From the NCBI GenBank assembly GCA_006384855.1, contig VCJN01001848.1, forward strand, positions 1 to 64,000: a stretch of DNA of 64,000 nt, in the 5' to 3' direction. The position numbers and the translations under genes are program-made. The notes beneath the pieces were generated by a model. It did no database searches and had not been told where the DNA came from. It was given only the letters and a program-made list of their open reading frames with translations. This DNA is from Tetraselmis striata. Its lineage: Eukaryota > Chlorophyta > Chlorodendrophyceae > Chlorodendrales > Chlorodendraceae. Of the stretch, positions 1-64,000 are shown in pieces; positions within the stretch are counted from its first letter, which is position 1, and each line of letters starts with the position of its first letter.

Positions 1-607
1 TAACATTCGGGATCGCGAAACAAATTCCAAGCCACCGTGTGCCGTGAAAACCGAGCACCATCACCCATGCAAGTCTTTGTCACTCCGCGTGTTGTAATCT
101 TCTACGCCCCTGCAGTTTGATTCCCTGCAAATCCCTGCCCTGGGCAACCTTATCCCTGGTCCCCGACTAACTACACATTGCGCGTTTTGCTTCAGCGCAA
201 AACCGAAACATTTAACCCCGACTCACAAGCACCGTACCTCTTGACGTCACAATAGATTGATTTTGCAATTTTGCTGTCATCATGCCTCTCACTCCCTACA
301 AGGCTCTCCACAGCCACAGTAGTGATGCTTGCTCCCTTCCAAAGCCGCATCGCCCCGAAACCATCGGCTTCGACAAATGAAATGGCTCCAGCAAACGGAT
401 CCGGGTCGTACATGTAGACAGAGCGACAGAGACGGAGGCAAGACTGAAAAGGACAAGGAAAACCGCGAGGAGACATTTTCAACACTTGGGGAAATTACAA
501 GGCGCATGAGTGTGACCTACTCCGCTATGCATTATTAAGCGCTCATGTGGGTCGTGACCTGGTAGTGTTGGCATTTTTCTTGCAAACACCGCGACCGCGA
601 CATATTT
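1..607. other. no gene recognised
   Basis: Only short overlapping open frames occur here, none with a recognisable motif or splice structure. Confidence 0.5.
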
Positions 608-757
608 GAAGTTTGTTACAATTGAATCAATTTTCGTCTTGACAAGCTGTCGTTATCTGGCATCAGGGAAGGGCACGCCCCTGACCAACCAGCATAGGGT
701 CCGCCAATTAAAGCGCGTAGGGCGGGGCCTCTGTAGACCACGTGGCTATGTTGCAAT
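608..757 (+). repeat. dispersed repeat R1, copy A
   Basis: About 150 bp that recurs in inverted orientation at 23363-23512. The best conserved core contains CAGCATAGGGTCCGC, AATTAAAGCGCGTA and CCACGTGGCTATGTTGCA. The copies differ by scattered substitutions and small indels, as expected of an old interspersed repeat. No terminal inverted repeats or target duplication were found. Confidence 0.6.
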
Positions 758-879
758 ACAGGTGGTATTGTTGGTACAAAACAATACACGCGAGGCATAC
801 GGGGGTTTATGCGCGTACAGGGGCGCCAGCATTTACGCGCTAGCCCAGCCGCAGAAACGAGAGGCTGAGACTAGACGGT

Positions 880-1546
880 CTTTTGCCAACTACCGGCCGG
901 GTGAACTCGCGAGACAACGCGACGAGGAGGAAGATCGCAAGCGTGCACATGCGCAGTGCAAAGCCAATGCGGCGGCTGGTGATGCATCAGTGTGTCGCCG
1001 CAACGGCAAGTGGGAACCAGCCACTGACTTTCGACGCAGTGCTTTTGAGGCAGACATCAGGGAGCAAGCACTGCGGCTGTCCAAAGGGTCTGGGACCCGA
1101 CGCTGCCTGGAGCAGCAGGCGGAAGTCGCCATCAAGGGCATTTTGCCCTTCAGCCCACGGGGGCTGAGGCGAAGGAGCAGCCGGACACTGCTCGGCTCGA
1201 CACCATCACGTGCGACTTGCACGCCAACAACATCATGTTGCAGTGCGAGACCATTTCAGACGGTGGCAGCAGCCACACGCGCTTGAACGCGTCTGCGATG
1301 GAGCCAAGCGCGGCGGAGGCCGTGGTAGAGGGCACTAGAGGGTGGATGGACGTTGACATGCATGGTGGTTTTGGTGCTCGCCACTGGCAAGCGCTCATGC
1401 GACCAACAATGACGATTGCGGGACGGCGTGGTCTTCACGCTTCCGGACCCCGTCACGTCAATCATGGCAGCTCATGACGAACCGCGCGTGTACGCGAACG
1501 AAGGCGAGGCACCGAGCTTGCTGCTCCGCTTGGATATGTGGCACTA
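880..1546 (+). pseudogene. decayed protein-coding remnant, family unknown
   Basis: Three plus-strand frames read in succession like one protein broken by frameshifts. The first is a charged helical stretch (about 895-1150, with LARQRDEEEDRKRAHAQ). The second contains DTITCDLHANNIMLQCETI (about 1198-1255). The third contains TLPDPVTSIMAAHDEPRVYA and ends at a stop near 1546. The host genes in the window keep clean frames with introns, so an old mobile-element ORF is the likeliest origin. The family was not recognised, and low-complexity coincidence cannot be excluded. Confidence 0.25.
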
Positions 1547-1689
1547 AAACGAAACGCCGGGCATTGAGCCAAGAGACCATGGTTCGATTACTTCTAGTGC
1601 AACATGTCCAACCGGAGCATTCTTGAGCAATATATGTGGTACTCACACGAGGTGGGTAGGTCAGGTGGTCAGGGTATGGAGACCCTACC

Positions 1690-1990
1690 ACCCCGCGGCC
1701 CTAGATGAGAGAGATCCTAGGGTGTGTTAGGGTTCGGTCGAGCCCTACACGCGGCACGGCACCCCACGCGGTGGCAGCTGCGGTCGCGTGAGGCTACGGC
1801 CGCGTGAGGCCCTAGAAAGAAGGCTAGGGCCTCCGGGGCCCTAGCGTGTGGAGTTGTGACGTCACAAAAACCTAAGATAGCATAAGGAGGTGATTGAAGG
1901 TTTTCCCCCCCGGCGTGGGAGTTTTAACACACACGCTAGGGCCCGGAGGCCATGGCCTTCATGCTAGGGCCTCGCGCGGCCCTAGTCTCA
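1690..1990. repeat. CCCTAG/CTAGGG-rich region with inverted repeat
   Basis: The hexamers CCCTAG and CTAGGG recur about ten times in 300 bp. An inverted repeat pairs 1824-1850 with about 1929-1955 (GGGCCTCCGG...CTAGCGTGTG against CACACGCTAGGGCCCGGAGG, one base shorter in the right arm). The loop is about 80 bp and AT-richer. No gene is visible. It could be the end of an unrecognised element or a structured regulatory segment. Confidence 0.5.
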
Positions 1991-2425
1991 CGCGACGGCG
2001 ACACATGTAGCGAAGGCCCCGGCCGAAAAGACCGCCAAGGCGCCGCGTAAGGACACCCCACCAGACACTACCAACAAGGGCGACCCATATATTACAAACG
2101 TAGACATCCATACGTGCCCAATTAAGATGCGAGCTTGTTGGAGCCGCGAACATACCCCGTTCAGTATCGATTGCCGCGGATATTCGGCGGTAAGGGCGGG
2201 AGAGTAGGCGCTTGCGCGACCGCCGGCGAGGCGGTCGGTAAGCTTGCACAGCCCCATTTGCTGCCCGAGGCACCGCGACTTCGCCGAAAGGCTTAAAGAA
2301 GCCCTGATTGCAGCAAGCGGGCAGGGAGGTTCTGGGGTTTGCATGCAGGGGGGCAAGCGCGGAGAGGGTGATGTGGCGGCCGGATACAGGAAGAGCCTAT
2401 AAAGCAAAGTTGGCCCAATCGCATT

Positions 2426-3095
2426 TTGATCGAAGGCCGCCGCGGCGATATTCGGTTAGAGAGTATTAACACCGCTATGGATTTCAGGCTCCACGCCCGT
2501 AGCCTCAACACCCGGCGGCAGAAGGGATTGCTACCCAAGTGCCTAAGCGAGCTCGCTCGACCACGTGCTCAGAGGAGGAGCCACTTGGCGCATGGGATCT
2601 TAAACATGTGCCAAAAGACGAGCGCAGACACGCGTCGGGGCCCGCGGCATCGAAAGCAGTCAACGCATATTTCGCCACGACGCGACGGTCGCGTTGTTAC
2701 CAACCTACCTCACTCCGTTACCGACCCTGTGAGCAACAGTGCCTTCCTCAACGAGTGCCAACGGGCTTTTATCCTGCGCGCCGAGACGACAAACGCCCTC
2801 GCCGGCTTCGATGGCGAGCTCGTGCGCCGCATGGACGATTCATTCGCCGACGCGTCTCAGATTCCTTTCTCGTCCTAGGTCGTATGTGATTGTTCGTCGG
2901 ATATACGGGAATATCAGCGGCACTACCGACCTTGTTTCAAGGCGAGTTTATTTGTGTTTCTGCAAGGCCGCAAGACTACCGGTGCCAAGTCTCCGAGTCG
3001 AGGGAAGCAAGGGTCGGGAGGTGGCTGAAAGATAACGACGCCAACATGGAATTGTACCCGGGCATGCAACGCCTGTACTCCGCCGTCATCGGTTA
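2426..3095 (+). pseudogene. possible decayed ORF, unknown
   Basis: A 150-codon plus-strand frame ends at 2878 with a natural-looking stretch (SNSAFLNECQRAFILRAETT). It is followed in another frame by about 50 residues ending at 3095. Composition is protein-like but no family is recognised. It may be the edge of the sequence into which the first CACTA transposon inserted. Confidence 0.2.
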
Positions 3096-3144
3096 GGTTT
3101 CGGCGGCTTTGGACCTGACGCAACATTGGAGGCCACTACAACGA

Positions 3145-3166
3145 CACTGTGAGATTCAGATGTGAC
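3145..3166 (+). repeat. left terminal inverted repeat, CACTA copy 1
   Basis: 22 bp, exact reverse complement of 11006-11027. It is preceded by target duplication CGA. Confidence 0.92.
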
Positions 3167-3379
3167 GTAAATGTGCCCTACTGGTGACGAACGACGACAT
3201 ACGGGGACGATACGGGACGGACGAGGGACGTGGATTTCATACCCAGTAGCGACGACTATCGCGCGCGACCTGTAAAGTACTATATGAATTTCTCGTTTCC
3301 ATAATTTCATCAAATTGATATGCGCACGCGGGCTCGCGTGTCGCCCTCCGACGCGGAGCACCCGGGCTAAGTACAGGCG

Positions 3380-3475
3380 GATGTACGCACTCATTGCACA
3401 TCGCCGCACATCGCTGACCGCACATCGCTGACCGCTGACCCCGCGGTGTGCCGCGATGTGCGGCACGACGGGCGG
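3380..3475 (+). repeat. subterminal short repeats of CACTA copy 1
   Basis: CGCACATCGC/GCACATCGCTGACC motifs recur in direct order and then inverted (GCGATGTGCGGC). Clustered subterminal motifs of this kind are where CACTA transposases bind in characterised elements; binding here is inferred. Confidence 0.6.
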
Positions 3476-3754
3476 AGGTGTGGGCGGATGTAGGTGGTAC
3501 GGTAGGTGGTAGGCGGTAGGTGGTGTTCGTAGGTGCGCGTTTTAATGCAGCCGCCCTAACTGCTGATGATTGTGTAACGCCCCAGCACGCGCATGAAGTA
3601 TGGGGTCGCCTCACGGTCACCGCCGCTCACCGTTGAATCAAGCGCGGACAGCCGCGCACTCGCATCTGTGTTGCCTGCCGGTGGTGGGTTACATCCACCC
3701 CAACTCTCAACCCCCCCCCCCCCCCCCCCCCGCCCCTCGCGCGCGGCAGCAGGC

Positions 3755-5878
3755 ATGCCGGCAAAGGGATGGATAGCGAGTGTGTCGAAGGATGGCGTGT
3801 ACTCATGCAAGCACTGCCGGGGCAACGTGACGGGCACTTGTGAGAAGATGGCGCGAGAGCGGCACTTCCTAAAATTCCCGAAGTGTAGCCACTCGTTGAA
3901 GCGTGCGGCAAAGTTGCGCCGCAAGGCCGCCTTATCACAAGCAGCAGCAGCAGGGGCGGCAGCAGCAGCAACAACAACAACAGGGGCGGCAGCAGGAGTA
4001 GCTGCAGCCGTCGGAAACGGCCCGCCGGCGCCGGTCTCGGACGACGGCGGCTCGAAGGTGGACGATGTGATGGGCGTGGGGGAGGACCCCGTTGGCGAAG
4101 ACGGTATGGACATCGACGCGCCTGCGTGGCCGCCGGCGGGCGTGGAACCCGCGATGAGGGCGTGATATGGAAAGGCGATTCCGGCGACTTCTACATGAAG
4201 GTCATCGCCAAGAAGTTCCGGGGAGTATGGCACTACGGCGTGATAACCGGCGTCGTTACCGAGTGGGTGTTGGAGGACTACGGCGGGGCGACCCAGTGGC
4301 GCGCTGTTTTCGAGGACGGGGGCATTGTGGGCCTTCTGCGTTCAGAGGTGAGTGGGCCCGGCCTGCGTGCTGGTGGCACCACTCAACTGCGGTTGTATGG
4401 AATCACACGCACCCGCCCGGTCGGCGTGGCAGATTGTGGAGGCTATGACGGCTGCCCAGGAGCACCCCCCTGTGGATGCGGACGGGGAGGCTCGCTTGGT
4501 AACCGTCCATGAAGGCGATGACTTGTCCAGTGAATCACGCACCTTGCCCGGCGTGCGGTCAACACAACCCGGCTGGCGGAGGCCAAGCAGAACACTGGCT
4601 GCCATGGCGTGTGCCATGTGCATGTGGTCCGGGGCTATGTCAGCATGGTCAACCTCTTCCCCCTCGCGCCGTTCCACCTGTTTTTTTTTGGCTTGGGAAG
4701 GGACTTCTGGAGGAAATTTGTCACCGTGCAGGCCACATTGGATTCCGAGCTATGAAGCAGGAAGACCGGCGCCAGGCTTTAGTCCCGATACCCAGCAACT
4801 TTGAACGCGGGTTGCGCCCTTCGTTTGCAGTGTCCAAGAATCGAAAGGTAAACCCCTCCCCCCCCCCCCCCCCCCGGGCGTGGGCGTGGGCGTGGGCGTG
4901 ACGGCATTCCCCTCCATGACTGCAGGGTCAGGCAAGGTGACGGTGCAGCCCGGCTGGGTCATGGAGGACTGCTTGCACCACATGGAAACGTTTTCCATTC
5001 TTAACGCCGGTCCGCTCCTCGAGGAGGCCCGGGTGAAGGCGATCATGCCCGAGAAGGAGCTCGCGTCCCCAGCGGTGGTGCGTTCGGTGTCACGACTGGC
5101 GGTGCTTGGGCACATGTACAAGCGCCTGCAAGGAGCTGCGTGGTTCGTCACGCGGTGGGGGTTGCAGAATGTGGTGACGGAGGAGGACGGCCCCGAGCGC
5201 AAGGCGCAGGTGGACGCGCTCACTAGGGAGGGGAGGACTCGATACCCAGCGCGGCGCCAAGGCGCGGCGGCCGGGGCAGCGCGGCGCCAAGGCGCGGCGG
5301 CCGGGGCAGCGCGGCGCCAAGGCGCGGCGGCCGGGGCAGCGCGGCGCCAAGGCGCGGCGGCCGGGGCAGCGCGGCGCCAAGGCGCGGCGGCCGGGGCAGC
5401 GCGGCGCCAAGGCGCGGCGGCCGGGGCAGCGCGGCGCCAAGGCGCGGCGGCCGGGGCAGCGCGGCGCCAAGGCGCGGCGGCCGGGGCAGCGCGGCGCCAA
5501 GGCGCGGCGGCCGGGGCAGCGCGGCGCCAAGGCGCGGCGGCCGGGGCAGCGCGGCGCCAACGCGAGTGGGATGGGCGGGGCAGCGCGGCGCCAAGGCGCG
5601 GCGGCCGGGGCAGCGCGGCGCCAAGGCGCGGCGGCCGGGGCAGCGCGGCGCCAAGGCGCGGCGGCCGGGGCAGCGCGGCGCCAACGCGCGGCGGCCGGGG
5701 CAGCGCGGCGCCAAGACAGCGCATACAGCGGAATCGGCGGAAAGGGATGCATTACAAGTTGTGGACGGCAGGCGCTGAAAACTATGCGGTCATGCCGCAA
5801 CAACCCCAGCACTGGCTTCTGGATACCTCTGATCTGGCTGGCGGCGGCGGGCTGCGGGATGCAGGGCCGCATGACTGA
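3755..5878 (+). pseudogene. CACTA transposase-like gene, copy 1
   Basis: The gene starts at ATG 3755 (MPAKGWIASVSKDG). The first segment (to ~4165) has a BED-like finger with Cys at CKHC, a following His and Cys/His at KCSH, then an Ala-rich and an acidic stretch. From ~4158 to 4347 comes a Tudor-like segment (AKKFRGVWHYGVITG, then VFEDG) ending at a good GTGAGT donor. Exon-like segments follow at 4433 onwards and about 4560-4847 (PFHLFFFGLGRDFW; GTAAAC donor followed by poly-C), and from 4926 after a CTGCAG acceptor (GWVMEDCLHHMETFSI). These resemble the middle of large DDE transposases (CACTA or KDZ type), though no catalytic triad could be assigned. The frame is not continuous. One base is missing near 4730 relative to copy 2, so this copy is probably inactive. 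Confidence 0.5.
5248..5714 (+). repeat. 30 bp tandem repeat inside CACTA gene
   Basis: Ten near-perfect 30 bp units are followed by a divergent segment (CGAGTGGGATGGGCGGGGCA, also found at about 6313 in the same element) and about four more units. In the gene's frame each unit encodes a ten-residue block (ARRQGAAAGA), so length changes keep the frame. Copy 2 has only about six units. Confidence 0.92.
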
Positions 5879-6487
5879 GGTGGCGGTGCTGGTGAGCTCG
5901 GAGAGTCTGCATGCGGCGGAGGCGGCGCAGCCGCATAGGCACTAGACAATGCTCTGAAGCGAGCCCCAATTGTCTGCCCAGCGCCTGCCCCAATGTAACG
6001 CACCAGCTTGGCAGCAATTGGCAGCTCTTTTGCCCCCCCTCCACCCCACAGACACACTACCAATACCAGTTTCTCATCCCGGCGGGCAGTTGATGCGTAT
6101 ACCCAGGCTTGTGCGTCCGCGGTGCGGGGGGGGGGGGGGGGGGGGGGGGGGAATCACTATAGCTAAGCTAGTGATGTGAGATATGAGTGCAGCAACAGAT
6201 ATTGTGCAAGATATAATACGATGGCATGCAAGCGGGTCCCCGCTCTTCCACAATCATTGGCCCTGCTCCCTCTTGCCCCGCCCCCGGTGCCCTTTAGCTG
6301 CTCTCAGCATCCCGAGTGGGATGGGCGGGGCAGCGGTTGCTACCGAGTGAGGCGTAGCATCGTTTGCAGTAGCAACGCAGCCTTTCCGGTTGCATAGTGT
6401 GACACCGCTTGGATGTAACCCAGCAGTACGCGCAAAGTGCAAGTGTTACACGTCCGTGTGCCCCACCCAATGACATTGCGCCCGACC

Positions 6488-7294
6488 TCACTGACGGCAT
6501 GTCTCGCTCTCCTTCAGCTCCTGGGCCGTCCGCCGCCTCACCCTGCGCACCCTACCAGCCGCGCGTGCCTTCTCGGAAGCCTCACACACGGCGGCGCGAG
6601 TCGCGTCGTGGAACGCGTCCCTGACATGGCGGAACTCCGCCCTCACCGTGGCCGTGGTCGGGCAGAGGACTGCCCGCTGATGGGTCGCCATGCATGGGTA
6701 CTTGGGGCCGCACAAAGCCGGGGTGCCGTCGCAGCAACACTCCCAGTCCGTCCGTTGGCCGCAGTCCACGCATGACGGGCGTCCGGCCAGGACACGCACA
6801 TGATAGTGCATGTGGCCGCCTCCCGCCACTGCTCGTAGTGCTCCGGTCAACATGGCGACGAGCAAGTCGGCATGTCCCGCAGGTGGCTGCGGGGCGGGTG
6901 GCGCGAGCGCAGCCTCGCTCGCCTCGACAACCCCCTCAGCCCGATCAGTCGCCTCGACCACGGCCTCCTCCGCCTCCTGACGCGGCGCACCAGGCGCATC
7001 ATCGTCGCCTGGCAGGGCGTCCCCCCCCGCAACGGCGCCGTCGGCGGTGGCCGACGCCGTCGTGGCGGGGTGTTGTGAGGAGGTGGCCCTAGACATAGGT
7101 GGGGCCGGCACCGCCATGTGTTGCTCCACATGCGGTGCGGTTCCTGACGCGACAGCTCCGTCGCACCAGTACCGGCGCCGGCACCCCACGCCTGCTGGGA
7201 TTACCACCAACCGGCATGTTTCCTTTGGGAGGCGGTTCATCCGCGTCGGAGGTGAGCGGCGGTGCCTGTGTGGGTGTGAATACTGCCCGGCCAT
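6488..7294 (-). CDS. Cys/His-rich CACTA-borne protein, copy 1
   Basis: Minus-strand frame of up to 268 codons; the true start may be an internal ATG such as the one before SRATSSQHP. The N-terminal half is Ala/acid-rich. The C-terminal half has a Cys pattern (CVDCGQRTDWECCCDGTP, then LCGPKYPC and a His) that resembles the zinc-ribbon tail of piggyBac-type transposases. Downstream is a basic tail (RVRRVRRRT). It is conserved in copy 2 at 54117-54812 with small in-frame differences, which argues for a real product. An accessory DNA-binding protein of the transposon is the inference; the family assignment is tentative. Confidence 0.5.
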   Translation of the reverse strand: MAGQYSHPHRHRRSPPTRMNRLPKETCRLVVIPAGVGCRRRYWCDGAVASGTAPHVEQHMAVPAPPMSRATSSQHPATTASATADGAVAGGDALPGDDDAPGAPRQEAEEAVVEATDRAEGVVEASEAALAPPAPQPPAGHADLLVAMLTGALRAVAGGGHMHYHVRVLAGRPSCVDCGQRTDWECCCDGTPALCGPKYPCMATHQRAVLCPTTATVRAEFRHVRDAFHDATRAAVCEASEKARAAGRVRRVRRRTAQELKESETCRQ

Positions 7295-7425
7295 TAGGGC
7301 TCCCGCCGCCTGCCGCTCCGCCGACCCAAGCCGCGGCGTGTGCTGCGCCCCGCATAGTCGCCTCGAATATAATATACATGACGCGGGGACGGGGGGGGGG
7401 GGGGGGGGGATTCGTGCGTTTCGTA

Positions 7426-7727
7426 TGTCGGCGGAAAGGCGTGCGAAGCTGCGGCTGGCGAAGGTGGTGGAAATAAGCGTGGCGGCGTCGGCGGCGTATT
7501 ACCGTGCGTGCATGCGTGCGCAACCCCGCGGCAGCAAGCGCCGGACTCGGCGTGTGCCGGCGGCAGAGCTGCGAAGCCATGGACACGGTACGGGATGCCA
7601 AGTCTGGCTAAGCAACTGCCGAGGCTGGCGGCTTAACCCCCATGTCCGGCGGTTAAGGGACGGAAAGTGCGTAGAAGTTGATCGGCAAAGCGGGCATATA
7701 AGCCTGGCTGTGCTAGGTTCCTATTAA
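7426..7727 (+). CDS. small basic ORF of CACTA element, copy 1
   Basis: 100 codons from MSAERRAKLRLAK, ending before 7728. It is rich in Arg/Lys (GSKRRTRRVPAAE) with one Trp-Leu-Ser-Asn-Cys segment. Copy 2 keeps the frame at 55042-55343 with few changes. It sits just downstream of a poly-G tract that varies in length between copies. Function unknown; it could be one exon of a longer spliced gene. Confidence 0.35.
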
Positions 7728-8159
7728 GTAATGGCGGTTTGTGCTAAGTAATTCGTAGGGGTGGACCATGCAGCGCAGGTAGGGGGCGGTATAAATGAGG
7801 CCGGGCACATATACTGCTCCACGAAACGACACTGTCGCACGTGTAGTTGAATAGACGCCCCCCCCCCCCCCCCCCCCCCCGCCGGGTCGGCCCGCCGGGT
7901 CGGCCCGCCGACCCGCCACGGCATGTAATATCTGTCATGCATCGCCGGGGTATGTGTGAGTGGATGCCCCGCCGCCACACACCCCCCCCCCCACCCCCCC
8001 CCCCCCCCCCCCCCATTTACACTTGTGCACTCATTAAGTTTGGGCTGGTTTCGGAGCAGTACATGTACGTATGTATATACATACAATGGAACGTAGGACC
8101 TGCGCGGAAAGAGGCGGGGCTGGCGGAGTGCGTTGGGGGTGCGTAGAGTAGCGTGTTGG

Positions 8160-9250
8160 TGAGATTCGGGGTGCATCGGACGCCGGATGCCCATCCACCC
8201 AGCGTAAAAGACGCGTACGTAATATTCACACTATATATATTCACACGAAAATGTGTGAAAACCGGACATACCGTGCCGGATGGGTGGGAATACGGCGTCC
8301 GATGCAGCCAAAACCCCAGCACCACGCTATTCCATGCACCGCCAATGCACTCCGCCAGCACCGCCTCATTCTCTGTCGATTTCGAAAACGCCTTCACATT
8401 ATCCACCGCTAATTGCAATTGCCACCGTGTAATGTTGTCACGATGTGCGCACACAACAACACTTACTACCGGTTCCGACGCGGATGGAGGCGAGGCTTGC
8501 GGAGTGCGTTGGGGGTGCGTAGAGTAGCGTGCTGCAAATAATTGGGGTGCATCGGACGCCGGATGCCCATCCACCCGGCGTAAAAGACGCGTAATATTCA
8601 CACTTTATTAACACACAAATGTGTGAAAACCGGACATTCCGTGCCGGATGGGTGGGAATACGGTGTCCGATGCAGCCAAAACCCCAGCACCACGCTATTC
8701 TATGCACCGCCAATGCACTCCGCCAGCACCGCCTCATTCTCTGTCGATTTCGAAAACGCCTTCACATTATCCACCGCTAATTGCAATTGCCACCGTGTAA
8801 TATGTTGTCACGATGTGCGCACACAACAACACTTACTACCGGTTCCGACGCGGATGGAGGCGAGGCTTGCGGAGTGCGTTGGGGGTGCGTAGAGTAGCGT
8901 GCTGCAAATAATTGGGGTGCATCGGACGCCGGATGCCCATCCACCCGGCGTAAAAGACGCGTAATATTCACACTTTATTAACACACAAATGTGTAAAAAC
9001 CGGACATTCCGTGCCGGATGGGTGGAAATACGGCGTCCGATGCAGCCAAAACCCCAGGGACACGCTATTCTATGCACCGCCAATGCACTCCGCCAGCACC
9101 GCCTCATTCTTTGTCGATTTCGAAAACGCCTTCACATTATCCACCGCTAATAATTGCAATTGCCACCGTGTAATGTTGTCACGATGTGCGCACACAACAC
9201 TTACTACCGGTTCCGACGCGGATGGAGGCGAGGCTTGCGGAGTGCACTGG
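8160..9250. repeat. ~360 bp tandem units with internal hairpins, CACTA copy 1
   Basis: Three units start near 8168, 8543 and 8903. Each carries GCATCGGACGCCGGATGCCC, followed about 100 bp later by an inverted match (ATACGGCGTCCGATGC), so every unit can fold into a stem. Repeated ATG-containing frames here are by-products of the array. The same array occurs in copy 2 at 55770-56870. Confidence 0.85.
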
Positions 9251-9359
9251 CGGTGCACAGACTAGCGGGAGACTAGATCCATTGTCGCTTATTTACAAGC
9301 ACGGGCGGTGCTGCCAGACCTGATCGTCTACGGCCGATATAATATTCACACTAAATTAA

Positions 9360-9425
9360 CATCGGTGCACACCGCCGCACACCGCCGCACACCGCCGCAC
9401 ACCGCCGCACACCGCTGCGCGCGCA
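9360..9425 (+). repeat. CACCGCCGCA short tandem repeat
   Basis: Four to five head-to-tail copies of a 10 bp motif. Copy 2 has about three. It may serve as an internal protein-binding cluster. Confidence 0.7.
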
Positions 9426-9711
9426 CATTCGTCGCACACATTATCCCGGATTCACTCGCCGTATCCATTACGCCGTGCTACTTCAACAATAAACATTGCG
9501 AAATTACACCGACACAATGCCGCACCGACTAGCTCTTGACAATACGTGCATATAAATAGTAGTGGCGCGCTGCTCCTCGCCTCCGATGTGTCGTTGACTG
9601 CTGCGGAAGGCGGTCGTCGACTGGGTGTTAGTTTCTCCACCTCGGCCGCCCCCCCCCCCCCCCCCCCCCCCCCCGCGCCCCCCCCCCCCCCCCCTTCACC
9701 GCTCACAGCGC

Positions 9712-10302
9712 CATGGCCGACCTCGCCCCCCCGGGCAAAAGTGGGCGGCGAGCCTTGTTGTCTCGCGTGTCCGCGCCGCCGGCATCGAGGAGGACGAGAA
9801 AGACATGAGGAAACGCGTGACAAGGTGGGCGCGCAACAAAACACTCCATCCTCCACATTAGCACGCACCCACTCGTGGCTAACTTGTGCCGCGCGCAGGT
9901 TCGTCCGGGAGCGCCGTTAAGGCCCACCTCAACGCCAAGGCTTCCACAGTGCCAGCGGCGCAACTCGTGGTGGCCGAGGAGGCCGCATCCTCAGCCGCTT
10001 AAAGGCGAAACGATTGTGGCTTGTTGTGGGTGTCTGGGCACAGGGGGCGTCCCGACGCGAAGGTAAGGAAGCTCATGGCGGCGTCGTCGACGGCACAGCC
10101 TCCCGGGGTGGTGAAGACACTGACGGATGACAAGAAGCGGAAGAGGCCAGTGAAGAAACGCCGAGGTAAGAAACTGACGGTCGCGGAGTCGGAGGCGGAG
10201 TCGGAGGCGCAGGCGGAGGCGGAGGCGGAGGCGGAGGCGGAGGCAGCGAGATCGTCGAAGCGGAGGGTCCCGCGGGCACGCAAGAACAAGAACAAGCAGT
10301 AG
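9712..10302 (+). pseudogene. Lys-rich CACTA ORF, copy 1
   Basis: ATG at 9712 opens a short exon-like frame. A second segment follows a GCGCAG acceptor at about 9899 (FVRERR...). The last segment, 10021-10302, encodes a basic C-terminus with KKRKRPVKKRRGKK and an Ala-Glu repeat, ending ARKNKNKQ. The Lys/Arg clusters look like nuclear localisation signals. Copy 1 has one extra T near 9918 that breaks the second segment, while copy 2 (57283-57857) reads through. Copy 1 also has two more Ala-Glu units. Possible second transposon protein; no domain recognised. Confidence 0.35.
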
Positions 10303-11005
10303 CCCCCGCCCCCTTACCCCCCCCCCCCCCCCCCAGGCGGGAGCGGCTGGCGGCGAGGGGGGGCGGGGGGGGGCGGGGCGGGCGTGGTCCCCCCCGCCCC
10401 CGCACCCCCCCCCCCCCCCCCCCCCCCGGGGCCACATTCCCCGATGGCGGCTGTCGCGAATATTGTAATTCAAACATTCTTCGGCAAACCGCTGCCTGCC
10501 CCCGCCCTCCCCCTCGCGAATATTTATGTAACGTGAGCACTCTTTGGCAAAACATGGCAGCCAAACCGCCCATCTGATGACCTTTGATCGGACGGCTGGC
10601 AGGCCCGTTCAGCAGTACTAGCTATAATGTACACAAAATTCCCCACTTTGGCCAAAAAGTACGGCTGAGATTTACGCTCCCATGTACTAATAGTCGTAGT
10701 TATCCACAGGACCACTGTCCATCGTGCCCGGGTACCGGGTACCGGCTACTAGATACCCGGTACCGGCTCAATAAATATATCGCGTACTACCCGGTACTGC
10801 ACGGACAACCTTGTACCTTGTACGTCAGTGCCATGTAACATTTTACCGGGCTCGTACGACTACCAGAATGATGACAAAAAGGATTTATCGCCCGCCGGCA
10901 ATAACGCCGGATGTACTCGCACGTAACTGGATGGACGTGCCGCCACCAGCAGCAGCCTTCACGGATAAATAATAGTCGCTAGTAGTAGTGCTTCGTCACC
11001 TGTAT

Positions 11006-11027
11006 GTCACATCTGAATCTCACAGTG
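11006..11027 (-). repeat. right terminal inverted repeat, CACTA copy 1
   Basis: Exact reverse complement of 3145-3166. It is followed by target duplication CGA (11028-11030). Confidence 0.92.
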
Positions 11028-11309
11028 CGAGCGGTGGTTTTTACGCCAGTCTATTCGCATGAAGGCTTGCCGGCAATCAACAACACCGCGGGCACGATCA
11101 ACATAATGTTTCCTCTCGACTATATCATGAGCCACTGCCCTTGATCCGGAACGCTCCGCACGTCTCGCTTCAGGACGCCCTTCACTGGGCGCGCCCGGAC
11201 CTTGTGCCCCCCTCCCACTTCGGGTTCCTCCTGGCCGATACCCCCTTTTCAATATATTCTGAAATAAAGGTGGGGATTGATGATGTGTATGCCTGCCCTT
11301 TAGACACAA

Positions 11310-12707
11310 CGTGCACGAGAGTGCCAAGATGGCACAGAGGCGTTTCTTCGCGCATTCTTCCCGCATGTGCTATGTGTCCTCCTCCGGGGACGGCACGTCA
11401 GCGCAGACGTCGATGTTACCGCGCGGAAGATGGCGCCTTGGGAGTCACCTCGACTCCGATTATAAGAGGTTTTGCGGTGGCAGCACCACGAGGGTACGGT
11501 TTTCCATCTCCGGAGCGGTTGTGATTCTACCAGGAGAGGATGTCATAATGGAGTCTTCAAACGCTAACGGCACCTTCTGTGCGGTCAACTTTACTCCATG
11601 TGCGGGGAGACGCCAAGTGCCGAGCGACATGGATACTTCCATGGTTTCATCACGCTCGCGCCGGTGACTGCCGCTGTTGTCCCCTCTGCGGACTGGCAAT
11701 TAACACCGCTTTACATGGTCTTCAATCCGGAACTATCCTCGGAGACATACGACGACCCCCTCTTCGGGACCATGCAACTGACAATCCAGTGGCCGGCTTC
11801 AAGATGTTTCCATGCAGTTCCCACACCATCAGCCGCAGACGATGTTCGATGACCCCATGAACGCGGACATCGAATTTGCATTGCAAAGGTTTCATCCCAG
11901 CGGAGTCGGGCACCCACTAGCGCAAGAACTCCTCTATTGATCCCGAGTTGGGGTGAACCCCCCCTCCCCAACCTCTATTGCGTCAGGGGGGGGGGGGGGT
12001 ATTCCGTGCCCTCGATTGGCGTAACGCGAAAGGACATACCCCCACATCTTACCTAGAGGATGCCGGCCACTTGAGACGCGGGACACGCCACTCGCGCTCA
12101 CGGGCGGTACGTGATCACGCGTTCTCAATCCGCGCCACCGTGCATCCCAACAACATTGTGGGAATTCCAAGGGCTTACACACGCGATAATAAGCTTGCGC
12201 GGCGCAGGTGTGTAGGACCCTTGGGTTTTGGGTTTTACAGAAAGCACACGCTTAGCACTCCGTGCTGTTGCTAGCACAGTGGCAGCTAACGACATCGTGC
12301 ACTACCGAGGCTGCGACTTCGTCGCCGACGCACTATGCCCATACGCAGCTCGGGTAGCGGCACGCAAGATCAAATACGCCTTTGCAGTCGTCACCTCTCC
12401 GTGGTTTTCGATGCTCGATCTATACCTACCGACAGCTCTTGTCTCATGCGCCTTCCTAGTTAGTGTGCATGCGCCGCACACTACCTACATGACGCATAGC
12501 ATGGTTGCGCGCATGGCCTTCTTGTCAAAGCTTGCCCTAGCAGGGCGATTGTACGTGATGTTGTCCGCGAAGGCAAGAAACTTGGACTACACCGGCCAAA
12601 GGGCCGTGTGGTTGGTGGATTCACAACCCGAGACTACTGTGTGGCAATATATTTCCGAAGCCCCCGGAGCGGTGCTAGTCCCCATGTTGTTCGAACACGT
12701 CATGTAA
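11310..12707 (+). pseudogene. frameshifted remnant of an unknown element protein
   Basis: Three plus-strand segments in different frames read like real protein. The first is 11311-11590 (RFFAHSSRMCYVSSSGDG, then GAVVILPGEDVIMESSN). The second is about 11620-11850 (GFITLAPVTAAVVPSADWQL). The third is 12228-12707, a 159-codon frame with SPWFSMLDLYLP and a terminal MLFEHVM. The SPWF...LD motif recalls the methyltransferase-like ORFs of some algal retroelements, but this is a weak resemblance. The segment ends about 240 bp before the satellite array and may be debris of an element older than both neighbours. Confidence 0.3.
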
Positions 12708-12952
12708 TAAGCCATCGTTGCTCCAACATAATTTGCACCACAGGCCGGCGCAATATGGAAGGCATACCCGTTAAAACGTTTGAACATCAATCGTCGCTTG
12801 CACCAGCGGCCACCTATGAAGGGGAGGGCTGCTACATCTCCAAGCCCGACTTTCGCCACAAATGCAACACTTACATGGGCACTCTCGCATGCACGACAGT
12901 AACACGCCGTCGCACTAGTCGAAAAACCTCCTATCGGGTGAAAATATTATGG

Positions 12953-15900
12953 CATAGCCAAGCATGTGTTGGACAAGACAAACGCGATGCAGCATGTCGT
13001 GGCTATTCGTGATTGCCACTTGATGCCGTTGCGCGTCGTGGATCTGTAAACCGTAACGGGCCGCACACTTGTATCCAAGCCCCAAGCGCGGCACGCGCTA
13101 TGCCGGAGCCGTGCCAATACACACCACTTAGACGCGCGTATCGGCTAGCATCTATCGGACGTGCCAACCGGGCTGCAACATGCCGCACCTCGTCCAGATC
13201 AGTACTTGTAGCAATTTCACGGGGCGGCGCCGTAAAGTCATTACCCATGTAGCTCCGAAACCATTCTGAGAAACCGCGGCACGGGGTTTACATGATGCCT
13301 TAGATAGCGCGCAGTGGGGGCGCGCTTGTGGGCTAGCATGTATCGGACGAGGCAAACACGTTGAATCATGCCGCCGCACTCCAGATGGCGGCCTGGAGGC
13401 GTTCCGCGGGGTGGCCGATGAATCGTGTTCCGCGCGTACCTGTGTGCCCAGCCATGCTCGGCACACGAGCTGCACCGCAGCGTACGAAATGCGCGCCAAC
13501 GCGACACGCGTATAGCCAAGCACGTGTTGGACGAGGCAAGCGCGATGCAACAAGCCACGGCTATTCATGGTGACCGCTTGATGTTGTTGCGCGGTGTGGA
13601 TTAATTAGTAAACCGTGTCGCTACGCATACTGATGTAAATGCTCCCGAATCACGGCACGCGCTGTGCCGGAGCCGTACCAATGCGCGCCGTTGAGACGCG
13701 CGTATCGGCTAGCATCTATCGGACGAGGCAAACACGCGGTAATATGCCGCCCCTCGTCCGGATGAGCACTTGCAGCCATTTCACGGAGCGGCGCCGTAAA
13801 CTGTATAACTCGGTCATACCAATGTGGCCCACGCACGGCACGGGCTACACGGGACCATTCATAACGCGCGCCGAGGAGACGTGCTGACATGCAAGCAGTT
13901 GTTGGACGGGTCAAACGCGCTGCAACATGCCGCGGCTACTCGTGATAACAGCATGGCGCCGTTGCGCAGTGTAGATGTGTGAACCGTTACGACCCACCGC
14001 AGGCCTGATTGATGTATACATGCCTCGAGCACGGCGCGCGCTATGCCGGAGCCGTACCAATGCGCGCCGCTGAGACGCGCATATGGCATACCATCTATCG
14101 GACGAGCCTAACACGCTGAACCATGCCGCACCTCGTCCAGAATGGTACTTGTAGCCGTTCCACGGGATGGCGCCTTCAAGTCATAACCCATGTAGCTCCG
14201 AAACCATTCTAATAAACCGCAACAAGCGCTGTACCGGAGGCCTCACATGGCGCGCAATGGGGGCGCGCTTGTGGGCTAGCATCTGTTTGACAAGGCAAAC
14301 ACGTTGCATCATGCCACCGCACTCCGGATTCCCGCTTGGAGCCATTGCGCGGGGTGGCTGATAAACCATTGCGCCCGTATCTATGTGCCCATGAACGGCA
14401 CGGGCTACACAGTGTCGTACAAAATGCGCGCCGAGGAGACGTGGGCTCAGGCAAGCACGTGTTGGACGAGACAAACGTGATGCAACACGCGACGGCTATT
14501 CATGATGATCGCCTGGTGCCGTTGCGCGGTGTGGATTAGTAAACCGTGTCGCGAGGCATAATTGATGTATATGTGCCCCGAGCACGGCGTGCACGATGCC
14601 GAAGCCTTACCAATGCGCGCCGCTGGACGCACGTAGCGGCTAGCATCTATCTGACGCGGCAAACACGCGGCAACATGCCGCACATCGCCCGGATGAGCAC
14701 TTGCAGCCATGCATTTCACGGCGCAGCTTCGTAAACCGTAGATACCGGTCATACCATGCAATGTGGCCCACTCACGGCACGGGCTACACCGGAGCGTTCA
14801 TAACGCACGCCGAGGAGACGCGCGTACATGCAAGCACGTGTTGGACGAGGCAACCGCGATGAAACATGCCGCGGCTGCTCGTGATGACCGCATGGTGCCG
14901 TTGCGCGGTGTGGATCTGTGAACCTTAACGCGCCGCACATTTATCTATGCCCCAAGCACGGCACGCGCTATGCCGGAGCCCTGCCAATGTGCGCCACCGA
15001 AACGCGCATGTCGGCTATAATCTGTTGGACGAGGGATACACGCTGCAACATGCCGCACCTCGTCCGGATGAGCACTTGTAACCGTTGCACGGCGCGGCGC
15101 CGTAAGGTCATGGCTCATGTAGCTCCGAAACCATTCTGAGAAACCACGGCACGCGCAATACCGGAGGCTTCACACAGCGCCCAATGGGGACGCGCAAGTG
15201 GGTTAGCATCTGTCGGATAAGGTAACACGCTGCAACATGCCAAACCTCGTACGGCGGTGTACATGTAGTAGCGGTACGGTTTCACGGCGCGGCGCCGTAG
15301 TAAACCGTATAGCGGTTATACCCATGTGGCCCATGCACGGCACGGGCTACACCGGAGCGTTCATAACGCGCGCCGATGAGACGCGCGCATAGGCAAGCAA
15401 GTTATTCTGGACGAGAGAATCGCGATGCAACATGACGCGGCTACGCGTGATAACGGCCTGGCACCGTTCCGCGGTGTAGATGTGTGAACCCTTACGATCC
15501 GCATACCTGATGAATGTATGACCTAAGCACGGCGCGCGCGCGCTATGCCGGAGCCGTACGAATGCGCGGTGCGGAGGGGCGCATATCGCCTAGCATCTAT
15601 CGGACGAGCCTAACACGCTGCAACGTGCCGCACCTCTGCCAGATAAGTACTCAGCCATTTCATGGCGCGGCGCCGTGCACCACATAGCTCCGAAACCATT
15701 CTGAGAAACCGCGGAACGCGGCTCATCGGAGGCCTCACATAGGGCGCAATGGGGGCGCGCTTGTGGGCTAGCATCTGTCGGACGAGGCAAACACGATGCA
15801 TCATGCCGCCGCACTCCGGATGGCGGCTTGGAGCCGTTCCGCGGGCGGGGTGGCCCGTAAATCGCGTTCCGCGCGTACCCGTGTGCCCATGCTCGGCACG

Positions 15901-17275
15901 CGAGCTACACCGCGGCGTACGAAATGCGCCCGAGGAAATGCGCGTATAGCCAAGCATGTGTTGGACGAGACAAACGCGCAGCAACATGTCGTGGCTATTC
16001 GTGAGGGCCGCTTGATGCCGTTGCGCGTTGTGGATCTGTAAACCGTAACATGTTGCATACATGTATACAAGCCCCAAGCGCGGCACGCGCTATGCCGGAG
16101 CCGTGCCAATACACGCCACTTAGACGCGCGTATCGGCTAGCATCTACCGGACGCGCCAACCGGGCTGCAACATGACGCACCTCGTCCAGATCAGTACTTG
16201 TAGCAATTTCACGGGGCGGCGCCGTAAAGTCATTACCCATGTAGCTCCGAAACCATTCTGAGAAACCGCGGCACGGGGTTTACCGGATGCCTTAGATAGC
16301 GCGCAGTGGGGGCGCGCTTGTGGGCTGCATCTATCGGACGAGGCAAACACGTTGCATCATGCCGCCGCACTCCAGATGGCGGCTTGGAGCCGTTCCGCGG
16401 GGTGGCCGATGGATCGTGTTCCGCGCATACCTGTGTGCCCATGCTCGGCACACGAGCTGCACCGCAGCGTACGAAATGCGCGCCAAGGAGACGCGCGTAT
16501 AGCTAAGCACGTGTTGGACGAGGCAAGCGCGATGCAACAAGCCACGGATGTTCATGGTGACGACCGCCTGGTGTCGTTGCGCGGTGTGGATTAATTAGTA
16601 AACCTTGACGCGACGCATATCTTATGTATTTGCCCCAAGCACGGCGCGCGCGATGCCGCAGCCGTATCACTGCGCGCCGTTGAGACGCGCGTATCGGTTA
16701 GTATCTATCGGACGAAGCAAACACGCGGTAACATGCCGCACCTCGCCCGGATGAGCATTTGCAGCCGTTTCACGACTGGGCGCCGTAAAACGTCTAAAGC
16801 GGTCATACCAATGCGGCCCACGCACGGCTCGGGCTATACACCGGAGCGTTCACAACGCGCGCCGAGGAGACGGGGGCATAAGCAAGCAAGTGTTGGACGG
16901 GTCAAACGCGACGCAACATCCCGCGGATATCCGTGATGACGGCCTGATGCCGTTGCGCATCGTAGTTGTGTGAACCCTTACGACCCGAATACCTGATACA
17001 TATATGCCCCAAGCATGGCACGCGCTATGTTGGAGCCGCACCAATGCGCGCCGCTGAGGCGAGCAAATCGGCTGTAATCTGTTTTGCGAGTCTATCACGC
17101 TGCAACATGCCGCACCTCGTCCAGATGAGTACTTGTAGTCGTTCCATGGGGCGGCGCCGTAAAGTCGTTTCCCATGTAGCTCCAAAACCAGTATGAGAAA
17201 CCGCGGCACGCCGTTTACCGGAGCCTAACATAACTTGCAATGGAGGCACGCATGTGGACTAGCATCTGTCGGAAG
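12953..17275 (+). repeat. ~187 bp satellite with pentameric higher-order repeat, forward arm
   Basis: The anchor TAGCATCTATCGGACG and close variants recur at about 13147, 13336, 13711, 14088, 14277, 14640, 15025, 15206, 15594, 15769, 16138, 16326, 16699, 17077 and 17263. Spacings are about 187 or 375 bp. The 375 bp gaps hold a sister monomer with GTGTTGGACGAG at the same place. Five monomer types alternate, giving a higher-order unit of about 940 bp (13147 to 14088 to 15025; 16138 to 17077), with shorter deleted units between. About 23 monomers are present. All ORFs here are by-products. Confidence 0.9.
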
Positions 17276-19658
17276 TATAGGCAAGTACGTACGTCTCCTC
17301 GGCGCGTGTTAAGAACGCTCCGGTGTAGCCCGTGCCGTGGGTGGACCACATTGCATGGTATGACCGATATATAATGTTTACGGCGCCGCGCCGTGAAACT
17401 GTACCGCTACAAGTACTCCGCCAGGCGAGATGCGGCATGTCGCCCCGTGTTTGCCTCGTCCGATAGATGTTAGCCGCTACGCGCGCCCAGCGGCGCGCTT
17501 GGTACGGCTCGTCCATCGCGCGTGCCGTGCTTGGAACACATATACATAAGGTATGCGTCGCGTCACGCTTTTAACTATTATACACCGCGTAATAACGGGG
17601 CTAGGCGGTCATCATGAATAGCCGTGGCGTGTTGCCTCGCGTTCCCCTCGTCCAATACGTGCTTTCCTACAAGCGAGTCTCATCGGCGCGCATTTCGTAC
17701 GCTGCGGTGTAGCCCGTGCCAAGCATGGGCACATGTAGGTACGGGCGCAATACGGTTTACCGGCCAACCCGCGCAACGGCTCCAAGCGGGCCTCCGGAGT
17801 AGTGCGGCGGCATGATGCAACGTGTTTGCCTCGTCTGATGGATGCCTGCTCACATGCGCGCCCCCATTGCGCGCTATGTGAAGCCTCAGGTAAACCGCGC
17901 GATGCGGTTTCTCAGAATGGTTTCGGAGCGACATTGGCTATGACTACACGGCGCCGCCCCGTGGAACGGCTGCAAGTACTCATCAGGACGAGGTGCGGCA
18001 TGTTGCAGCGTGATAGACTCGTTCGATAGGTGCCAGCTGATTTGCTCGCCTCCGCGGCGCGCATTTGTACGGCCTCAACATAGTGCGTTCCGTGCTTGGG
18101 GCATATATACATCAGATATTCGGGTAGTAAGGGTTCACACATCTACAACGCGCAACGGCATCCGGCTGTCATCACGAGTAGCCGCGGGATGTTGCATCGC
18201 GTTTGCCTTGTCCAACACCTGCTTGCTTATGCCCGCGTCCCCTTGGCGCGCGTTATGAACGCTCCGGTGTAGCCCGTGCCGTGCGTGGGCCACACTGGAA
18301 TGACCGATATACACGGTTTACGGCGCCGCGTCGTGAAACGGCTGCAAGTGCTCATCCGGGCGAGGTGCGGCATGTTGCCGCGTGTTTGCCTCGTCCGATA
18401 GATAGATACTAACCGATACGCGCGCGCGTCCAGCGGCGCGCAGTGATACGGCTCCGGCATCGCGCGCGCCGTGCTTGGGACACATATACATCGATATGCG
18501 TCGCGTCACGCTTAAGTAATCCACACCGCGCAACGACACCAAGCGGTCACCATGAATAGCCACGACGTGTTGCATCACGTTTGTCTCGTCCAACACGTGC
18601 GTGGCAATATGCGCGTTCCCTCGGCGCGCATTTTGGTACGACAATGTGTAGCTCGCGTGCCGTGCATGGGCACATGGGTACGGGCGCAGTACGGGTTATG
18701 GGCCACTCCGCGGAACGGCTCCAAACGGGGATCCGGAGTGCGGTGGCATGATGGAACGTGTTTTCCTCATTTTACAGATCCTACTCCACATGCGCCCCCA
18801 TTGTCCGCTATGTGAGGCTCCGGTAAACCGCGTGTTGCGGTTTATTATCATGGTTTCGGAGCTACATGGGTTATTACTTTACAACGCCGCTCCGTGCAAC
18901 GGCTACAAGTACTCATCCGGCAGAGGTGCGGCATGTTTCAGCGTGTTTAACTCGTCCGATAGATGCTAGCCGATACGCGCGTCTGAACGGTAAACATTGG
19001 TACGGCTCCGCCGGCATAGCGCGTGTTGTGATTTGGGCATATATACATCAAGTATGCAGATATTGTAATGGTTCACTGACCTACACCGCGCAACGGCTCC
19101 ACGCGGTCATCACGAATAGCCGCGGCATGTTGCATCGCGTCGCCCCTGCGCCCTCCGCCCAACACTCCTTGGCGCGCGTTATTTATGAACGCTCCGGTGT
19201 AGCCTATGCAGTGCGTCGGCCGCATTGGTATGACCGCTACACGGTTTACGGCGTCGCATTGTGAAACCGTACCGCTTGAAGTACGCCGCCGGACGAGGTG
19301 CGGCATGTTGCCCCGTGTTTGCCTCGTCCGATAGATGCTAGTCGTTCTGCGCGAATCGGTGGCACGGCTCCGTCCGGCATAGCGCGCGCTATGCTTGAGG
19401 CATATATACAGGCATGCGGCGCGTGGCGGATTACACGGCTACACCGCGCAACGGCTCCATGCGGTACTCATGAATAGCCGCGGCATGTTGCATCGCGCTT
19501 CTTTCGTCCAACATGTGATAGCCTATACGCGCATCTCCTCAACGCGCTATATGGACGCTCCGGTGTAGCCCGTGCCGTGCGTGGGCCACATTGGTATGAC
19601 CGCTACACGGTTTGCGGCGCCGCGCTGTGAAGTGGCTACATGTGCTCATTCGGGCGAG
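17276..19658 (-). repeat. satellite, inverted arm
   Basis: Same monomers in reverse orientation, about 12-13 of them. The complementary anchor CTCGTCCGATAGATG lies at about 17457, 18391 and 19326 (934-935 bp apart), which confirms the same ~940 bp higher-order period. The switch of orientation falls at about 17276-17290, in the middle of a monomer. The array stops abruptly near 19658. Confidence 0.9.
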
Positions 19659-21400
19659 TGCGTAGTAGATGAGCGCGTAGTAAGATCATCAATGGACTCG
19701 AGGCAGCGAGGGAAATCATGATTACGCTCGAGGGTCGCGCGTCTTCGCCCACGGCCACTGCCACGACCGCAGCCACGACCACGGACATGCACACCTTCAA
19801 GTGTGTCACCAAGATGGAACGCAGGCACGCTTGCTAGGGCAGTGAGGCTCTAGATTGGCGGCAATCTATCGGCTTTCCGCCACGGTGCCGGAAAGTCCCC
19901 TCTGGCCGTGGAGGTGAGCCGCGCAGGCCATGCGACCCGCTCGTGCGGTGTTCACGACGTTGCCGTCTCCGGTTAGGAGGTCGACGCTCAGCGTGAACAA
20001 CCTCCACCTCGACGCCGTTGTCCACAAGTACAGCTACACATTAACGGCCACCACGGCTACGGCTTTTGCCATGGTCTTTGCCCCGGCCACGGCTGGAAGA
20101 AGTGCCACGGCCTCTGCGATGCGCCGACTCGCGGAGGTAGCCATCGTCAGTGAGGAAATCGGATCGATTTTGCCGGTTTCGACGCCCATGTCCTCGGGAG
20201 TGCATGGCACACCCCTCCTCCGGCTGCGGGGTCAAAGCAACATTCAAGTGCGCGGGCTTGCTTGTAGCGCGAGACGCGCGCGGCGATGGGTGCAGTCCCC
20301 CCGTTGTGCCTGCGAAACACCTATGTGTCGCGAAGAGTCCGCCAAAGGTACGGGTGCCTGCATTGTCTTTTCCCGGCGAAGGCCTTGCAATCACATCGCA
20401 GACCCGCTGCCGCCTCAAATCGGACTTGGCTCAGAGGTGCGCAATGCTCGTTTACATATTTCAGTGCACGGCATCGAGGAGGCACACGACCCTCCAAACT
20501 GTCAGTGTGGGTCTTGATGCGGGCGATAGTAACGTTCTCTTCCGAACGAATGTCGGCGTTAACGAAAATTAACCTCGAAACATCAGGTTAAGTCGCGAAC
20601 TGATCTTTGGGGTCCGCGCATGCCGCCATGGCTGCGTGGTTGTACTCCGAAAGCTCAAAAGCGAGTCTAGAATTGAAGTCACCCCCTGTGCATTTAAAGG
20701 CTCTACCCTGAGGCTCTAAAAGGGCGGGGAATGCCCTTTCGAGCATAATGTCAGTGGGCCGTCGGCGCTTCGAGAAATCCTCATTCTCCTTTGTCCATCT
20801 ATGCCCGCTCTCTCGGGGGTGGGTGTTGGCATGGCAACCCCCCCAGCCCCTAGCGGTGCAGTGCTATTTGAGTTTGTCACCGATGTACTCGTCTTCCATG
20901 AAGCCTGTAGCACGCGCCTCTCCACGGCGGCGCCACGCCACCATGAGCACGATCGCCACGGCCTGGGGCTTATTGAGCGTCGCGCACGCGTGAATGATGT
21001 CGACGCTTTCCGCGCAATACACGGAGTTCCATCTGTGGTTATCTAGCAACTTCTCAACGACGGGTCTGTCCCATGGACAAGAACTTCCATTTCAAGTGGA
21101 CGTAGCGGCTAACAAGCTGTCAAGGGCAAAGAAACATAGCAGGAGAAAATCAGCCCAGTTACCCGCAGCCACAATCGATACTCAACAATCAACAACTGGC
21201 AGTACCTTTGCATTTGGAAACGTAGTAGCTAGAGCTGCCCTCACGCCGGCCCTCCCCTGTCGCCGATAACCGCATGGGCCTCCAAGGGTAATCCGAAAAA
21301 GTCGGCAGAAGTGTTTTGCAAGCCGGAGAATACGGCCTCGAATAAAGCTGCGGCACTCTCCGACTTGGCGAAACAAAAACACGAACGAAGTCACGATGTT
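19659..21400. other. no confident gene
   Basis: The minus strand has Arg-Gly-rich frames (about 19650-19830 and 20041-20160, e.g. GRGCGRGSGRGRRR) and an unassigned 61-codon frame at 20864-21049 (IHACATLNKPQAVAIVLMVA). These may be element debris. No splice-consistent gene was assembled. Confidence 0.4.
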
Positions 21401-21441
21401 GTGTGTGTGTGTGTGTGTGTATGTGTGTGTGCGTGTATGTG

Positions 21442-21485
<44 letters not shown>

Positions 21486-21496
21486 TGCGTGTGTGC

Positions 21497-21536
<40 letters not shown>

Positions 21537-21540
21537 GTGC

Positions 21541-21626
<86 letters not shown>
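21401..21626 (+). repeat. (GT)n microsatellite, ~226 bp
   Basis: Almost pure GT dinucleotide with occasional GC or AT substitutions. Alternating purine-pyrimidine tracts of this length can adopt Z-DNA. Long Cys-Val or Thr-His frames here are artefacts. Confidence 0.97.
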
Positions 21627-21627
<1 letters not shown>

Positions 21628-21676
21628 GGGGGTGATTGGACTTCTCGATTCTTGTTTTTACGACAATGAGTAAAAG

Positions 21677-22216
21677 TCACTTGCTCAAGCTTTTTTTGTG
21701 GGTGCCATCCGTCATCAGGTGCAACGGCAAGCCCGACACTAATGCCTTTTGAAGGTTTCGAAGCAGCTCAAGACTTGAAAACGCGACCGCGAAAGCTTGC
21801 GGGTAGACCCCACCACGGAGCTCAAGCAGACTTGGAGGCTCGACGTCATCGAGGTAGTCAACCTCTGGCACCATGTGGGAATCCGCCCACTCTTGCAAGT
21901 CGTGGAAGCTCGACAGCTCCAACAGCCCCCGTTGCTCTGACATTACCGTCTCCTCCAAACGACGAACCCTTATGTTCACTTCTCTCGAGCTAGGCGGGAT
22001 TCCTGCATCCCGCAAGTCGTGCTCGGATAAATGTTGCATGGCCTTTCGGGGCGTCGACCCCTGATGAAGGAGAGGCAGAAGGGTCTTCATGAGACCCTGT
22101 AGTACACTGTTGTACTCACTGGGTGAAGGGCACGGAGGCGCCCAAGTGCTCAATGCCGTTGTGCCGAATTTCCCACAGCCGTGACTCGTCGTTGCACGCG
22201 ACCACGGGCGGGGCAT
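21677..22216 (-). pseudogene. transposase-like ORF fragment
   Basis: A 179-codon minus-strand frame, MPRPWSRATTSHGCG..., with a helical, acidic middle (DLRDAGIPPSSREVN; FHDLQEWADSHMVPEVDYLD). Near its end is LPLHLMTDGTHKKSL. A DGT(H/F)K motif after a hydrophobic strand is seen at the first catalytic Asp of Mutator-like transposases. The frame then stops and runs into the (GT)n tract, so the protein would be truncated there. The upstream 600 bp belong to repeat family R2, consistent with an element 5' region. Assignment is tentative. Confidence 0.35.
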
Positions 22217-22830
22217 CCATTATGCGCGTAATAACAAATGGCTAGGCAGCGGCCCACCAGGAGCGGAGGATTATGCGTGCGATAGCCAAGCGGCATCACC
22301 CCCATCTCAAGTCCTCCACGGGGTGGGCTCTGGTAACCCATGAGACCCGTGCCCGGCTGGCTGCGGTAGGGGGCTGAGCGGGGTGGCCGATTGTGGCGGT
22401 TCCTCGGATCATGCGACGACCGGGGAGCCCTACGTGTGGCAATTATACGAATATGATATACAACGAGTTAATAGTACAAGTACTGTGTATTCGAGTACTA
22501 GTACGATGTGTACCTGCGACTACGGGTATATGTACCGTATAATTACATGAGCTAGCAGCAAAAGGCGATATCAGGGAATCACCAAAAAAATGACAATGAG
22601 AAAGGTCCTCAATGCTGCCTTGTGGTACGAGCCGCCGCGGGCAGCATCCCTGTACGGGGGGCTGCTAAAAATCATGCATGTACGACATCGGCCTTGCGTC
22701 GGCCTCTACGAGATCCGCCTACGGGTTGGGAAGGGGGTCTATACGACTCGAGTGGGGGCAGCCTACCAGCGAGGGCTGTTCGGGATGAAACCGTGTTTTT
22801 GTGCTTCGGTGCGACCCGCCCGGTACGGGG
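22217..22830 (-). repeat. dispersed repeat R2, copy A
   Basis: Two blocks (about 22217-22440 and 22625-22830) match, in reverse complement, 41863-42080 and 41640-41830. Shared words include CGAACAGCCCTCGC, GGCCACCCCGCTCAG and TCCTCCGCTCC. The blocks keep their relative order, with different spacers between them. Copy A adjoins the transposase-like ORF at 21677-22216. Confidence 0.7.
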
Positions 22831-23362
22831 GGGGGGGGGGGGGGTCGGCGTTACACAGCCTTGCACGGTGGCGGCTGTAATAAATCCAACCGTGCACGGA
22901 GCCCAGGAAGCCGCCCTCGGGCGGTGACCTCGGCCAAGAGCGTGGGCATGTGACTGCCGCGCGTGGGGCGACTGGGCACTGGTGTGCTGCACAAGATCGG
23001 AGAGCACACGGCCCGCGATGCAGGGGGTGTTTTCCCCGCCTCCACCTCCGAACTCCGAGGACGTCCGGGGACACCGCCGGCAGCAGCTCAAGGCGGGGGC
23101 GGATCTCAGCAGCGCGACGGCCGAGCGGCCTCGCTCGCTGCTTGGCCGTGGCAAGAGGAGCTCAGCGCTGAAGCAAGCTCCGACTTCCGGGGGAGGGTAA
23201 ACGGCGGGAGCATGCGCATATATGGCGCGGTCACGTGATCTCGGGCTTATGTGGCCTGGCTAGTGAGTACGGACTGGCGCTGTTGTACGAGCGTAATAAT
23301 CCCATAATTACTAACGTGTAGTGTAGTAGTGTACCACTGATGCAAAATTAGCGAAGCATGAA
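22831..23362. other. no gene recognised
   Basis: Contains the end of a poly-G run and GC-rich sequence with short frames on both strands; no motif or splice structure seen. Confidence 0.4.
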
Positions 23363-23512
23363 CTGCAACATAGCCACGTGGCCTACAGAAGTCCCGCCGT
23401 ACGCGCTTTAATTAAGCGGACCCTATGCTGGTTTGTAAGGGTCGGGCCCTTTTTCGATGATGGGTAAAGAGAACTTGCCAAGACGAAACTTTATTCAGTT
23501 GGAACAAATTTC
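23363..23512 (-). repeat. dispersed repeat R1, copy B
   Basis: Inverted counterpart of 608-757, matching from TGCAACATAGCCACGTGG at one end to the TTCAGTTGGAACAAATTTC side at the other. Confidence 0.6.
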
Positions 23513-24890
23513 TGTCCAACACTGTAAATAACGAATTTATTTGACACGGCAGGGAGACATAGCCATCATACATAATACGTATATATTCATATATAGTACT
23601 TTGTCGCCAGCCAGCTTGCTCAATTCTGCCATCACCTGTCTCGCACACGGCGGGGGTTGTCGTTGCGGGTCTCTGCTTTCGTGCATGGTACCTTGGGCGG
23701 CATTCTCTCTGCCGGAGTGCATAAGGCCAAGTCTGATGCGTCGGCTCGTGCTCATTCCGCACCCTCTTCCGTTGCTGCTTCCGCCACCTCGCAGTTGCCG
23801 TAGTGGACGTTTCCTATTGTCTTTTCGGGTGATTTCCTGATCGCCTTTTGCAGCTAGCTCATGTTATCATTATCATATATAGTACAGCAGGCCGAGACAT
23901 GGGGACTCGTGCGCGTGTCACGCGCGCACTCATACTTGTACCCGTAGAATGATTAAATGATACATCATCCCGGGGTACACCCCCGGTACCCGTACTATAT
24001 TATGCCAAAGTTAGCGCATGATAGGTTCCACAAAAGGATAGTTGTCACACGACGCTGCTTTGGCGATGGTATCAATACATATTTACACACTGTGCAGTGG
24101 CTCGCTCTCACATGGGCACATGGCCCAACCCCACCAAGCCCCTTTGCTAACATGTTTCCTCACCCATCCTTGGCTATCCCACCACGCAATGCGCTATACA
24201 TGCGCAGCGGCACGCCTTGGGCACCAACCCCCGTGTCAAGGGGGCACTTGAAACGTCGAAGACAACTCGTGAAGGACAGTTGTCGGGGTAATAGGGTTTG
24301 ATTGAACCCTGTGATGATCCTGTTGGAACAGAATGTGCAACAGCATTCCAGGGTTTTGACGTCATGCACCCTAGAATCAGCCGGCTTGCTACTGTTCACA
24401 CGCTCATACTCGGCGAGGAAGAGCCTGAGACTTATGTGGATGGGTATAGGACGCATTAACAGGCAGGATAGCAGGCAAGGGCTGTGACTCCATTCTTTTG
24501 TTACGCCATGGTTTCGGAGCAAACTGCGCACAAACGTTTCTCTGGTCTGTCACTCTGTTTCACTGTGCGGAGTGACACACGGTAGTGATAAAAATATATC
24601 ATCATTAATATATCAGCAGCGGTGAATGCGTGGAGTTACCTGTAATTAATATATGTAAGGCTGCAATAGCAATTTTACATGCCTATAAAATGGCTAAATG
24701 CTCTAATCTCCATATATCAGCTGGAGGGCGCCGTCTAGTGCTGCATACCGCGTAGGTGCGTAGTGCATTTCTGGCATTCTGCAACAGCAGTGTTGCAGTG
24801 ACTGCCGCGGCGAAGCAAGGCAGCGCAGGGAGGTGCATTCAACTTGAATCCTTGGCAACCGTTGTCCCGAGACAGGATCATCAGACACTC
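23513..24890. other. intergenic, no gene recognised
   Basis: Lower-GC sequence with short unconvincing frames. The last few hundred bases should contain the 3' UTR of the ankyrin-repeat gene that ends at 24891. Confidence 0.4.
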
Positions 24891-27800
24891 TCACACAGCT
24901 GACGCCTGGCGCGAAGCAGAAGCAAGAAAAGCGCCCTCCCGGCGAGTCGACGCCGCCGCTCTCTCCACATGCTTATCAACAACGTCCTGTGCGCAGGGGA
25001 AAAGGACAGACCGTGTCATTCCTGCTACGGGTACCAATCGATCTATGCCACAAGTAACTTAATAATGGCTTTAAATGGGAGACTAAATCCATGCGCAGTC
25101 GATAATGAGCCATTTCCAGGCATGCTGGCGTCTTGTACTCGGGGCGCTGCGAGGCCAGCTCACCTCGATGCGCCTTCTTGCGGCCTTGGAGAGTGTCAGG
25201 GACGACCCGGCAGCCTCTCCTTGAACATGCTGACGCATGACAACCTCGGTCACCTGCCGGAGCATTGCACACAGGGGCTTCTAGTAAGCAACACTACCGG
25301 GGAGAAGCCTGACGGGGTTGTAAACTTGGATACTAGTAGGTGCACATTACGAGACACAATGGAGGACAAGCAGAGGCCCTTTTGAAGATTCCACAGCATG
25401 CTACTGGATGTGGTCAACACGTTGATCGCAAGGGAGTTCACATGGGGCGGACATAAAGATACCACAGCAAGTAACAAATAGCACAACAATAGACCAAGCG
25501 CACCTCAGCAGCAATGCGTTGAAAGTCTTGTTTGCTGAGACCAGATGACACCACCTGAAGTAACAGGACAGAGCAGAGTGGTGATGATGCGAGAATGGCG
25601 TCAACAGTCTCACAACATAACGCACGGCAAGACATAAGGATACGGAACGGTAGTTCGGCATTGGGCATACTCTTTGGATGATCTTGGTAAGGCGATCGCA
25701 CCTGGTGGGGAAGGAGCAACTGATTGACTGTGGCTAAGATCTCAATTCGCTTTATTTCCTCGTTGTGCTGTGTTGGAATCGGAGCATTTGCTGGCTTGAG
25801 AGGAGATTTCAGTCCGGATGCGAGCGCTCGGAGACCGGGCTCGGCAAGCTTTTTGGAGGGCAGCTCTGGCGGAGCATCCAGAAGCTGGAGATCGTCCTCA
25901 GAGTTGTCATCAGACACGGCAAGCATTTGGTTCCAGAGCTGCGCCCCAGGAGAGAAAGGAACCTCAGGCGGCGGGCAGCTGATGGAGCGCTGGCCGGTGT
26001 TGGGTGCCGTCGGCTGCTTCTGAGCGCCGACTTGCTTCGCCACCTCTGATGCGAATGTCTTCCCGGCAGAGGGTGTTGGCGCGGGCCGCAACCCTTTCTT
26101 CGCGCTCGAAAACAGACCTGGAGTGTGTGGTAAAAGTAACATATATGTTACGCGAGTCATCGGATAGTCCTTTTGCGCTCCCGCGCCTGGGTTTACTTAT
26201 ATTTACAGCGCGAAGAACAGCATAAAGTACAAAAAGAAAGCAACATGGACCGAGTATGCGCCAGGGCAAATGTGACGCCCTACGGAGTACCTGTGATCTG
26301 CACGGGGGCATCGGTATCCTCATTCGTAAGCATTTCACGGCGCGCAGACTTCGGGTTCCCGCTTGCCGCGCCGCTCTCCATGCGCACAGCCGACTTGAGG
26401 TGTGGCGTGTTGGTGATGACCTTGAACACCTCGGAGCGGATGGCGGGCGAGGCAAGCGCAGCCATCATCATGTCGGTGCTCACCAGGTCCTGGGAGTACG
26501 CGCCTATCCGAAGCGACACACACATTCAGGCGAGCGCACCACTACCTGCTCGTCGATTGAGCTTGTGCTTAGGAATGCTCCCCGATGCATTGTCGTTAAA
26601 GTGTAAGTATTATGGGTGCAGCCAAGATTGAGGAGGCCTAGTCGCCAGCAGAGCGCCTCACCTGGACTGTCTGTTGCGTTCTTCCAGTAGGGGGTCTTGT
26701 GTGCCGATGTGGGCGCCTTTGGGACGGTGTCCTTGCCCTGCTGCACGTCGGTCATCATGCCGTTCCAGCCCTGCGCATGGCCAGATTGAAGCAACAGTGC
26801 AGCGATCTTAGCTAGATAGCCAGGTATGGCGAAGGAATATAGCAAGCAGGTCCTCGGTCAGTAGGCGGCGCGGGGGCAGTCTGGAAAAAGAAAGCTGGGG
26901 CAGGCACCTGCTGCGCAGCAGCCAGCTCCGAGCCAGGCGTGTCATCCATGAGCGGATTGTCCATCACGTTGAACTTGAGGAGCCCGGGGGTGATGTGGTT
27001 GTGGTCCATACGAGGACGATTGGGCGACACCACGCTACCAGACGCGGTGACCATGTGCTTGTGCACGGAGCTGGCCACCCATGGAGTGCCTGCGGAGCCA
27101 GCCGGGGAGACTGGGAAGCCGTTGCGCGCAGGTGTCCACCGCGGTGGCATCATCAGGCGATCACCCTCGGCCGTCCAGTTCGCTGCCGGGCGGGGCTCAT
27201 CCTCGTCCTCGTCAGAGCTGGTATCGGCGGCGTCGCGGGGCTGGTCGGCGAGGTCCGGGGCCGACTGTGGCAGCGGAGATGTTGCGTCGGGCTTGACGGC
27301 GCTGCCCAACGTGTCATTATCGAAGCTGAGGCTGCGTGGCCGGACCTGCGAGGTCGGCGGGCCAAGGGAAGCGTTGGTGAACTCGAGGCTCTCCTCGCTC
27401 TCCGGGGGGCTCCCTGTGAAGGCTGCCGTGTTGCGGGACCTGGTACCACCGGAAGCGGAGCGCGCGTAGCTGCTGAGCGAAGGAGAGCGGCGGTGCGCCT
27501 GCAGGGTGGCCGACTGGCTTCCGGCTGCCTCACACGTGCTGCCTTCGTTGGAGGTGCTGACGGAAGGGGAGCGCCCGCGGCCAGGGGCTGGCGAGTGCAA
27601 CACGCGGGAACCTTCGGCGGAGATGGAGCGTGGCACCGACACCGGCAGCGGCATCGGTGCCTGAGAGCGCGAAACAGCCGCTGGCATTTAGTGGTGCGGC
27701 ACCAGGCAGGGCCACGCAGGCGTCCCTCTCCCTTCCCAGCAATGCTCTCTCAGGCAGGGGGGTTGCGAGGAGGAGGTATGGGGCAACCACACCTGCCGGC

Positions 27801-29340
27801 TCACCTTGCCAGTGTTGGCGCGTGTGGCAGTCCTGCGCTGAGCGAGGTCCAGGAGCAGCCTGAGTGGCCCGTAGGCCCCCGCCTTGGCGGCGATAGACAC
27901 CAGGTCTCGCCCCGCCTTGTCAGTCACCTGCACGGCGGATCCTTGCAGCAGTCAGGCGGGGAAGCAGGACAGCAGGGGGAGGGGCGCAAGGAGTGGGGGC
28001 GGCCCGGGAGTGAGGCGTGCTCACCTCTGTGGCTGCGCCACTGTCAACGAGGAGCTGCACGACGGCCTCGCTACACGACTCGACAGCAAAGGCCAGAGCG
28101 CTGCGACCGCAGGCGTCTCTCTCCTGTGAACAGGCGCAACGGGCAAGGTTGCTCAGAATGGGCTTGTGTGTGTGTGTGGGGGGGGGGGGGGCACTGCCCT
28201 ACAGAGGCAAGCCAGTCCGCGGAGGGGCGCTGCACCTGCAGGGGCTCGCCCGCGTCCAGCAGCAGCATGACGGCGGCCATGGAGCCCGCGCGCGCTGCGT
28301 ACATCAGCGCCGTCCTGCCCTGCGGGGCGCGGCGGCAGTCGCTCAGCGCTTGATGCCCGGCACGTCGCGACAGGCTGCACCCTCTGCCCCCCAGCAATGC
28401 CCTGCAGCTCCAGCACGGGACCCGCATGGACCGATGTGAAAGCAGGTGGGCGATGGATACCCCAAACCACTGCAGTGCCACCGGCCTGTTAGCAACACCT
28501 CCGTCACCCTCACCCCTGTTGTGGGGGCGCCACGCGAATTCCTCAATTAAGGTCTGGCGACTCCTTTATATGTTCCATCTGCCGTTGCTTGTGTGGGTTC
28601 ACCTCACCCTCCCTGTGCACCATCCCCCCCGCCCCCCCCCCCCCCCCACACACACACATTCCCTCATCGCTAGGACATGCACATCTCACAGCTTAGGCAT
28701 ACCTCGTGTCTAGCGAGGTGCTGCCACCGCTTGCCACTCCACAGCGCATACTCACATACAATTACTCGCTACTGTGGCGCGATTTCGCAAGAGAAACCCC
28801 GTGTACGAGAACGCCATACAGTCGCTACGGATAGGTCGTAGGTAGGTTCATGCAGGCGCACAGCTGCGCCGCGGAGTAAATGAAGGTACCTACTAACATA
28901 CTGTAGTGTGCGTGGAGTGTGTGGCCTCCTCTTCACTTGCCGCGGTGCTTCAATTCAATTATGAGAAACGACCTGGCGACATTGGACATAGCGTTTGGTG
29001 CCCTGCTGCACCCTCTGCGCAACAACTGTTGGCACTAGGCGCTGTGCGAGTAAACCCCCGCGGCCGCCTGCAATTAGCTATGTCATACTTCCATCATTAG
29101 GGTACTGGTAGCTCGTGCGCCTCCAGAGCTTCGACAGATGGCCGCTGCTGGACTGGCGCGACTGCGGGCACTCCACGGCGCGCACCTTATTGTCCTGTCT
29201 TCCCACCGGCGAGCCGCACGCTAGCAGGAGGCGCACCGCGCCCGGGCTGCCACTACGTGCGGCATGGATCAGCGGCGTCCGGCCTCGGCCGTCCGCGCGG
29301 CTCAGCTCCGCGCCGCCCTGCCGCTGCTCGTCGATGCCGC
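24891..29340 (-). CDS. ankyrin-repeat protein gene (5' exon unresolved)
   Basis: Eleven phase-compatible exons on the minus strand: 29340-29186, 28319-28236, 28123-28025, 27927-27805, 27660-26908, 26770-26662, 26503-26291, 26117-25702, 25554-25504, 25253-25164, 24986-24891 (TGA). All introns are GT-AG. Together they encode about 728 residues. The first four exons encode four ankyrin repeats, nearly one per exon (GRTPLIHAARSG; GRTALMYAARAG; GRSALAFAVES; GRDLVSIAAKAG). Exon 5 is a long Ser/Pro-rich, probably disordered region. The C-terminus is helical (GLSKQDFQRIAAEV continuing into VTEVVMRQHV). The initiator exon must end in phase 1 upstream of 29340; a candidate ATG lies near 29492. The protein is probably an intracellular scaffold or regulator; the C-terminus faintly recalls tails of PHRF1-like nuclear proteins. 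The first intron holds a repeat (28885-29105). Confidence 0.75.
28885..29105 (+). repeat. dispersed repeat R4, copy in ankyrin-gene intron
   Basis: About 220 bp with a diverged direct copy at 30785-31010. Shared words include TACTAACATA, CCTCCTCTTCAC, CAACAA(C/T)TGTTGGC or similar, and GCGCTGTGC. It lies wholly inside the first recognised intron of the ankyrin gene. Confidence 0.6.
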
Positions 29341-30784
29341 CTGGGGACATTGCCTATGCGGAAAAACATCCGCCGGCTGGTCAGCGCGTCAGGATTCTCC
29401 AGACATACTGCCGCTGGCCGTCGAGGCAGCCGACACCGCACACAGCAGGCTGTTTGGGCCGACAGCGCGGGGCTACGAGTAACCCCAGGCATGACAGGAC
29501 TGCTTCCCCACCGTTTGTCACTCTGTCGGCCGTTACTCTGTCCGCTGTCGGCCGTTAGCGACCAGCCGGCGTGCTCTGGTGCTGTGGCTCCACGACAGTC
29601 CCACAATATGGGGATGAGTACCTGTACCGACGGGCGGAAGGATAGTCGAGCAAAGTTGGGGCGCGCGTCGCACTATTGGTGAATGCGGGATGTATGTTTC
29701 CCCTGCTGAGGCAAGGCTGGAGTGAGAGTGTCCAGGACTGGTAGGCGACGGGCCGTTATAAAGTTACAATCCTTTTCGACTTGTACCTGGGGCAGGCTCT
29801 GCAACTTCGCGTGCTGGACATCTGCTTGCCGTCCACCTCTACTTCACTGTCGACATCCGCCGCTCTATTGCTGACCCTGCCTACCGAGCCGAAGCGGCGT
29901 GCGTTGACCGCTTGATGGCGCCGTACGTGGCAGTCAACGGCTCGTCAACGACGACGCCCGCGACGACTACTATCTATAAACACTGTACTACGATGACCAC
30001 GGTACTTGCACTGGTACGAGGAAAACAGGAGTATGCGTACCTGTACATTCCTATCTACACACATCGTCATAATGTACTTTTTGGTTACAGGGAGAGCGTC
30101 AAGAGAATGCACGCAAAGTACTGGGGAAGGAAAAAGCCTACATTTAAGCAGAACCCTCTTAGCGCCGGGCCGCGGCATCTACACACATCATCATCATAAT
30201 GTTATATTTTTTCCCCGCCCACGGGACATGATTATTGCTACGAGCACTTAGCAGCAGCATGGCGCAGGAGCGGGACACGAGTGCAATCCTTGGTTACCCT
30301 GCTTTATTTTTTTTTAAATACCAGAAGGTGCACGCTGTGCAGCATCTCCCGCACGTATACCCTATCGATCACCAAATACCATGCAGAGTAGTAGAGTACC
30401 CGTACTTGTAGCTCTGTAGCTGCCCTTGTATACATTGCACTAATCATCAAAGAATGCTCGTAGCTGCACTGGCAATTCACAGATGGTGACCGAAGGTGGC
30501 GGTATTACTGTCACCACTGTAGCCACAATTATGGAGCGACCGGACTACACACTACATGTGACTATTGAAGTAGGAATTTCATAGACACAATTACCGAACT
30601 GCAACCACCGGTGTGCGCGGCAGCAACTATCATGTATGGGTACAATACCATTAAGTGGCTAGATGCGGTGATGCTCTCTACCCACCTACAGCTCCATGTA
30701 GTAATCTCTTTCTCTCTCTCTCTCTAGTAGCAAAGCAGGTCTGAACGCGGATGCACGCGCCGCAAGTTGGCATCACAGAGGATA
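29341..30784. other. 5' region of ankyrin gene and intergenic
   Basis: The first part should contain the missing initiator exon and promoter of the ankyrin gene. No other gene is seen. A short (TC)n run lies at about 30707-30725. Confidence 0.4.
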
Positions 30785-31010
30785 TATGTAGGTACATACT
30801 AACATAGTGTACCCTCCCTCCTCTTCACGTACTGGCAAAACGATGCGACAATTTTCTGAAATGAGAGGCTCAACACTGGGCGAGCGTGGCGACTAGGGAC
30901 TGGGCACTTGATGCCACGCTGCATTCCTTGCATAACAACAATTGGCGCTGTGCGCTGTGCTAGTGTACCCTGCTGCCGCCTGCAGTTAGATATGGTGTAT
31001 CTTCATAGCT
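30785..31010 (+). repeat. dispersed repeat R4, second copy
   Basis: Diverged direct copy of 28885-29105, ending next to the tandem duplication at 31005. Confidence 0.6.
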
Positions 31011-31398
31011 TGAGATATGCCATCTCAATCGGTGGAATTCGGTAGTCACAGAGAACCAAGCCTGGTAGAGCCAATAAGCAAACGCAGCTTGCGCAAAGCA
31101 TCTGAAGTGGAATGAGATCTGTGAACAGTTTCTCTATGGGGTACTGGTGCAACGGTGGAGACACAGTTTGGCAATATCGAAAGCTCACGCCACAACAATC
31201 CGTATTTTCATAGCTTGAGAGACAGATACGCCATCACAATCGGTGGAATTCGGTAGTTACGGAGAACCAAGGGTTGTAGAGCCAATAAGCAAACGCAGCT
31301 TGCTCAGAGCATCACAAGTGGGATGATATCTGTGAACAATTTCTCTATGCGGTATCGGAGGAACGGTGAAGACAGCTCGGTAGTCTCGACAGCTCACG
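31005..31398 (+). repeat. ~200 bp tandem duplication
   Basis: Two head-to-tail units (about 31005-31198 and 31205-31398) share CTTCATAGCTTGAGA or similar, CAATCGGTGGAATTCGGTAG and AGAGCCAATAAGCAAACGCA, with roughly 10-15% differences. No coding content is evident. Confidence 0.85.
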
Positions 31399-32872
31399 CC
31401 AGGTCCGCATTGGCGTTGCCCAACAGTGCGGTGACTCGTGATTATCAGCGCACCACTTCAAAGCAACATGAGGCAGCGTTTTACTACTACATCCGGCAGA
31501 TCATGATCGCAAGCAGGAGGATGTCCATGACAGCTGACGTGATTGCCGCATGGCCTCAGCACATCCCCACACCCACAACGCGCCCATGGACATTCCATGA
31601 TACGCGTGTCATAGCGAGTTCAGATGTAACAATATGGCTCAAAGTGGACCTACGGTGTGCTGGCCACAAACAGTGTTGCATACGACAAACACACCTTGTG
31701 CAGTAGACAGTGTGAAATAATATGTATTTTTCAAAATGTTTAAACGACTGTCTTGTGCAACACTGGTCACACATACCAGTAGTATTCTGCATCTAGTAGC
31801 TACACGTCAACACTGTGCACCAAAATGTTAAGCCACAGTACGGCATTTCATGTTGGCGGCTTTTGGCGCTGCAGCAGCGTCCGAGGTGTGTCGGAGAAGG
31901 GGGAGGATATGGGAAATAGGGCGGGTGCTCATGGATTCAATTACATGAAATCACGCCCAGCTTTACTGTAGCAGGACGAGCAGATGCGCTTAAGTGACGC
32001 GCTTCACACAGGTACTCGTAGCTGCTGCAAACATCTCATGATGATACAAAATCATCACTCAATCAGTGGTATAGTGAGGATGGCTGGTGCACATATAGTC
32101 ACTGGCATAATAACTGCGTAACAATAACATAAACTGAATTGAGGGCCAACTGTTGATAACCGCTGGCGCAATGCAAGAACTAGGGACCTATACTGTACGA
32201 GTAATATCGCAATGCTTCCGACATCCAAATCATATGCTGCAGAAGTCTGCACACTGCACTACAACATCGACATCGCGTACGTGTAATATGACGCCTCCTG
32301 AATCTCTAATATCTATAGGAAGCTCGGATAAGAGAGCCATAGTAGTGGCAGAAACAACACAACACTTGCATACGTATATATAGCAGGGCTTCAGCTGCTT
32401 GTGAGACTGGGATGGTGTGCTGCCCCCTCTAACCATCTACAGCTTGATGTGAGATTGCTCTGTCTCCTTCCACATCTCATATGAATCCATATCCAGGCCT
32501 GCTTTGCACCTTTCTTTTACCAGGCAATCAGGTACATGCCAATCATGAAGCAATCAGGATCAACCCACAATTTGCAGCCCGGTTCGGGTCATTGATGACT
32601 ATCTGATGAATTCTTTCTGCTCATATGCATATGCAGTCGCGGTTTCAAGTGTCAAAGAGCAGGGAAATAGTCTGTATGCATTGATGTAGGTGACACAAAA
32701 GGAGCTCCCACGAGGTTTTTTTTAGGCAAAGAGATATACCACTTTTAAACAATGTATCGAATTTGGGGGGTTTGGTACAGATTTATTCCGGCTAAGGCTG
32801 CGAGAGTTCACGTATCACATGTACCCGGCACCCTACAGCTGTGTGGTCATGCTGTGTTCTATTGAACCATGT
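31399..32872. other. intergenic and glycoprotein 3' UTR, no gene recognised
   Basis: AT-richer sequence with a 127-codon plus frame (31323-31706) that has no recognisable motif. The stretch just before 32873 should hold the 3' UTR of the minus-strand glycoprotein gene. Confidence 0.4.
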
Positions 32873-35800
32873 CTACACAGTGTTACCGGTGGACTGCGGG
32901 GGGCTGCTGGGCTGAGCGCCGGCAAGACCCTCCTCGCGCGCCGCAGACTGCTTCTTGCGCACCACCATGACGTAGTAGACCACGCCGGCAATGATGCAGG
33001 CACCGACGACGGCAACAACCACACCGGCAATGAGGCCGGTGTTGCTGCCAGCGGAGCTGGCATCGGCAGGCTGGTTGAGGGCGTCCTGGCCCCGGGTGTT
33101 GTCCGTGGAGTCACGGGGCATGGCATCCATGCAGTCGGACTCGCACATGTCAATCTCACGGATCTCGCAGATGTTGTTGCCACACACACCGACGCGCTCG
33201 ATGGCATCAACGCCAGAGATGTAGATACGATTGGTGGGGAAGGGCTGCGCCAGGAGCTGGGCCAGGGCATCAGAGACGGCCTGCACAGAGGGGGAAGGAG
33301 GCGACACGGTGGCGACATAGGAGTAGATGGGTCCAGCGGCGGAGGACATGACTGCCTCTGTGCTGTCCACCAGCGCGATCTGGCTGATGGGCAAACCGAT
33401 GTCGGCGGCCACACGGGCAGTGACGTCAGCCACAGAGGGGCGGCCAGCAGGGGCATCAGCAGGTACTGTCACGCGGACCAGGAACTCGGTGGCGCAAGAG
33501 TCGCCGTTGCCACCGCACACGCCGCAGGCATCCACGGCCTCATAGCAGCAGCTCTTGCTGGCGTCCAGGACACCGGGGCTGAAGCAGCAGGAGCCCTCCT
33601 TGTCCAGGCTGCAGAACTCGGAGGGGGTGTTGTCGCCTCCGCTGACGGCAGCGGGGACAGGGGGGGAGGATCCAGCCGGGGGAGCTGCCACCTGGTTGTC
33701 GCCGGCCAGGATGGTGACGGAGCCCAGGGCAGAGAAGGCAGGGAACGCCAGGCTGGGGTTCTGCACCAGCACCTCCTGGAACAGCTGGGCGTCGACCTCG
33801 TTGCGGAAGACAACGGCAGTGTCCACAGCGACAGAGCCAGCAGAAATGCCAGTGATCCTGATGTCGGGGTCAGAAGTGATGCCCAGCAGGTTGATGGCAT
33901 TGCCCACAGCATCCAGGTAGGAAGCCTCGAAGGCATCGCGGTCCTCGGACGAGGCAATGTCCTCCATGTTGTAGTCCGAAATCACGGTGGTGAAGTACAC
34001 AGGGTAGGTCGCATCCACAGAGGGCGGCGTGGAAGGCATCGGAGACTGGCTGGGGGGACGGTCGGGGCTGGGGGCGACAGGGCGAGGACCCACAGGAGAG
34101 GGCTCGTAACCATAAAAGCTGAGGTCCTCGGAGGTGGGGTTGCCAGAGGAACCCTCGCGGGATGAGCTGCCGACCACCGAATCCTCACCGTAGAAGGAGG
34201 TGCCATAGAAGGAGGTGCCATAGAAAGAGGTGCCGTAGAAGGAGGTGGTGCCGTAGAAGTCGGAGTCCTCAGAGTTGATGGCAGAGTTGGTCACTCCAGA
34301 GGAGCCACCCAGGACGCCGGAGGAACCGTCACCAGCACGTGCAGAGAACGCACCAGCGCCAGAGGAGCCAGCCTGGACGGCAGAGCTGCCTGGGGCGGCA
34401 CCAGAGCTACCTGCGACCTCAGAGCTGCCCGCAACGCCGTAGAAGCCGTAGAAGCTGGAGACACCGGGGTTCAAGCACTCGATGGACTCAGGAGGGATGG
34501 AGTTGACACCCAGACCGACAGCAGCAATGTTGACTGACAGCGCGTTCGAGCCAGCAGAACCCACGGCTCCATTTTGGAGCAGGCGGCGGCTGCTGGCCTC
34601 CTCAGATACGGCAGCCTCGGTGCGCTCGCTGGTGACATCGTTCGCCTCAGCCACAGTGATCTGTCCGGAGAGCACGCCCCACTTGTCGCCCAGATCATAC
34701 TGGTTGGTCTGCAGAATGCTCAGAAACTCCGCACCCGCCGCCTCGTTGCTTCCAAAGTGTACGTATGCCCGGACGATCACGCCAAGACCGTTAGAGTCGG
34801 CGGCACCATCCTCGGACAGGCCGATGACCTCAACGGACACGTCCTCAGCAGCGCTAGGAGAGACCGACAACATCACCGCAGACTGGAAGGCGGAAGTCAG
34901 AGACTGGGTGAAGGCAACCATCTCGTTCTCGTCGGTGGAGAGCAGGGAGAAGTCGGCGTTCGCCACGCCGAAGTCGACGCCGATGCTGTAAACGCCAGAC
35001 TTGGCAGCGGAATCGAAGTACCACTGGGCGCCCTTGGAGCCCTCGCTGAGGTCACTTTCGCTAACACCGAGGAACGCAGCAAAAGCGCCGCCAGCCTCGT
35101 CGCCACTGGCCGAGAAGTCCAGCTCGACAGTGACCACGACATAGGTAACGTACTGAGCAGACAGCTCGGTGATCTCGATGGAGTAGTCCTTGGCGCTTCC
35201 GGTGGGGCGGGCCTGGAGATATGTGAGCTCGACCGCCGCCTTTGTCTGCTCGATGATGTACTGGATGGTGCTCACGAAGGTCAGGTCCTGAGCACCGTAG
35301 TTGTAGAGGTTGAACTTCAGCTGGACGGCGGTACAGCGAATGTCAGGGCCCTGGTCCACGCCGTAGAAACCGTAGAAGCCGTAGAAGCTCAGGCTGGAAG
35401 TGTCGAGAGGCTCCGTCAGGGCGGGGGCCTGTGCGTATGCACCGCTGGTGCCTTCGAGGAGCAGGCACGGGGGGGGGGGGGGGGGGAGTCAGTAACCGGG
35501 CGGAAAAGGCAAAGGCACGAGCGACTAACCGCCCGACACGCGAACGGCATTTCGCGAAGTCGAATATGTACGCAGATGCGCTGTCCGCCATCAGGGCAAC
35601 TGCTGCAAGTGGTTGCTGGTGGCCAGGAACAGACAGAGCTCGTCACGAGGAATAAGTGGGTTGCAATAAAATACGGTTAAACCTCCGAAGCATCCATCCA
35701 CAACACAAGCCAGGCGAACGTCGAACTCGCCGTCCACACATACTCGATCAAACAGCACGTAACGGCGTTTCCAACATCTCCCACAGCGATCTTTGAAGCT

Positions 35801-35998
35801 GTGGGTATGGTATGTTCGACAGGACGGTGGAGTGTACTTGTGTCCCGACTGCGTGGTTAGGTAGACGAAGGCCGAAGTGTAAAACAGGTTGTAAAACTAA
35901 CTACCAGGCCTAGCACGGAACCTGGCTAGCGCGAGGGCCGACTCACCGAGCACAAGGAGCAGCGCCACGAAGGGCTGCCACGTCTTCGTAATCGCCAT
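32873..35998 (-). CDS. secreted type-I membrane glycoprotein with SFYG repeats
   Basis: Two exons: 35998-35947 and 35451-32873, joined by a GTGAGT...AG intron with a poly-C tract near the acceptor. The joined codon is Gly. The product is 876 residues and ends at TAG. Residues 1-24 are a signal peptide (cut expected after AYA). FYG motifs start at ~42 and form a tandem TSFYG run at ~416-440, followed by a Ser-Pro-Pro region (~468-495) typical of hydroxyproline-rich algal wall proteins. Two or three SEA-like alpha/beta modules flank it (e.g. ITGISAGSVAVDTAVVF, ~551-567). Cys-rich motifs CGVCGGNGDSC (~660) and CGNNICEIREIDMCESDC (~774) precede one membrane helix (~822-848) and a short basic tail. 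It probably acts at the cell surface or extracellular matrix; ligand unknown. Confidence 0.85.
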
Positions 35999-36746
35999 CT
36001 TGGAGTGGAAGTAAAATCCTGCAGACGGGGGACGCAGAGTGCACTGGTCGGTTAGGTATGCAGGGCGAAGTGGGGTGGGTCTATGCGGTAGCACCTGCGG
36101 ATTTGGCGGTGCGCTATAACCGCCTCCGAGGCACGGTACAGTCGGACCAGCCCCGCTCATCGGACATGCCAGGCCGCCGTCGCGGGAGAGGAAGTGGATG
36201 CAGATAAGCGGAGCAGGAGAAGTTGGAGGCACAAACCGGGGGAGACGAAGGATCCAAGCCTATTCGGCTCGTGTCTCCTGCTGGCCCGAGTGGCGATAGC
36301 TTGCGAGTGATAGCCTCAGAAGGCTGTGTGGCCTCGGTTTGTTATGCGGGGAGGTGTGACGCCCCGCCCCTTTTGTTGCTCGGATCGGACGGAGGATGCG
36401 CGGCCCCCACCGCCCAGTAGATTTGCTGAAACACCTGCGGCTCGCTCGCAATTACCGGTCCTCGAGAAACGCCATATTCAGTACGATAGTACTATGCGTC
36501 ATGCTGCGGTAGTAGTTTGGAGCATGTCTTTACTGCTGAGTAGTACGCGACGACGGCAACCAAACCCCCAGGCCAGCACGGCAGCAATATCTGGCATAGA
36601 CCATCGGTCGATCGGCCAACGCGCCCAAATATAACCGCCGAGAGTGGCCGCGAATACAATTGAGCAGTGTAAAAGTTGCTTGTTCTGGTACCTCGTATGC
36701 AATGATGACGACAGCGCACCCGGCGGCGCGCGGTATGTGTAATATC
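35999..36746. other. promoter/5' UTR side of glycoprotein gene, intergenic
   Basis: Lies upstream of the minus-strand glycoprotein start. No TATA-like element was confidently identified. No other gene is seen. Confidence 0.35.
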
Positions 36747-36824
36747 AAAGTTGAGTCTAATTTTGCCAAAAAGGTTGCGCAGGCTTTTTTACACACTCAA
36801 GAGCCGAAATTGGCAGGAAGGTAA

Positions 36825-37030
36825 CCCCTACTATAGCTAAAAAAAATCCGACTGTAAAAAGTTGACTGTATAGGCAATTTTCTTTTCAGACCCCCCTCCG
36901 GACATGTTTGCTTTTAAAAAGAGCCTTTTCAGCACCACCCCCCCCCCCCCCCCCAGAAATGTCTTCAGGATCTCCGAAGGGGGGTCTGAAATCATTTCAG
37001 GGGTCGGAATTTTTATAGCTATAGAAGGGG
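36825..37030. mobile_element. 206 bp Harbinger/Tourist-like MITE
   Basis: Imperfect terminal inverted repeats (CCCCTACTATAGCTAAAAA against CCCCTTCTATAGCTATAAA) continue to TCCGAC. The flanks are TAA at 36822-36824 and TAA at 37031-37033. A TAA/TTA duplication with a short non-coding body fits the PIF/Harbinger MITE class. The interior contains a poly-C run and no ORF of note. Confidence 0.75.
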
Positions 37031-37069
37031 TAAAGTGAAAGCGTGGAGGGAAAACGGAGTCAGGGGGGC

Positions 37070-37255
37070 GCTGCGTGTAACGCAGCAAAAACTGGAAGAT
37101 GGCAGGCTCAGTTGTTATGGCTGCTTTTATGTTTACTCGTGCTGCACCCAAAAAGGGCGCAACGACAGGTGCCTAGTTCCCGTACCACTGAGCAGCACTT
37201 GTAGCCGAAAAGCGATTAGGTCAAGGGAGGAAACCCCATAAACTAGTTTAGATCA
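37070..37255 (-). repeat. A2 direct repeat of DIRS-like element
   Basis: 186 bp, nearly identical to 40044-40229 and in the same orientation. One end is a palindromic core GCTGCG-TGTAA-CGCAGC (37070-37086), a plausible recombinase crossover site. Confidence 0.9.
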
Positions 37256-37329
37256 TTTCAAAGTTGAGTCTGGTTTTGCCAGTCATGAGCGAACGGAGAG
37301 AGCGGTGGATTGACGGAGAAGGGGTAGCG

Positions 37330-38636
37330 TCAGGTCATGAAGGAGGCACCGGGCGGGAAGGCCACCGCTGCGGAGACCTGTTGGACTTGGAAGTGGCGGA
37401 GGGGCGCGATGTGGCCAAAGAAGAACCACGCGCCATGTGAAGGAAGAACGTTGGGGTCGATGTAGTCCAGAACGACGTTGGAGTTAGTGACCCAGCCGCC
37501 TTGGTAGCGAATGTGGGACAATGGAGCTCCGATGGCGTTAGCGGCAAACGTTGCTTTCTTGCGAAGGCTGTGTGAGGTCCAGCAAGTGCCGGCGGGAGGG
37601 GCAGCACCGACAAGACGAACGGCTGCAGAGAGCCAGCCCGACATTGTAGCGGCGGTCCAAGATTTGGACTGCTCGCTTGGGGTGACCGCCTTGAAGATTG
37701 TTTCAGCCAAGGCAACATCAACCAGGGGGACAGACTGTACGTGGTCGATGAAGTGGTGCAGGAGGCGTGCAACTCGGGGGTGACACATGAATAGTGTCAG
37801 TGTTCTCCTTCAGACACTGGAAGGAGCAGCACGCGCAGGTCGTCGGGACTCCGTCGGCCAGCGCGACCTTTCTCGCGGTACACTTGCAGGGTAATGTTGT
37901 AATCATCGACATGTGCATCCCGCACTCGGCAGGACACGCCAGTAAGTCCTCTGGCAAAGAACATGAAGTTGACAACCGAGGCCACGAGGGCTCGGAAGTG
38001 GTACTGGTACTCTGTGGTGGGAGCAGACACAATCAACTCGGCTCGCTCGACGAAGCTGTAAGCTACATCCGCAGGCAGAGGAACTCGTAAAGGGGCAGCC
38101 TCCAGGCGGCGCTGCCGAAGCATTAGCCCACGCCGAGCTGCAGTAAGGTGCATGCTGTCCTTGGCGATTGGGTCGAGGTTGTGCAGCTCGAAGAACGTGT
38201 TGATTGTGGACAGGTAGGGCTACTGCAACGACTTAGCCACAATAATGTGCCCCTGTTCACCAATCCAGGCAACGTACCGGACGACAGTAGCAGTGGTCGC
38301 CTCCAGCGGGCTGATGTTCTCGGAGTCGTGGCAGAACTCCGCGAACTAAGACAGTCTGCCGGCGTAACTCTTGAGTGTCTGAGCGGTGAGGGAGCTGGAG
38401 AGCATGTCGAGCGTCCGCTGTCCTAACTCGTCTGAGCCGAAAGCATCCTGCAGCCGAGACCGCAGTGAAGCAGCCCAAGGGGCGACAGCTTCGGGCTCGT
38501 CAAGTATGTAAGTGCGGCGCTTTGCCGACAGAGCGACAGGGGGGCGGCTACTGTTAGCAAGGTACTCTACATCAGCGGTTAGGTTTCCGGCGGTTGGCCG
38601 GTAGTTGCTGGACGGGTTTATTTGCAGCAGCACCAA
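37330..38636 (-). pseudogene. tyrosine recombinase of DIRS-like element
   Basis: The N-terminal part (38636-38346) has a helical SAM-like domain (LRSRLQDAFGSDELG... TLKSYAGRLS). The frame then meets TAG at 38348-38346, continues with natural sequence, meets TAG again at 38221-38219, and resumes through 38153-37797 with the first catalytic Arg region (FMFFARGLTGVSCRVRD). A one-base frameshift near 37797 leads to the last part. That part holds the His-x-x-Arg box (SHSLRKK), GGW and the candidate nucleophile Tyr (NVVLDYIDPN), ending at TGA near 37331. The set of motifs identifies the family firmly, and the breaks make it a pseudogene. Both stops would be Gln if one C-to-T change were undone. Confidence 0.8.
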
Positions 38637-39041
38637 TACGGGGTTTGCGGGGCTAGGTTGAGGTAAGAGGGCCGCCCCGCGCGCCCTTCGCGCTGGTAGC
38701 GCCTGTCGCGCCCGTAACGTACACGCGCGAAACTTGGTCGTTGCGAACCAGATGTAACATGCAGTGTGACAACCGACGGACGCAGTGATGAAATGGTACG
38801 GTAGGCGGTTGGTTGAGTCGCCATGTGCAGGTTTGCGGATGGTTGGGCCGCACTCGGCTGTAGCTGTAAGAATCGCCGCACCGAGGAAGGTCTAAATGAA
38901 GTTTGTAAGGGGGGGGGGGGTCAGGTCCTGACACATGGCGCTCATCCCGTCGTTGAGCTGCCAGGGTGCGCTTTGCGGCGGTCACCGAAAGGTGGCCTCG
39001 CAAAGCGCCAGCAGCGCCGACGAAAGGCGCCCCCCACACCG

Positions 39042-39924
39042 TCACTCGTGCTCACCTTCGCGACCACGCCCGCGTCCACCACCACGTCCGCGTCCACGCC
39101 CGCGCCCTGCAGCCGCTGCCGCTACCCGAGCAGTAGCGGTTGCTTTTGCGTTGCTGGCAATTGTCGCCTCGAAGACGCGACGCTCGTAGTCCCTCATGAG
39201 GTCCCCAAAAATCTCAGAACCCAGATGCTCAGAAGCAGACTGAAAATGCTGAGCTCGCCGCACGTCCAGAACACCTTGGTCACCGTGCACACGCTTGACC
39301 TCATTAAGCCTCCGTAGGAAGGCCAAACGAAAGCGAAACGCCTTGTCGACGGCTTCGGCGTGGTTCCGAGCTCGCGCGAGGTAGGGGGTGAAGTCATGAC
39401 TAGTAGCATGGACGTAGGGCAGCAGCTCGTCGAGAGCTACGAAAAGTGCGGCCATGTGGGCGCCGAAACATGACATCCAAAGGTACTCCTCCTAGGCCGG
39501 CAGACGCCGGTCATTCTGCTTGACGTACTCGTTCGTTAGGTCGGTGCTGATGGTAAAGAGTCCAGGGACTCGGTTGACCGGTCGAACGGCCTCGTAACCA
39601 GACTCTGCTCGCAGCCATAGCTCTGGCACCGCGAAGTACGTACGTAGTCATCCGCGTCACTCACTGATTTTGCTCCGACAAGGCCGCTCTGGGCTAGCTC
39701 TAGCAAGTCGGGGCGCTCTGCGGCTCCCCCGCTGCCTGTCGGCTGTCCCGCGATGCGCTGCCCAGAACCGGAGCCATGTGCCATGTCTCCATCAACAACA
39801 CGGTCACGAGCCGTCAATTGGGCCAGCGCTGTTGCAAGCTCGCGCAGCAACGTAGACTAAGCCTTCACGTCTGCGTGTGGCGATTCGAGTGTCGGCTCAA
39901 CGACGGGTTCTTCTCCATCTGGCA
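39042..39924 (-). pseudogene. Gag-like ORF of DIRS-like element
   Basis: Starts at ATG 39924 (MPDGEEPVVEP) and is interrupted by TAG at 39859-39857. It continues with a helical stretch (LLRELATALAQLTARD), shifts frame near 39645 at a GTACGTAC duplication, and reads on (RVPGLFTISTDLTNEY). It meets TAG at 39494-39492 and runs to 39042 with a helix-rich region and a tail of Arg-Gly repeats (about 39040-39110). An RG-rich, helix-rich first ORF fits a nucleic-acid-binding Gag analogue; this role is inferred from position and composition. Confidence 0.55.
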
Positions 39925-40043
39925 TGGTAACGCACGGACGTACGGATTATAATATCACATACGGGTGGTGAGCCGGGTGTATGTGATCTTGAACAACCTG
40001 GGGTGACCTTGCTCGTAACAGGTTACGAGACAGTTTTAACATC

Positions 40044-40229
40044 GCTGCGCGTAACGCAGCGAAAACTGGAAGGTGGCAGGCTCAGTTGTTATGGCTGCTT
40101 TTATGTCTACTCGTGGTGCACCCAAAAAGGGCGCAACGACAGGTGCCTAGTTCCCGTACCACTGAGCAGCACTTGTAGCCGAAAAGCGATTAGGTCAAGG
40201 GAGGAAACCCCATAAACTAGTTTAGATCA
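40044..40229 (-). repeat. A1 direct repeat of DIRS-like element
   Basis: 186 bp partner of 37070-37255. It carries the same palindromic core, here GCTGCG-CGTAA-CGCAGC (40044-40060). Confidence 0.9.
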
Positions 40230-40842
40230 GTACCAGACTAGCAGTACAGTAGTAGTATTTCGATACTATTCGCATGGCGGTCGTCGTTCGGCCCTTAGTC
40301 TACTATCTGTATTGCGGGCGGTAGTTTACCTTCTTTATTTGTGCAGGTGATAACATGTGCTAGACGCAACATCAAGAAATTTATGGAGGTGCATGTACCA
40401 GCGACGCGCGCGACGACCAACATAATAAGTACTACCATCAGTACCGTACGACGGTACGTCGGCATTACCGTACCAGTACCAGTACCGTACTAAAACCCGT
40501 CTACTGGTCAGCAGTGGCACTGATTTTTTTCGCCCCGGGCCCGCCGCCCGGAACCCCCCGGCCCGGGACCCCCTATCTGACTCGTACTGGTTTGGATCAT
40601 AAAACTGCAAGTAATAACATGAAACTATGCAGTTTTGTGCATGTATCTCATGCAGCAGAGTTGTCCAGGGTCTAGACATGTGCCCACCGGCACAACTTAA
40701 CCATGACAGCCCCGAGCTGCTCTACAATCTCGCAGTTCTCTGCAATATAATATAGTCTGCTTTCCGTCCATTAATTCTTCCCTCTCGTCCCACGCTCAAA
40801 AAATGGCTTCCTCTTCACCCCCCCCTCCAAGGCGACTGACTC
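40230..40842. other. no gene; GTACC-rich segment
   Basis: The words GTACC/GGTAC/CGTAC recur many times between about 40425 and 40500. No gene is recognised. A CCCCGGGCCCG-type GC cluster lies near 40533. Confidence 0.4.
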
Positions 40843-41656
40843 ATGCGCCAGGTCGAGGCCGCCATCGCCGCCGCCAACGCGGAGAAGACCGCCGCCGTCG
40901 AGGAGATCAACGCCATCATGGCCATACATGGCGCTAGACGCGCGCCCTGTGGACGCCGAGGCGCACCACCAACTGCTTCAAGACCGCGTCGCCAAGGCGG
41001 AGTCCGCCGTGCATGCGCACTTCGCGACGCCCGCCGCCTGTGTTCATGCCGCTAGCCAGCCAAACCACGCGCCCGCCGCTGCTACCGTTGCCGCTCCGCC
41101 TGCCAATTTTTGCCAATTCGCCAATTTCCTGCCAAGCGTGGTCCGGACGACAAGGCGCGTTCGTCGAAACCGTCAATAAGGCACCGAAAGGTACTAGCGG
41201 GATCACTTACATTTGGATGGACGCACTCACGGGGCCATATCCACGCCCGCCACGCCTACGAGGACTCGGTTATGCAAGCCAAGGTCGACGCCCGCCTACA
41301 TGCGCGCCCTTACCCCCTCGTTCGCGATTTCGTTGAGCGCCTCACCGATATGTCATGGGTAAGCCCGATAATCTAGACCCGACCTTACAGTAGTTGAGTC
41401 AATCGTTACCGCTACGTCCTCATTCGCCTCGCAGCACGACGACGACCTCGTCGTCGCCAACCACAAATTTGCGACCCACCGCTACGCGCAATTGCACATG
41501 GCCCACACCTACGCCAACCCTCGCCTAGTTTGGCAGTACCGAGTGAACGCCTCCCTGACGGACGACACAACGGATGACCCCGTCTCGGCCAAGGCCCTCA
41601 AGCTCGCAGAGAAGGGCGTCAAGCGCTTGACGGATATCGTACCGAGGTACAAGAAC
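40843..41656 (+). pseudogene. element-type coding remnant with one intron
   Basis: A helical N-terminal frame (MRQVEAAIAAANAEKTAAVE) shifts near 40925 into DARPVDAEAHHQLLQDRVAKAE. It shifts again near 41145 into a frame ending VERLTDMSW at 41357. A GTAAGC donor follows, with an acceptor at CTCGCAG before HDDDLVVANHKFATHRYAQ (about 41438). That last exon runs to VKRLTDIV near 41640, where repeat R2 begins. It reads like a Gag-type or accessory element protein disrupted by two frameshifts; no family recognised. Confidence 0.35.
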
Positions 41657-42080
41657 ACGATTTTATTTCGAACAGCCCTCGCGAGTTGGCTGCCCCCCTC
41701 CGAGTCGTGCACACCCCCTCCCCACCCGTAGGCGGGTCTCGGAGAGGCCGACCCAAGAACGAGGTCGTACATGCAATATTTTCAACAGCCCCCCGTACAT
41801 GTCTGCTGCCCGGGGGCGCTATAGGAGGCGCTACACCGGGACTACGAGTATTATTTGAAAAGCCCCCCGTAGGGTTCCCTGGTTATTGCATGATCCAAGG
41901 ACCCGCCACAACTGGCCACCCCGCTCAGTCCCCTGCCGCACCTAGCCTAGCCACGCACGGGTCTTAGGGGTTACCAACGCCAACCATGTGGAGGTGGGGA
42001 TGGTGCCGCCAGGCGTGCCGCACCTAGGATCCTCCGCTCCTTGCTGTGGGCCGCTGCCTGGCGGCGGGCGCCGGCGGACC
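41640..42080 (+). repeat. dispersed repeat R2, copy B
   Basis: Reverse-complement match to 22217-22830 in two consecutive blocks (41640-41830, 41863-42080). It abruptly replaces the coding remnant upstream, as an insertion would. Confidence 0.7.
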
Positions 42081-42142
42081 ACACACAATATTGGCGGGAA
42101 TCGGACATCGGCACGGGGCGCCATGGGGGCGGCGAGTTTACC

Positions 42143-42450
42143 GATTATCATGTGCATAAGCACCGTCTGTCCCTATTGCCCAAGTCTCCGATAAGGTCAC
42201 TTGCACGTCTAGGCCGACGACCTCGACACCTCATCGGGGGCGGTCACCGCTGGAAGGCTGCCCGTGCGGCGCGGATGAGGCAGCTGAAGAGGGCGATTTC
42301 GATTATCATGTGCATTAAGCACCGCCTGTCCCTATTGCCCAAGTCTCCGATAAGGCCCCTTGCACGTCTAGGCCGACGACCTCGGGCACCTCGGGGGCGG
42401 TCACCGCTGAAGGCTGCCCGTGCGGCGTGCAGGCAGCTAAAGAGGGCAAT
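42143..42450 (+). repeat. 158 bp tandem duplication
   Basis: Two units begin at GATTATCATGTGCAT (42143 and 42301) and share CCCTATTGCCCAAGTCTCCG and GGCCGACGACCTCG. Differences are few, so the duplication is fairly recent. Confidence 0.88.
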
Positions 42451-44666
42451 GCTCCCCTATTCCGAGGGAAGAGGGATTTTTAGTGTACACTAGAACACGC
42501 GAAGTCGGGTCTAATAACGTGGTTGCGGGGCACACACTGGGAGGAAGTATGGCTTGCAACATGCGAATGGCCACGCGGTCTTGAAGAACTCACTCCCCCC
42601 TACTTGTTCTCCTCGCCGCTCGTGACTCTAGTCGTTGTGAGGTGTTCCACTTCGAGTTGGGGATCCGACTTCGCCATGAACCGCCCACTCGTACTTCCTT
42701 TTCAAGTCGTCGTCTTCCGGAGTTCTTGTTCCATGAAGCGACAACGCAAGGTCGCCCGGCCTAGTCCTAGTACGAGATTATGCTTGCGGGACAATTGTCT
42801 GCAGAGTAAGATAATACATCAAGCGGACGCTGGAGCGTATTATTCGAGATGAGCGTATTGAGAAATTCCACTATTTAAGGCGCACACTATTCCAAGTGTA
42901 ACACCATGCCAACGCGAATGTCAGTAGAACACGCACGGTATATATTAAAGCGACATGTTGTGGAGGACACTTCCCGGCGCCTTGACGCACCTGATGTCAC
43001 GAAACTATTCAACATTCGTATTCCTCCAAAACTTGTCATGCCTCTCCCCGCGCCCGATGCATGGACGGGATTGAGGTACGGACAGCCGCAAAAGCTCAGT
43101 GGTTAGCCGTTCTTGGACGGCCGTTCACCGTTTACATTGTCAAGCGCCGAGCCCCCCCCCCCCCCCCCCCCCCCCCCGCAATAGGGCCCAGCATCAAACG
43201 CCGACCCTTTCATGTTCGACACATATACGTTGTATGTATGCAACAACGAGGCCCGTGTCTCGGGATCCAATTCACCCCATATCCCATCGTTCCAAGCCGG
43301 AGATCGAGTAGACTTGCTGGAGGCCATGGGCAAGTGGATCGTAAAGAACGCCGACGTACGCCACCCCCCATATACGATGTGCCTCCTACAGCTTTCCAGT
43401 CCTCACGTTAATATCCGCCTTGAATCTCTTCACATACCGTGCTCGCTTCCGAGATATGTGTATCAAATCTTATTCTTGGCCAGCCCGTGAGCGACCGCCC
43501 CTTATTTGATGGCGATAGTCGATTTCCTTCCGAGCTGCCGGTCGAAAGGGCGAGTAGCGTCAGCACGGTGTGGCGAGCGACGGGACGAGTGTTGAAGTGT
43601 GTACACTTTATACCGTGAAACATGCCGTCTTCCTGACCACCGAAGGCCCGAGCACCTAGCCAAGCACCCCGGGCAATCCTATTGCGACCTTGCCCCATTC
43701 GCCAGCCCCGGGCAATACTTACTCCATTCCGGGCTAGCCACATCCGCCGCTCAATAAGGGCCACAATCGGACCGGGCGAACGATCCGTGGGATGCCTCGA
43801 GGTCGTCGTCCTCGTTTGATTCGAGCACATCCCCGCCACCACATTCGTTGAGACTTGGGAGCACCTCACCCCTCGGATGCGCTTCCGCCGGATCCGTGGC
43901 AGATCAACCAGGAAACATGATGGTAGACGAGATAGGTGACCATCAAACCTGTCGCTGGGGCGGCTGTCGTGTTGGCAGCCGGAAACGGGAAGTGTCGGGC
44001 GAGGAGGACTTGTTCGAATTTTTGAACAAGTGCCCCACCAACACGCCGCCGGGCGCGCGTGGATCGAGCTCACGGCGCGCTTCAGGGCGATGTCGCAATG
44101 TAAATGTGGGGTGCATCAGCTCAAAATGCGCCCCATGTACTAAGTACGGGGCTGACGCGCCATCCCGCGCCCGTAGAGCAGGGCAGAGGTTAAAAATATG
44201 GCTTTTGCGTGCCAACATTAAAACTTCATCCGTATATATTAATTTATTAATTAAATGTGTACAATAATAGGAGAAACCGCCCCATAAACTAACAGTACTT
44301 TAGAACGGCATCGACATCATAATCAGCAGCATCATCCTCCGCGGCGCCGCCGCGTGCTAGCGGGAAATTGCGTGCCGGTCAGGTGCCCCGCCCGGGCCGG
44401 TGTCATCATCGCGTCGTCGCTGTCGCGCGTGCGCCCTGATGGCTTTATGCATCCCTATCGGCAATTTGCTTTCAGCGAGCAGGGCCGCCGCCAACTTCCT
44501 TGGGACTTTTCGCTTCACTTCATATCGGGGCATAAACCCCTCCGCTGTGAAACGCGCGGCCCTCTGGCGTGAGTCTTGTCCCGCGCTCGGCGGCGCTATC
44601 TGCCGCTGGGAGGCTGCCCCCACCTGTCGGCCGTCGTCCCGCCGCGCACCGACTCCGGCCCTCAGC
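42451..44666. other. element debris and intergenic
   Basis: A 66-codon plus ORF at 42906-43106 (MPTRMSVEHARYILKRHVVE) and a continuation near 43205-43490 (DRVDLLEAMGKWIVKNADV) look protein-like but match no known family. A poly-C run (about 43150-43177) separates them and may lie in an intron. The 221-codon minus frame across 43408-44073 has no supporting motif. The end of the segment is the RbcX promoter region. Confidence 0.35.
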
Positions 44667-44997
44667 ATGGCGGCGACGCAGCTGTCACGCGCAGAAGTCG
44701 TCTGTGGACGTGCTGCTGCTGCTGGCGGCGGGAGGGGAGCGGTCGCTGTTCATGGTAGGTTGTGCTCTCCATATGCGTGCTACCGTCCCCCCTCCCCCGT
44801 CCGCGCGCTGCCAAATTGGCCAAGGTGTGCCGTCAGCCAGCTCTGACCATGTTGGGTTGGGAACTGGAGTGCCGGGCTCGGCAGGTAGCTGGTGATGGTG
44901 CGCCCAAATGTACTCAGCTCAGCATAGACAAGGGCGGCGTGCACTTGCACTGAGGGACTCTTCTCACATTCATCCTGGCCCTGCCGGGGGCGGAGCT

Positions 44998-45033
<36 letters not shown>

Positions 45034-46185
45034 GGGGGGGGGCGTGCATCGTCCCACATTGATATGCTGAGCAAGCGACCTTGCTGCCTGATATGTGCCA
45101 GTCGCCGGAGGTGATGGCTCTTGAAACGTTTGGTGCCCGAAAGATAGCTCCAATTATTCATCGACTGCCGCCATTCCCAAAGCACAGCCCCGATGTATGC
45201 GGTACCTTTGATCGGCATCTGTTAGGCTCGTGGCATTTACATGGCAGCAACCGCCTTGTTCCCGGCCATTTGATGTGGCTGATGCAGGCCTGGTGCACAA
45301 GGCTCCCCGCATGTCCACGCCGCGCGCGCTCTGCGCAGGGCGCACGCGGCGGCCTGCCTGGCCGCCCGTGCGGCCAACGCCAAGGGCGCGCACTGCTCTT
45401 GCCGCGGCTGAGGATGATGGCTACGGGATGTACGTGCCCCCGGACGCACTTGGCGGGGACACCCCAGAGAACAAGGCAGCAAAGTCACTGGCTACGCTTA
45501 TGACATACGTGTCTGTTCGCAGTAAGCGCTGCAGCCTCGGGAGCCTGTGCCTTCCGCAGATTTAGAGATGCTGTGTCGCTGTTGCTGTACTCACGGCGAT
45601 GCTATGCTGTGCCGCAGTTGTGATGGAGCAGATGAGCGGCGACCGTCATCGATCGCCGGTGTACAACAGACTGCGGGACTACATAAACGATGAGGCTCCG
45701 ATACGAAACGGGAGGGAGTGGCTGGAGGGGCTGCTTCGCCACCCTGACAACGAAATGCGAATGGTTGGTCTGCGCATCATGGAGACCCAGGAGATCTACG
45801 TGGTACGCTCCTCCAGCGCCTCCCCACCACTGCCTCAGACCCCTCCACGCAGCGTAAGCGGGCAGCCTTGTGGCGTGGCACGGAAGTGGCCGGGGTGAGT
45901 CCTCAGCTTCATCCAACTGCCTGGACCACAACAGGATAAGGTGTTTGACTGGAAGGACGTCCAGGAGGCCACTCTGATCAAGGTCAAACAGGTGCGGTAC
46001 ATGAGCGTCGCGCGTTCCATCAGCAGCGGTGTGGGATGTGTATTCTGATGCGGTCATGCTGTGCTGCTGCGCTGCAGGATAACATTGTCATCAAGCGGGA
46101 GTGGATGATGGAATGCATGGCCACCGGGGATGACGCAGATAGCTGCGCGCCAAGGTGGCCGGGCGACGACGCCAACACCGTATAG
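44667..46185 (+). CDS. RbcX: plastid Rubisco assembly chaperone RbcX
   Basis: Five phase-compatible exons with GT-AG introns: 44667-44754, 45288-45521, 45618-45802, 45935-45991, 46078-46185 (TAG). The product is 223 residues. The first ~75 are rich in Ala, Arg and Ser with few acidic residues, as in a chloroplast transit peptide. The mature part shows the all-helical RbcX core: MYVPPDALGGDTPENKAAKS, TYVSVRIVMEQM, YNRLRDYINDEAPIRNG, WLEGLLRHP, MVGLRIMETQEIYV, VFDWKDVQEATLIKVKQ. RbcX dimers clamp the C-terminal tail of newly folded Rubisco large subunit and help assemble the octameric core in the stroma. Intron 1 (533 bp) carries a ~40-base G tract on the sense strand. Its exon 1 is the least certain part, chosen because ATG, donor and phase agree. 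Confidence 0.88.
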
Positions 46186-46559
46186 ACACAACGGCGGCAC
46201 ACCCTTGTAAACGAATGGCGCGCGGTTCACCGCCTGCAGGTCGCTTACATCGGGGTGCGGTAGTGGCCTAACTGGCATAACACCAAAGCAACCTGTGTGC
46301 CTGCGAACGTGAACTCGATAAGAACGGGGGCAAAGGGATATATCCCTGGGCGAAGCCGTACTTCACCTGCAGGAAAATGTCATAACAAAGGTAAATAAAA
46401 TACGGCGGCACTGTCACTGAGAATATGAAGAAATATAACCATTTCGAATGTTTCACATGCCCATCACAATATCGCAAATTGTAATAGATAAATCCGTCAC
46501 AGTTTTTCGCAGGTTAAGTACAGCTTTGCCCACCAGTATGCAGAGACCTGACCCTATGG

Positions 46560-46700
46560 ATGTGTGTGTCAGGAATCAACGGGCCTCGTTGTCGGTTTGC
46601 TGGGTAGAGCTGAAGTCTCTCGTGCAAGAGGTCCCAGGTTTCATTCCTAGTGAGGGCACTATCGACTCGGGCGTGTCCCGGATCTATCTTGTTGATGGAT
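46560..46700 (+). repeat. tRNA-like segment, possible SINE
   Basis: GCTGGGTAGAGC (A-box-like) is followed about 35 bases later by GGTCCCAGGTTTCATTCCTAG (B-box-like, T-arm shape). The anticodon stem does not pair properly, so it is not a functional tRNA gene. A tRNA-derived SINE head is possible. No second copy was found in the window. Confidence 0.25.
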
Positions 46701-47701
46701 TACCATTCAGGGTTGGAATGAGGCGATGACCGAATTGCTATGGCCGACCTACGACCGCCGCTGGCGCAAGAGGTCAACTGCTGGGGCAACCTGGACGGAT
46801 GACCCAGGCGACCTGAACTTCAAGTGAAGTAAAATAACTTTACACAAGTGAATTTGATTACGTAACTTGACGTAAAATTCAGCAACTTTAAGCAAACTTG
46901 TCACTTTACGTTAACAGTTTACTTTTACTGTACTTTACCTAAATAGAATAACCGTCAGGTAACTTTTGCCTGATGCTACTTGAGATTTCCCATCCTCTGC
47001 TGAGAAGTATTGTTCGACACCACTTGCTACGGTGATGACTTACTGACGTGGTTGACGAAGTTGTCGAAATGGAAAGGGTCCTGATGCAGCGACTGGCGAG
47101 CAAGGATTACCGGCAGTCTCTAGCTGTAGCCAATATACAGTGGTATGTATCAAGCATCGTCGCGTCAACATTGCCTGCCTGGAAGCGGCAACGGTGCATG
47201 TGAGCGCACAATTCACTTAGCAGCCCATCACCGCATCTAGCCCTACCAATACGGTTGATAGATGATGATCATTTAGGTGATAATCTGATTATACCTCTTG
47301 CAGCTAGCGCTTGCGGTAACAGATGATGACGATGATCATGGGTTATATATACATATAACCCACTGCGTCTATTATCCGCATGGTACTTCCAGTGGTGTAC
47401 TTCGGTGATGTGGCCACGGCATGGCTTTCTATCATGCTATAGAGTAGCCTACCCTATTGGATGCCATATGTTAAGGGATTTTCCCTAATTGAGGCACGAG
47501 ACAGCAACCGCAGGCGCTTTCGCTTGATTGCGGTGCCACGCCTAGGCTTGTCCACTTATCCTAACAGGTATTTAGGGATTGGAAGAGTGTAAGTCGTACA
47601 CCCATCAAGCAGCAATGTGTTTCACATTGTGTATTCACACAGGAGCTGGACTGTATTTAAGGGAGCAAACCTGATATGCTGCTGGCTCCAGAACAGGGTT
47701 G

Positions 47702-47738
<37 letters not shown>

Positions 47739-49000
47739 CCTGTGAACAGCAATCACGCACTTTACAGATTAAGCTTGTTCTGAAAGACCGAAAGTGTGAC
47801 CACGACGACGACGTATTCGGTTTTATTTCGCTCTCTTTGTGTTGAAACCTGCAAGGCGCTATACAATATTCTTCTATTCTCTGTTGTTATCTGTGTTTGA
47901 GTTGTTATTGGGGATTTCACCTTGACATGCTTGTCTAAAAGTGGGAACAATTGCCGGAAACCATTGTACAGTAATAACTGACAGTGTGTTTATGATTTGT
48001 CGTCATCATTTCGTATAGTTCTTTCGTAATGCGTTCGTTGCTCCCTTGTACCACAGCGGCAGTATCAGGAGAATGATGACCGCTACCGTCGCGGATGAAG
48101 GGGGCGACAAATAATGTGACAAGCGTGACATCCGCCGGCGGTGGGCTGGTGTGCTGGGTGTACTTGCAGACGGGCCACTCATACTTGGTGCCTGCTCCCA
48201 CAAGTGCCACAAGTGCCACGCTTGACGACCCATTTCAGAGCATTGTTTAAACGTTTCAATCACAGTAGGGGCATTTAAGTGCACGCCATTTCCGTGCAAC
48301 TCGATCGACCCACGATAAGTCGCTATATGAGCACTTAGCCATGCACTACTATATAAAAGGTTCGCCCCACGGCAAGGAGGCCGCGAAAAGCCCTACTGCT
48401 TGAGCATGCACCAATAATAACAGTAAAAAATGTGCCATGATTTTGCTCCAAAATAAATGGAGCCGATACATAGGGCTTGTCCCGTACTTTGAATCAACTT
48501 GTTTCAGTGCCCTGCACTCGCGGTTGATAGTTGGCACAGCAATGCCGACGTCGTATTAGTACGGCGGCAAAGTGTGGCTCATGGGTATGGCATTGGTGGC
48601 GCAATTTCTGGTTTTGTAGCGCCATCGCCACACACAATGCTTGGGCATAAATGAAAGTGTTCATGGCACGGCTATGCGATGCGGAAAAAATGGGTCTAAC
48701 GCGCTATCACAGCATTAGCCCCAAGCTGCGCGACCTTTGGAAATATGCATGCCGCGGGCACGGCCTCAATGAAACCACTGACATGGGCATGTGGGTTGCA
48801 ACCCCGTACTTGTGTGGAGAGGTGTACGACTGCGCTAGTGTTACTGCCCTGCTGTACTAGCGCATTTGTACACCCCTCATCATGCTGCTGCTTGTGCAAC
48901 TATACTATACTACGAGTAGTAGTAGTAGTAGTAGTATATTAGCATCATCATAAGTATTCGTAGCGCAGGAAAAAGTAGCAACCATGTAAGGGCTACTAGC
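46701..49000. other. intergenic, AT-richer, no confident gene
   Basis: Contains a TTTAC/GTAAA-rich patch at about 46830-46970. Two unassigned frames stand out: minus 47935-48219 (ALVALVGAGTKYEWPVCKYT) and plus 48651-48860 (ISPKLRDLWKYACRGHG). Neither is recognised. A short (AGT)n run lies at about 48916-48938. Confidence 0.35.
47704..47736 (+). repeat. (AC)n microsatellite
   Basis: 33 bp pure AC dinucleotide repeat. Confidence 0.97.
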
Positions 49001-49539
49001 TAAGGCCATTCCGACAAAATGACCTGGTTTAGGTCACACCCCCCTCCATTTTGAGCCCCCCTCCGGTTTGTTTGTAAGCATTTTCTAGTACTTTATGTAC
49101 TGCGGCACACTATGTAATTCATTTTGACATGTGGCATGCACTTCCAACAACAACGCGATGCACCATGCCTCTCCCCCACCCCAACTGCCTATGGTAAGCC
49201 ACCAACATGCGGAGGGGGTGGGAAAATTTTGAGAGAACAAGCGTTGAGTGGTGCCCCGGCGACCCAGTAGAGAGCACCTGGCTGTGCTGCGGGCTTGGTG
49301 CGGCTGTTGTAGTGCTGGTTTTGGATACTAGCTCTGTTGAGAGTCGTCCTGGCAACGCACGAGCGGTCGTGCGGTGCGCTGCGGTGGTCGTTTCATCATT
49401 TCATGTATTTAATTCTTGATTTCGCAGCAAATTTAGCGTGCAACACGCATCGCCGCTTGCTGCCGCCGAGCTGCTGCCCCGCCAGCCCTTTGCACATGCC
49501 GACAGCATACCTACTGGCGCAAGTGATGTCCCGGCGACG

Positions 49540-50904
49540 CATCGGCCGTGCGGTGCTCTGCGGTGACGGTTTCAACACTGGTTTCGGAGCAGTATTTGGA
49601 GCGGCGTTGTGCTGCCCGGCGAGCATTCCGTGTATGGCGGCCCTAGCCCGTCCCCCCCCCCCCCCCCCCCACCAAACTGTTTGTATGTGCTGATAGGTAG
49701 TCATATATATAGTCTAGCGATCCCCAGCGCGAGAACAGATTCTGCGCACTCTAGGGTCGGTGGCATACATGCACTGCCATATTGACTGTGCGGTAAAAAC
49801 TGCGGTGTACGCTACGAAGGGGCAGCAAATATACACTCGGATAGCAATCGCCACGTTTCGAGCTGCAAATCGCACCATGTGCTGGCTCTATATAGTCCAC
49901 TTTGCCACCATGATTTGAGCTGGAATAGCCACCATACTGCGCAGCGTCCGGGCGTTGCGACGACGGTTTCAACATTGATTTCAGAGCATTATTTGGAGCT
50001 GCGTTGTTCCTTGCGAGCATTCCGTGTGTGGGGGGCCTAGCTTCCCCGCCCAAACTGGTTGTATGTGCTGATATGTGGTCATATAAATAGTTTAGCGATC
50101 CCCAGCGCGAGAACAGATTCTGCGCACTCTAGGCTTGGTGGTATACATGCACTGCCATATTGACTGTGCGGTAAACATTGCGGTGTACGCTGGGGAGCGG
50201 CAACAAATATATACTCGGGTAGCAATCGCAACGTTTCGAGCTGCAAATCACACCATGTGCTGGCTATACATAGTCCACTATGCTACCATGATTTGAGCTG
50301 GAATAGCCACCATATTGGGCAGCGTCCGGGCGTTGCGGCGACGGTGTCAGCACTGGTTTCGGAGCATTATTTGGAGCTGCGTTGTTCCTGGCGAGCATTC
50401 CGTGTGTGGGGGCCCTAGCTTCCCCGCCCAAATAGTTTGTATGTGCTGATATGTAGTCGTCATATATATAGTCTAGCGATCCCTAGCGCGAGAACCGATC
50501 ACGCGCACTTTATAGTTGGTGGCATACACGCACTGCCGTATTGTGCGGTAAACACTGCGGTGTACGCTACGGAGCGGCAGCAAATATATACTCGGATAGC
50601 AATCGCCACGTTTCGAGTTGCAAATCACACCATGTGCTGGCTATACATAGTCCACTATGCTACTGTGATTTGAGCTGGAATAGCCACCATATTGGACAGC
50701 ATCCGGACGTTGCGGCGACGATTTCAACACTGGTTTCGGAGCATTATTTGGAGCTTCGTTGTTCCCGGCGAGCATTCCGTGTGTGGGGGCCCTAGCTCCC
50801 CCCCCCCAAACTGGTTATATGTGTTGGTATGTAGTCATATATATAGTCTAGCGATCCCCAGCGCAAGAACCGATCATGCGCACTTTAGAGTTGGTGGTAT
50901 ACAT
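49540..50904 (+). repeat. 378 bp tandem array, left part
   Basis: Units share TCCCAGCGCGAGAAC at about 49722, 50101, 50480 and 50857. Each unit also has TGCGGTAAACA(C/T)TGCGGTGTACGCT, AAATCACACCATGTGCTGGCT and TTTCGGAGCA. The fourth unit is cut at TATACAT (50904) by CACTA copy 2 and resumes at 58553. Confidence 0.88.
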
Positions 50905-50926
50905 CACTGTGAGATTCAGATGTGAC
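50905..50926 (+). repeat. left terminal inverted repeat, CACTA copy 2
   Basis: 22 bp, identical to 3145-3166. Confidence 0.93.
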
Positions 50927-51502
50927 GTAAATGTGCCCTACTGGTGACGAACGACGACATACGGGGACGATACGGGACGGACGAGGGACGTGGATTTCAT
51001 ACCCAGTAGCGACGACTATCGCGCGCGACCTGTAAAGTACTATATGAATTTCTCGTTTCCATAATTTCATCAAATTGATATGCGCACGCGGGCTCGCGTG
51101 TCGCCCGCCGACGCGGAGCACCCGGGCTAAGTACAGGCGGATGTACGCACTCATTGCACATCGCCGCACATCGCTGACCGCACATCGCTGACCGCTGACC
51201 CCGCGGTGTGCGGCGATGTGCGGCACGACGGGCGGAGGTGTGGGCGGATGTAGGTGGTACGGTAGGTGGTAGGCGGTAGGTGGTGTTCGTAGGTGCGCGT
51301 TTTAATGCAGCCGCCCTAACTGCTGATGATTGTGTAACGCCCCAGCACGCGCACGAAGTACGGGGTCGCCTCACGGTCACCGCCGCTCACCGTTGAATCA
51401 AGCGCGGACAGCCGCGCACTCGCATCTGTGTTGCCTGCCGGTGGTGGGTTACATCCACCCCAACTCTCAACCCCCCCCCCCCCCCCGCGCGCGGCAGCAG
51501 GC

Positions 51503-53405
51503 ATGCCGGCAAAGGGATGGATAGCGAGTGTGTCGAAGGATGGCGTTTACACATGCAAGCACTGCCACGGCATCGTGACGGGTAGTAGTGAAAGGACGGC
51601 GCGAGAGCGGCACTTCCTAAAATTCCCGAACTGTAGCCACTCGTTGAAGCGTGCGGCTAAGTTGCGCCGCAAGGCCGCCTTATCACAAGCAGCAGCAGCA
51701 GGGGCGGCAGCAGCAGCAGCAGCAACAGCAGCAACAAGCGCGGCAGCAGGAGTAGCTGCAGCCGTCGGAAACGGCCCGCCGGCGCCGGTCTCGGACGACG
51801 GCGGCTCGAAGGTGGACGATGTGATGGGCGTGGGGGAGGACCCCGTTGGCGAAGACGGTATGGACATCGACGCGCCTGCGTGGCCGCCGGCGGGCGTCGA
51901 ACCCGCGATGAGGGCGTGATATGGAAAGGCGATCCCGGCGACTTCTACATGAAGGTCATCGCCAAGAAGTTCCGGGGAGTATGGCACTACGGCGTGATAA
52001 CCGGCGTCGTTACCGAGTGGGTGTTGGAGGACTACGGCGGGGCGACCCAGTGGCGCGCTGTTTTCGAGGACGGTGACATTGTGGACCTTCTGCGTTCAGA
52101 GGTGAGTGGGCCCGGCCTGCGTGCTGGTGGCACCACTCAACTGCGGTTGTATGGAATCACACGCACCCGCCCGGTCGGCGTGGCAGGTTGTGGAGGCTAT
52201 GGCGGCTGCCCAGGAGCACCCCCCTGTGGATGCGGACGGGGAGGCTCGCTTGGTAACCGTCCATGAAGGCGATGACTTGTCCAGTGAATCACGCACCTTG
52301 CCCGGCGTGCGTTCAACACAACCCGGCTGGCGGAGGCCAAGCAGAACACTGGCTGCCATGGCGTGTGCCATGTGCATGTAGTCCTGGGCTATGTCAGCAT
52401 GATCAACCTCTTCCCCCTCGCGCCGTTCCACCTGTTTTTTTTTGGCTTGGGAAGGGACTTCTGGAGGAAATTTGTCACCGTGCAGGGCCACATTGGATTC
52501 CGAGCTATGAAGCAGGAAGACCGGCGCCAGGCTTTAGTCCCGATACCCAGCAACTTTGAACGCGGGTTGCGCCCTTCGTTTGCAGTGTCCAAGAATCGAA
52601 AGGTACCCCCCCCCCCCCCCCCCCCCCCCGGGCGTGGGCGTGGGCGTGGGCGTGGGCGTGACGGCATTCCCCTCCATGACTGCAGGGTCAGGCAAGGTGA
52701 CGGTGCAGTCCGGCTGGGTCATGGAGGACTGCTTGCACCCCATGGAAACGTTTTCCATTCTTAACGCCGGTCCGCTGCTCGAGGAGGCCCGGGTGAAGGC
52801 GATCATGACCGAGAAGGAGCTTCGCGTCCCGAGGCGGTGCTTGGGCACATGTACAAGCGCATGCAAGGAGCTGCGTGGTTCGTCACGCGGTGGGGGTTGC
52901 AGAATGTGGTGACGGAGGAGGACGGCCCCGAGCGCAAGGCGCAGGTGGACGCGCTCACTAGGGAGGGGAGGACTCGATACCCAGCGCGGCGCCAAGGCGC
53001 GGCGGCCGGGGCAGCGCGGCGCCAAGGCGCGGCGGCCGGGGCAGCGCGGCGCCAAGGCGCGGCGGCCGGGGCAGCGCGGCGCCAAGGCGCGGCGGCCGGG
53101 GCAGCGCGGCGCCAAGGCGCGGCGGCCGGGGCAGCGCGGCGCCAAGGCGCGGCGGCCGGGGCAGCGCGGCGCCAAGACAGCGCATACAGCGGAATCGGCG
53201 GAAAGGGATGCATTATAAGCTGTGGACGGCAGCCGCTGAAAACTATGCGGTCATGCCGCAACAACCCCAGCACTGGCTTCTGGATACCTCTGATTTGGCT
53301 GACGGCGGCGGGCTGCGGGATGCAGGGCCGCATGACTGAGGTGGCGGTGCTGGTGAGCCCGCAGAGTCTGCATGCGGCGGAGGCGGCGCAGCCGCATAGG
53401 CACTA
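51503..53405 (+). pseudogene. CACTA transposase-like gene, copy 2
   Basis: Starts at ATG 51503. The BED-like finger (CKHC...H...NCSH) is kept, and the Ala-rich run is longer than in copy 1. The Tudor-like segment is intact (VFEDGDIVDLLRSE) with a GTGAGT donor at 52102. Further segments start after acceptors at 52187 and 52686. The middle segment reads through where copy 1 lost a base (FVTVQGHIGFRAMKQEDRR). The intron at 52603-52685 opens with GTACC plus poly-C. A ~24 bp deletion after 52820 shortens the helical segment relative to copy 1. Frame changes between segments remain unexplained in both copies, so whether this encodes an active transposase is open. Confidence 0.45.
52983..53175 (+). 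repeat. 30 bp tandem repeat, CACTA copy 2
   Basis: About six units of the repeat described in copy 1, without the interrupting segment. Confidence 0.92.
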
Positions 53406-54116
53406 GACAATGCTCTTAAGCGAGCCCCAATTGTCTGCCCAGCGCCTGCCCCAATGTAACGCACCAGCTTGGCAGCAATTGGCAGCTCTTTTGCCCCCCC
53501 TCCACCCCACAGACACACTACCAATACCAGTTTCTCATCCCGGCGGGCAGTTGATGCGTATACCCATGCTTGTGCGTACGCGGTGCGGGGGGGGGGGGGG
53601 GGGGGGAATCACTATAGCTAAGCTAGTGATGTGAGATATGAGTGCAGCAACAGATATTGTGCAAGATATAATACGATGGCATGCAAGCGGGTCCCCGCTC
53701 TTCCACAATCATTGGCCCTGCTCCCTCTTGCCCCGCCCCCGGTGCCCTTTAGCTGCTCTCAGCATCCCGAGTGGGATGGGCGGGGCAGCGGTTGCTACCG
53801 AGTGAGGCGTAGCATCGTTTGCAGTAGCAACGCAGCCTTTCCGGTGTGACGCCGCCTGGATGTAACCCAGCAGTACGCGCAAAGTGCAAGTGCAAGCTGC
53901 TGATGGCGGGGATCCCGCGCGGGGGGGGGGGGGGGGCAGCGGCTGTGGGATAGGCGCGGCAGCGGTTGCTACAGAGTGAGGCGTCGCATCGTTTGCAGTA
54001 GCAACGCAGCCTTTCCGGTTGCATAGTGTGACGCAGCCTGGATGTAACCCAGCAGTACGCGCAAAGTGCAAGTGTTGCACGTCCGTGTGCCCCACCCAAT
54101 GACATTGCGCCCGACC

Positions 54117-54812
54117 TCACTGACGGCATGTCTCGCTCTCCTTCAGCTCCTGGGCCGTCCGCCGCCTCACCCTGCGCACCCTACCAGCCGCGCGTGCCTT
54201 CTCGGAAGCCTCGGCGGCGCGAGTCGCGTCGTGGAACGCGTCCCTGACATGGCGGAACTCCGCCCTCTTCGTGGCCGTGGTCAGGCAGGGGACTGCCCGC
54301 TGATGGGTCGCCATGCATGGGTACTTGGGGCCGCACAAAGCCGGGGTGCCGTCGCAGCAACACTCCCAGTCCGTCCGTTGGCCGCAGTCCACGCATGACG
54401 GGCGTCCGGCCAGGACACGCACATGATAGTGCATGTGGCCGCCTCCCGCCACTGCTCGTAGTGCTCCGGTCAACATGGCGATGAGCAAGTCGGCATGTCC
54501 CGCAGGTGGCTGCGGGGCGGGTGGCGCGAGCGCAGCCTCGCTCGCCTCGACAACCCCCTCAGCCCGATCAGTCGCCTCGACCACGGCCTCCTCCGCCTCC
54601 TGACGCGGCGCACCAGGCGCATCATCGTCGCCTGGCAGGGCGTCCCCCCCCGCAACGGCGCCGTCGGCGGTGGCCGACGCCGTCGTGGCGGGGTGTTGTG
54701 AGGAGGTGGCCCTAGACATAGGTGGGGCCGGCACCGCCATGTGTTGCTCCACATGCGGTGCGGTTCCTGACGCGACAGCTCCGTCGCACCAGTACCGGCG
54801 CCGGCACCCCAC
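54117..54812 (-). CDS. Cys/His-rich CACTA-borne protein, copy 2
   Basis: Counterpart of 6488-7294. The Cys cluster (CVDCGQRTDWECCCDGTP...LCGPKYPC) is unchanged. Near the C-terminus a few residues are missing in frame (RAAEASEKARAAG). An extra four bases upstream (near 54812) shift the 5' part, favouring a start downstream of that point, such as the ATG before AVPAPPMSRATSS or SRATSSQHP. Confidence 0.5.
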   Translation of the reverse strand: MGCRRRYWCDGAVASGTAPHVEQHMAVPAPPMSRATSSQHPATTASATADGAVAGGDALPGDDDAPGAPRQEAEEAVVEATDRAEGVVEASEAALAPPAPQPPAGHADLLIAMLTGALRAVAGGGHMHYHVRVLAGRPSCVDCGQRTDWECCCDGTPALCGPKYPCMATHQRAVPCLTTATKRAEFRHVRDAFHDATRAAEASEKARAAGRVRRVRRRTAQELKESETCRQ

Positions 54813-55041
54813 GCACGCCTGCTGGGCTTACCACCAACCGGCATGTTTCCTTTGGGAGGCGGTTCATCCGCGTCGGAGGTGAGCGGCGGTGCCTGTGTGG
54901 GTGTGGATACTGCCCGGCCATTAGGGCTCCCGCCGCCTGTCGCTCCGCCGACCCACGCCGCGGCGTGTGCTGCGCCCCGCATAGTCGCCTCGAATATAAT
55001 ATACATGACGCGGGGACGGGGGGGGATTCGTGCGTTTCGTA

Positions 55042-55343
55042 TGTCGGCGGAAAGGCGTGCGAAGCTGCGGCTGGCGAAGGTGGTGGAAGTAAGCGTGGCG
55101 GCGTCGGCGGCGTATTACCGTGCGTGCATGCGTGCGCAACCCCGCGGCAGCAAGCGCCGGACTCGGCGTGTGCCAGCGGCAGAGCTGCGAAGCCATGGAC
55201 ACGGTACGGGATGCCAAGTCTGGCTAAGCAACTGCCGAGGCTGGCGGCTTAACCCCCATGTCCGGCGGTTGAGGGACGGAAAGTGCGTAGAAGTTGATCG
55301 GGAAAGCGGGCATATAAGCCTGGCTATGCTAGGTTCCTATTAA
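55042..55343 (+). CDS. small basic ORF of CACTA element, copy 2
   Basis: 100 codons, same start and stop as 7426-7727 in copy 1, with two or three residue changes. The upstream G tract is much shorter (7 rather than ~20), yet the ORF is unaffected because it starts downstream. Confidence 0.35.
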
Positions 55344-55769
55344 GTAATGGCGGTTTGTGCTAAGTAATTCGTAGGGGTAGACCATGCAGCGCAGGTAGGG
55401 GGCGGTATAAATGAGGCCGGGCACATATACTGCTCCACGAAACGACACTGTCGCACGTGTAGTTGAATAGACGCCCCCCCCCCCCCCCCCCCCGCCGGGT
55501 CGGCCCGCCGGGTCGGCCCGCCGACCCGCCACGGCATGTAATATTTGTCATGCATCGCCGGGGTATGTGTGAGTGGATGCCCCGCCGCCACATCCCCCCC
55601 CCACCCCCCCCCCCCCCCCCCCCATTTACACTTGTGCACTCATTAAGTTTGGGCTGGTTTCGGAGCAGTACATGTACGTATGTATATACATACAATGGAA
55701 CGTAGGACCTGCGCGGAAAGAGGCGGGGCTGGCGGAGTGCGTTGGGGGTGCGTAGAGTAGCGTGTTGGT

Positions 55770-56870
55770 GAGATTCGGGGTGCATCGGACGCCGGATGCC
55801 CATCCACCCAGCGTAAAAGACGCGTAATATTCACACTATATATATTCACACGCAAATGTGTGAAAACCGGACATTCCGTGCCGGATGGGTGGGAATACGG
55901 CGTCCGATGCAGCCAAAACCCCAGCAACACGCTATTCTGTGCACCGCCAATGCACTCCGCCAGCACCGCCTCATTCTCTGTCGATTTCGAAAACGCCTTC
56001 ACATTACCCACCGCTAATTGCAATTGCCACCGTGTAATGTTGTCACGATGTGCGCACACAACAACACTTACTACCGGTTCCGACGCGGATGGAGGCGAGG
56101 CTTGCGGAGTGCGTTGGGGGTGCGTAGAGTAGCGTGCTGCAAATAATTGGGGTGCATCGGACGCCGGATGCCCACCCACCCGGCGTAAAAGACGCGTAAT
56201 ATTCACACTTTATTAACACACAAATGTGTGAAAACCGGACATTCCGTGCCGGATGGGTGGGAATACGGCGTCCGATGCAGCCAAAACCCCAGCAACACGC
56301 TATTCTGTGCACCGCCAATGCACTCCGCCAGCACCGCCACATTCTCTGTCGATTTCGAAAACGCCTTCACATTATCCACCGCTAATTGCAATTGCCACCG
56401 TGTAATGTTGTCACGATGTGCGCACACAACAACACTTACTACCGGTTCCGACGCGGATGGAGGCGAGGCTTGCGGAGTGCGTTGGGGGTGCGTAGAGTAG
56501 CGTGCTGCAAATAATTGGGGTGCATCGGACGCCGGATGCCCATCCACCCGGCGTAAAAGACGCGTAATATTCACACTGCTTTATTAACACACAAATGTGT
56601 GAAAACCGGACATTCCGTGCCGGATGGGTGGGAATACGGCGTCCGATGCAGCCAAAACCCCAGCAACACGCTATTCTATGCACCGCCAATGCACTCCGCC
56701 AACACCGCCTCATTCTCTGTCGATTTCGAAAACGCCTTCACATTATCCACCGCTAATAATTGCAATTGCCACCGTGTAATGTTGTCACGATGTGCGCACA
56801 CAGCAACACTTACTACCGGTTCCGACGCGGATGGAGGCGAGGCTTGCGGAGTGCACTTGCGGTGCACAGA
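55770..56870. repeat. ~360 bp hairpin-unit array, CACTA copy 2
   Basis: Three units start near 55778, 56150 and 56518, each with the inverted pair GCATCGGACGCCGGATGCCC / GGCGTCCGATGC. Within each copy, units resemble one another closely, so homogenisation is likely. Confidence 0.85.
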
Positions 56871-57282
56871 CTAGCGGGAGACTAGACCCATTGTCGCTTA
56901 TTTACAAGCACGGGCGGTGCTGCCAGACCTGATCGTCTACGGCCGATATAATATTCACACTATATTAATATCGGTGCACACCGCCGCACACCGCCGCACA
57001 CCGCCGCACAACGCTGCGCGCGCACATTCGTCGCACACATTATCCCGGATTCACTCGCCGTATCCATTACGCCGTGCTACTTCAACAATAAACATTGCGA
57101 AATTACACCGACACAATGCCGCACCGACTAGCTCTTGACAATACGTGCATATAAATAGTAGTGGCGCAGTGCTCCTCGCCTCCGATTTGTCGTTGACTGC
57201 TGCGGAAGGCGGTCGTCGACTGGGTGTTAGTTTCTCCACCTCGGCCGCCCCCCCCCCCCCCCTTCACCGCTCACAGCGCCAT

Positions 57283-57857
57283 GGCCGACCTCGCCCCCCC
57301 GGGCAAAAGTGGGCGGCGAGCCTTGTTGTCTCGCGTGTCCGCGCCGCCGGCATCGAGGAGGACGAGAAAGACATGAGGAAACGCGTGACAAGGTGGGCGC
57401 GCAACAAAACACTCCATCCTCCGCATTAGCACGCACCCACTCGTGGCTAACTTGTGCCGCGCGCAGGTTCGTCCGGGAGCGCCGTAAGGCCCACCTCAAC
57501 GCCAAGGCTTCCACAGTGCCAGCGGCGCAACTCGTGGTGGCCGAGGAGGCCGCATCCTCAGCCGCTTAAAGGCGAAACGATTGTGGCTTGTTGTGGGTGT
57601 CTGGGCACAGGGGGCGTCCCGACGCGAAGGTAAGGAAGCTCATGGCGGCGTCGTCGACGGCACAGCCTCCCGGGGTGGTGAAGACACTGACGGATGACAA
57701 GAAGCGGAAGAGGCCAGTGAAGAAACGCCGAGGTAAGAAACTGACGGTCGCGGAGTCGGAGGCGGAGTCGGAGGCGCAGGCGGAGGCGGAGGCGGAGGCA
57801 GCGAGATCGTCGAAGCGGAGGGTCCCCCGGGCACGCAAGAACAAGAACAAGCAGTAG
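57283..57857 (+). CDS. Lys-rich CACTA ORF, copy 2
   Basis: Same three segments as 9712-10302. The second reads through (FVRERRKAHLNAKASTVPAA) to a stop at 57569. The last, 57588-57857, has the basic cluster KKRKRPVKKRRGKK and a shorter Ala-Glu repeat. How the segments are joined is uncertain; a GTAAGG donor lies at about 57630. Confidence 0.35.
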
Positions 57858-58530
57858 CCCCCCCCCCCCCTTACCCCCCCCCCCCCCCCAAGGCGGGAGC
57901 GGCTGGCGGCGAGGGGGGGCGGGGGGGGGCGGGGCGGGCGTGGTCCCCCCGCCCCCGCACCCCCCCCCCCCCCCGGGCCACATTCCCCGATGGCAGCTGT
58001 CGCGAACATTGTAATTCAATCATTCTTCGGCAGACCGCTGCCTGCCCCCGCCCTCCCCCTCGCGAATATTTATGTAACGTGAGCACTCTTTGGCGAAACA
58101 TGGCAGCCAAACCGCCCATCTGATGACCTTTGATCGGACGGCTGGCAGGCCCGTTCAGCAGTACTAGCTATAATGTACACAAAATTCCCGAGTGTTACCA
58201 AATACGTACGGCTGCGATTTGCGCTCCCATGTACTAATAGTCGTAGTTATCCACAGGACGACTAGGGTTCGTACTAGATACCCGGTACCGGCTTAATAAA
58301 TATATCGCGTACTACCCGGTACTACGCGGACAACCTTGTACCTTATACGTCAGTGCCATGTAACGCTTGACCGGGCTGGTACGACTACCAGAATGATGAC
58401 AAAAAGGATTTATCGCCCGCCGGCAATAACGCCGGATGTACTCGCACGTAACTGGATGGACGTGCCGCCACCAGCAGCAGCCTTCACGGATAAATAATAG
58501 TCGCTAGTAGTAGTGCTTCGTCACCCGTAT

Positions 58531-58552
58531 GTCACATCTGAATCTCACAGTG
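58531..58552 (-). repeat. right terminal inverted repeat, CACTA copy 2
   Basis: 22 bp, reverse complement of 50905-50926, followed by CAT duplication. Confidence 0.93.
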
Positions 58553-58790
58553 CATGCACTGCTGTATTGTGCGGTAAACATTGCGGTGTACGCTACGAAG
58601 AGACAGCAAATATATACTCGGATAGCAATCGCCACGTTTCGAGTTGCAAATCACACCATGTGCTGGCTATATATAGTCCACTATGCCATCATGATTTGCG
58701 CTGGAATAGCCACCATGTTGGGCAGCGTCCGGGCGTTGCCGTGCGATTTCAGTGCTATACTTGATTTCGGAGCAGCAACAGCCCGGTGGC
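58553..58790 (+). repeat. 378 bp tandem array, remainder
   Basis: Completes the unit interrupted at 50904 and decays after TTTCGGAGCAGCAACAGC (about 58785). Confidence 0.88.
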
Positions 58791-60003
58791 AGGACATCAA
58801 GACATGCCTACTACTCTTTTTGGTATAGTAGGTCGCTCGTAAATCCGGGCCGTTCTTTCCACAAACCGCATTAGCAAGTGAATCCGGTAGCGCGGCGGCG
58901 GTGGCGCAGAGATTGAAAGACCACACAATATGATAGATGCATCTGTGTGTGCAAGGCAATAGCCATACAATGATGGTGATGTTCATGAAAATGTTAAAAT
59001 TATAACACAGGGCAGCCTTGTGTGAAAATTGTGCACAATGCTTTATTTGCACCAGCAGTGTGCATGGTCCCCACCCCTGTCCCTGCCCTTTACATGTGCT
59101 ACAATGACTACGGCTGGCATTGGCAAACGATACAATAGTACTAAGCGCCTCCAGTGGCCGACTCCGCAGCCGCAGCCGCGGTGGCGGGTGATGCCGCCGA
59201 CGCTGACGCCGACACCGTCGGGGCCGTCGCTCTCTGTTGCGGATGCCCGCCTCGCATGCATGCCCTCGAGTGCTTGCCTGGCTAGGTGCTTGTCCATGTT
59301 CTTGAGCTTTTGCCGGCCGTTGGGCTTGAGCTTGTATGATGTGCTTCAACCCATCTGCCTTGAGCTCGCATGCTTGCGGTTGTAAGGAAACATTTGTCAG
59401 TGACACACAATACAGTTGCAGCTTGCAACAACGAAAAGGGCAAGATGTACCTACCTCGCAGATGGGCAGCACGACGTGATAGACGTCATGCAACTCTTTG
59501 TGGCGCCGTCCGGCTCCAAGTTGTCCACCACGGTGCACGCACAAGTCCGGGTTGAACCACGCCACCGACTTCTTCCGGTTGGTGTAGTACTCTCACTCCA
59601 CCCTGGACTCGCATGTCAAGGCATCATCACAAACAAAGGTGTCGCGAAAGGGGGGAACCGATCCTCTGGCAAGGGCGCGGAGCCTGTGCATAGGAACTGG
59701 TCCTGACGACGACGACGCCATGGTGGCGCGCATGCGCTAGTATGTGAGAGTTGGCGGCCATCATCGGTTGCTGGCAGGCGTTGTAAGTGTGATGAGGAGC
59801 GGTCGTCAGTCGGTATGACTAGGTAGCTGGAAGGTAGCTCGGTTTGCATGCGGGCGAGCACGGTGGCAGCAGCGGCGGCGGCGCAGGATAAGGACAAACG
59901 GGAGGAGCACAAGGGGCGCTGGAAGGCTGCATACTGCTGAAAGTACTAATTACAAAATAATTTTAAAAACAAACCCTCCCCCCTCCGTTTCCACGGATAA
60001 TAT
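58791..60003 (-). other. inner region of Harbinger-like element, one exon-like ORF
   Basis: A minus-strand frame from about 59590 to 59455 reads YYTNRKKSVAWFNPDLC... to YHVVLPICE and ends at a GTAGGT donor. Downstream frames (about 59040-59300) are Arg/Pro-rich. The exon looks genuine but no domain is recognised; an element-encoded protein is the likely source. Confidence 0.3.
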
Positions 60004-60254
60004 TGACCTAAACCATGCCATTTTGTCGGAATGGCCTAATCCAGCTGAGGGTCGATTTTTCGGCGGTGAGCTTTATTGCCGTACGGGTACCCGAATAGTG
60101 CAGCGGATCGGCCCCATAGGTGCATGACCAAAATCGCTTATCTACTGGAATGTACTACTTAGTACTATAATCCACCCACGTGCCGCACCCACCCGCCCAC
60201 CCACCCGCCCACGGTCCTTAATTACACAGCCGTCCGATTACGATCTCACGGTTG

Positions 60255-60650
60255 GGAGGCTATGAGTACTGGTACTCGCTACTCGCTGCTGGTAATGGAA
60301 AGAAAACTCTGGTACTTCAAAGCCCTGGCAATGCGAACGCTCGCTGCTAGTACAAGTACTCGCTGCTGGAACTGCTGGTAATGATGGTATTGGTACTTGT
60401 ACTCGCTACGCGCTGCTGGTAATGGAAAAAAAATTCTGGTACTTCAAAGCGCTGGCAATGCGAACGCTCGCTGCTGGTACTGGTACTCGCTACTCGCTGT
60501 TGGTACTGATGGTACTGGTACTGGTACTCGCTAGTCGCTGCTGGTTATGGAAAAAAAACTCTGGTACTTCAAGCGCTGGCAATGCAACGCTCGCTGCTGG
60601 TACTTCAAAGCGCTGGCAATGCAATTCATGGAATTGTAGGCCAGTGTTAT
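60255..60650 (+). repeat. ~126 bp tandem repeat
   Basis: Three units marked by GCTGGTAATGGAAA-type words at about 60288, 60415 and 60541, each followed by CTGGTACTTCAA and GCTGGCAATGC. GGTACT/TACTCG words fill the spacers. Confidence 0.85.
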
Positions 60651-63117
60651 GGAACCCGTTCTTTTAAAATTTTCTGAAAAATCGATGCATCGCTGATTCA
60701 ACTGTCAAGTTACTTCATAGCTATATATGACGGCAACCTTTCTTTTGCTGGCAACCTTTCGTCACATTTGCTTTTAGTACTGCTTTTAGTGCGCATATGT
60801 CAAAGCAGTGATGTAAGGAAAAAATATACGAGATTCCATCACTACAGCGCTGTCGTAGGATTGGTCAATATCAACGACAGGGTGTACATACATACGTTCC
60901 GCAGCAGGTTTTTTGCCCGGCCCCGGAACATGAGTGGCAACAGTGAAACCCTTGCACGTCTATGACAGCCGCTTATACCTTCAATAACCTGGATGTTAGG
61001 CGCCGATCCAGGGTTGGAAAGCCCTCGATCGGTAGGCGACGCTCCGTTACTATAGTCATAAATCAACTTGCCTAAGCATTCCGCAAGACTAAGGGCAAGT
61101 GACTGGATTTTCAACACTGTTGGAACAGTGGATCACCGTCTAAGACACTGCTGGCATCAAAATACCCGGCACCGACCACGAAAGGTCTGCTCTGCTGGGA
61201 CCAGTCTGGGCGTCGGCCCATTTGAGTAATGCGAGTTGGGTCAAGCCCCATCCCGCGGGTATTCTTAGATCATAAATCATAAGTCGCTAGTCGCTAGCCA
61301 TAATAGAGGCCCCTATTGCGACTCTTATTCATGGTTCATCCGTCCCCGCTCGTATCTGCAGCGACAATTATTGAATCATCGTCCCCCGCTCGTCGCTGCT
61401 GAATGCTTCGTGCTCGGAATTTTTTGTTTATCGTACAGGTACGCGCGGGTAGCGGGTAGTCTAATGTAAGCCTGTCGTTCCCGCGCCACGATCGTCGTCG
61501 GCGGCGTAGCAGGCCAGCAACAGCTATTTCAGCCAGCAACAGCAGGCTAGCGAACTTATTCTGGCAACACTATTTCCGCGCCAAGTTGAGCTGCGAAGCA
61601 GGAGCCAACGACGCGCAGCAGCCCATCCTTGCTCCTGCTACGAATACTGTAGGTACCAGTAGCTGCCTGCTGCGCGCGTCCGTTGTTTCCGCGAGTCAGG
61701 CACGAGCAGGAAGCGGCTCCCCCCCCCCCCCCCCCCCCGGCCGCTAATCCGGGCCGCTGCTTTCCCCGTCGACCTGATCGAGCAGCCCCGCGCACCCACC
61801 CAGGCGCAGGCCGCTTGCTGCCGCCGGAGGTGTGCGTACCCCCGACAGGCGAGCGTACATTAACAGGCAAGCTGCCCCCCCCCCCCCCCCCCTTCCCGGC
61901 CTCCCTTCCTCGCTTGGCCCGGTCCGCTCGTGCCAGGCAGGCCTGCCGCCCCCTGATACGTTCCGGGGGGCGGCGGCCGCGCGAACCGCAGCTGCGCCGC
62001 TTCTGCGATGTGGGACTGTAGCCGGGCCTGCACAGGTACCCCCGCACATCTGCTGCCACAGGGGCTCCTCTAGGCAGTGGGGACAACTGCTTGGTAGGGA
62101 GGGGGTGTGCGACTCGTAGGAGTGTGTGTGGGCGCGGTCGGAGCTCTGACGCCGTCTCACCTGCCCTGCGCTTCGGCCTGTTTTTAATTCACACTTGAGT
62201 GGCTGATGTATACGCGTGCATAGTCAAGTCACCGCACCTCCGGCCTTGCTTCCGCCATAAGTAAGCGAGTTCTAGATCGCCCCGATATTTTCAAAGGAAT
62301 TACACTATCCAGATGAGTACGCTTGAATTTGTGTTTGCGGTCATGTGGAGTGACGGCTCTGGTTTGGACGACGGAGATGGCAGCAGCCCCGGGGACTCAA
62401 GTGCAGGACCGCCACTGTGCCCAGGTTCCGGGCTTGTCGCTGGCGGGGCGGGGAACATGCGGCATGGCGGTCACATCAGGCCTGCGCCTGGACGGACCGC
62501 TCCGCGTATCTGCTGCGGCAGGGGGCTGCAGCACGCGTTGGGGGGGGCGGCAGCTAGATAGAGGTGCCACCGCGCGCTGGGCGGGGCGGTCCCGGCACCC
62601 CGCCCCTCGTCCGCAGCGGCAGTGTTGGCGCTGTGGTGCCAAAATGATTGGAAGGGGGGGGGGGGGGGGGGCTTAAGTAGGTACTCCGTGGATAGGTACT
62701 TCGTTGGGTGCATCAAGAGGACACAAGTGGCCCGGGGTGGAGGGGTAGAGGGGGGGGCACCTGGCCATTACCCCAATTGGCGCGTCGCTGGCGCCCCCAA
62801 AGGAAGCCTGTGGTGATGTTGTTGAGTGGCAGCCCTGGTGTGCAGGGGTGTTGGCGCCATGGTGGCACAAAAGAGAGAGAGCCGGGGCAGGGGGGGGGGG
62901 GGGAGGGGGGGAGAAATGATGCGATCGGAGACCATGATGCGATTGCCGGCAAAAGGGCACATCACCGACGAGTGCTGCTGACGAGATGCCCCCCCCCCCC
63001 CCCACCCCCCCCCTGTCGCACAGGTGCAAAGGGAGCTTTGCTGCGGGGGAGGGGCTCGGGGGCGGGGAGACAGCAGGCAAGGCTAGGCAGCGGAGCTGGG
63101 CGTTGCGGCGGGCGGCG
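60651..63117. other. intergenic, no gene recognised
   Basis: From 61690 it becomes GC-rich with several poly-C/poly-G tracts (about 61721, 61877, 62657, 62890, 62990). Frames such as plus 62313-62561 (MSTLEFVFAVMWSDG) carry no known motif. The last part should include the promoter of the RWD gene. Confidence 0.4.
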
Positions 63118-63306
63118 ATGGACCACGCTGAGGAGCAGGCGATGGAGCTGGAGGCGCTGGAGGCGATCTGGCCGGATGAGTTTGGGCCGCTGGGGGACGA
63201 CAGCCCGCCCGCGGGCTGGCCGGCAGAGCCCACCATCTACAGGGTGGACCTCACGCCGGGCACGGAGGGCGAGGATGCGGCGGATGGCGAGCTCATGATG
63301 CAGCTG
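63118..63306 (+). CDS. RWD-domain protein, first exon (partial gene)
   Basis: 63 codons from ATG 63118: MDHAEEQAMELEALEAIWPD, then EF, matching the start of RWD domains (EEQxxELEALxxIYPDEF), as in RWDD1/Gir2-like proteins. It ends in phase 0 at CAGCTG before GTGTGC, and the intron opens with a ~25-base poly-C run. The next exon, expected to begin with the RWD YP..P signature, is not visible before 64000. RWDD1/Gir2-type proteins bind GCN1 or DRG2 GTPase in translation control; that subfamily is a guess from the N-terminus only. Confidence 0.6.
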
Positions 63307-63879
63307 GTGTGCCCCCCCCCCCCCCCCCCCCCCCCCTTTGCGCCCTCGAGCCCTCGCGAGGAGAGGAGGGAAAGTATCTAAACACATAACGAGTACACCG
63401 CGGAACGCCGTCCAACGGGTTGTGGCGACACAGTACGTTAGTCTTGGGACCCGCGAACCAAATTAAATGGTGTGGTGTATGCGAATCAAGGACTGCCGCG
63501 GTGTGCACACCGGTTCTTACGTACCACCTCACGTACCGGGCTTGCAGTACTTACTGCCAAGGGTGGGCACGGCGTGTAATGTGACTCCATGAGGGCGATA
63601 CGGGTACCGTAGTGGTGAAATTGTATCGCATGTCAGCCCGCTGGGGGCATTATAATGCTTGCACGTGATGACCTTCAGTAGTCGCTACTTGTCGCTACTG
63701 ACGATACCAGTAGTGCTGACCGCCGCGCAGGCGAGCAGGGGCAGAATGATCACGCGCGTATTTTCCGCTGCCATGTACCATATTTCTCGGTTGTGTATCA
63801 CTTTAACAGCCACAGCGGCCAGGAGCCATAATCCTTGCCACTATCCAGGTATGTAGGACCGGTGTGTGATGGAATCCGG
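63307..63879. other. probable intron of RWD gene
   Basis: No exon with RWD homology was found here. If the gene is intact, this is intron sequence. Confidence 0.35.
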
Positions 63880-64000
63880 GGCTCACCAATGACACCGATT
63901 AATGACCCCCGTTGATGACCCGTCAAATGACGCCTAGCCGGGAGCCATCAAGCGTTCCATTGATGACCCCCATGTCCCACGCCTCGTTAATGACCCGGAT
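63880..64000 (+). repeat. TAATGACCC/TGATGACCC short interspersed motif
   Basis: The motif (A/T)(A/G)ATGAC(C/G)CC or a close variant recurs about seven times in 120 bp, at irregular spacing, and runs to the window edge. Confidence 0.6.

Follow-up and report, generated by a model that had tools for sequence, protein, structure and literature searches.

The 187-bp array in the window

The window, by which we mean the whole 64,000-nucleotide stretch of Tetraselmis striata DNA that was analyzed (contig C1489 of an assembly of 224,097,584 bases in 2903 contigs), contains a tandem array at positions 12951 to 19662. A profile search of this array finds 36 monomers of ~187 bp that fall into five related types, A to E, while segmentation gives an alternative count of 35. 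A fuzzy 31-bp anchor occurs 33 times (+ strand copies to 17083, - strand copies from 17432), with a spacing of 176 to 196 bp except for three longer steps of 382, 349, and 372 bp. The + arm (12951 to 17280) is composed of 23 monomers in the order ABCED ABCED ABD ABC ABCED AB, and the inverted arm (17281 to 19662) is composed of 13 monomers that read DAD ABCED ABCED on the - strand. The cycle A-B-C-E-D is obeyed by 31 of 34 neighbor pairs, compared with a mean of 7.0 in shuffled orders, and 0 of 2000 shuffles reach 31; the type profiles used for this test were derived from the very same window monomers. Anchors, monomer alignment, profile search, and order test, which together define the two arms, bear out the preliminary description of ~187-bp monomers of five types in fixed order in both arms, of five-monomer units with a period near 940 bp, and of an inversion with its switch at ~17.28 kb. 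The bounds differ from the earlier ones (12953 to 19658) by only a few bases.

Copies in the window are diverged. With gaps counted, monomers of the same type are 64 to 96% identical (mean, 76 to 83%), types A and E, which are the closest pair, are 65 to 75% identical, and the other pairs of types are 41 to 70% identical. Within the + arm, monomers at a lag of 5 have a mean best ungapped identity of 57.5%, versus 44 to 53% for those at lags 1 to 4. The value is also raised at lags 8 and 11 (54.5 and 56.8%) but not at lag 10 (50.0%), because the register is interrupted by ABD and ABC, the two short units. The array is absent from the rows of a TRF run on the window, probably because its copies are too diverged. 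A coding array was ruled out, since the monomer length of 187 bp is not divisible by 3 and the open reading frames (ORFs) tested, which were 10 of the 13 window ORFs of at least 250 amino acids, have no Pfam match. The window has no Rfam match at gathering scores, and the array has no match in a plasmid collection.

The strand switch (17268 to 17281), directly beside which is a short palindromic sequence, TACGTACGTA, is also present in contigs C2347 and C2364, both of which represent the window locus and share its inversion. The + arm includes an internal duplication, in which the stretch from 12954 to 14286 is repeated at 15946 to 17269 with 86.6% identity over 1339 columns, at an offset of ~2990 bp (16 monomers). 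Short repeats of ~190 bp at window positions 22241 to 22434, 22633 to 22819, and 41637 to 42065 are shared with contigs C1756 and C2783, where they are close to 187-bp arrays.

Distribution and local homogeneity of the arrays

Monomers of this family are found on at least 44 contigs, some of which are allelic pairs, and contig C48 (see below) is a 45th. This tally is the sum of 26 contigs from a first look (27 of 179 candidates scored), 16 from the first 100 of 485 pattern matches (control, 0), and 2 more (26 of 191 candidates scored). In 16 fetched sequences, a set that leaves out C2364, C2347, C1584, C973, and C2511, which were taken as alleles, 400 monomers gave 180 pattern matches; at this rate, the 485 matches correspond to ~1080 monomers, which is ~0.2 Mb, or ~0.1% of the assembly. 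Most of the fetched arrays are ~1 to 7 kb long, and some lie in the middle of a contig (C1397 and C1967). In most copies the array is internal and on one strand, with the window and C1397 as exceptions. The A-B-C-E-D order is obeyed at 313 of 374 neighbor pairs from 15 loci.

Pooled same-type identity is 90 to 95% within loci versus 79 to 84% between loci. The within-locus means are dominated by C297 and C1348, which contribute most of the pairs, and most other loci also exceed the between-locus means. The exceptions are the window (76 to 83%), C1527 (63 to 83%), C1397 (82 to 88%), and the E monomers of C989 (82%). Units vary as well: C1348 has only a B-C-E unit of ~555 bp, C989 is mostly B-C-E, and the 18.9 kb of C297 are satellite from end to end with a seven-monomer unit; TRF reports periods of 1317 bp at 95, 99, and 89% on this contig, and also of ~1604 bp at 98, 97, and 85%. 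These unit variants and C297 indicate that arrays expand and change their unit after dispersal. Unequal exchange or gene conversion may then have contracted, expanded, and reunitized arrays locally, giving units of 3, 5, and 7 monomers.

Array-flanking modules and terminal inverted repeats

When the arrays are masked, the flanks of unrelated loci align with one another. Downstream of the array is a 3' module of ~5.1 kb (C2465 positions 3359 to 8485 versus C1511 positions 1510 to 6606, 77.6% identity with gaps). Six copies (C2465, C1511, C868, C352, C2360, and the window) are 81.7 to 85.8% identical outside gaps, apart from C868 and C352, which are 97.0% identical and may be one locus. Array and 3' module occur in this order and in a shared orientation in all 11 non-window loci where both are seen (C352, C868, C2465, C1399, C2360 with C1584, C1298, C1840, C1729, C48, C1527, and C1511), among which C1840 and C1729 are counted by one anchor match each and C1511 by an 86-bp monomer fragment. 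In all seven loci where the junction was read (C2465, C1511, C868, C352, C1527, C2360, and C48), it is at the identical place: the array ends where a C monomer ends, and just past the junction is the motif GAACATGCATC, which is intact in five of the seven and substituted in C1527 and C2360. C48 had been picked by its 3' module only, from which its array was predicted beforehand, and 801 bases fetched at the computed junction held C-A-B-C up to the canonical junction. A query with the 3' module has matches on 31 contigs, and an array or monomer fragment is seen on 14 of these; none of the others is among the array matches listed, for which 27 of 179 candidates were scored.

Upstream of the array, a 5' module is present in the same orientation in all four loci where both are seen (C2360 with C1584, C1145, C1967, and C1027), and this 5' region is ~2.5 kb long. 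The 3' module terminates in ...GTCCC, and an inverted copy of its terminus lies near position 3700 of contig C2360, so that C2360 has terminal inverted repeats (TIRs) at both ends that are alike at 41 of 45 bp. A 32-mer from the TIR, with up to 3 mismatches allowed, is found at 13 places in the assembly versus 0 for the reversed control. Other copies share the C2360 end sequence, and on C814 the 5' region comes immediately after the 5' TIR. With GG taken as the start of the TIR, the C2360 element, which is old and is the sole copy read with both ends, has the 3 bp CGC on either side as a candidate target-site duplication. In C2360, an LTR retrotransposon interrupts the 5' region; its two 410-bp LTRs are identical, and it comes with a 5-bp duplication (GCCGC) and a Ty3-type gag. 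A candidate element start at C2360 composite position 8358 was rejected, as it is the edge of this retrotransposon. A CTRR-type 3' end is a Helitron motif, and none was found in the 3' ends read; Helitrons and Helentrons have rolling-circle ends and no TIR, whereas here a clear TIR is present.

The ORFs tested, five from the 3' module and one from the 5' region, have no Pfam match and thus no match to a transposase family or reverse transcriptase, and no autonomous partner was found in the stretches fetched. Three comparisons of 3' modules were scanned for 3-base periodicity of substitutions, and two scan segments pass a chi-square of 8 (8.4 and 9.1), both of them from C1511 versus C868, where 14 segments were filled. 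Judged by its sequence, the 3' module is apparently noncoding. In the 5' region, no segment passes a chi-square of 2.6, and of 29 short indels, 11 have a length divisible by 3. At another site, a kinesin motor ORF (L043:2935-3903, - strand; E value, 4.4e-72) lies ~1.4 kb inward of a TIR of this family at C2800:12188-12219 and may be a host gene beside or inside an element.

Based on the monomer order, the fixed junction, the consistent orientation, the TIRs of C2360, the dispersal, and a homogeneity that is higher within most loci than between loci, all of which were observed directly, we consider it likely that the window block is an old, degenerate copy of an array that belongs to a family of TIR DNA transposons, which are seemingly nonautonomous. 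Pieced together from several copies, none of which was read intact, the element would consist of a TIR of ~45 to 60 bp, the ~2.5-kb 5' region, the A-B-C-E-D array, the 5.1-kb 3' module, and the partner TIR. A transposase acting in trans would have moved such elements and carried the pentamer array to many loci, and no host function would be needed. The window copy would then have been inverted in part, with one of the breakpoints falling within the array, and would have lost the 5' half of the element as well as both the initial 1.8 kb and the end of the 3' module. Flank alignment places a 3' module remnant at window positions 19674 to 22238 on the + strand (module positions ~+1808 to +4170), without the first 1.8 kb and without the TIR-bearing end. 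The inverted arm adjoins it at module position +1808, which is a noncanonical junction, and no terminal repeat was found at this copy. Module positions 1 to 1807 are absent between the arms and from the flanks searched, suggesting that at least one deletion accompanied the inversion.

Some arrays and modules do not fit this anatomy. None of the stretches fetched for the arrays on C1397, C1348, C2783, C1756, C989, and C297 contains a module. Over 3.7 kb, up to a point 0.1 kb before the end of the array, C2511 matches C1527 at 98.3% identity; the following 2978 bases lack a module, so that taking C2511 as a plain allele of C1527 was partly wrong. For the 5' module on C2106, the 763 bases read past its match contain no array, and the 5'-module contigs C814, C1009, C2579, and C2558 are not among the array matches listed. 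Thus, not every array can be placed in an element, and arrays without a module imply that the satellite is also maintained, or spreads, independently of the element. Such arrays would be expected if the satellite came first and was later captured by the transposon, with free arrays dispersed separately (e.g., as circles) at the loci without modules. This order of events is also consistent with the monomers having no clear similarity to the TIRs or modules: in 25 comparisons of possible monomer origin from them, none is clearly beyond shuffles, the best being type B versus the 3' module, which is reached by 1 of 40 shuffles (type C versus the 3' module, 3 of 40). However, at 11 loci the fixed junction and orientation link array and element, and since the flanks fetched were short, modules at the remaining arrays may be deleted or farther out, making prior existence of the satellite unlikely.

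The type consensuses can be aligned end to end and are best kept in their first ~40 bp, which are 72 to 80% alike across the five types, compared with 46 to 72% for the remainder; the sequences suggest that one ancestral monomer may lie behind all five. Conservation of this kind could be expected of a putative tandem array of promoters or binding sites that the element needs and that selection maintains, analogous to the tandem 5' monomers of some L1s or, alternatively, to the extra transposase sites in foldback elements. We give very little credence to such a role, since in 0 of 10 comparisons does a monomer resemble the TIRs beyond shuffles and columns 131 to 150 and 181 to 200 of the consensuses are likewise at 70 to 72%.

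Centromeres, known systems, and neighboring repeats

Primate alpha satellite consists of diverged, nucleosome-sized monomers in fixed multimonomer units that are homogenized unit by unit, with decayed older copies, and forms megabase arrays at centromeres. The algal array is like it in its diverged, nucleosome-sized monomers, fixed units, unit-by-unit homogenization, and decayed older copies and unlike it in that the arrays are kilobase sized, dispersed, and in many cases within a transposon. A centromere role had been inferred in the preliminary description, which named dispersal in small arrays as the observation that would speak against it. Dispersal in small arrays is what we find, at the level of contigs rather than of chromosome arms, and the role is not supported: the family is on at least 44 contigs in arrays of mostly ~1 to 7 kb, many of them built into a mobile element.

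It is nevertheless conceivable, if very unlikely, that the satellite is centromeric or pericentromeric, with long higher-order arrays marking the centromeres and the window representing a decayed edge. The 187-bp monomers form true higher-order units, as in centromeric satellites; C297 (18.9 kb) is wholly satellite, with a 1317-bp unit; and the array on C352 runs into the contig end while that on C2465, a contig of 592 kb, begins 0.5 kb short of the contig end, as expected of long arrays that failed to assemble. Histone-fold genes are present in the assembly, and a telomere pattern (TTTAGGG x4) is uninformative, with 3 matches versus 1 for the control. An rbcL gene on contig C1177 resembles green-type Rubisco most closely, with 1gk8 (Chlamydomonas) among its best PDB matches, in keeping with a green alga. 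Long arrays at about one block per chromosome were not found, with assembly gaps and contigs that are not assigned to chromosomes leaving some doubt. Against centromeric arrays stand the estimated total of ~1080 monomers, the mid-contig position of the arrays on C1397 and C1967, the spread over so many contigs, and the location of many of the arrays inside a transposon. Furthermore, other green algae are described as having transposon-made centromeres (PMC11005252, PMC8226300). Two Chlorella species are characterized as being without centromeric satellites (PMC11005252), and Zepp-type LINEs are reported at the centromeres of Coccomyxa and, as Zepp-like elements (ZeppL), of Chlamydomonas (PMC8226300). 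The present family is like Zepp and ZeppL, as described there, in that green-algal repeat clusters come from mobile elements, and differs in that it is a TIR element with 187-bp tandem repeats rather than LINEs clustered at centromeres (PMC8226300). Nor is a reverse transcriptase gene, as Zepp and ZeppL have, apparent here: the module ORFs tested have no Pfam match and the 3' module has little coding signal. There is also a small chance that the transposon seeds true satellites. In that case, long homogenized arrays of the C297 type would have grown beyond the element, would be truncated where contigs end, and would constitute centromeric or heterochromatic blocks of this alga, and the transition from TIR transposon to higher-order satellite would be caught in the act.

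Satellite arrays borne by transposons are already known in flies and mollusks. In Drosophila virilis, the foldback transposon Tetris carries ~220-bp internal tandem repeats (TIR-220) that are described as growing into kilobase-size satellite arrays (PMC4079207). Like Tetris, the algal family is apparently a nonautonomous DNA transposon with internal tandem repeats and a transposase that was not found (PMC4079207). The Tetris repeats are located inside its inverted repeats and have 37 bp in common with the terminal part (PMC4079207). Unlike Tetris as reported there, the alga has a single internal array between two dissimilar modules, a five-type higher-order unit, and no clear similarity to the TIR; repeats inside long inverted repeats that share terminal-domain sequence were not observed. 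In Crassostrea gigas, Cg_HINE elements have central arrays of monomers that are mostly 140 to 180 bp long and mostly number up to 5 (PMC7492417). They resemble the algal elements in being nonautonomous, with fixed flanks and dispersed satellite-like arrays, and differ in that Cg_HINE elements are Helentrons and the algal elements have TIRs (PMC7492417). The term "higher-order" is absent from the main text of the Cg_HINE report (PMC7492417).

The analysis corrects a tempting centromere reading, and the array is informative less for centromere biology than for the ways in which transposons can seed satellites. This genome allows the passage from element-internal repeat to free higher-order satellite to be followed locus by locus. 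Among the literature matches listed, Tetris and Cg_HINE are the nearest systems, and there is no green-algal case of a five-type higher-order unit in register within a TIR transposon whose copies extend from decayed arrays to a homogenized one of 18.9 kb; the one match listed for higher-order repeats together with TIRs and nonautonomous elements is a grasshopper study.

Elsewhere in the window, a CACTA-type transposon occupies positions 3145 to 11028, with the TIR CACTGTGAGATTCAGATGTGAC, a 3-bp duplication (CGA), and an empty site in allele C2347. A second copy at positions 50905 to 58553 (duplication, CAT) sits within a tandem array of 378-bp units that extends from 49559 to 50909 and resumes at 58553. 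On C1145 and C868, ends of this CACTA family directly adjoin monomers of the 187-bp family, in the case of C1145 within an E monomer (L022:7055, L035:1416). Three of the five CACTA copies seen abut tandem arrays and the other two are 0.9 to 1.9 kb away, a sample that is biased because the loci were fetched for their arrays. Inside the CACTA element itself is a tandem repeat of ~370 bp, near two nucleosome lengths, in ~3 copies (window positions 8103 to 9267 and 55712 to 56854).
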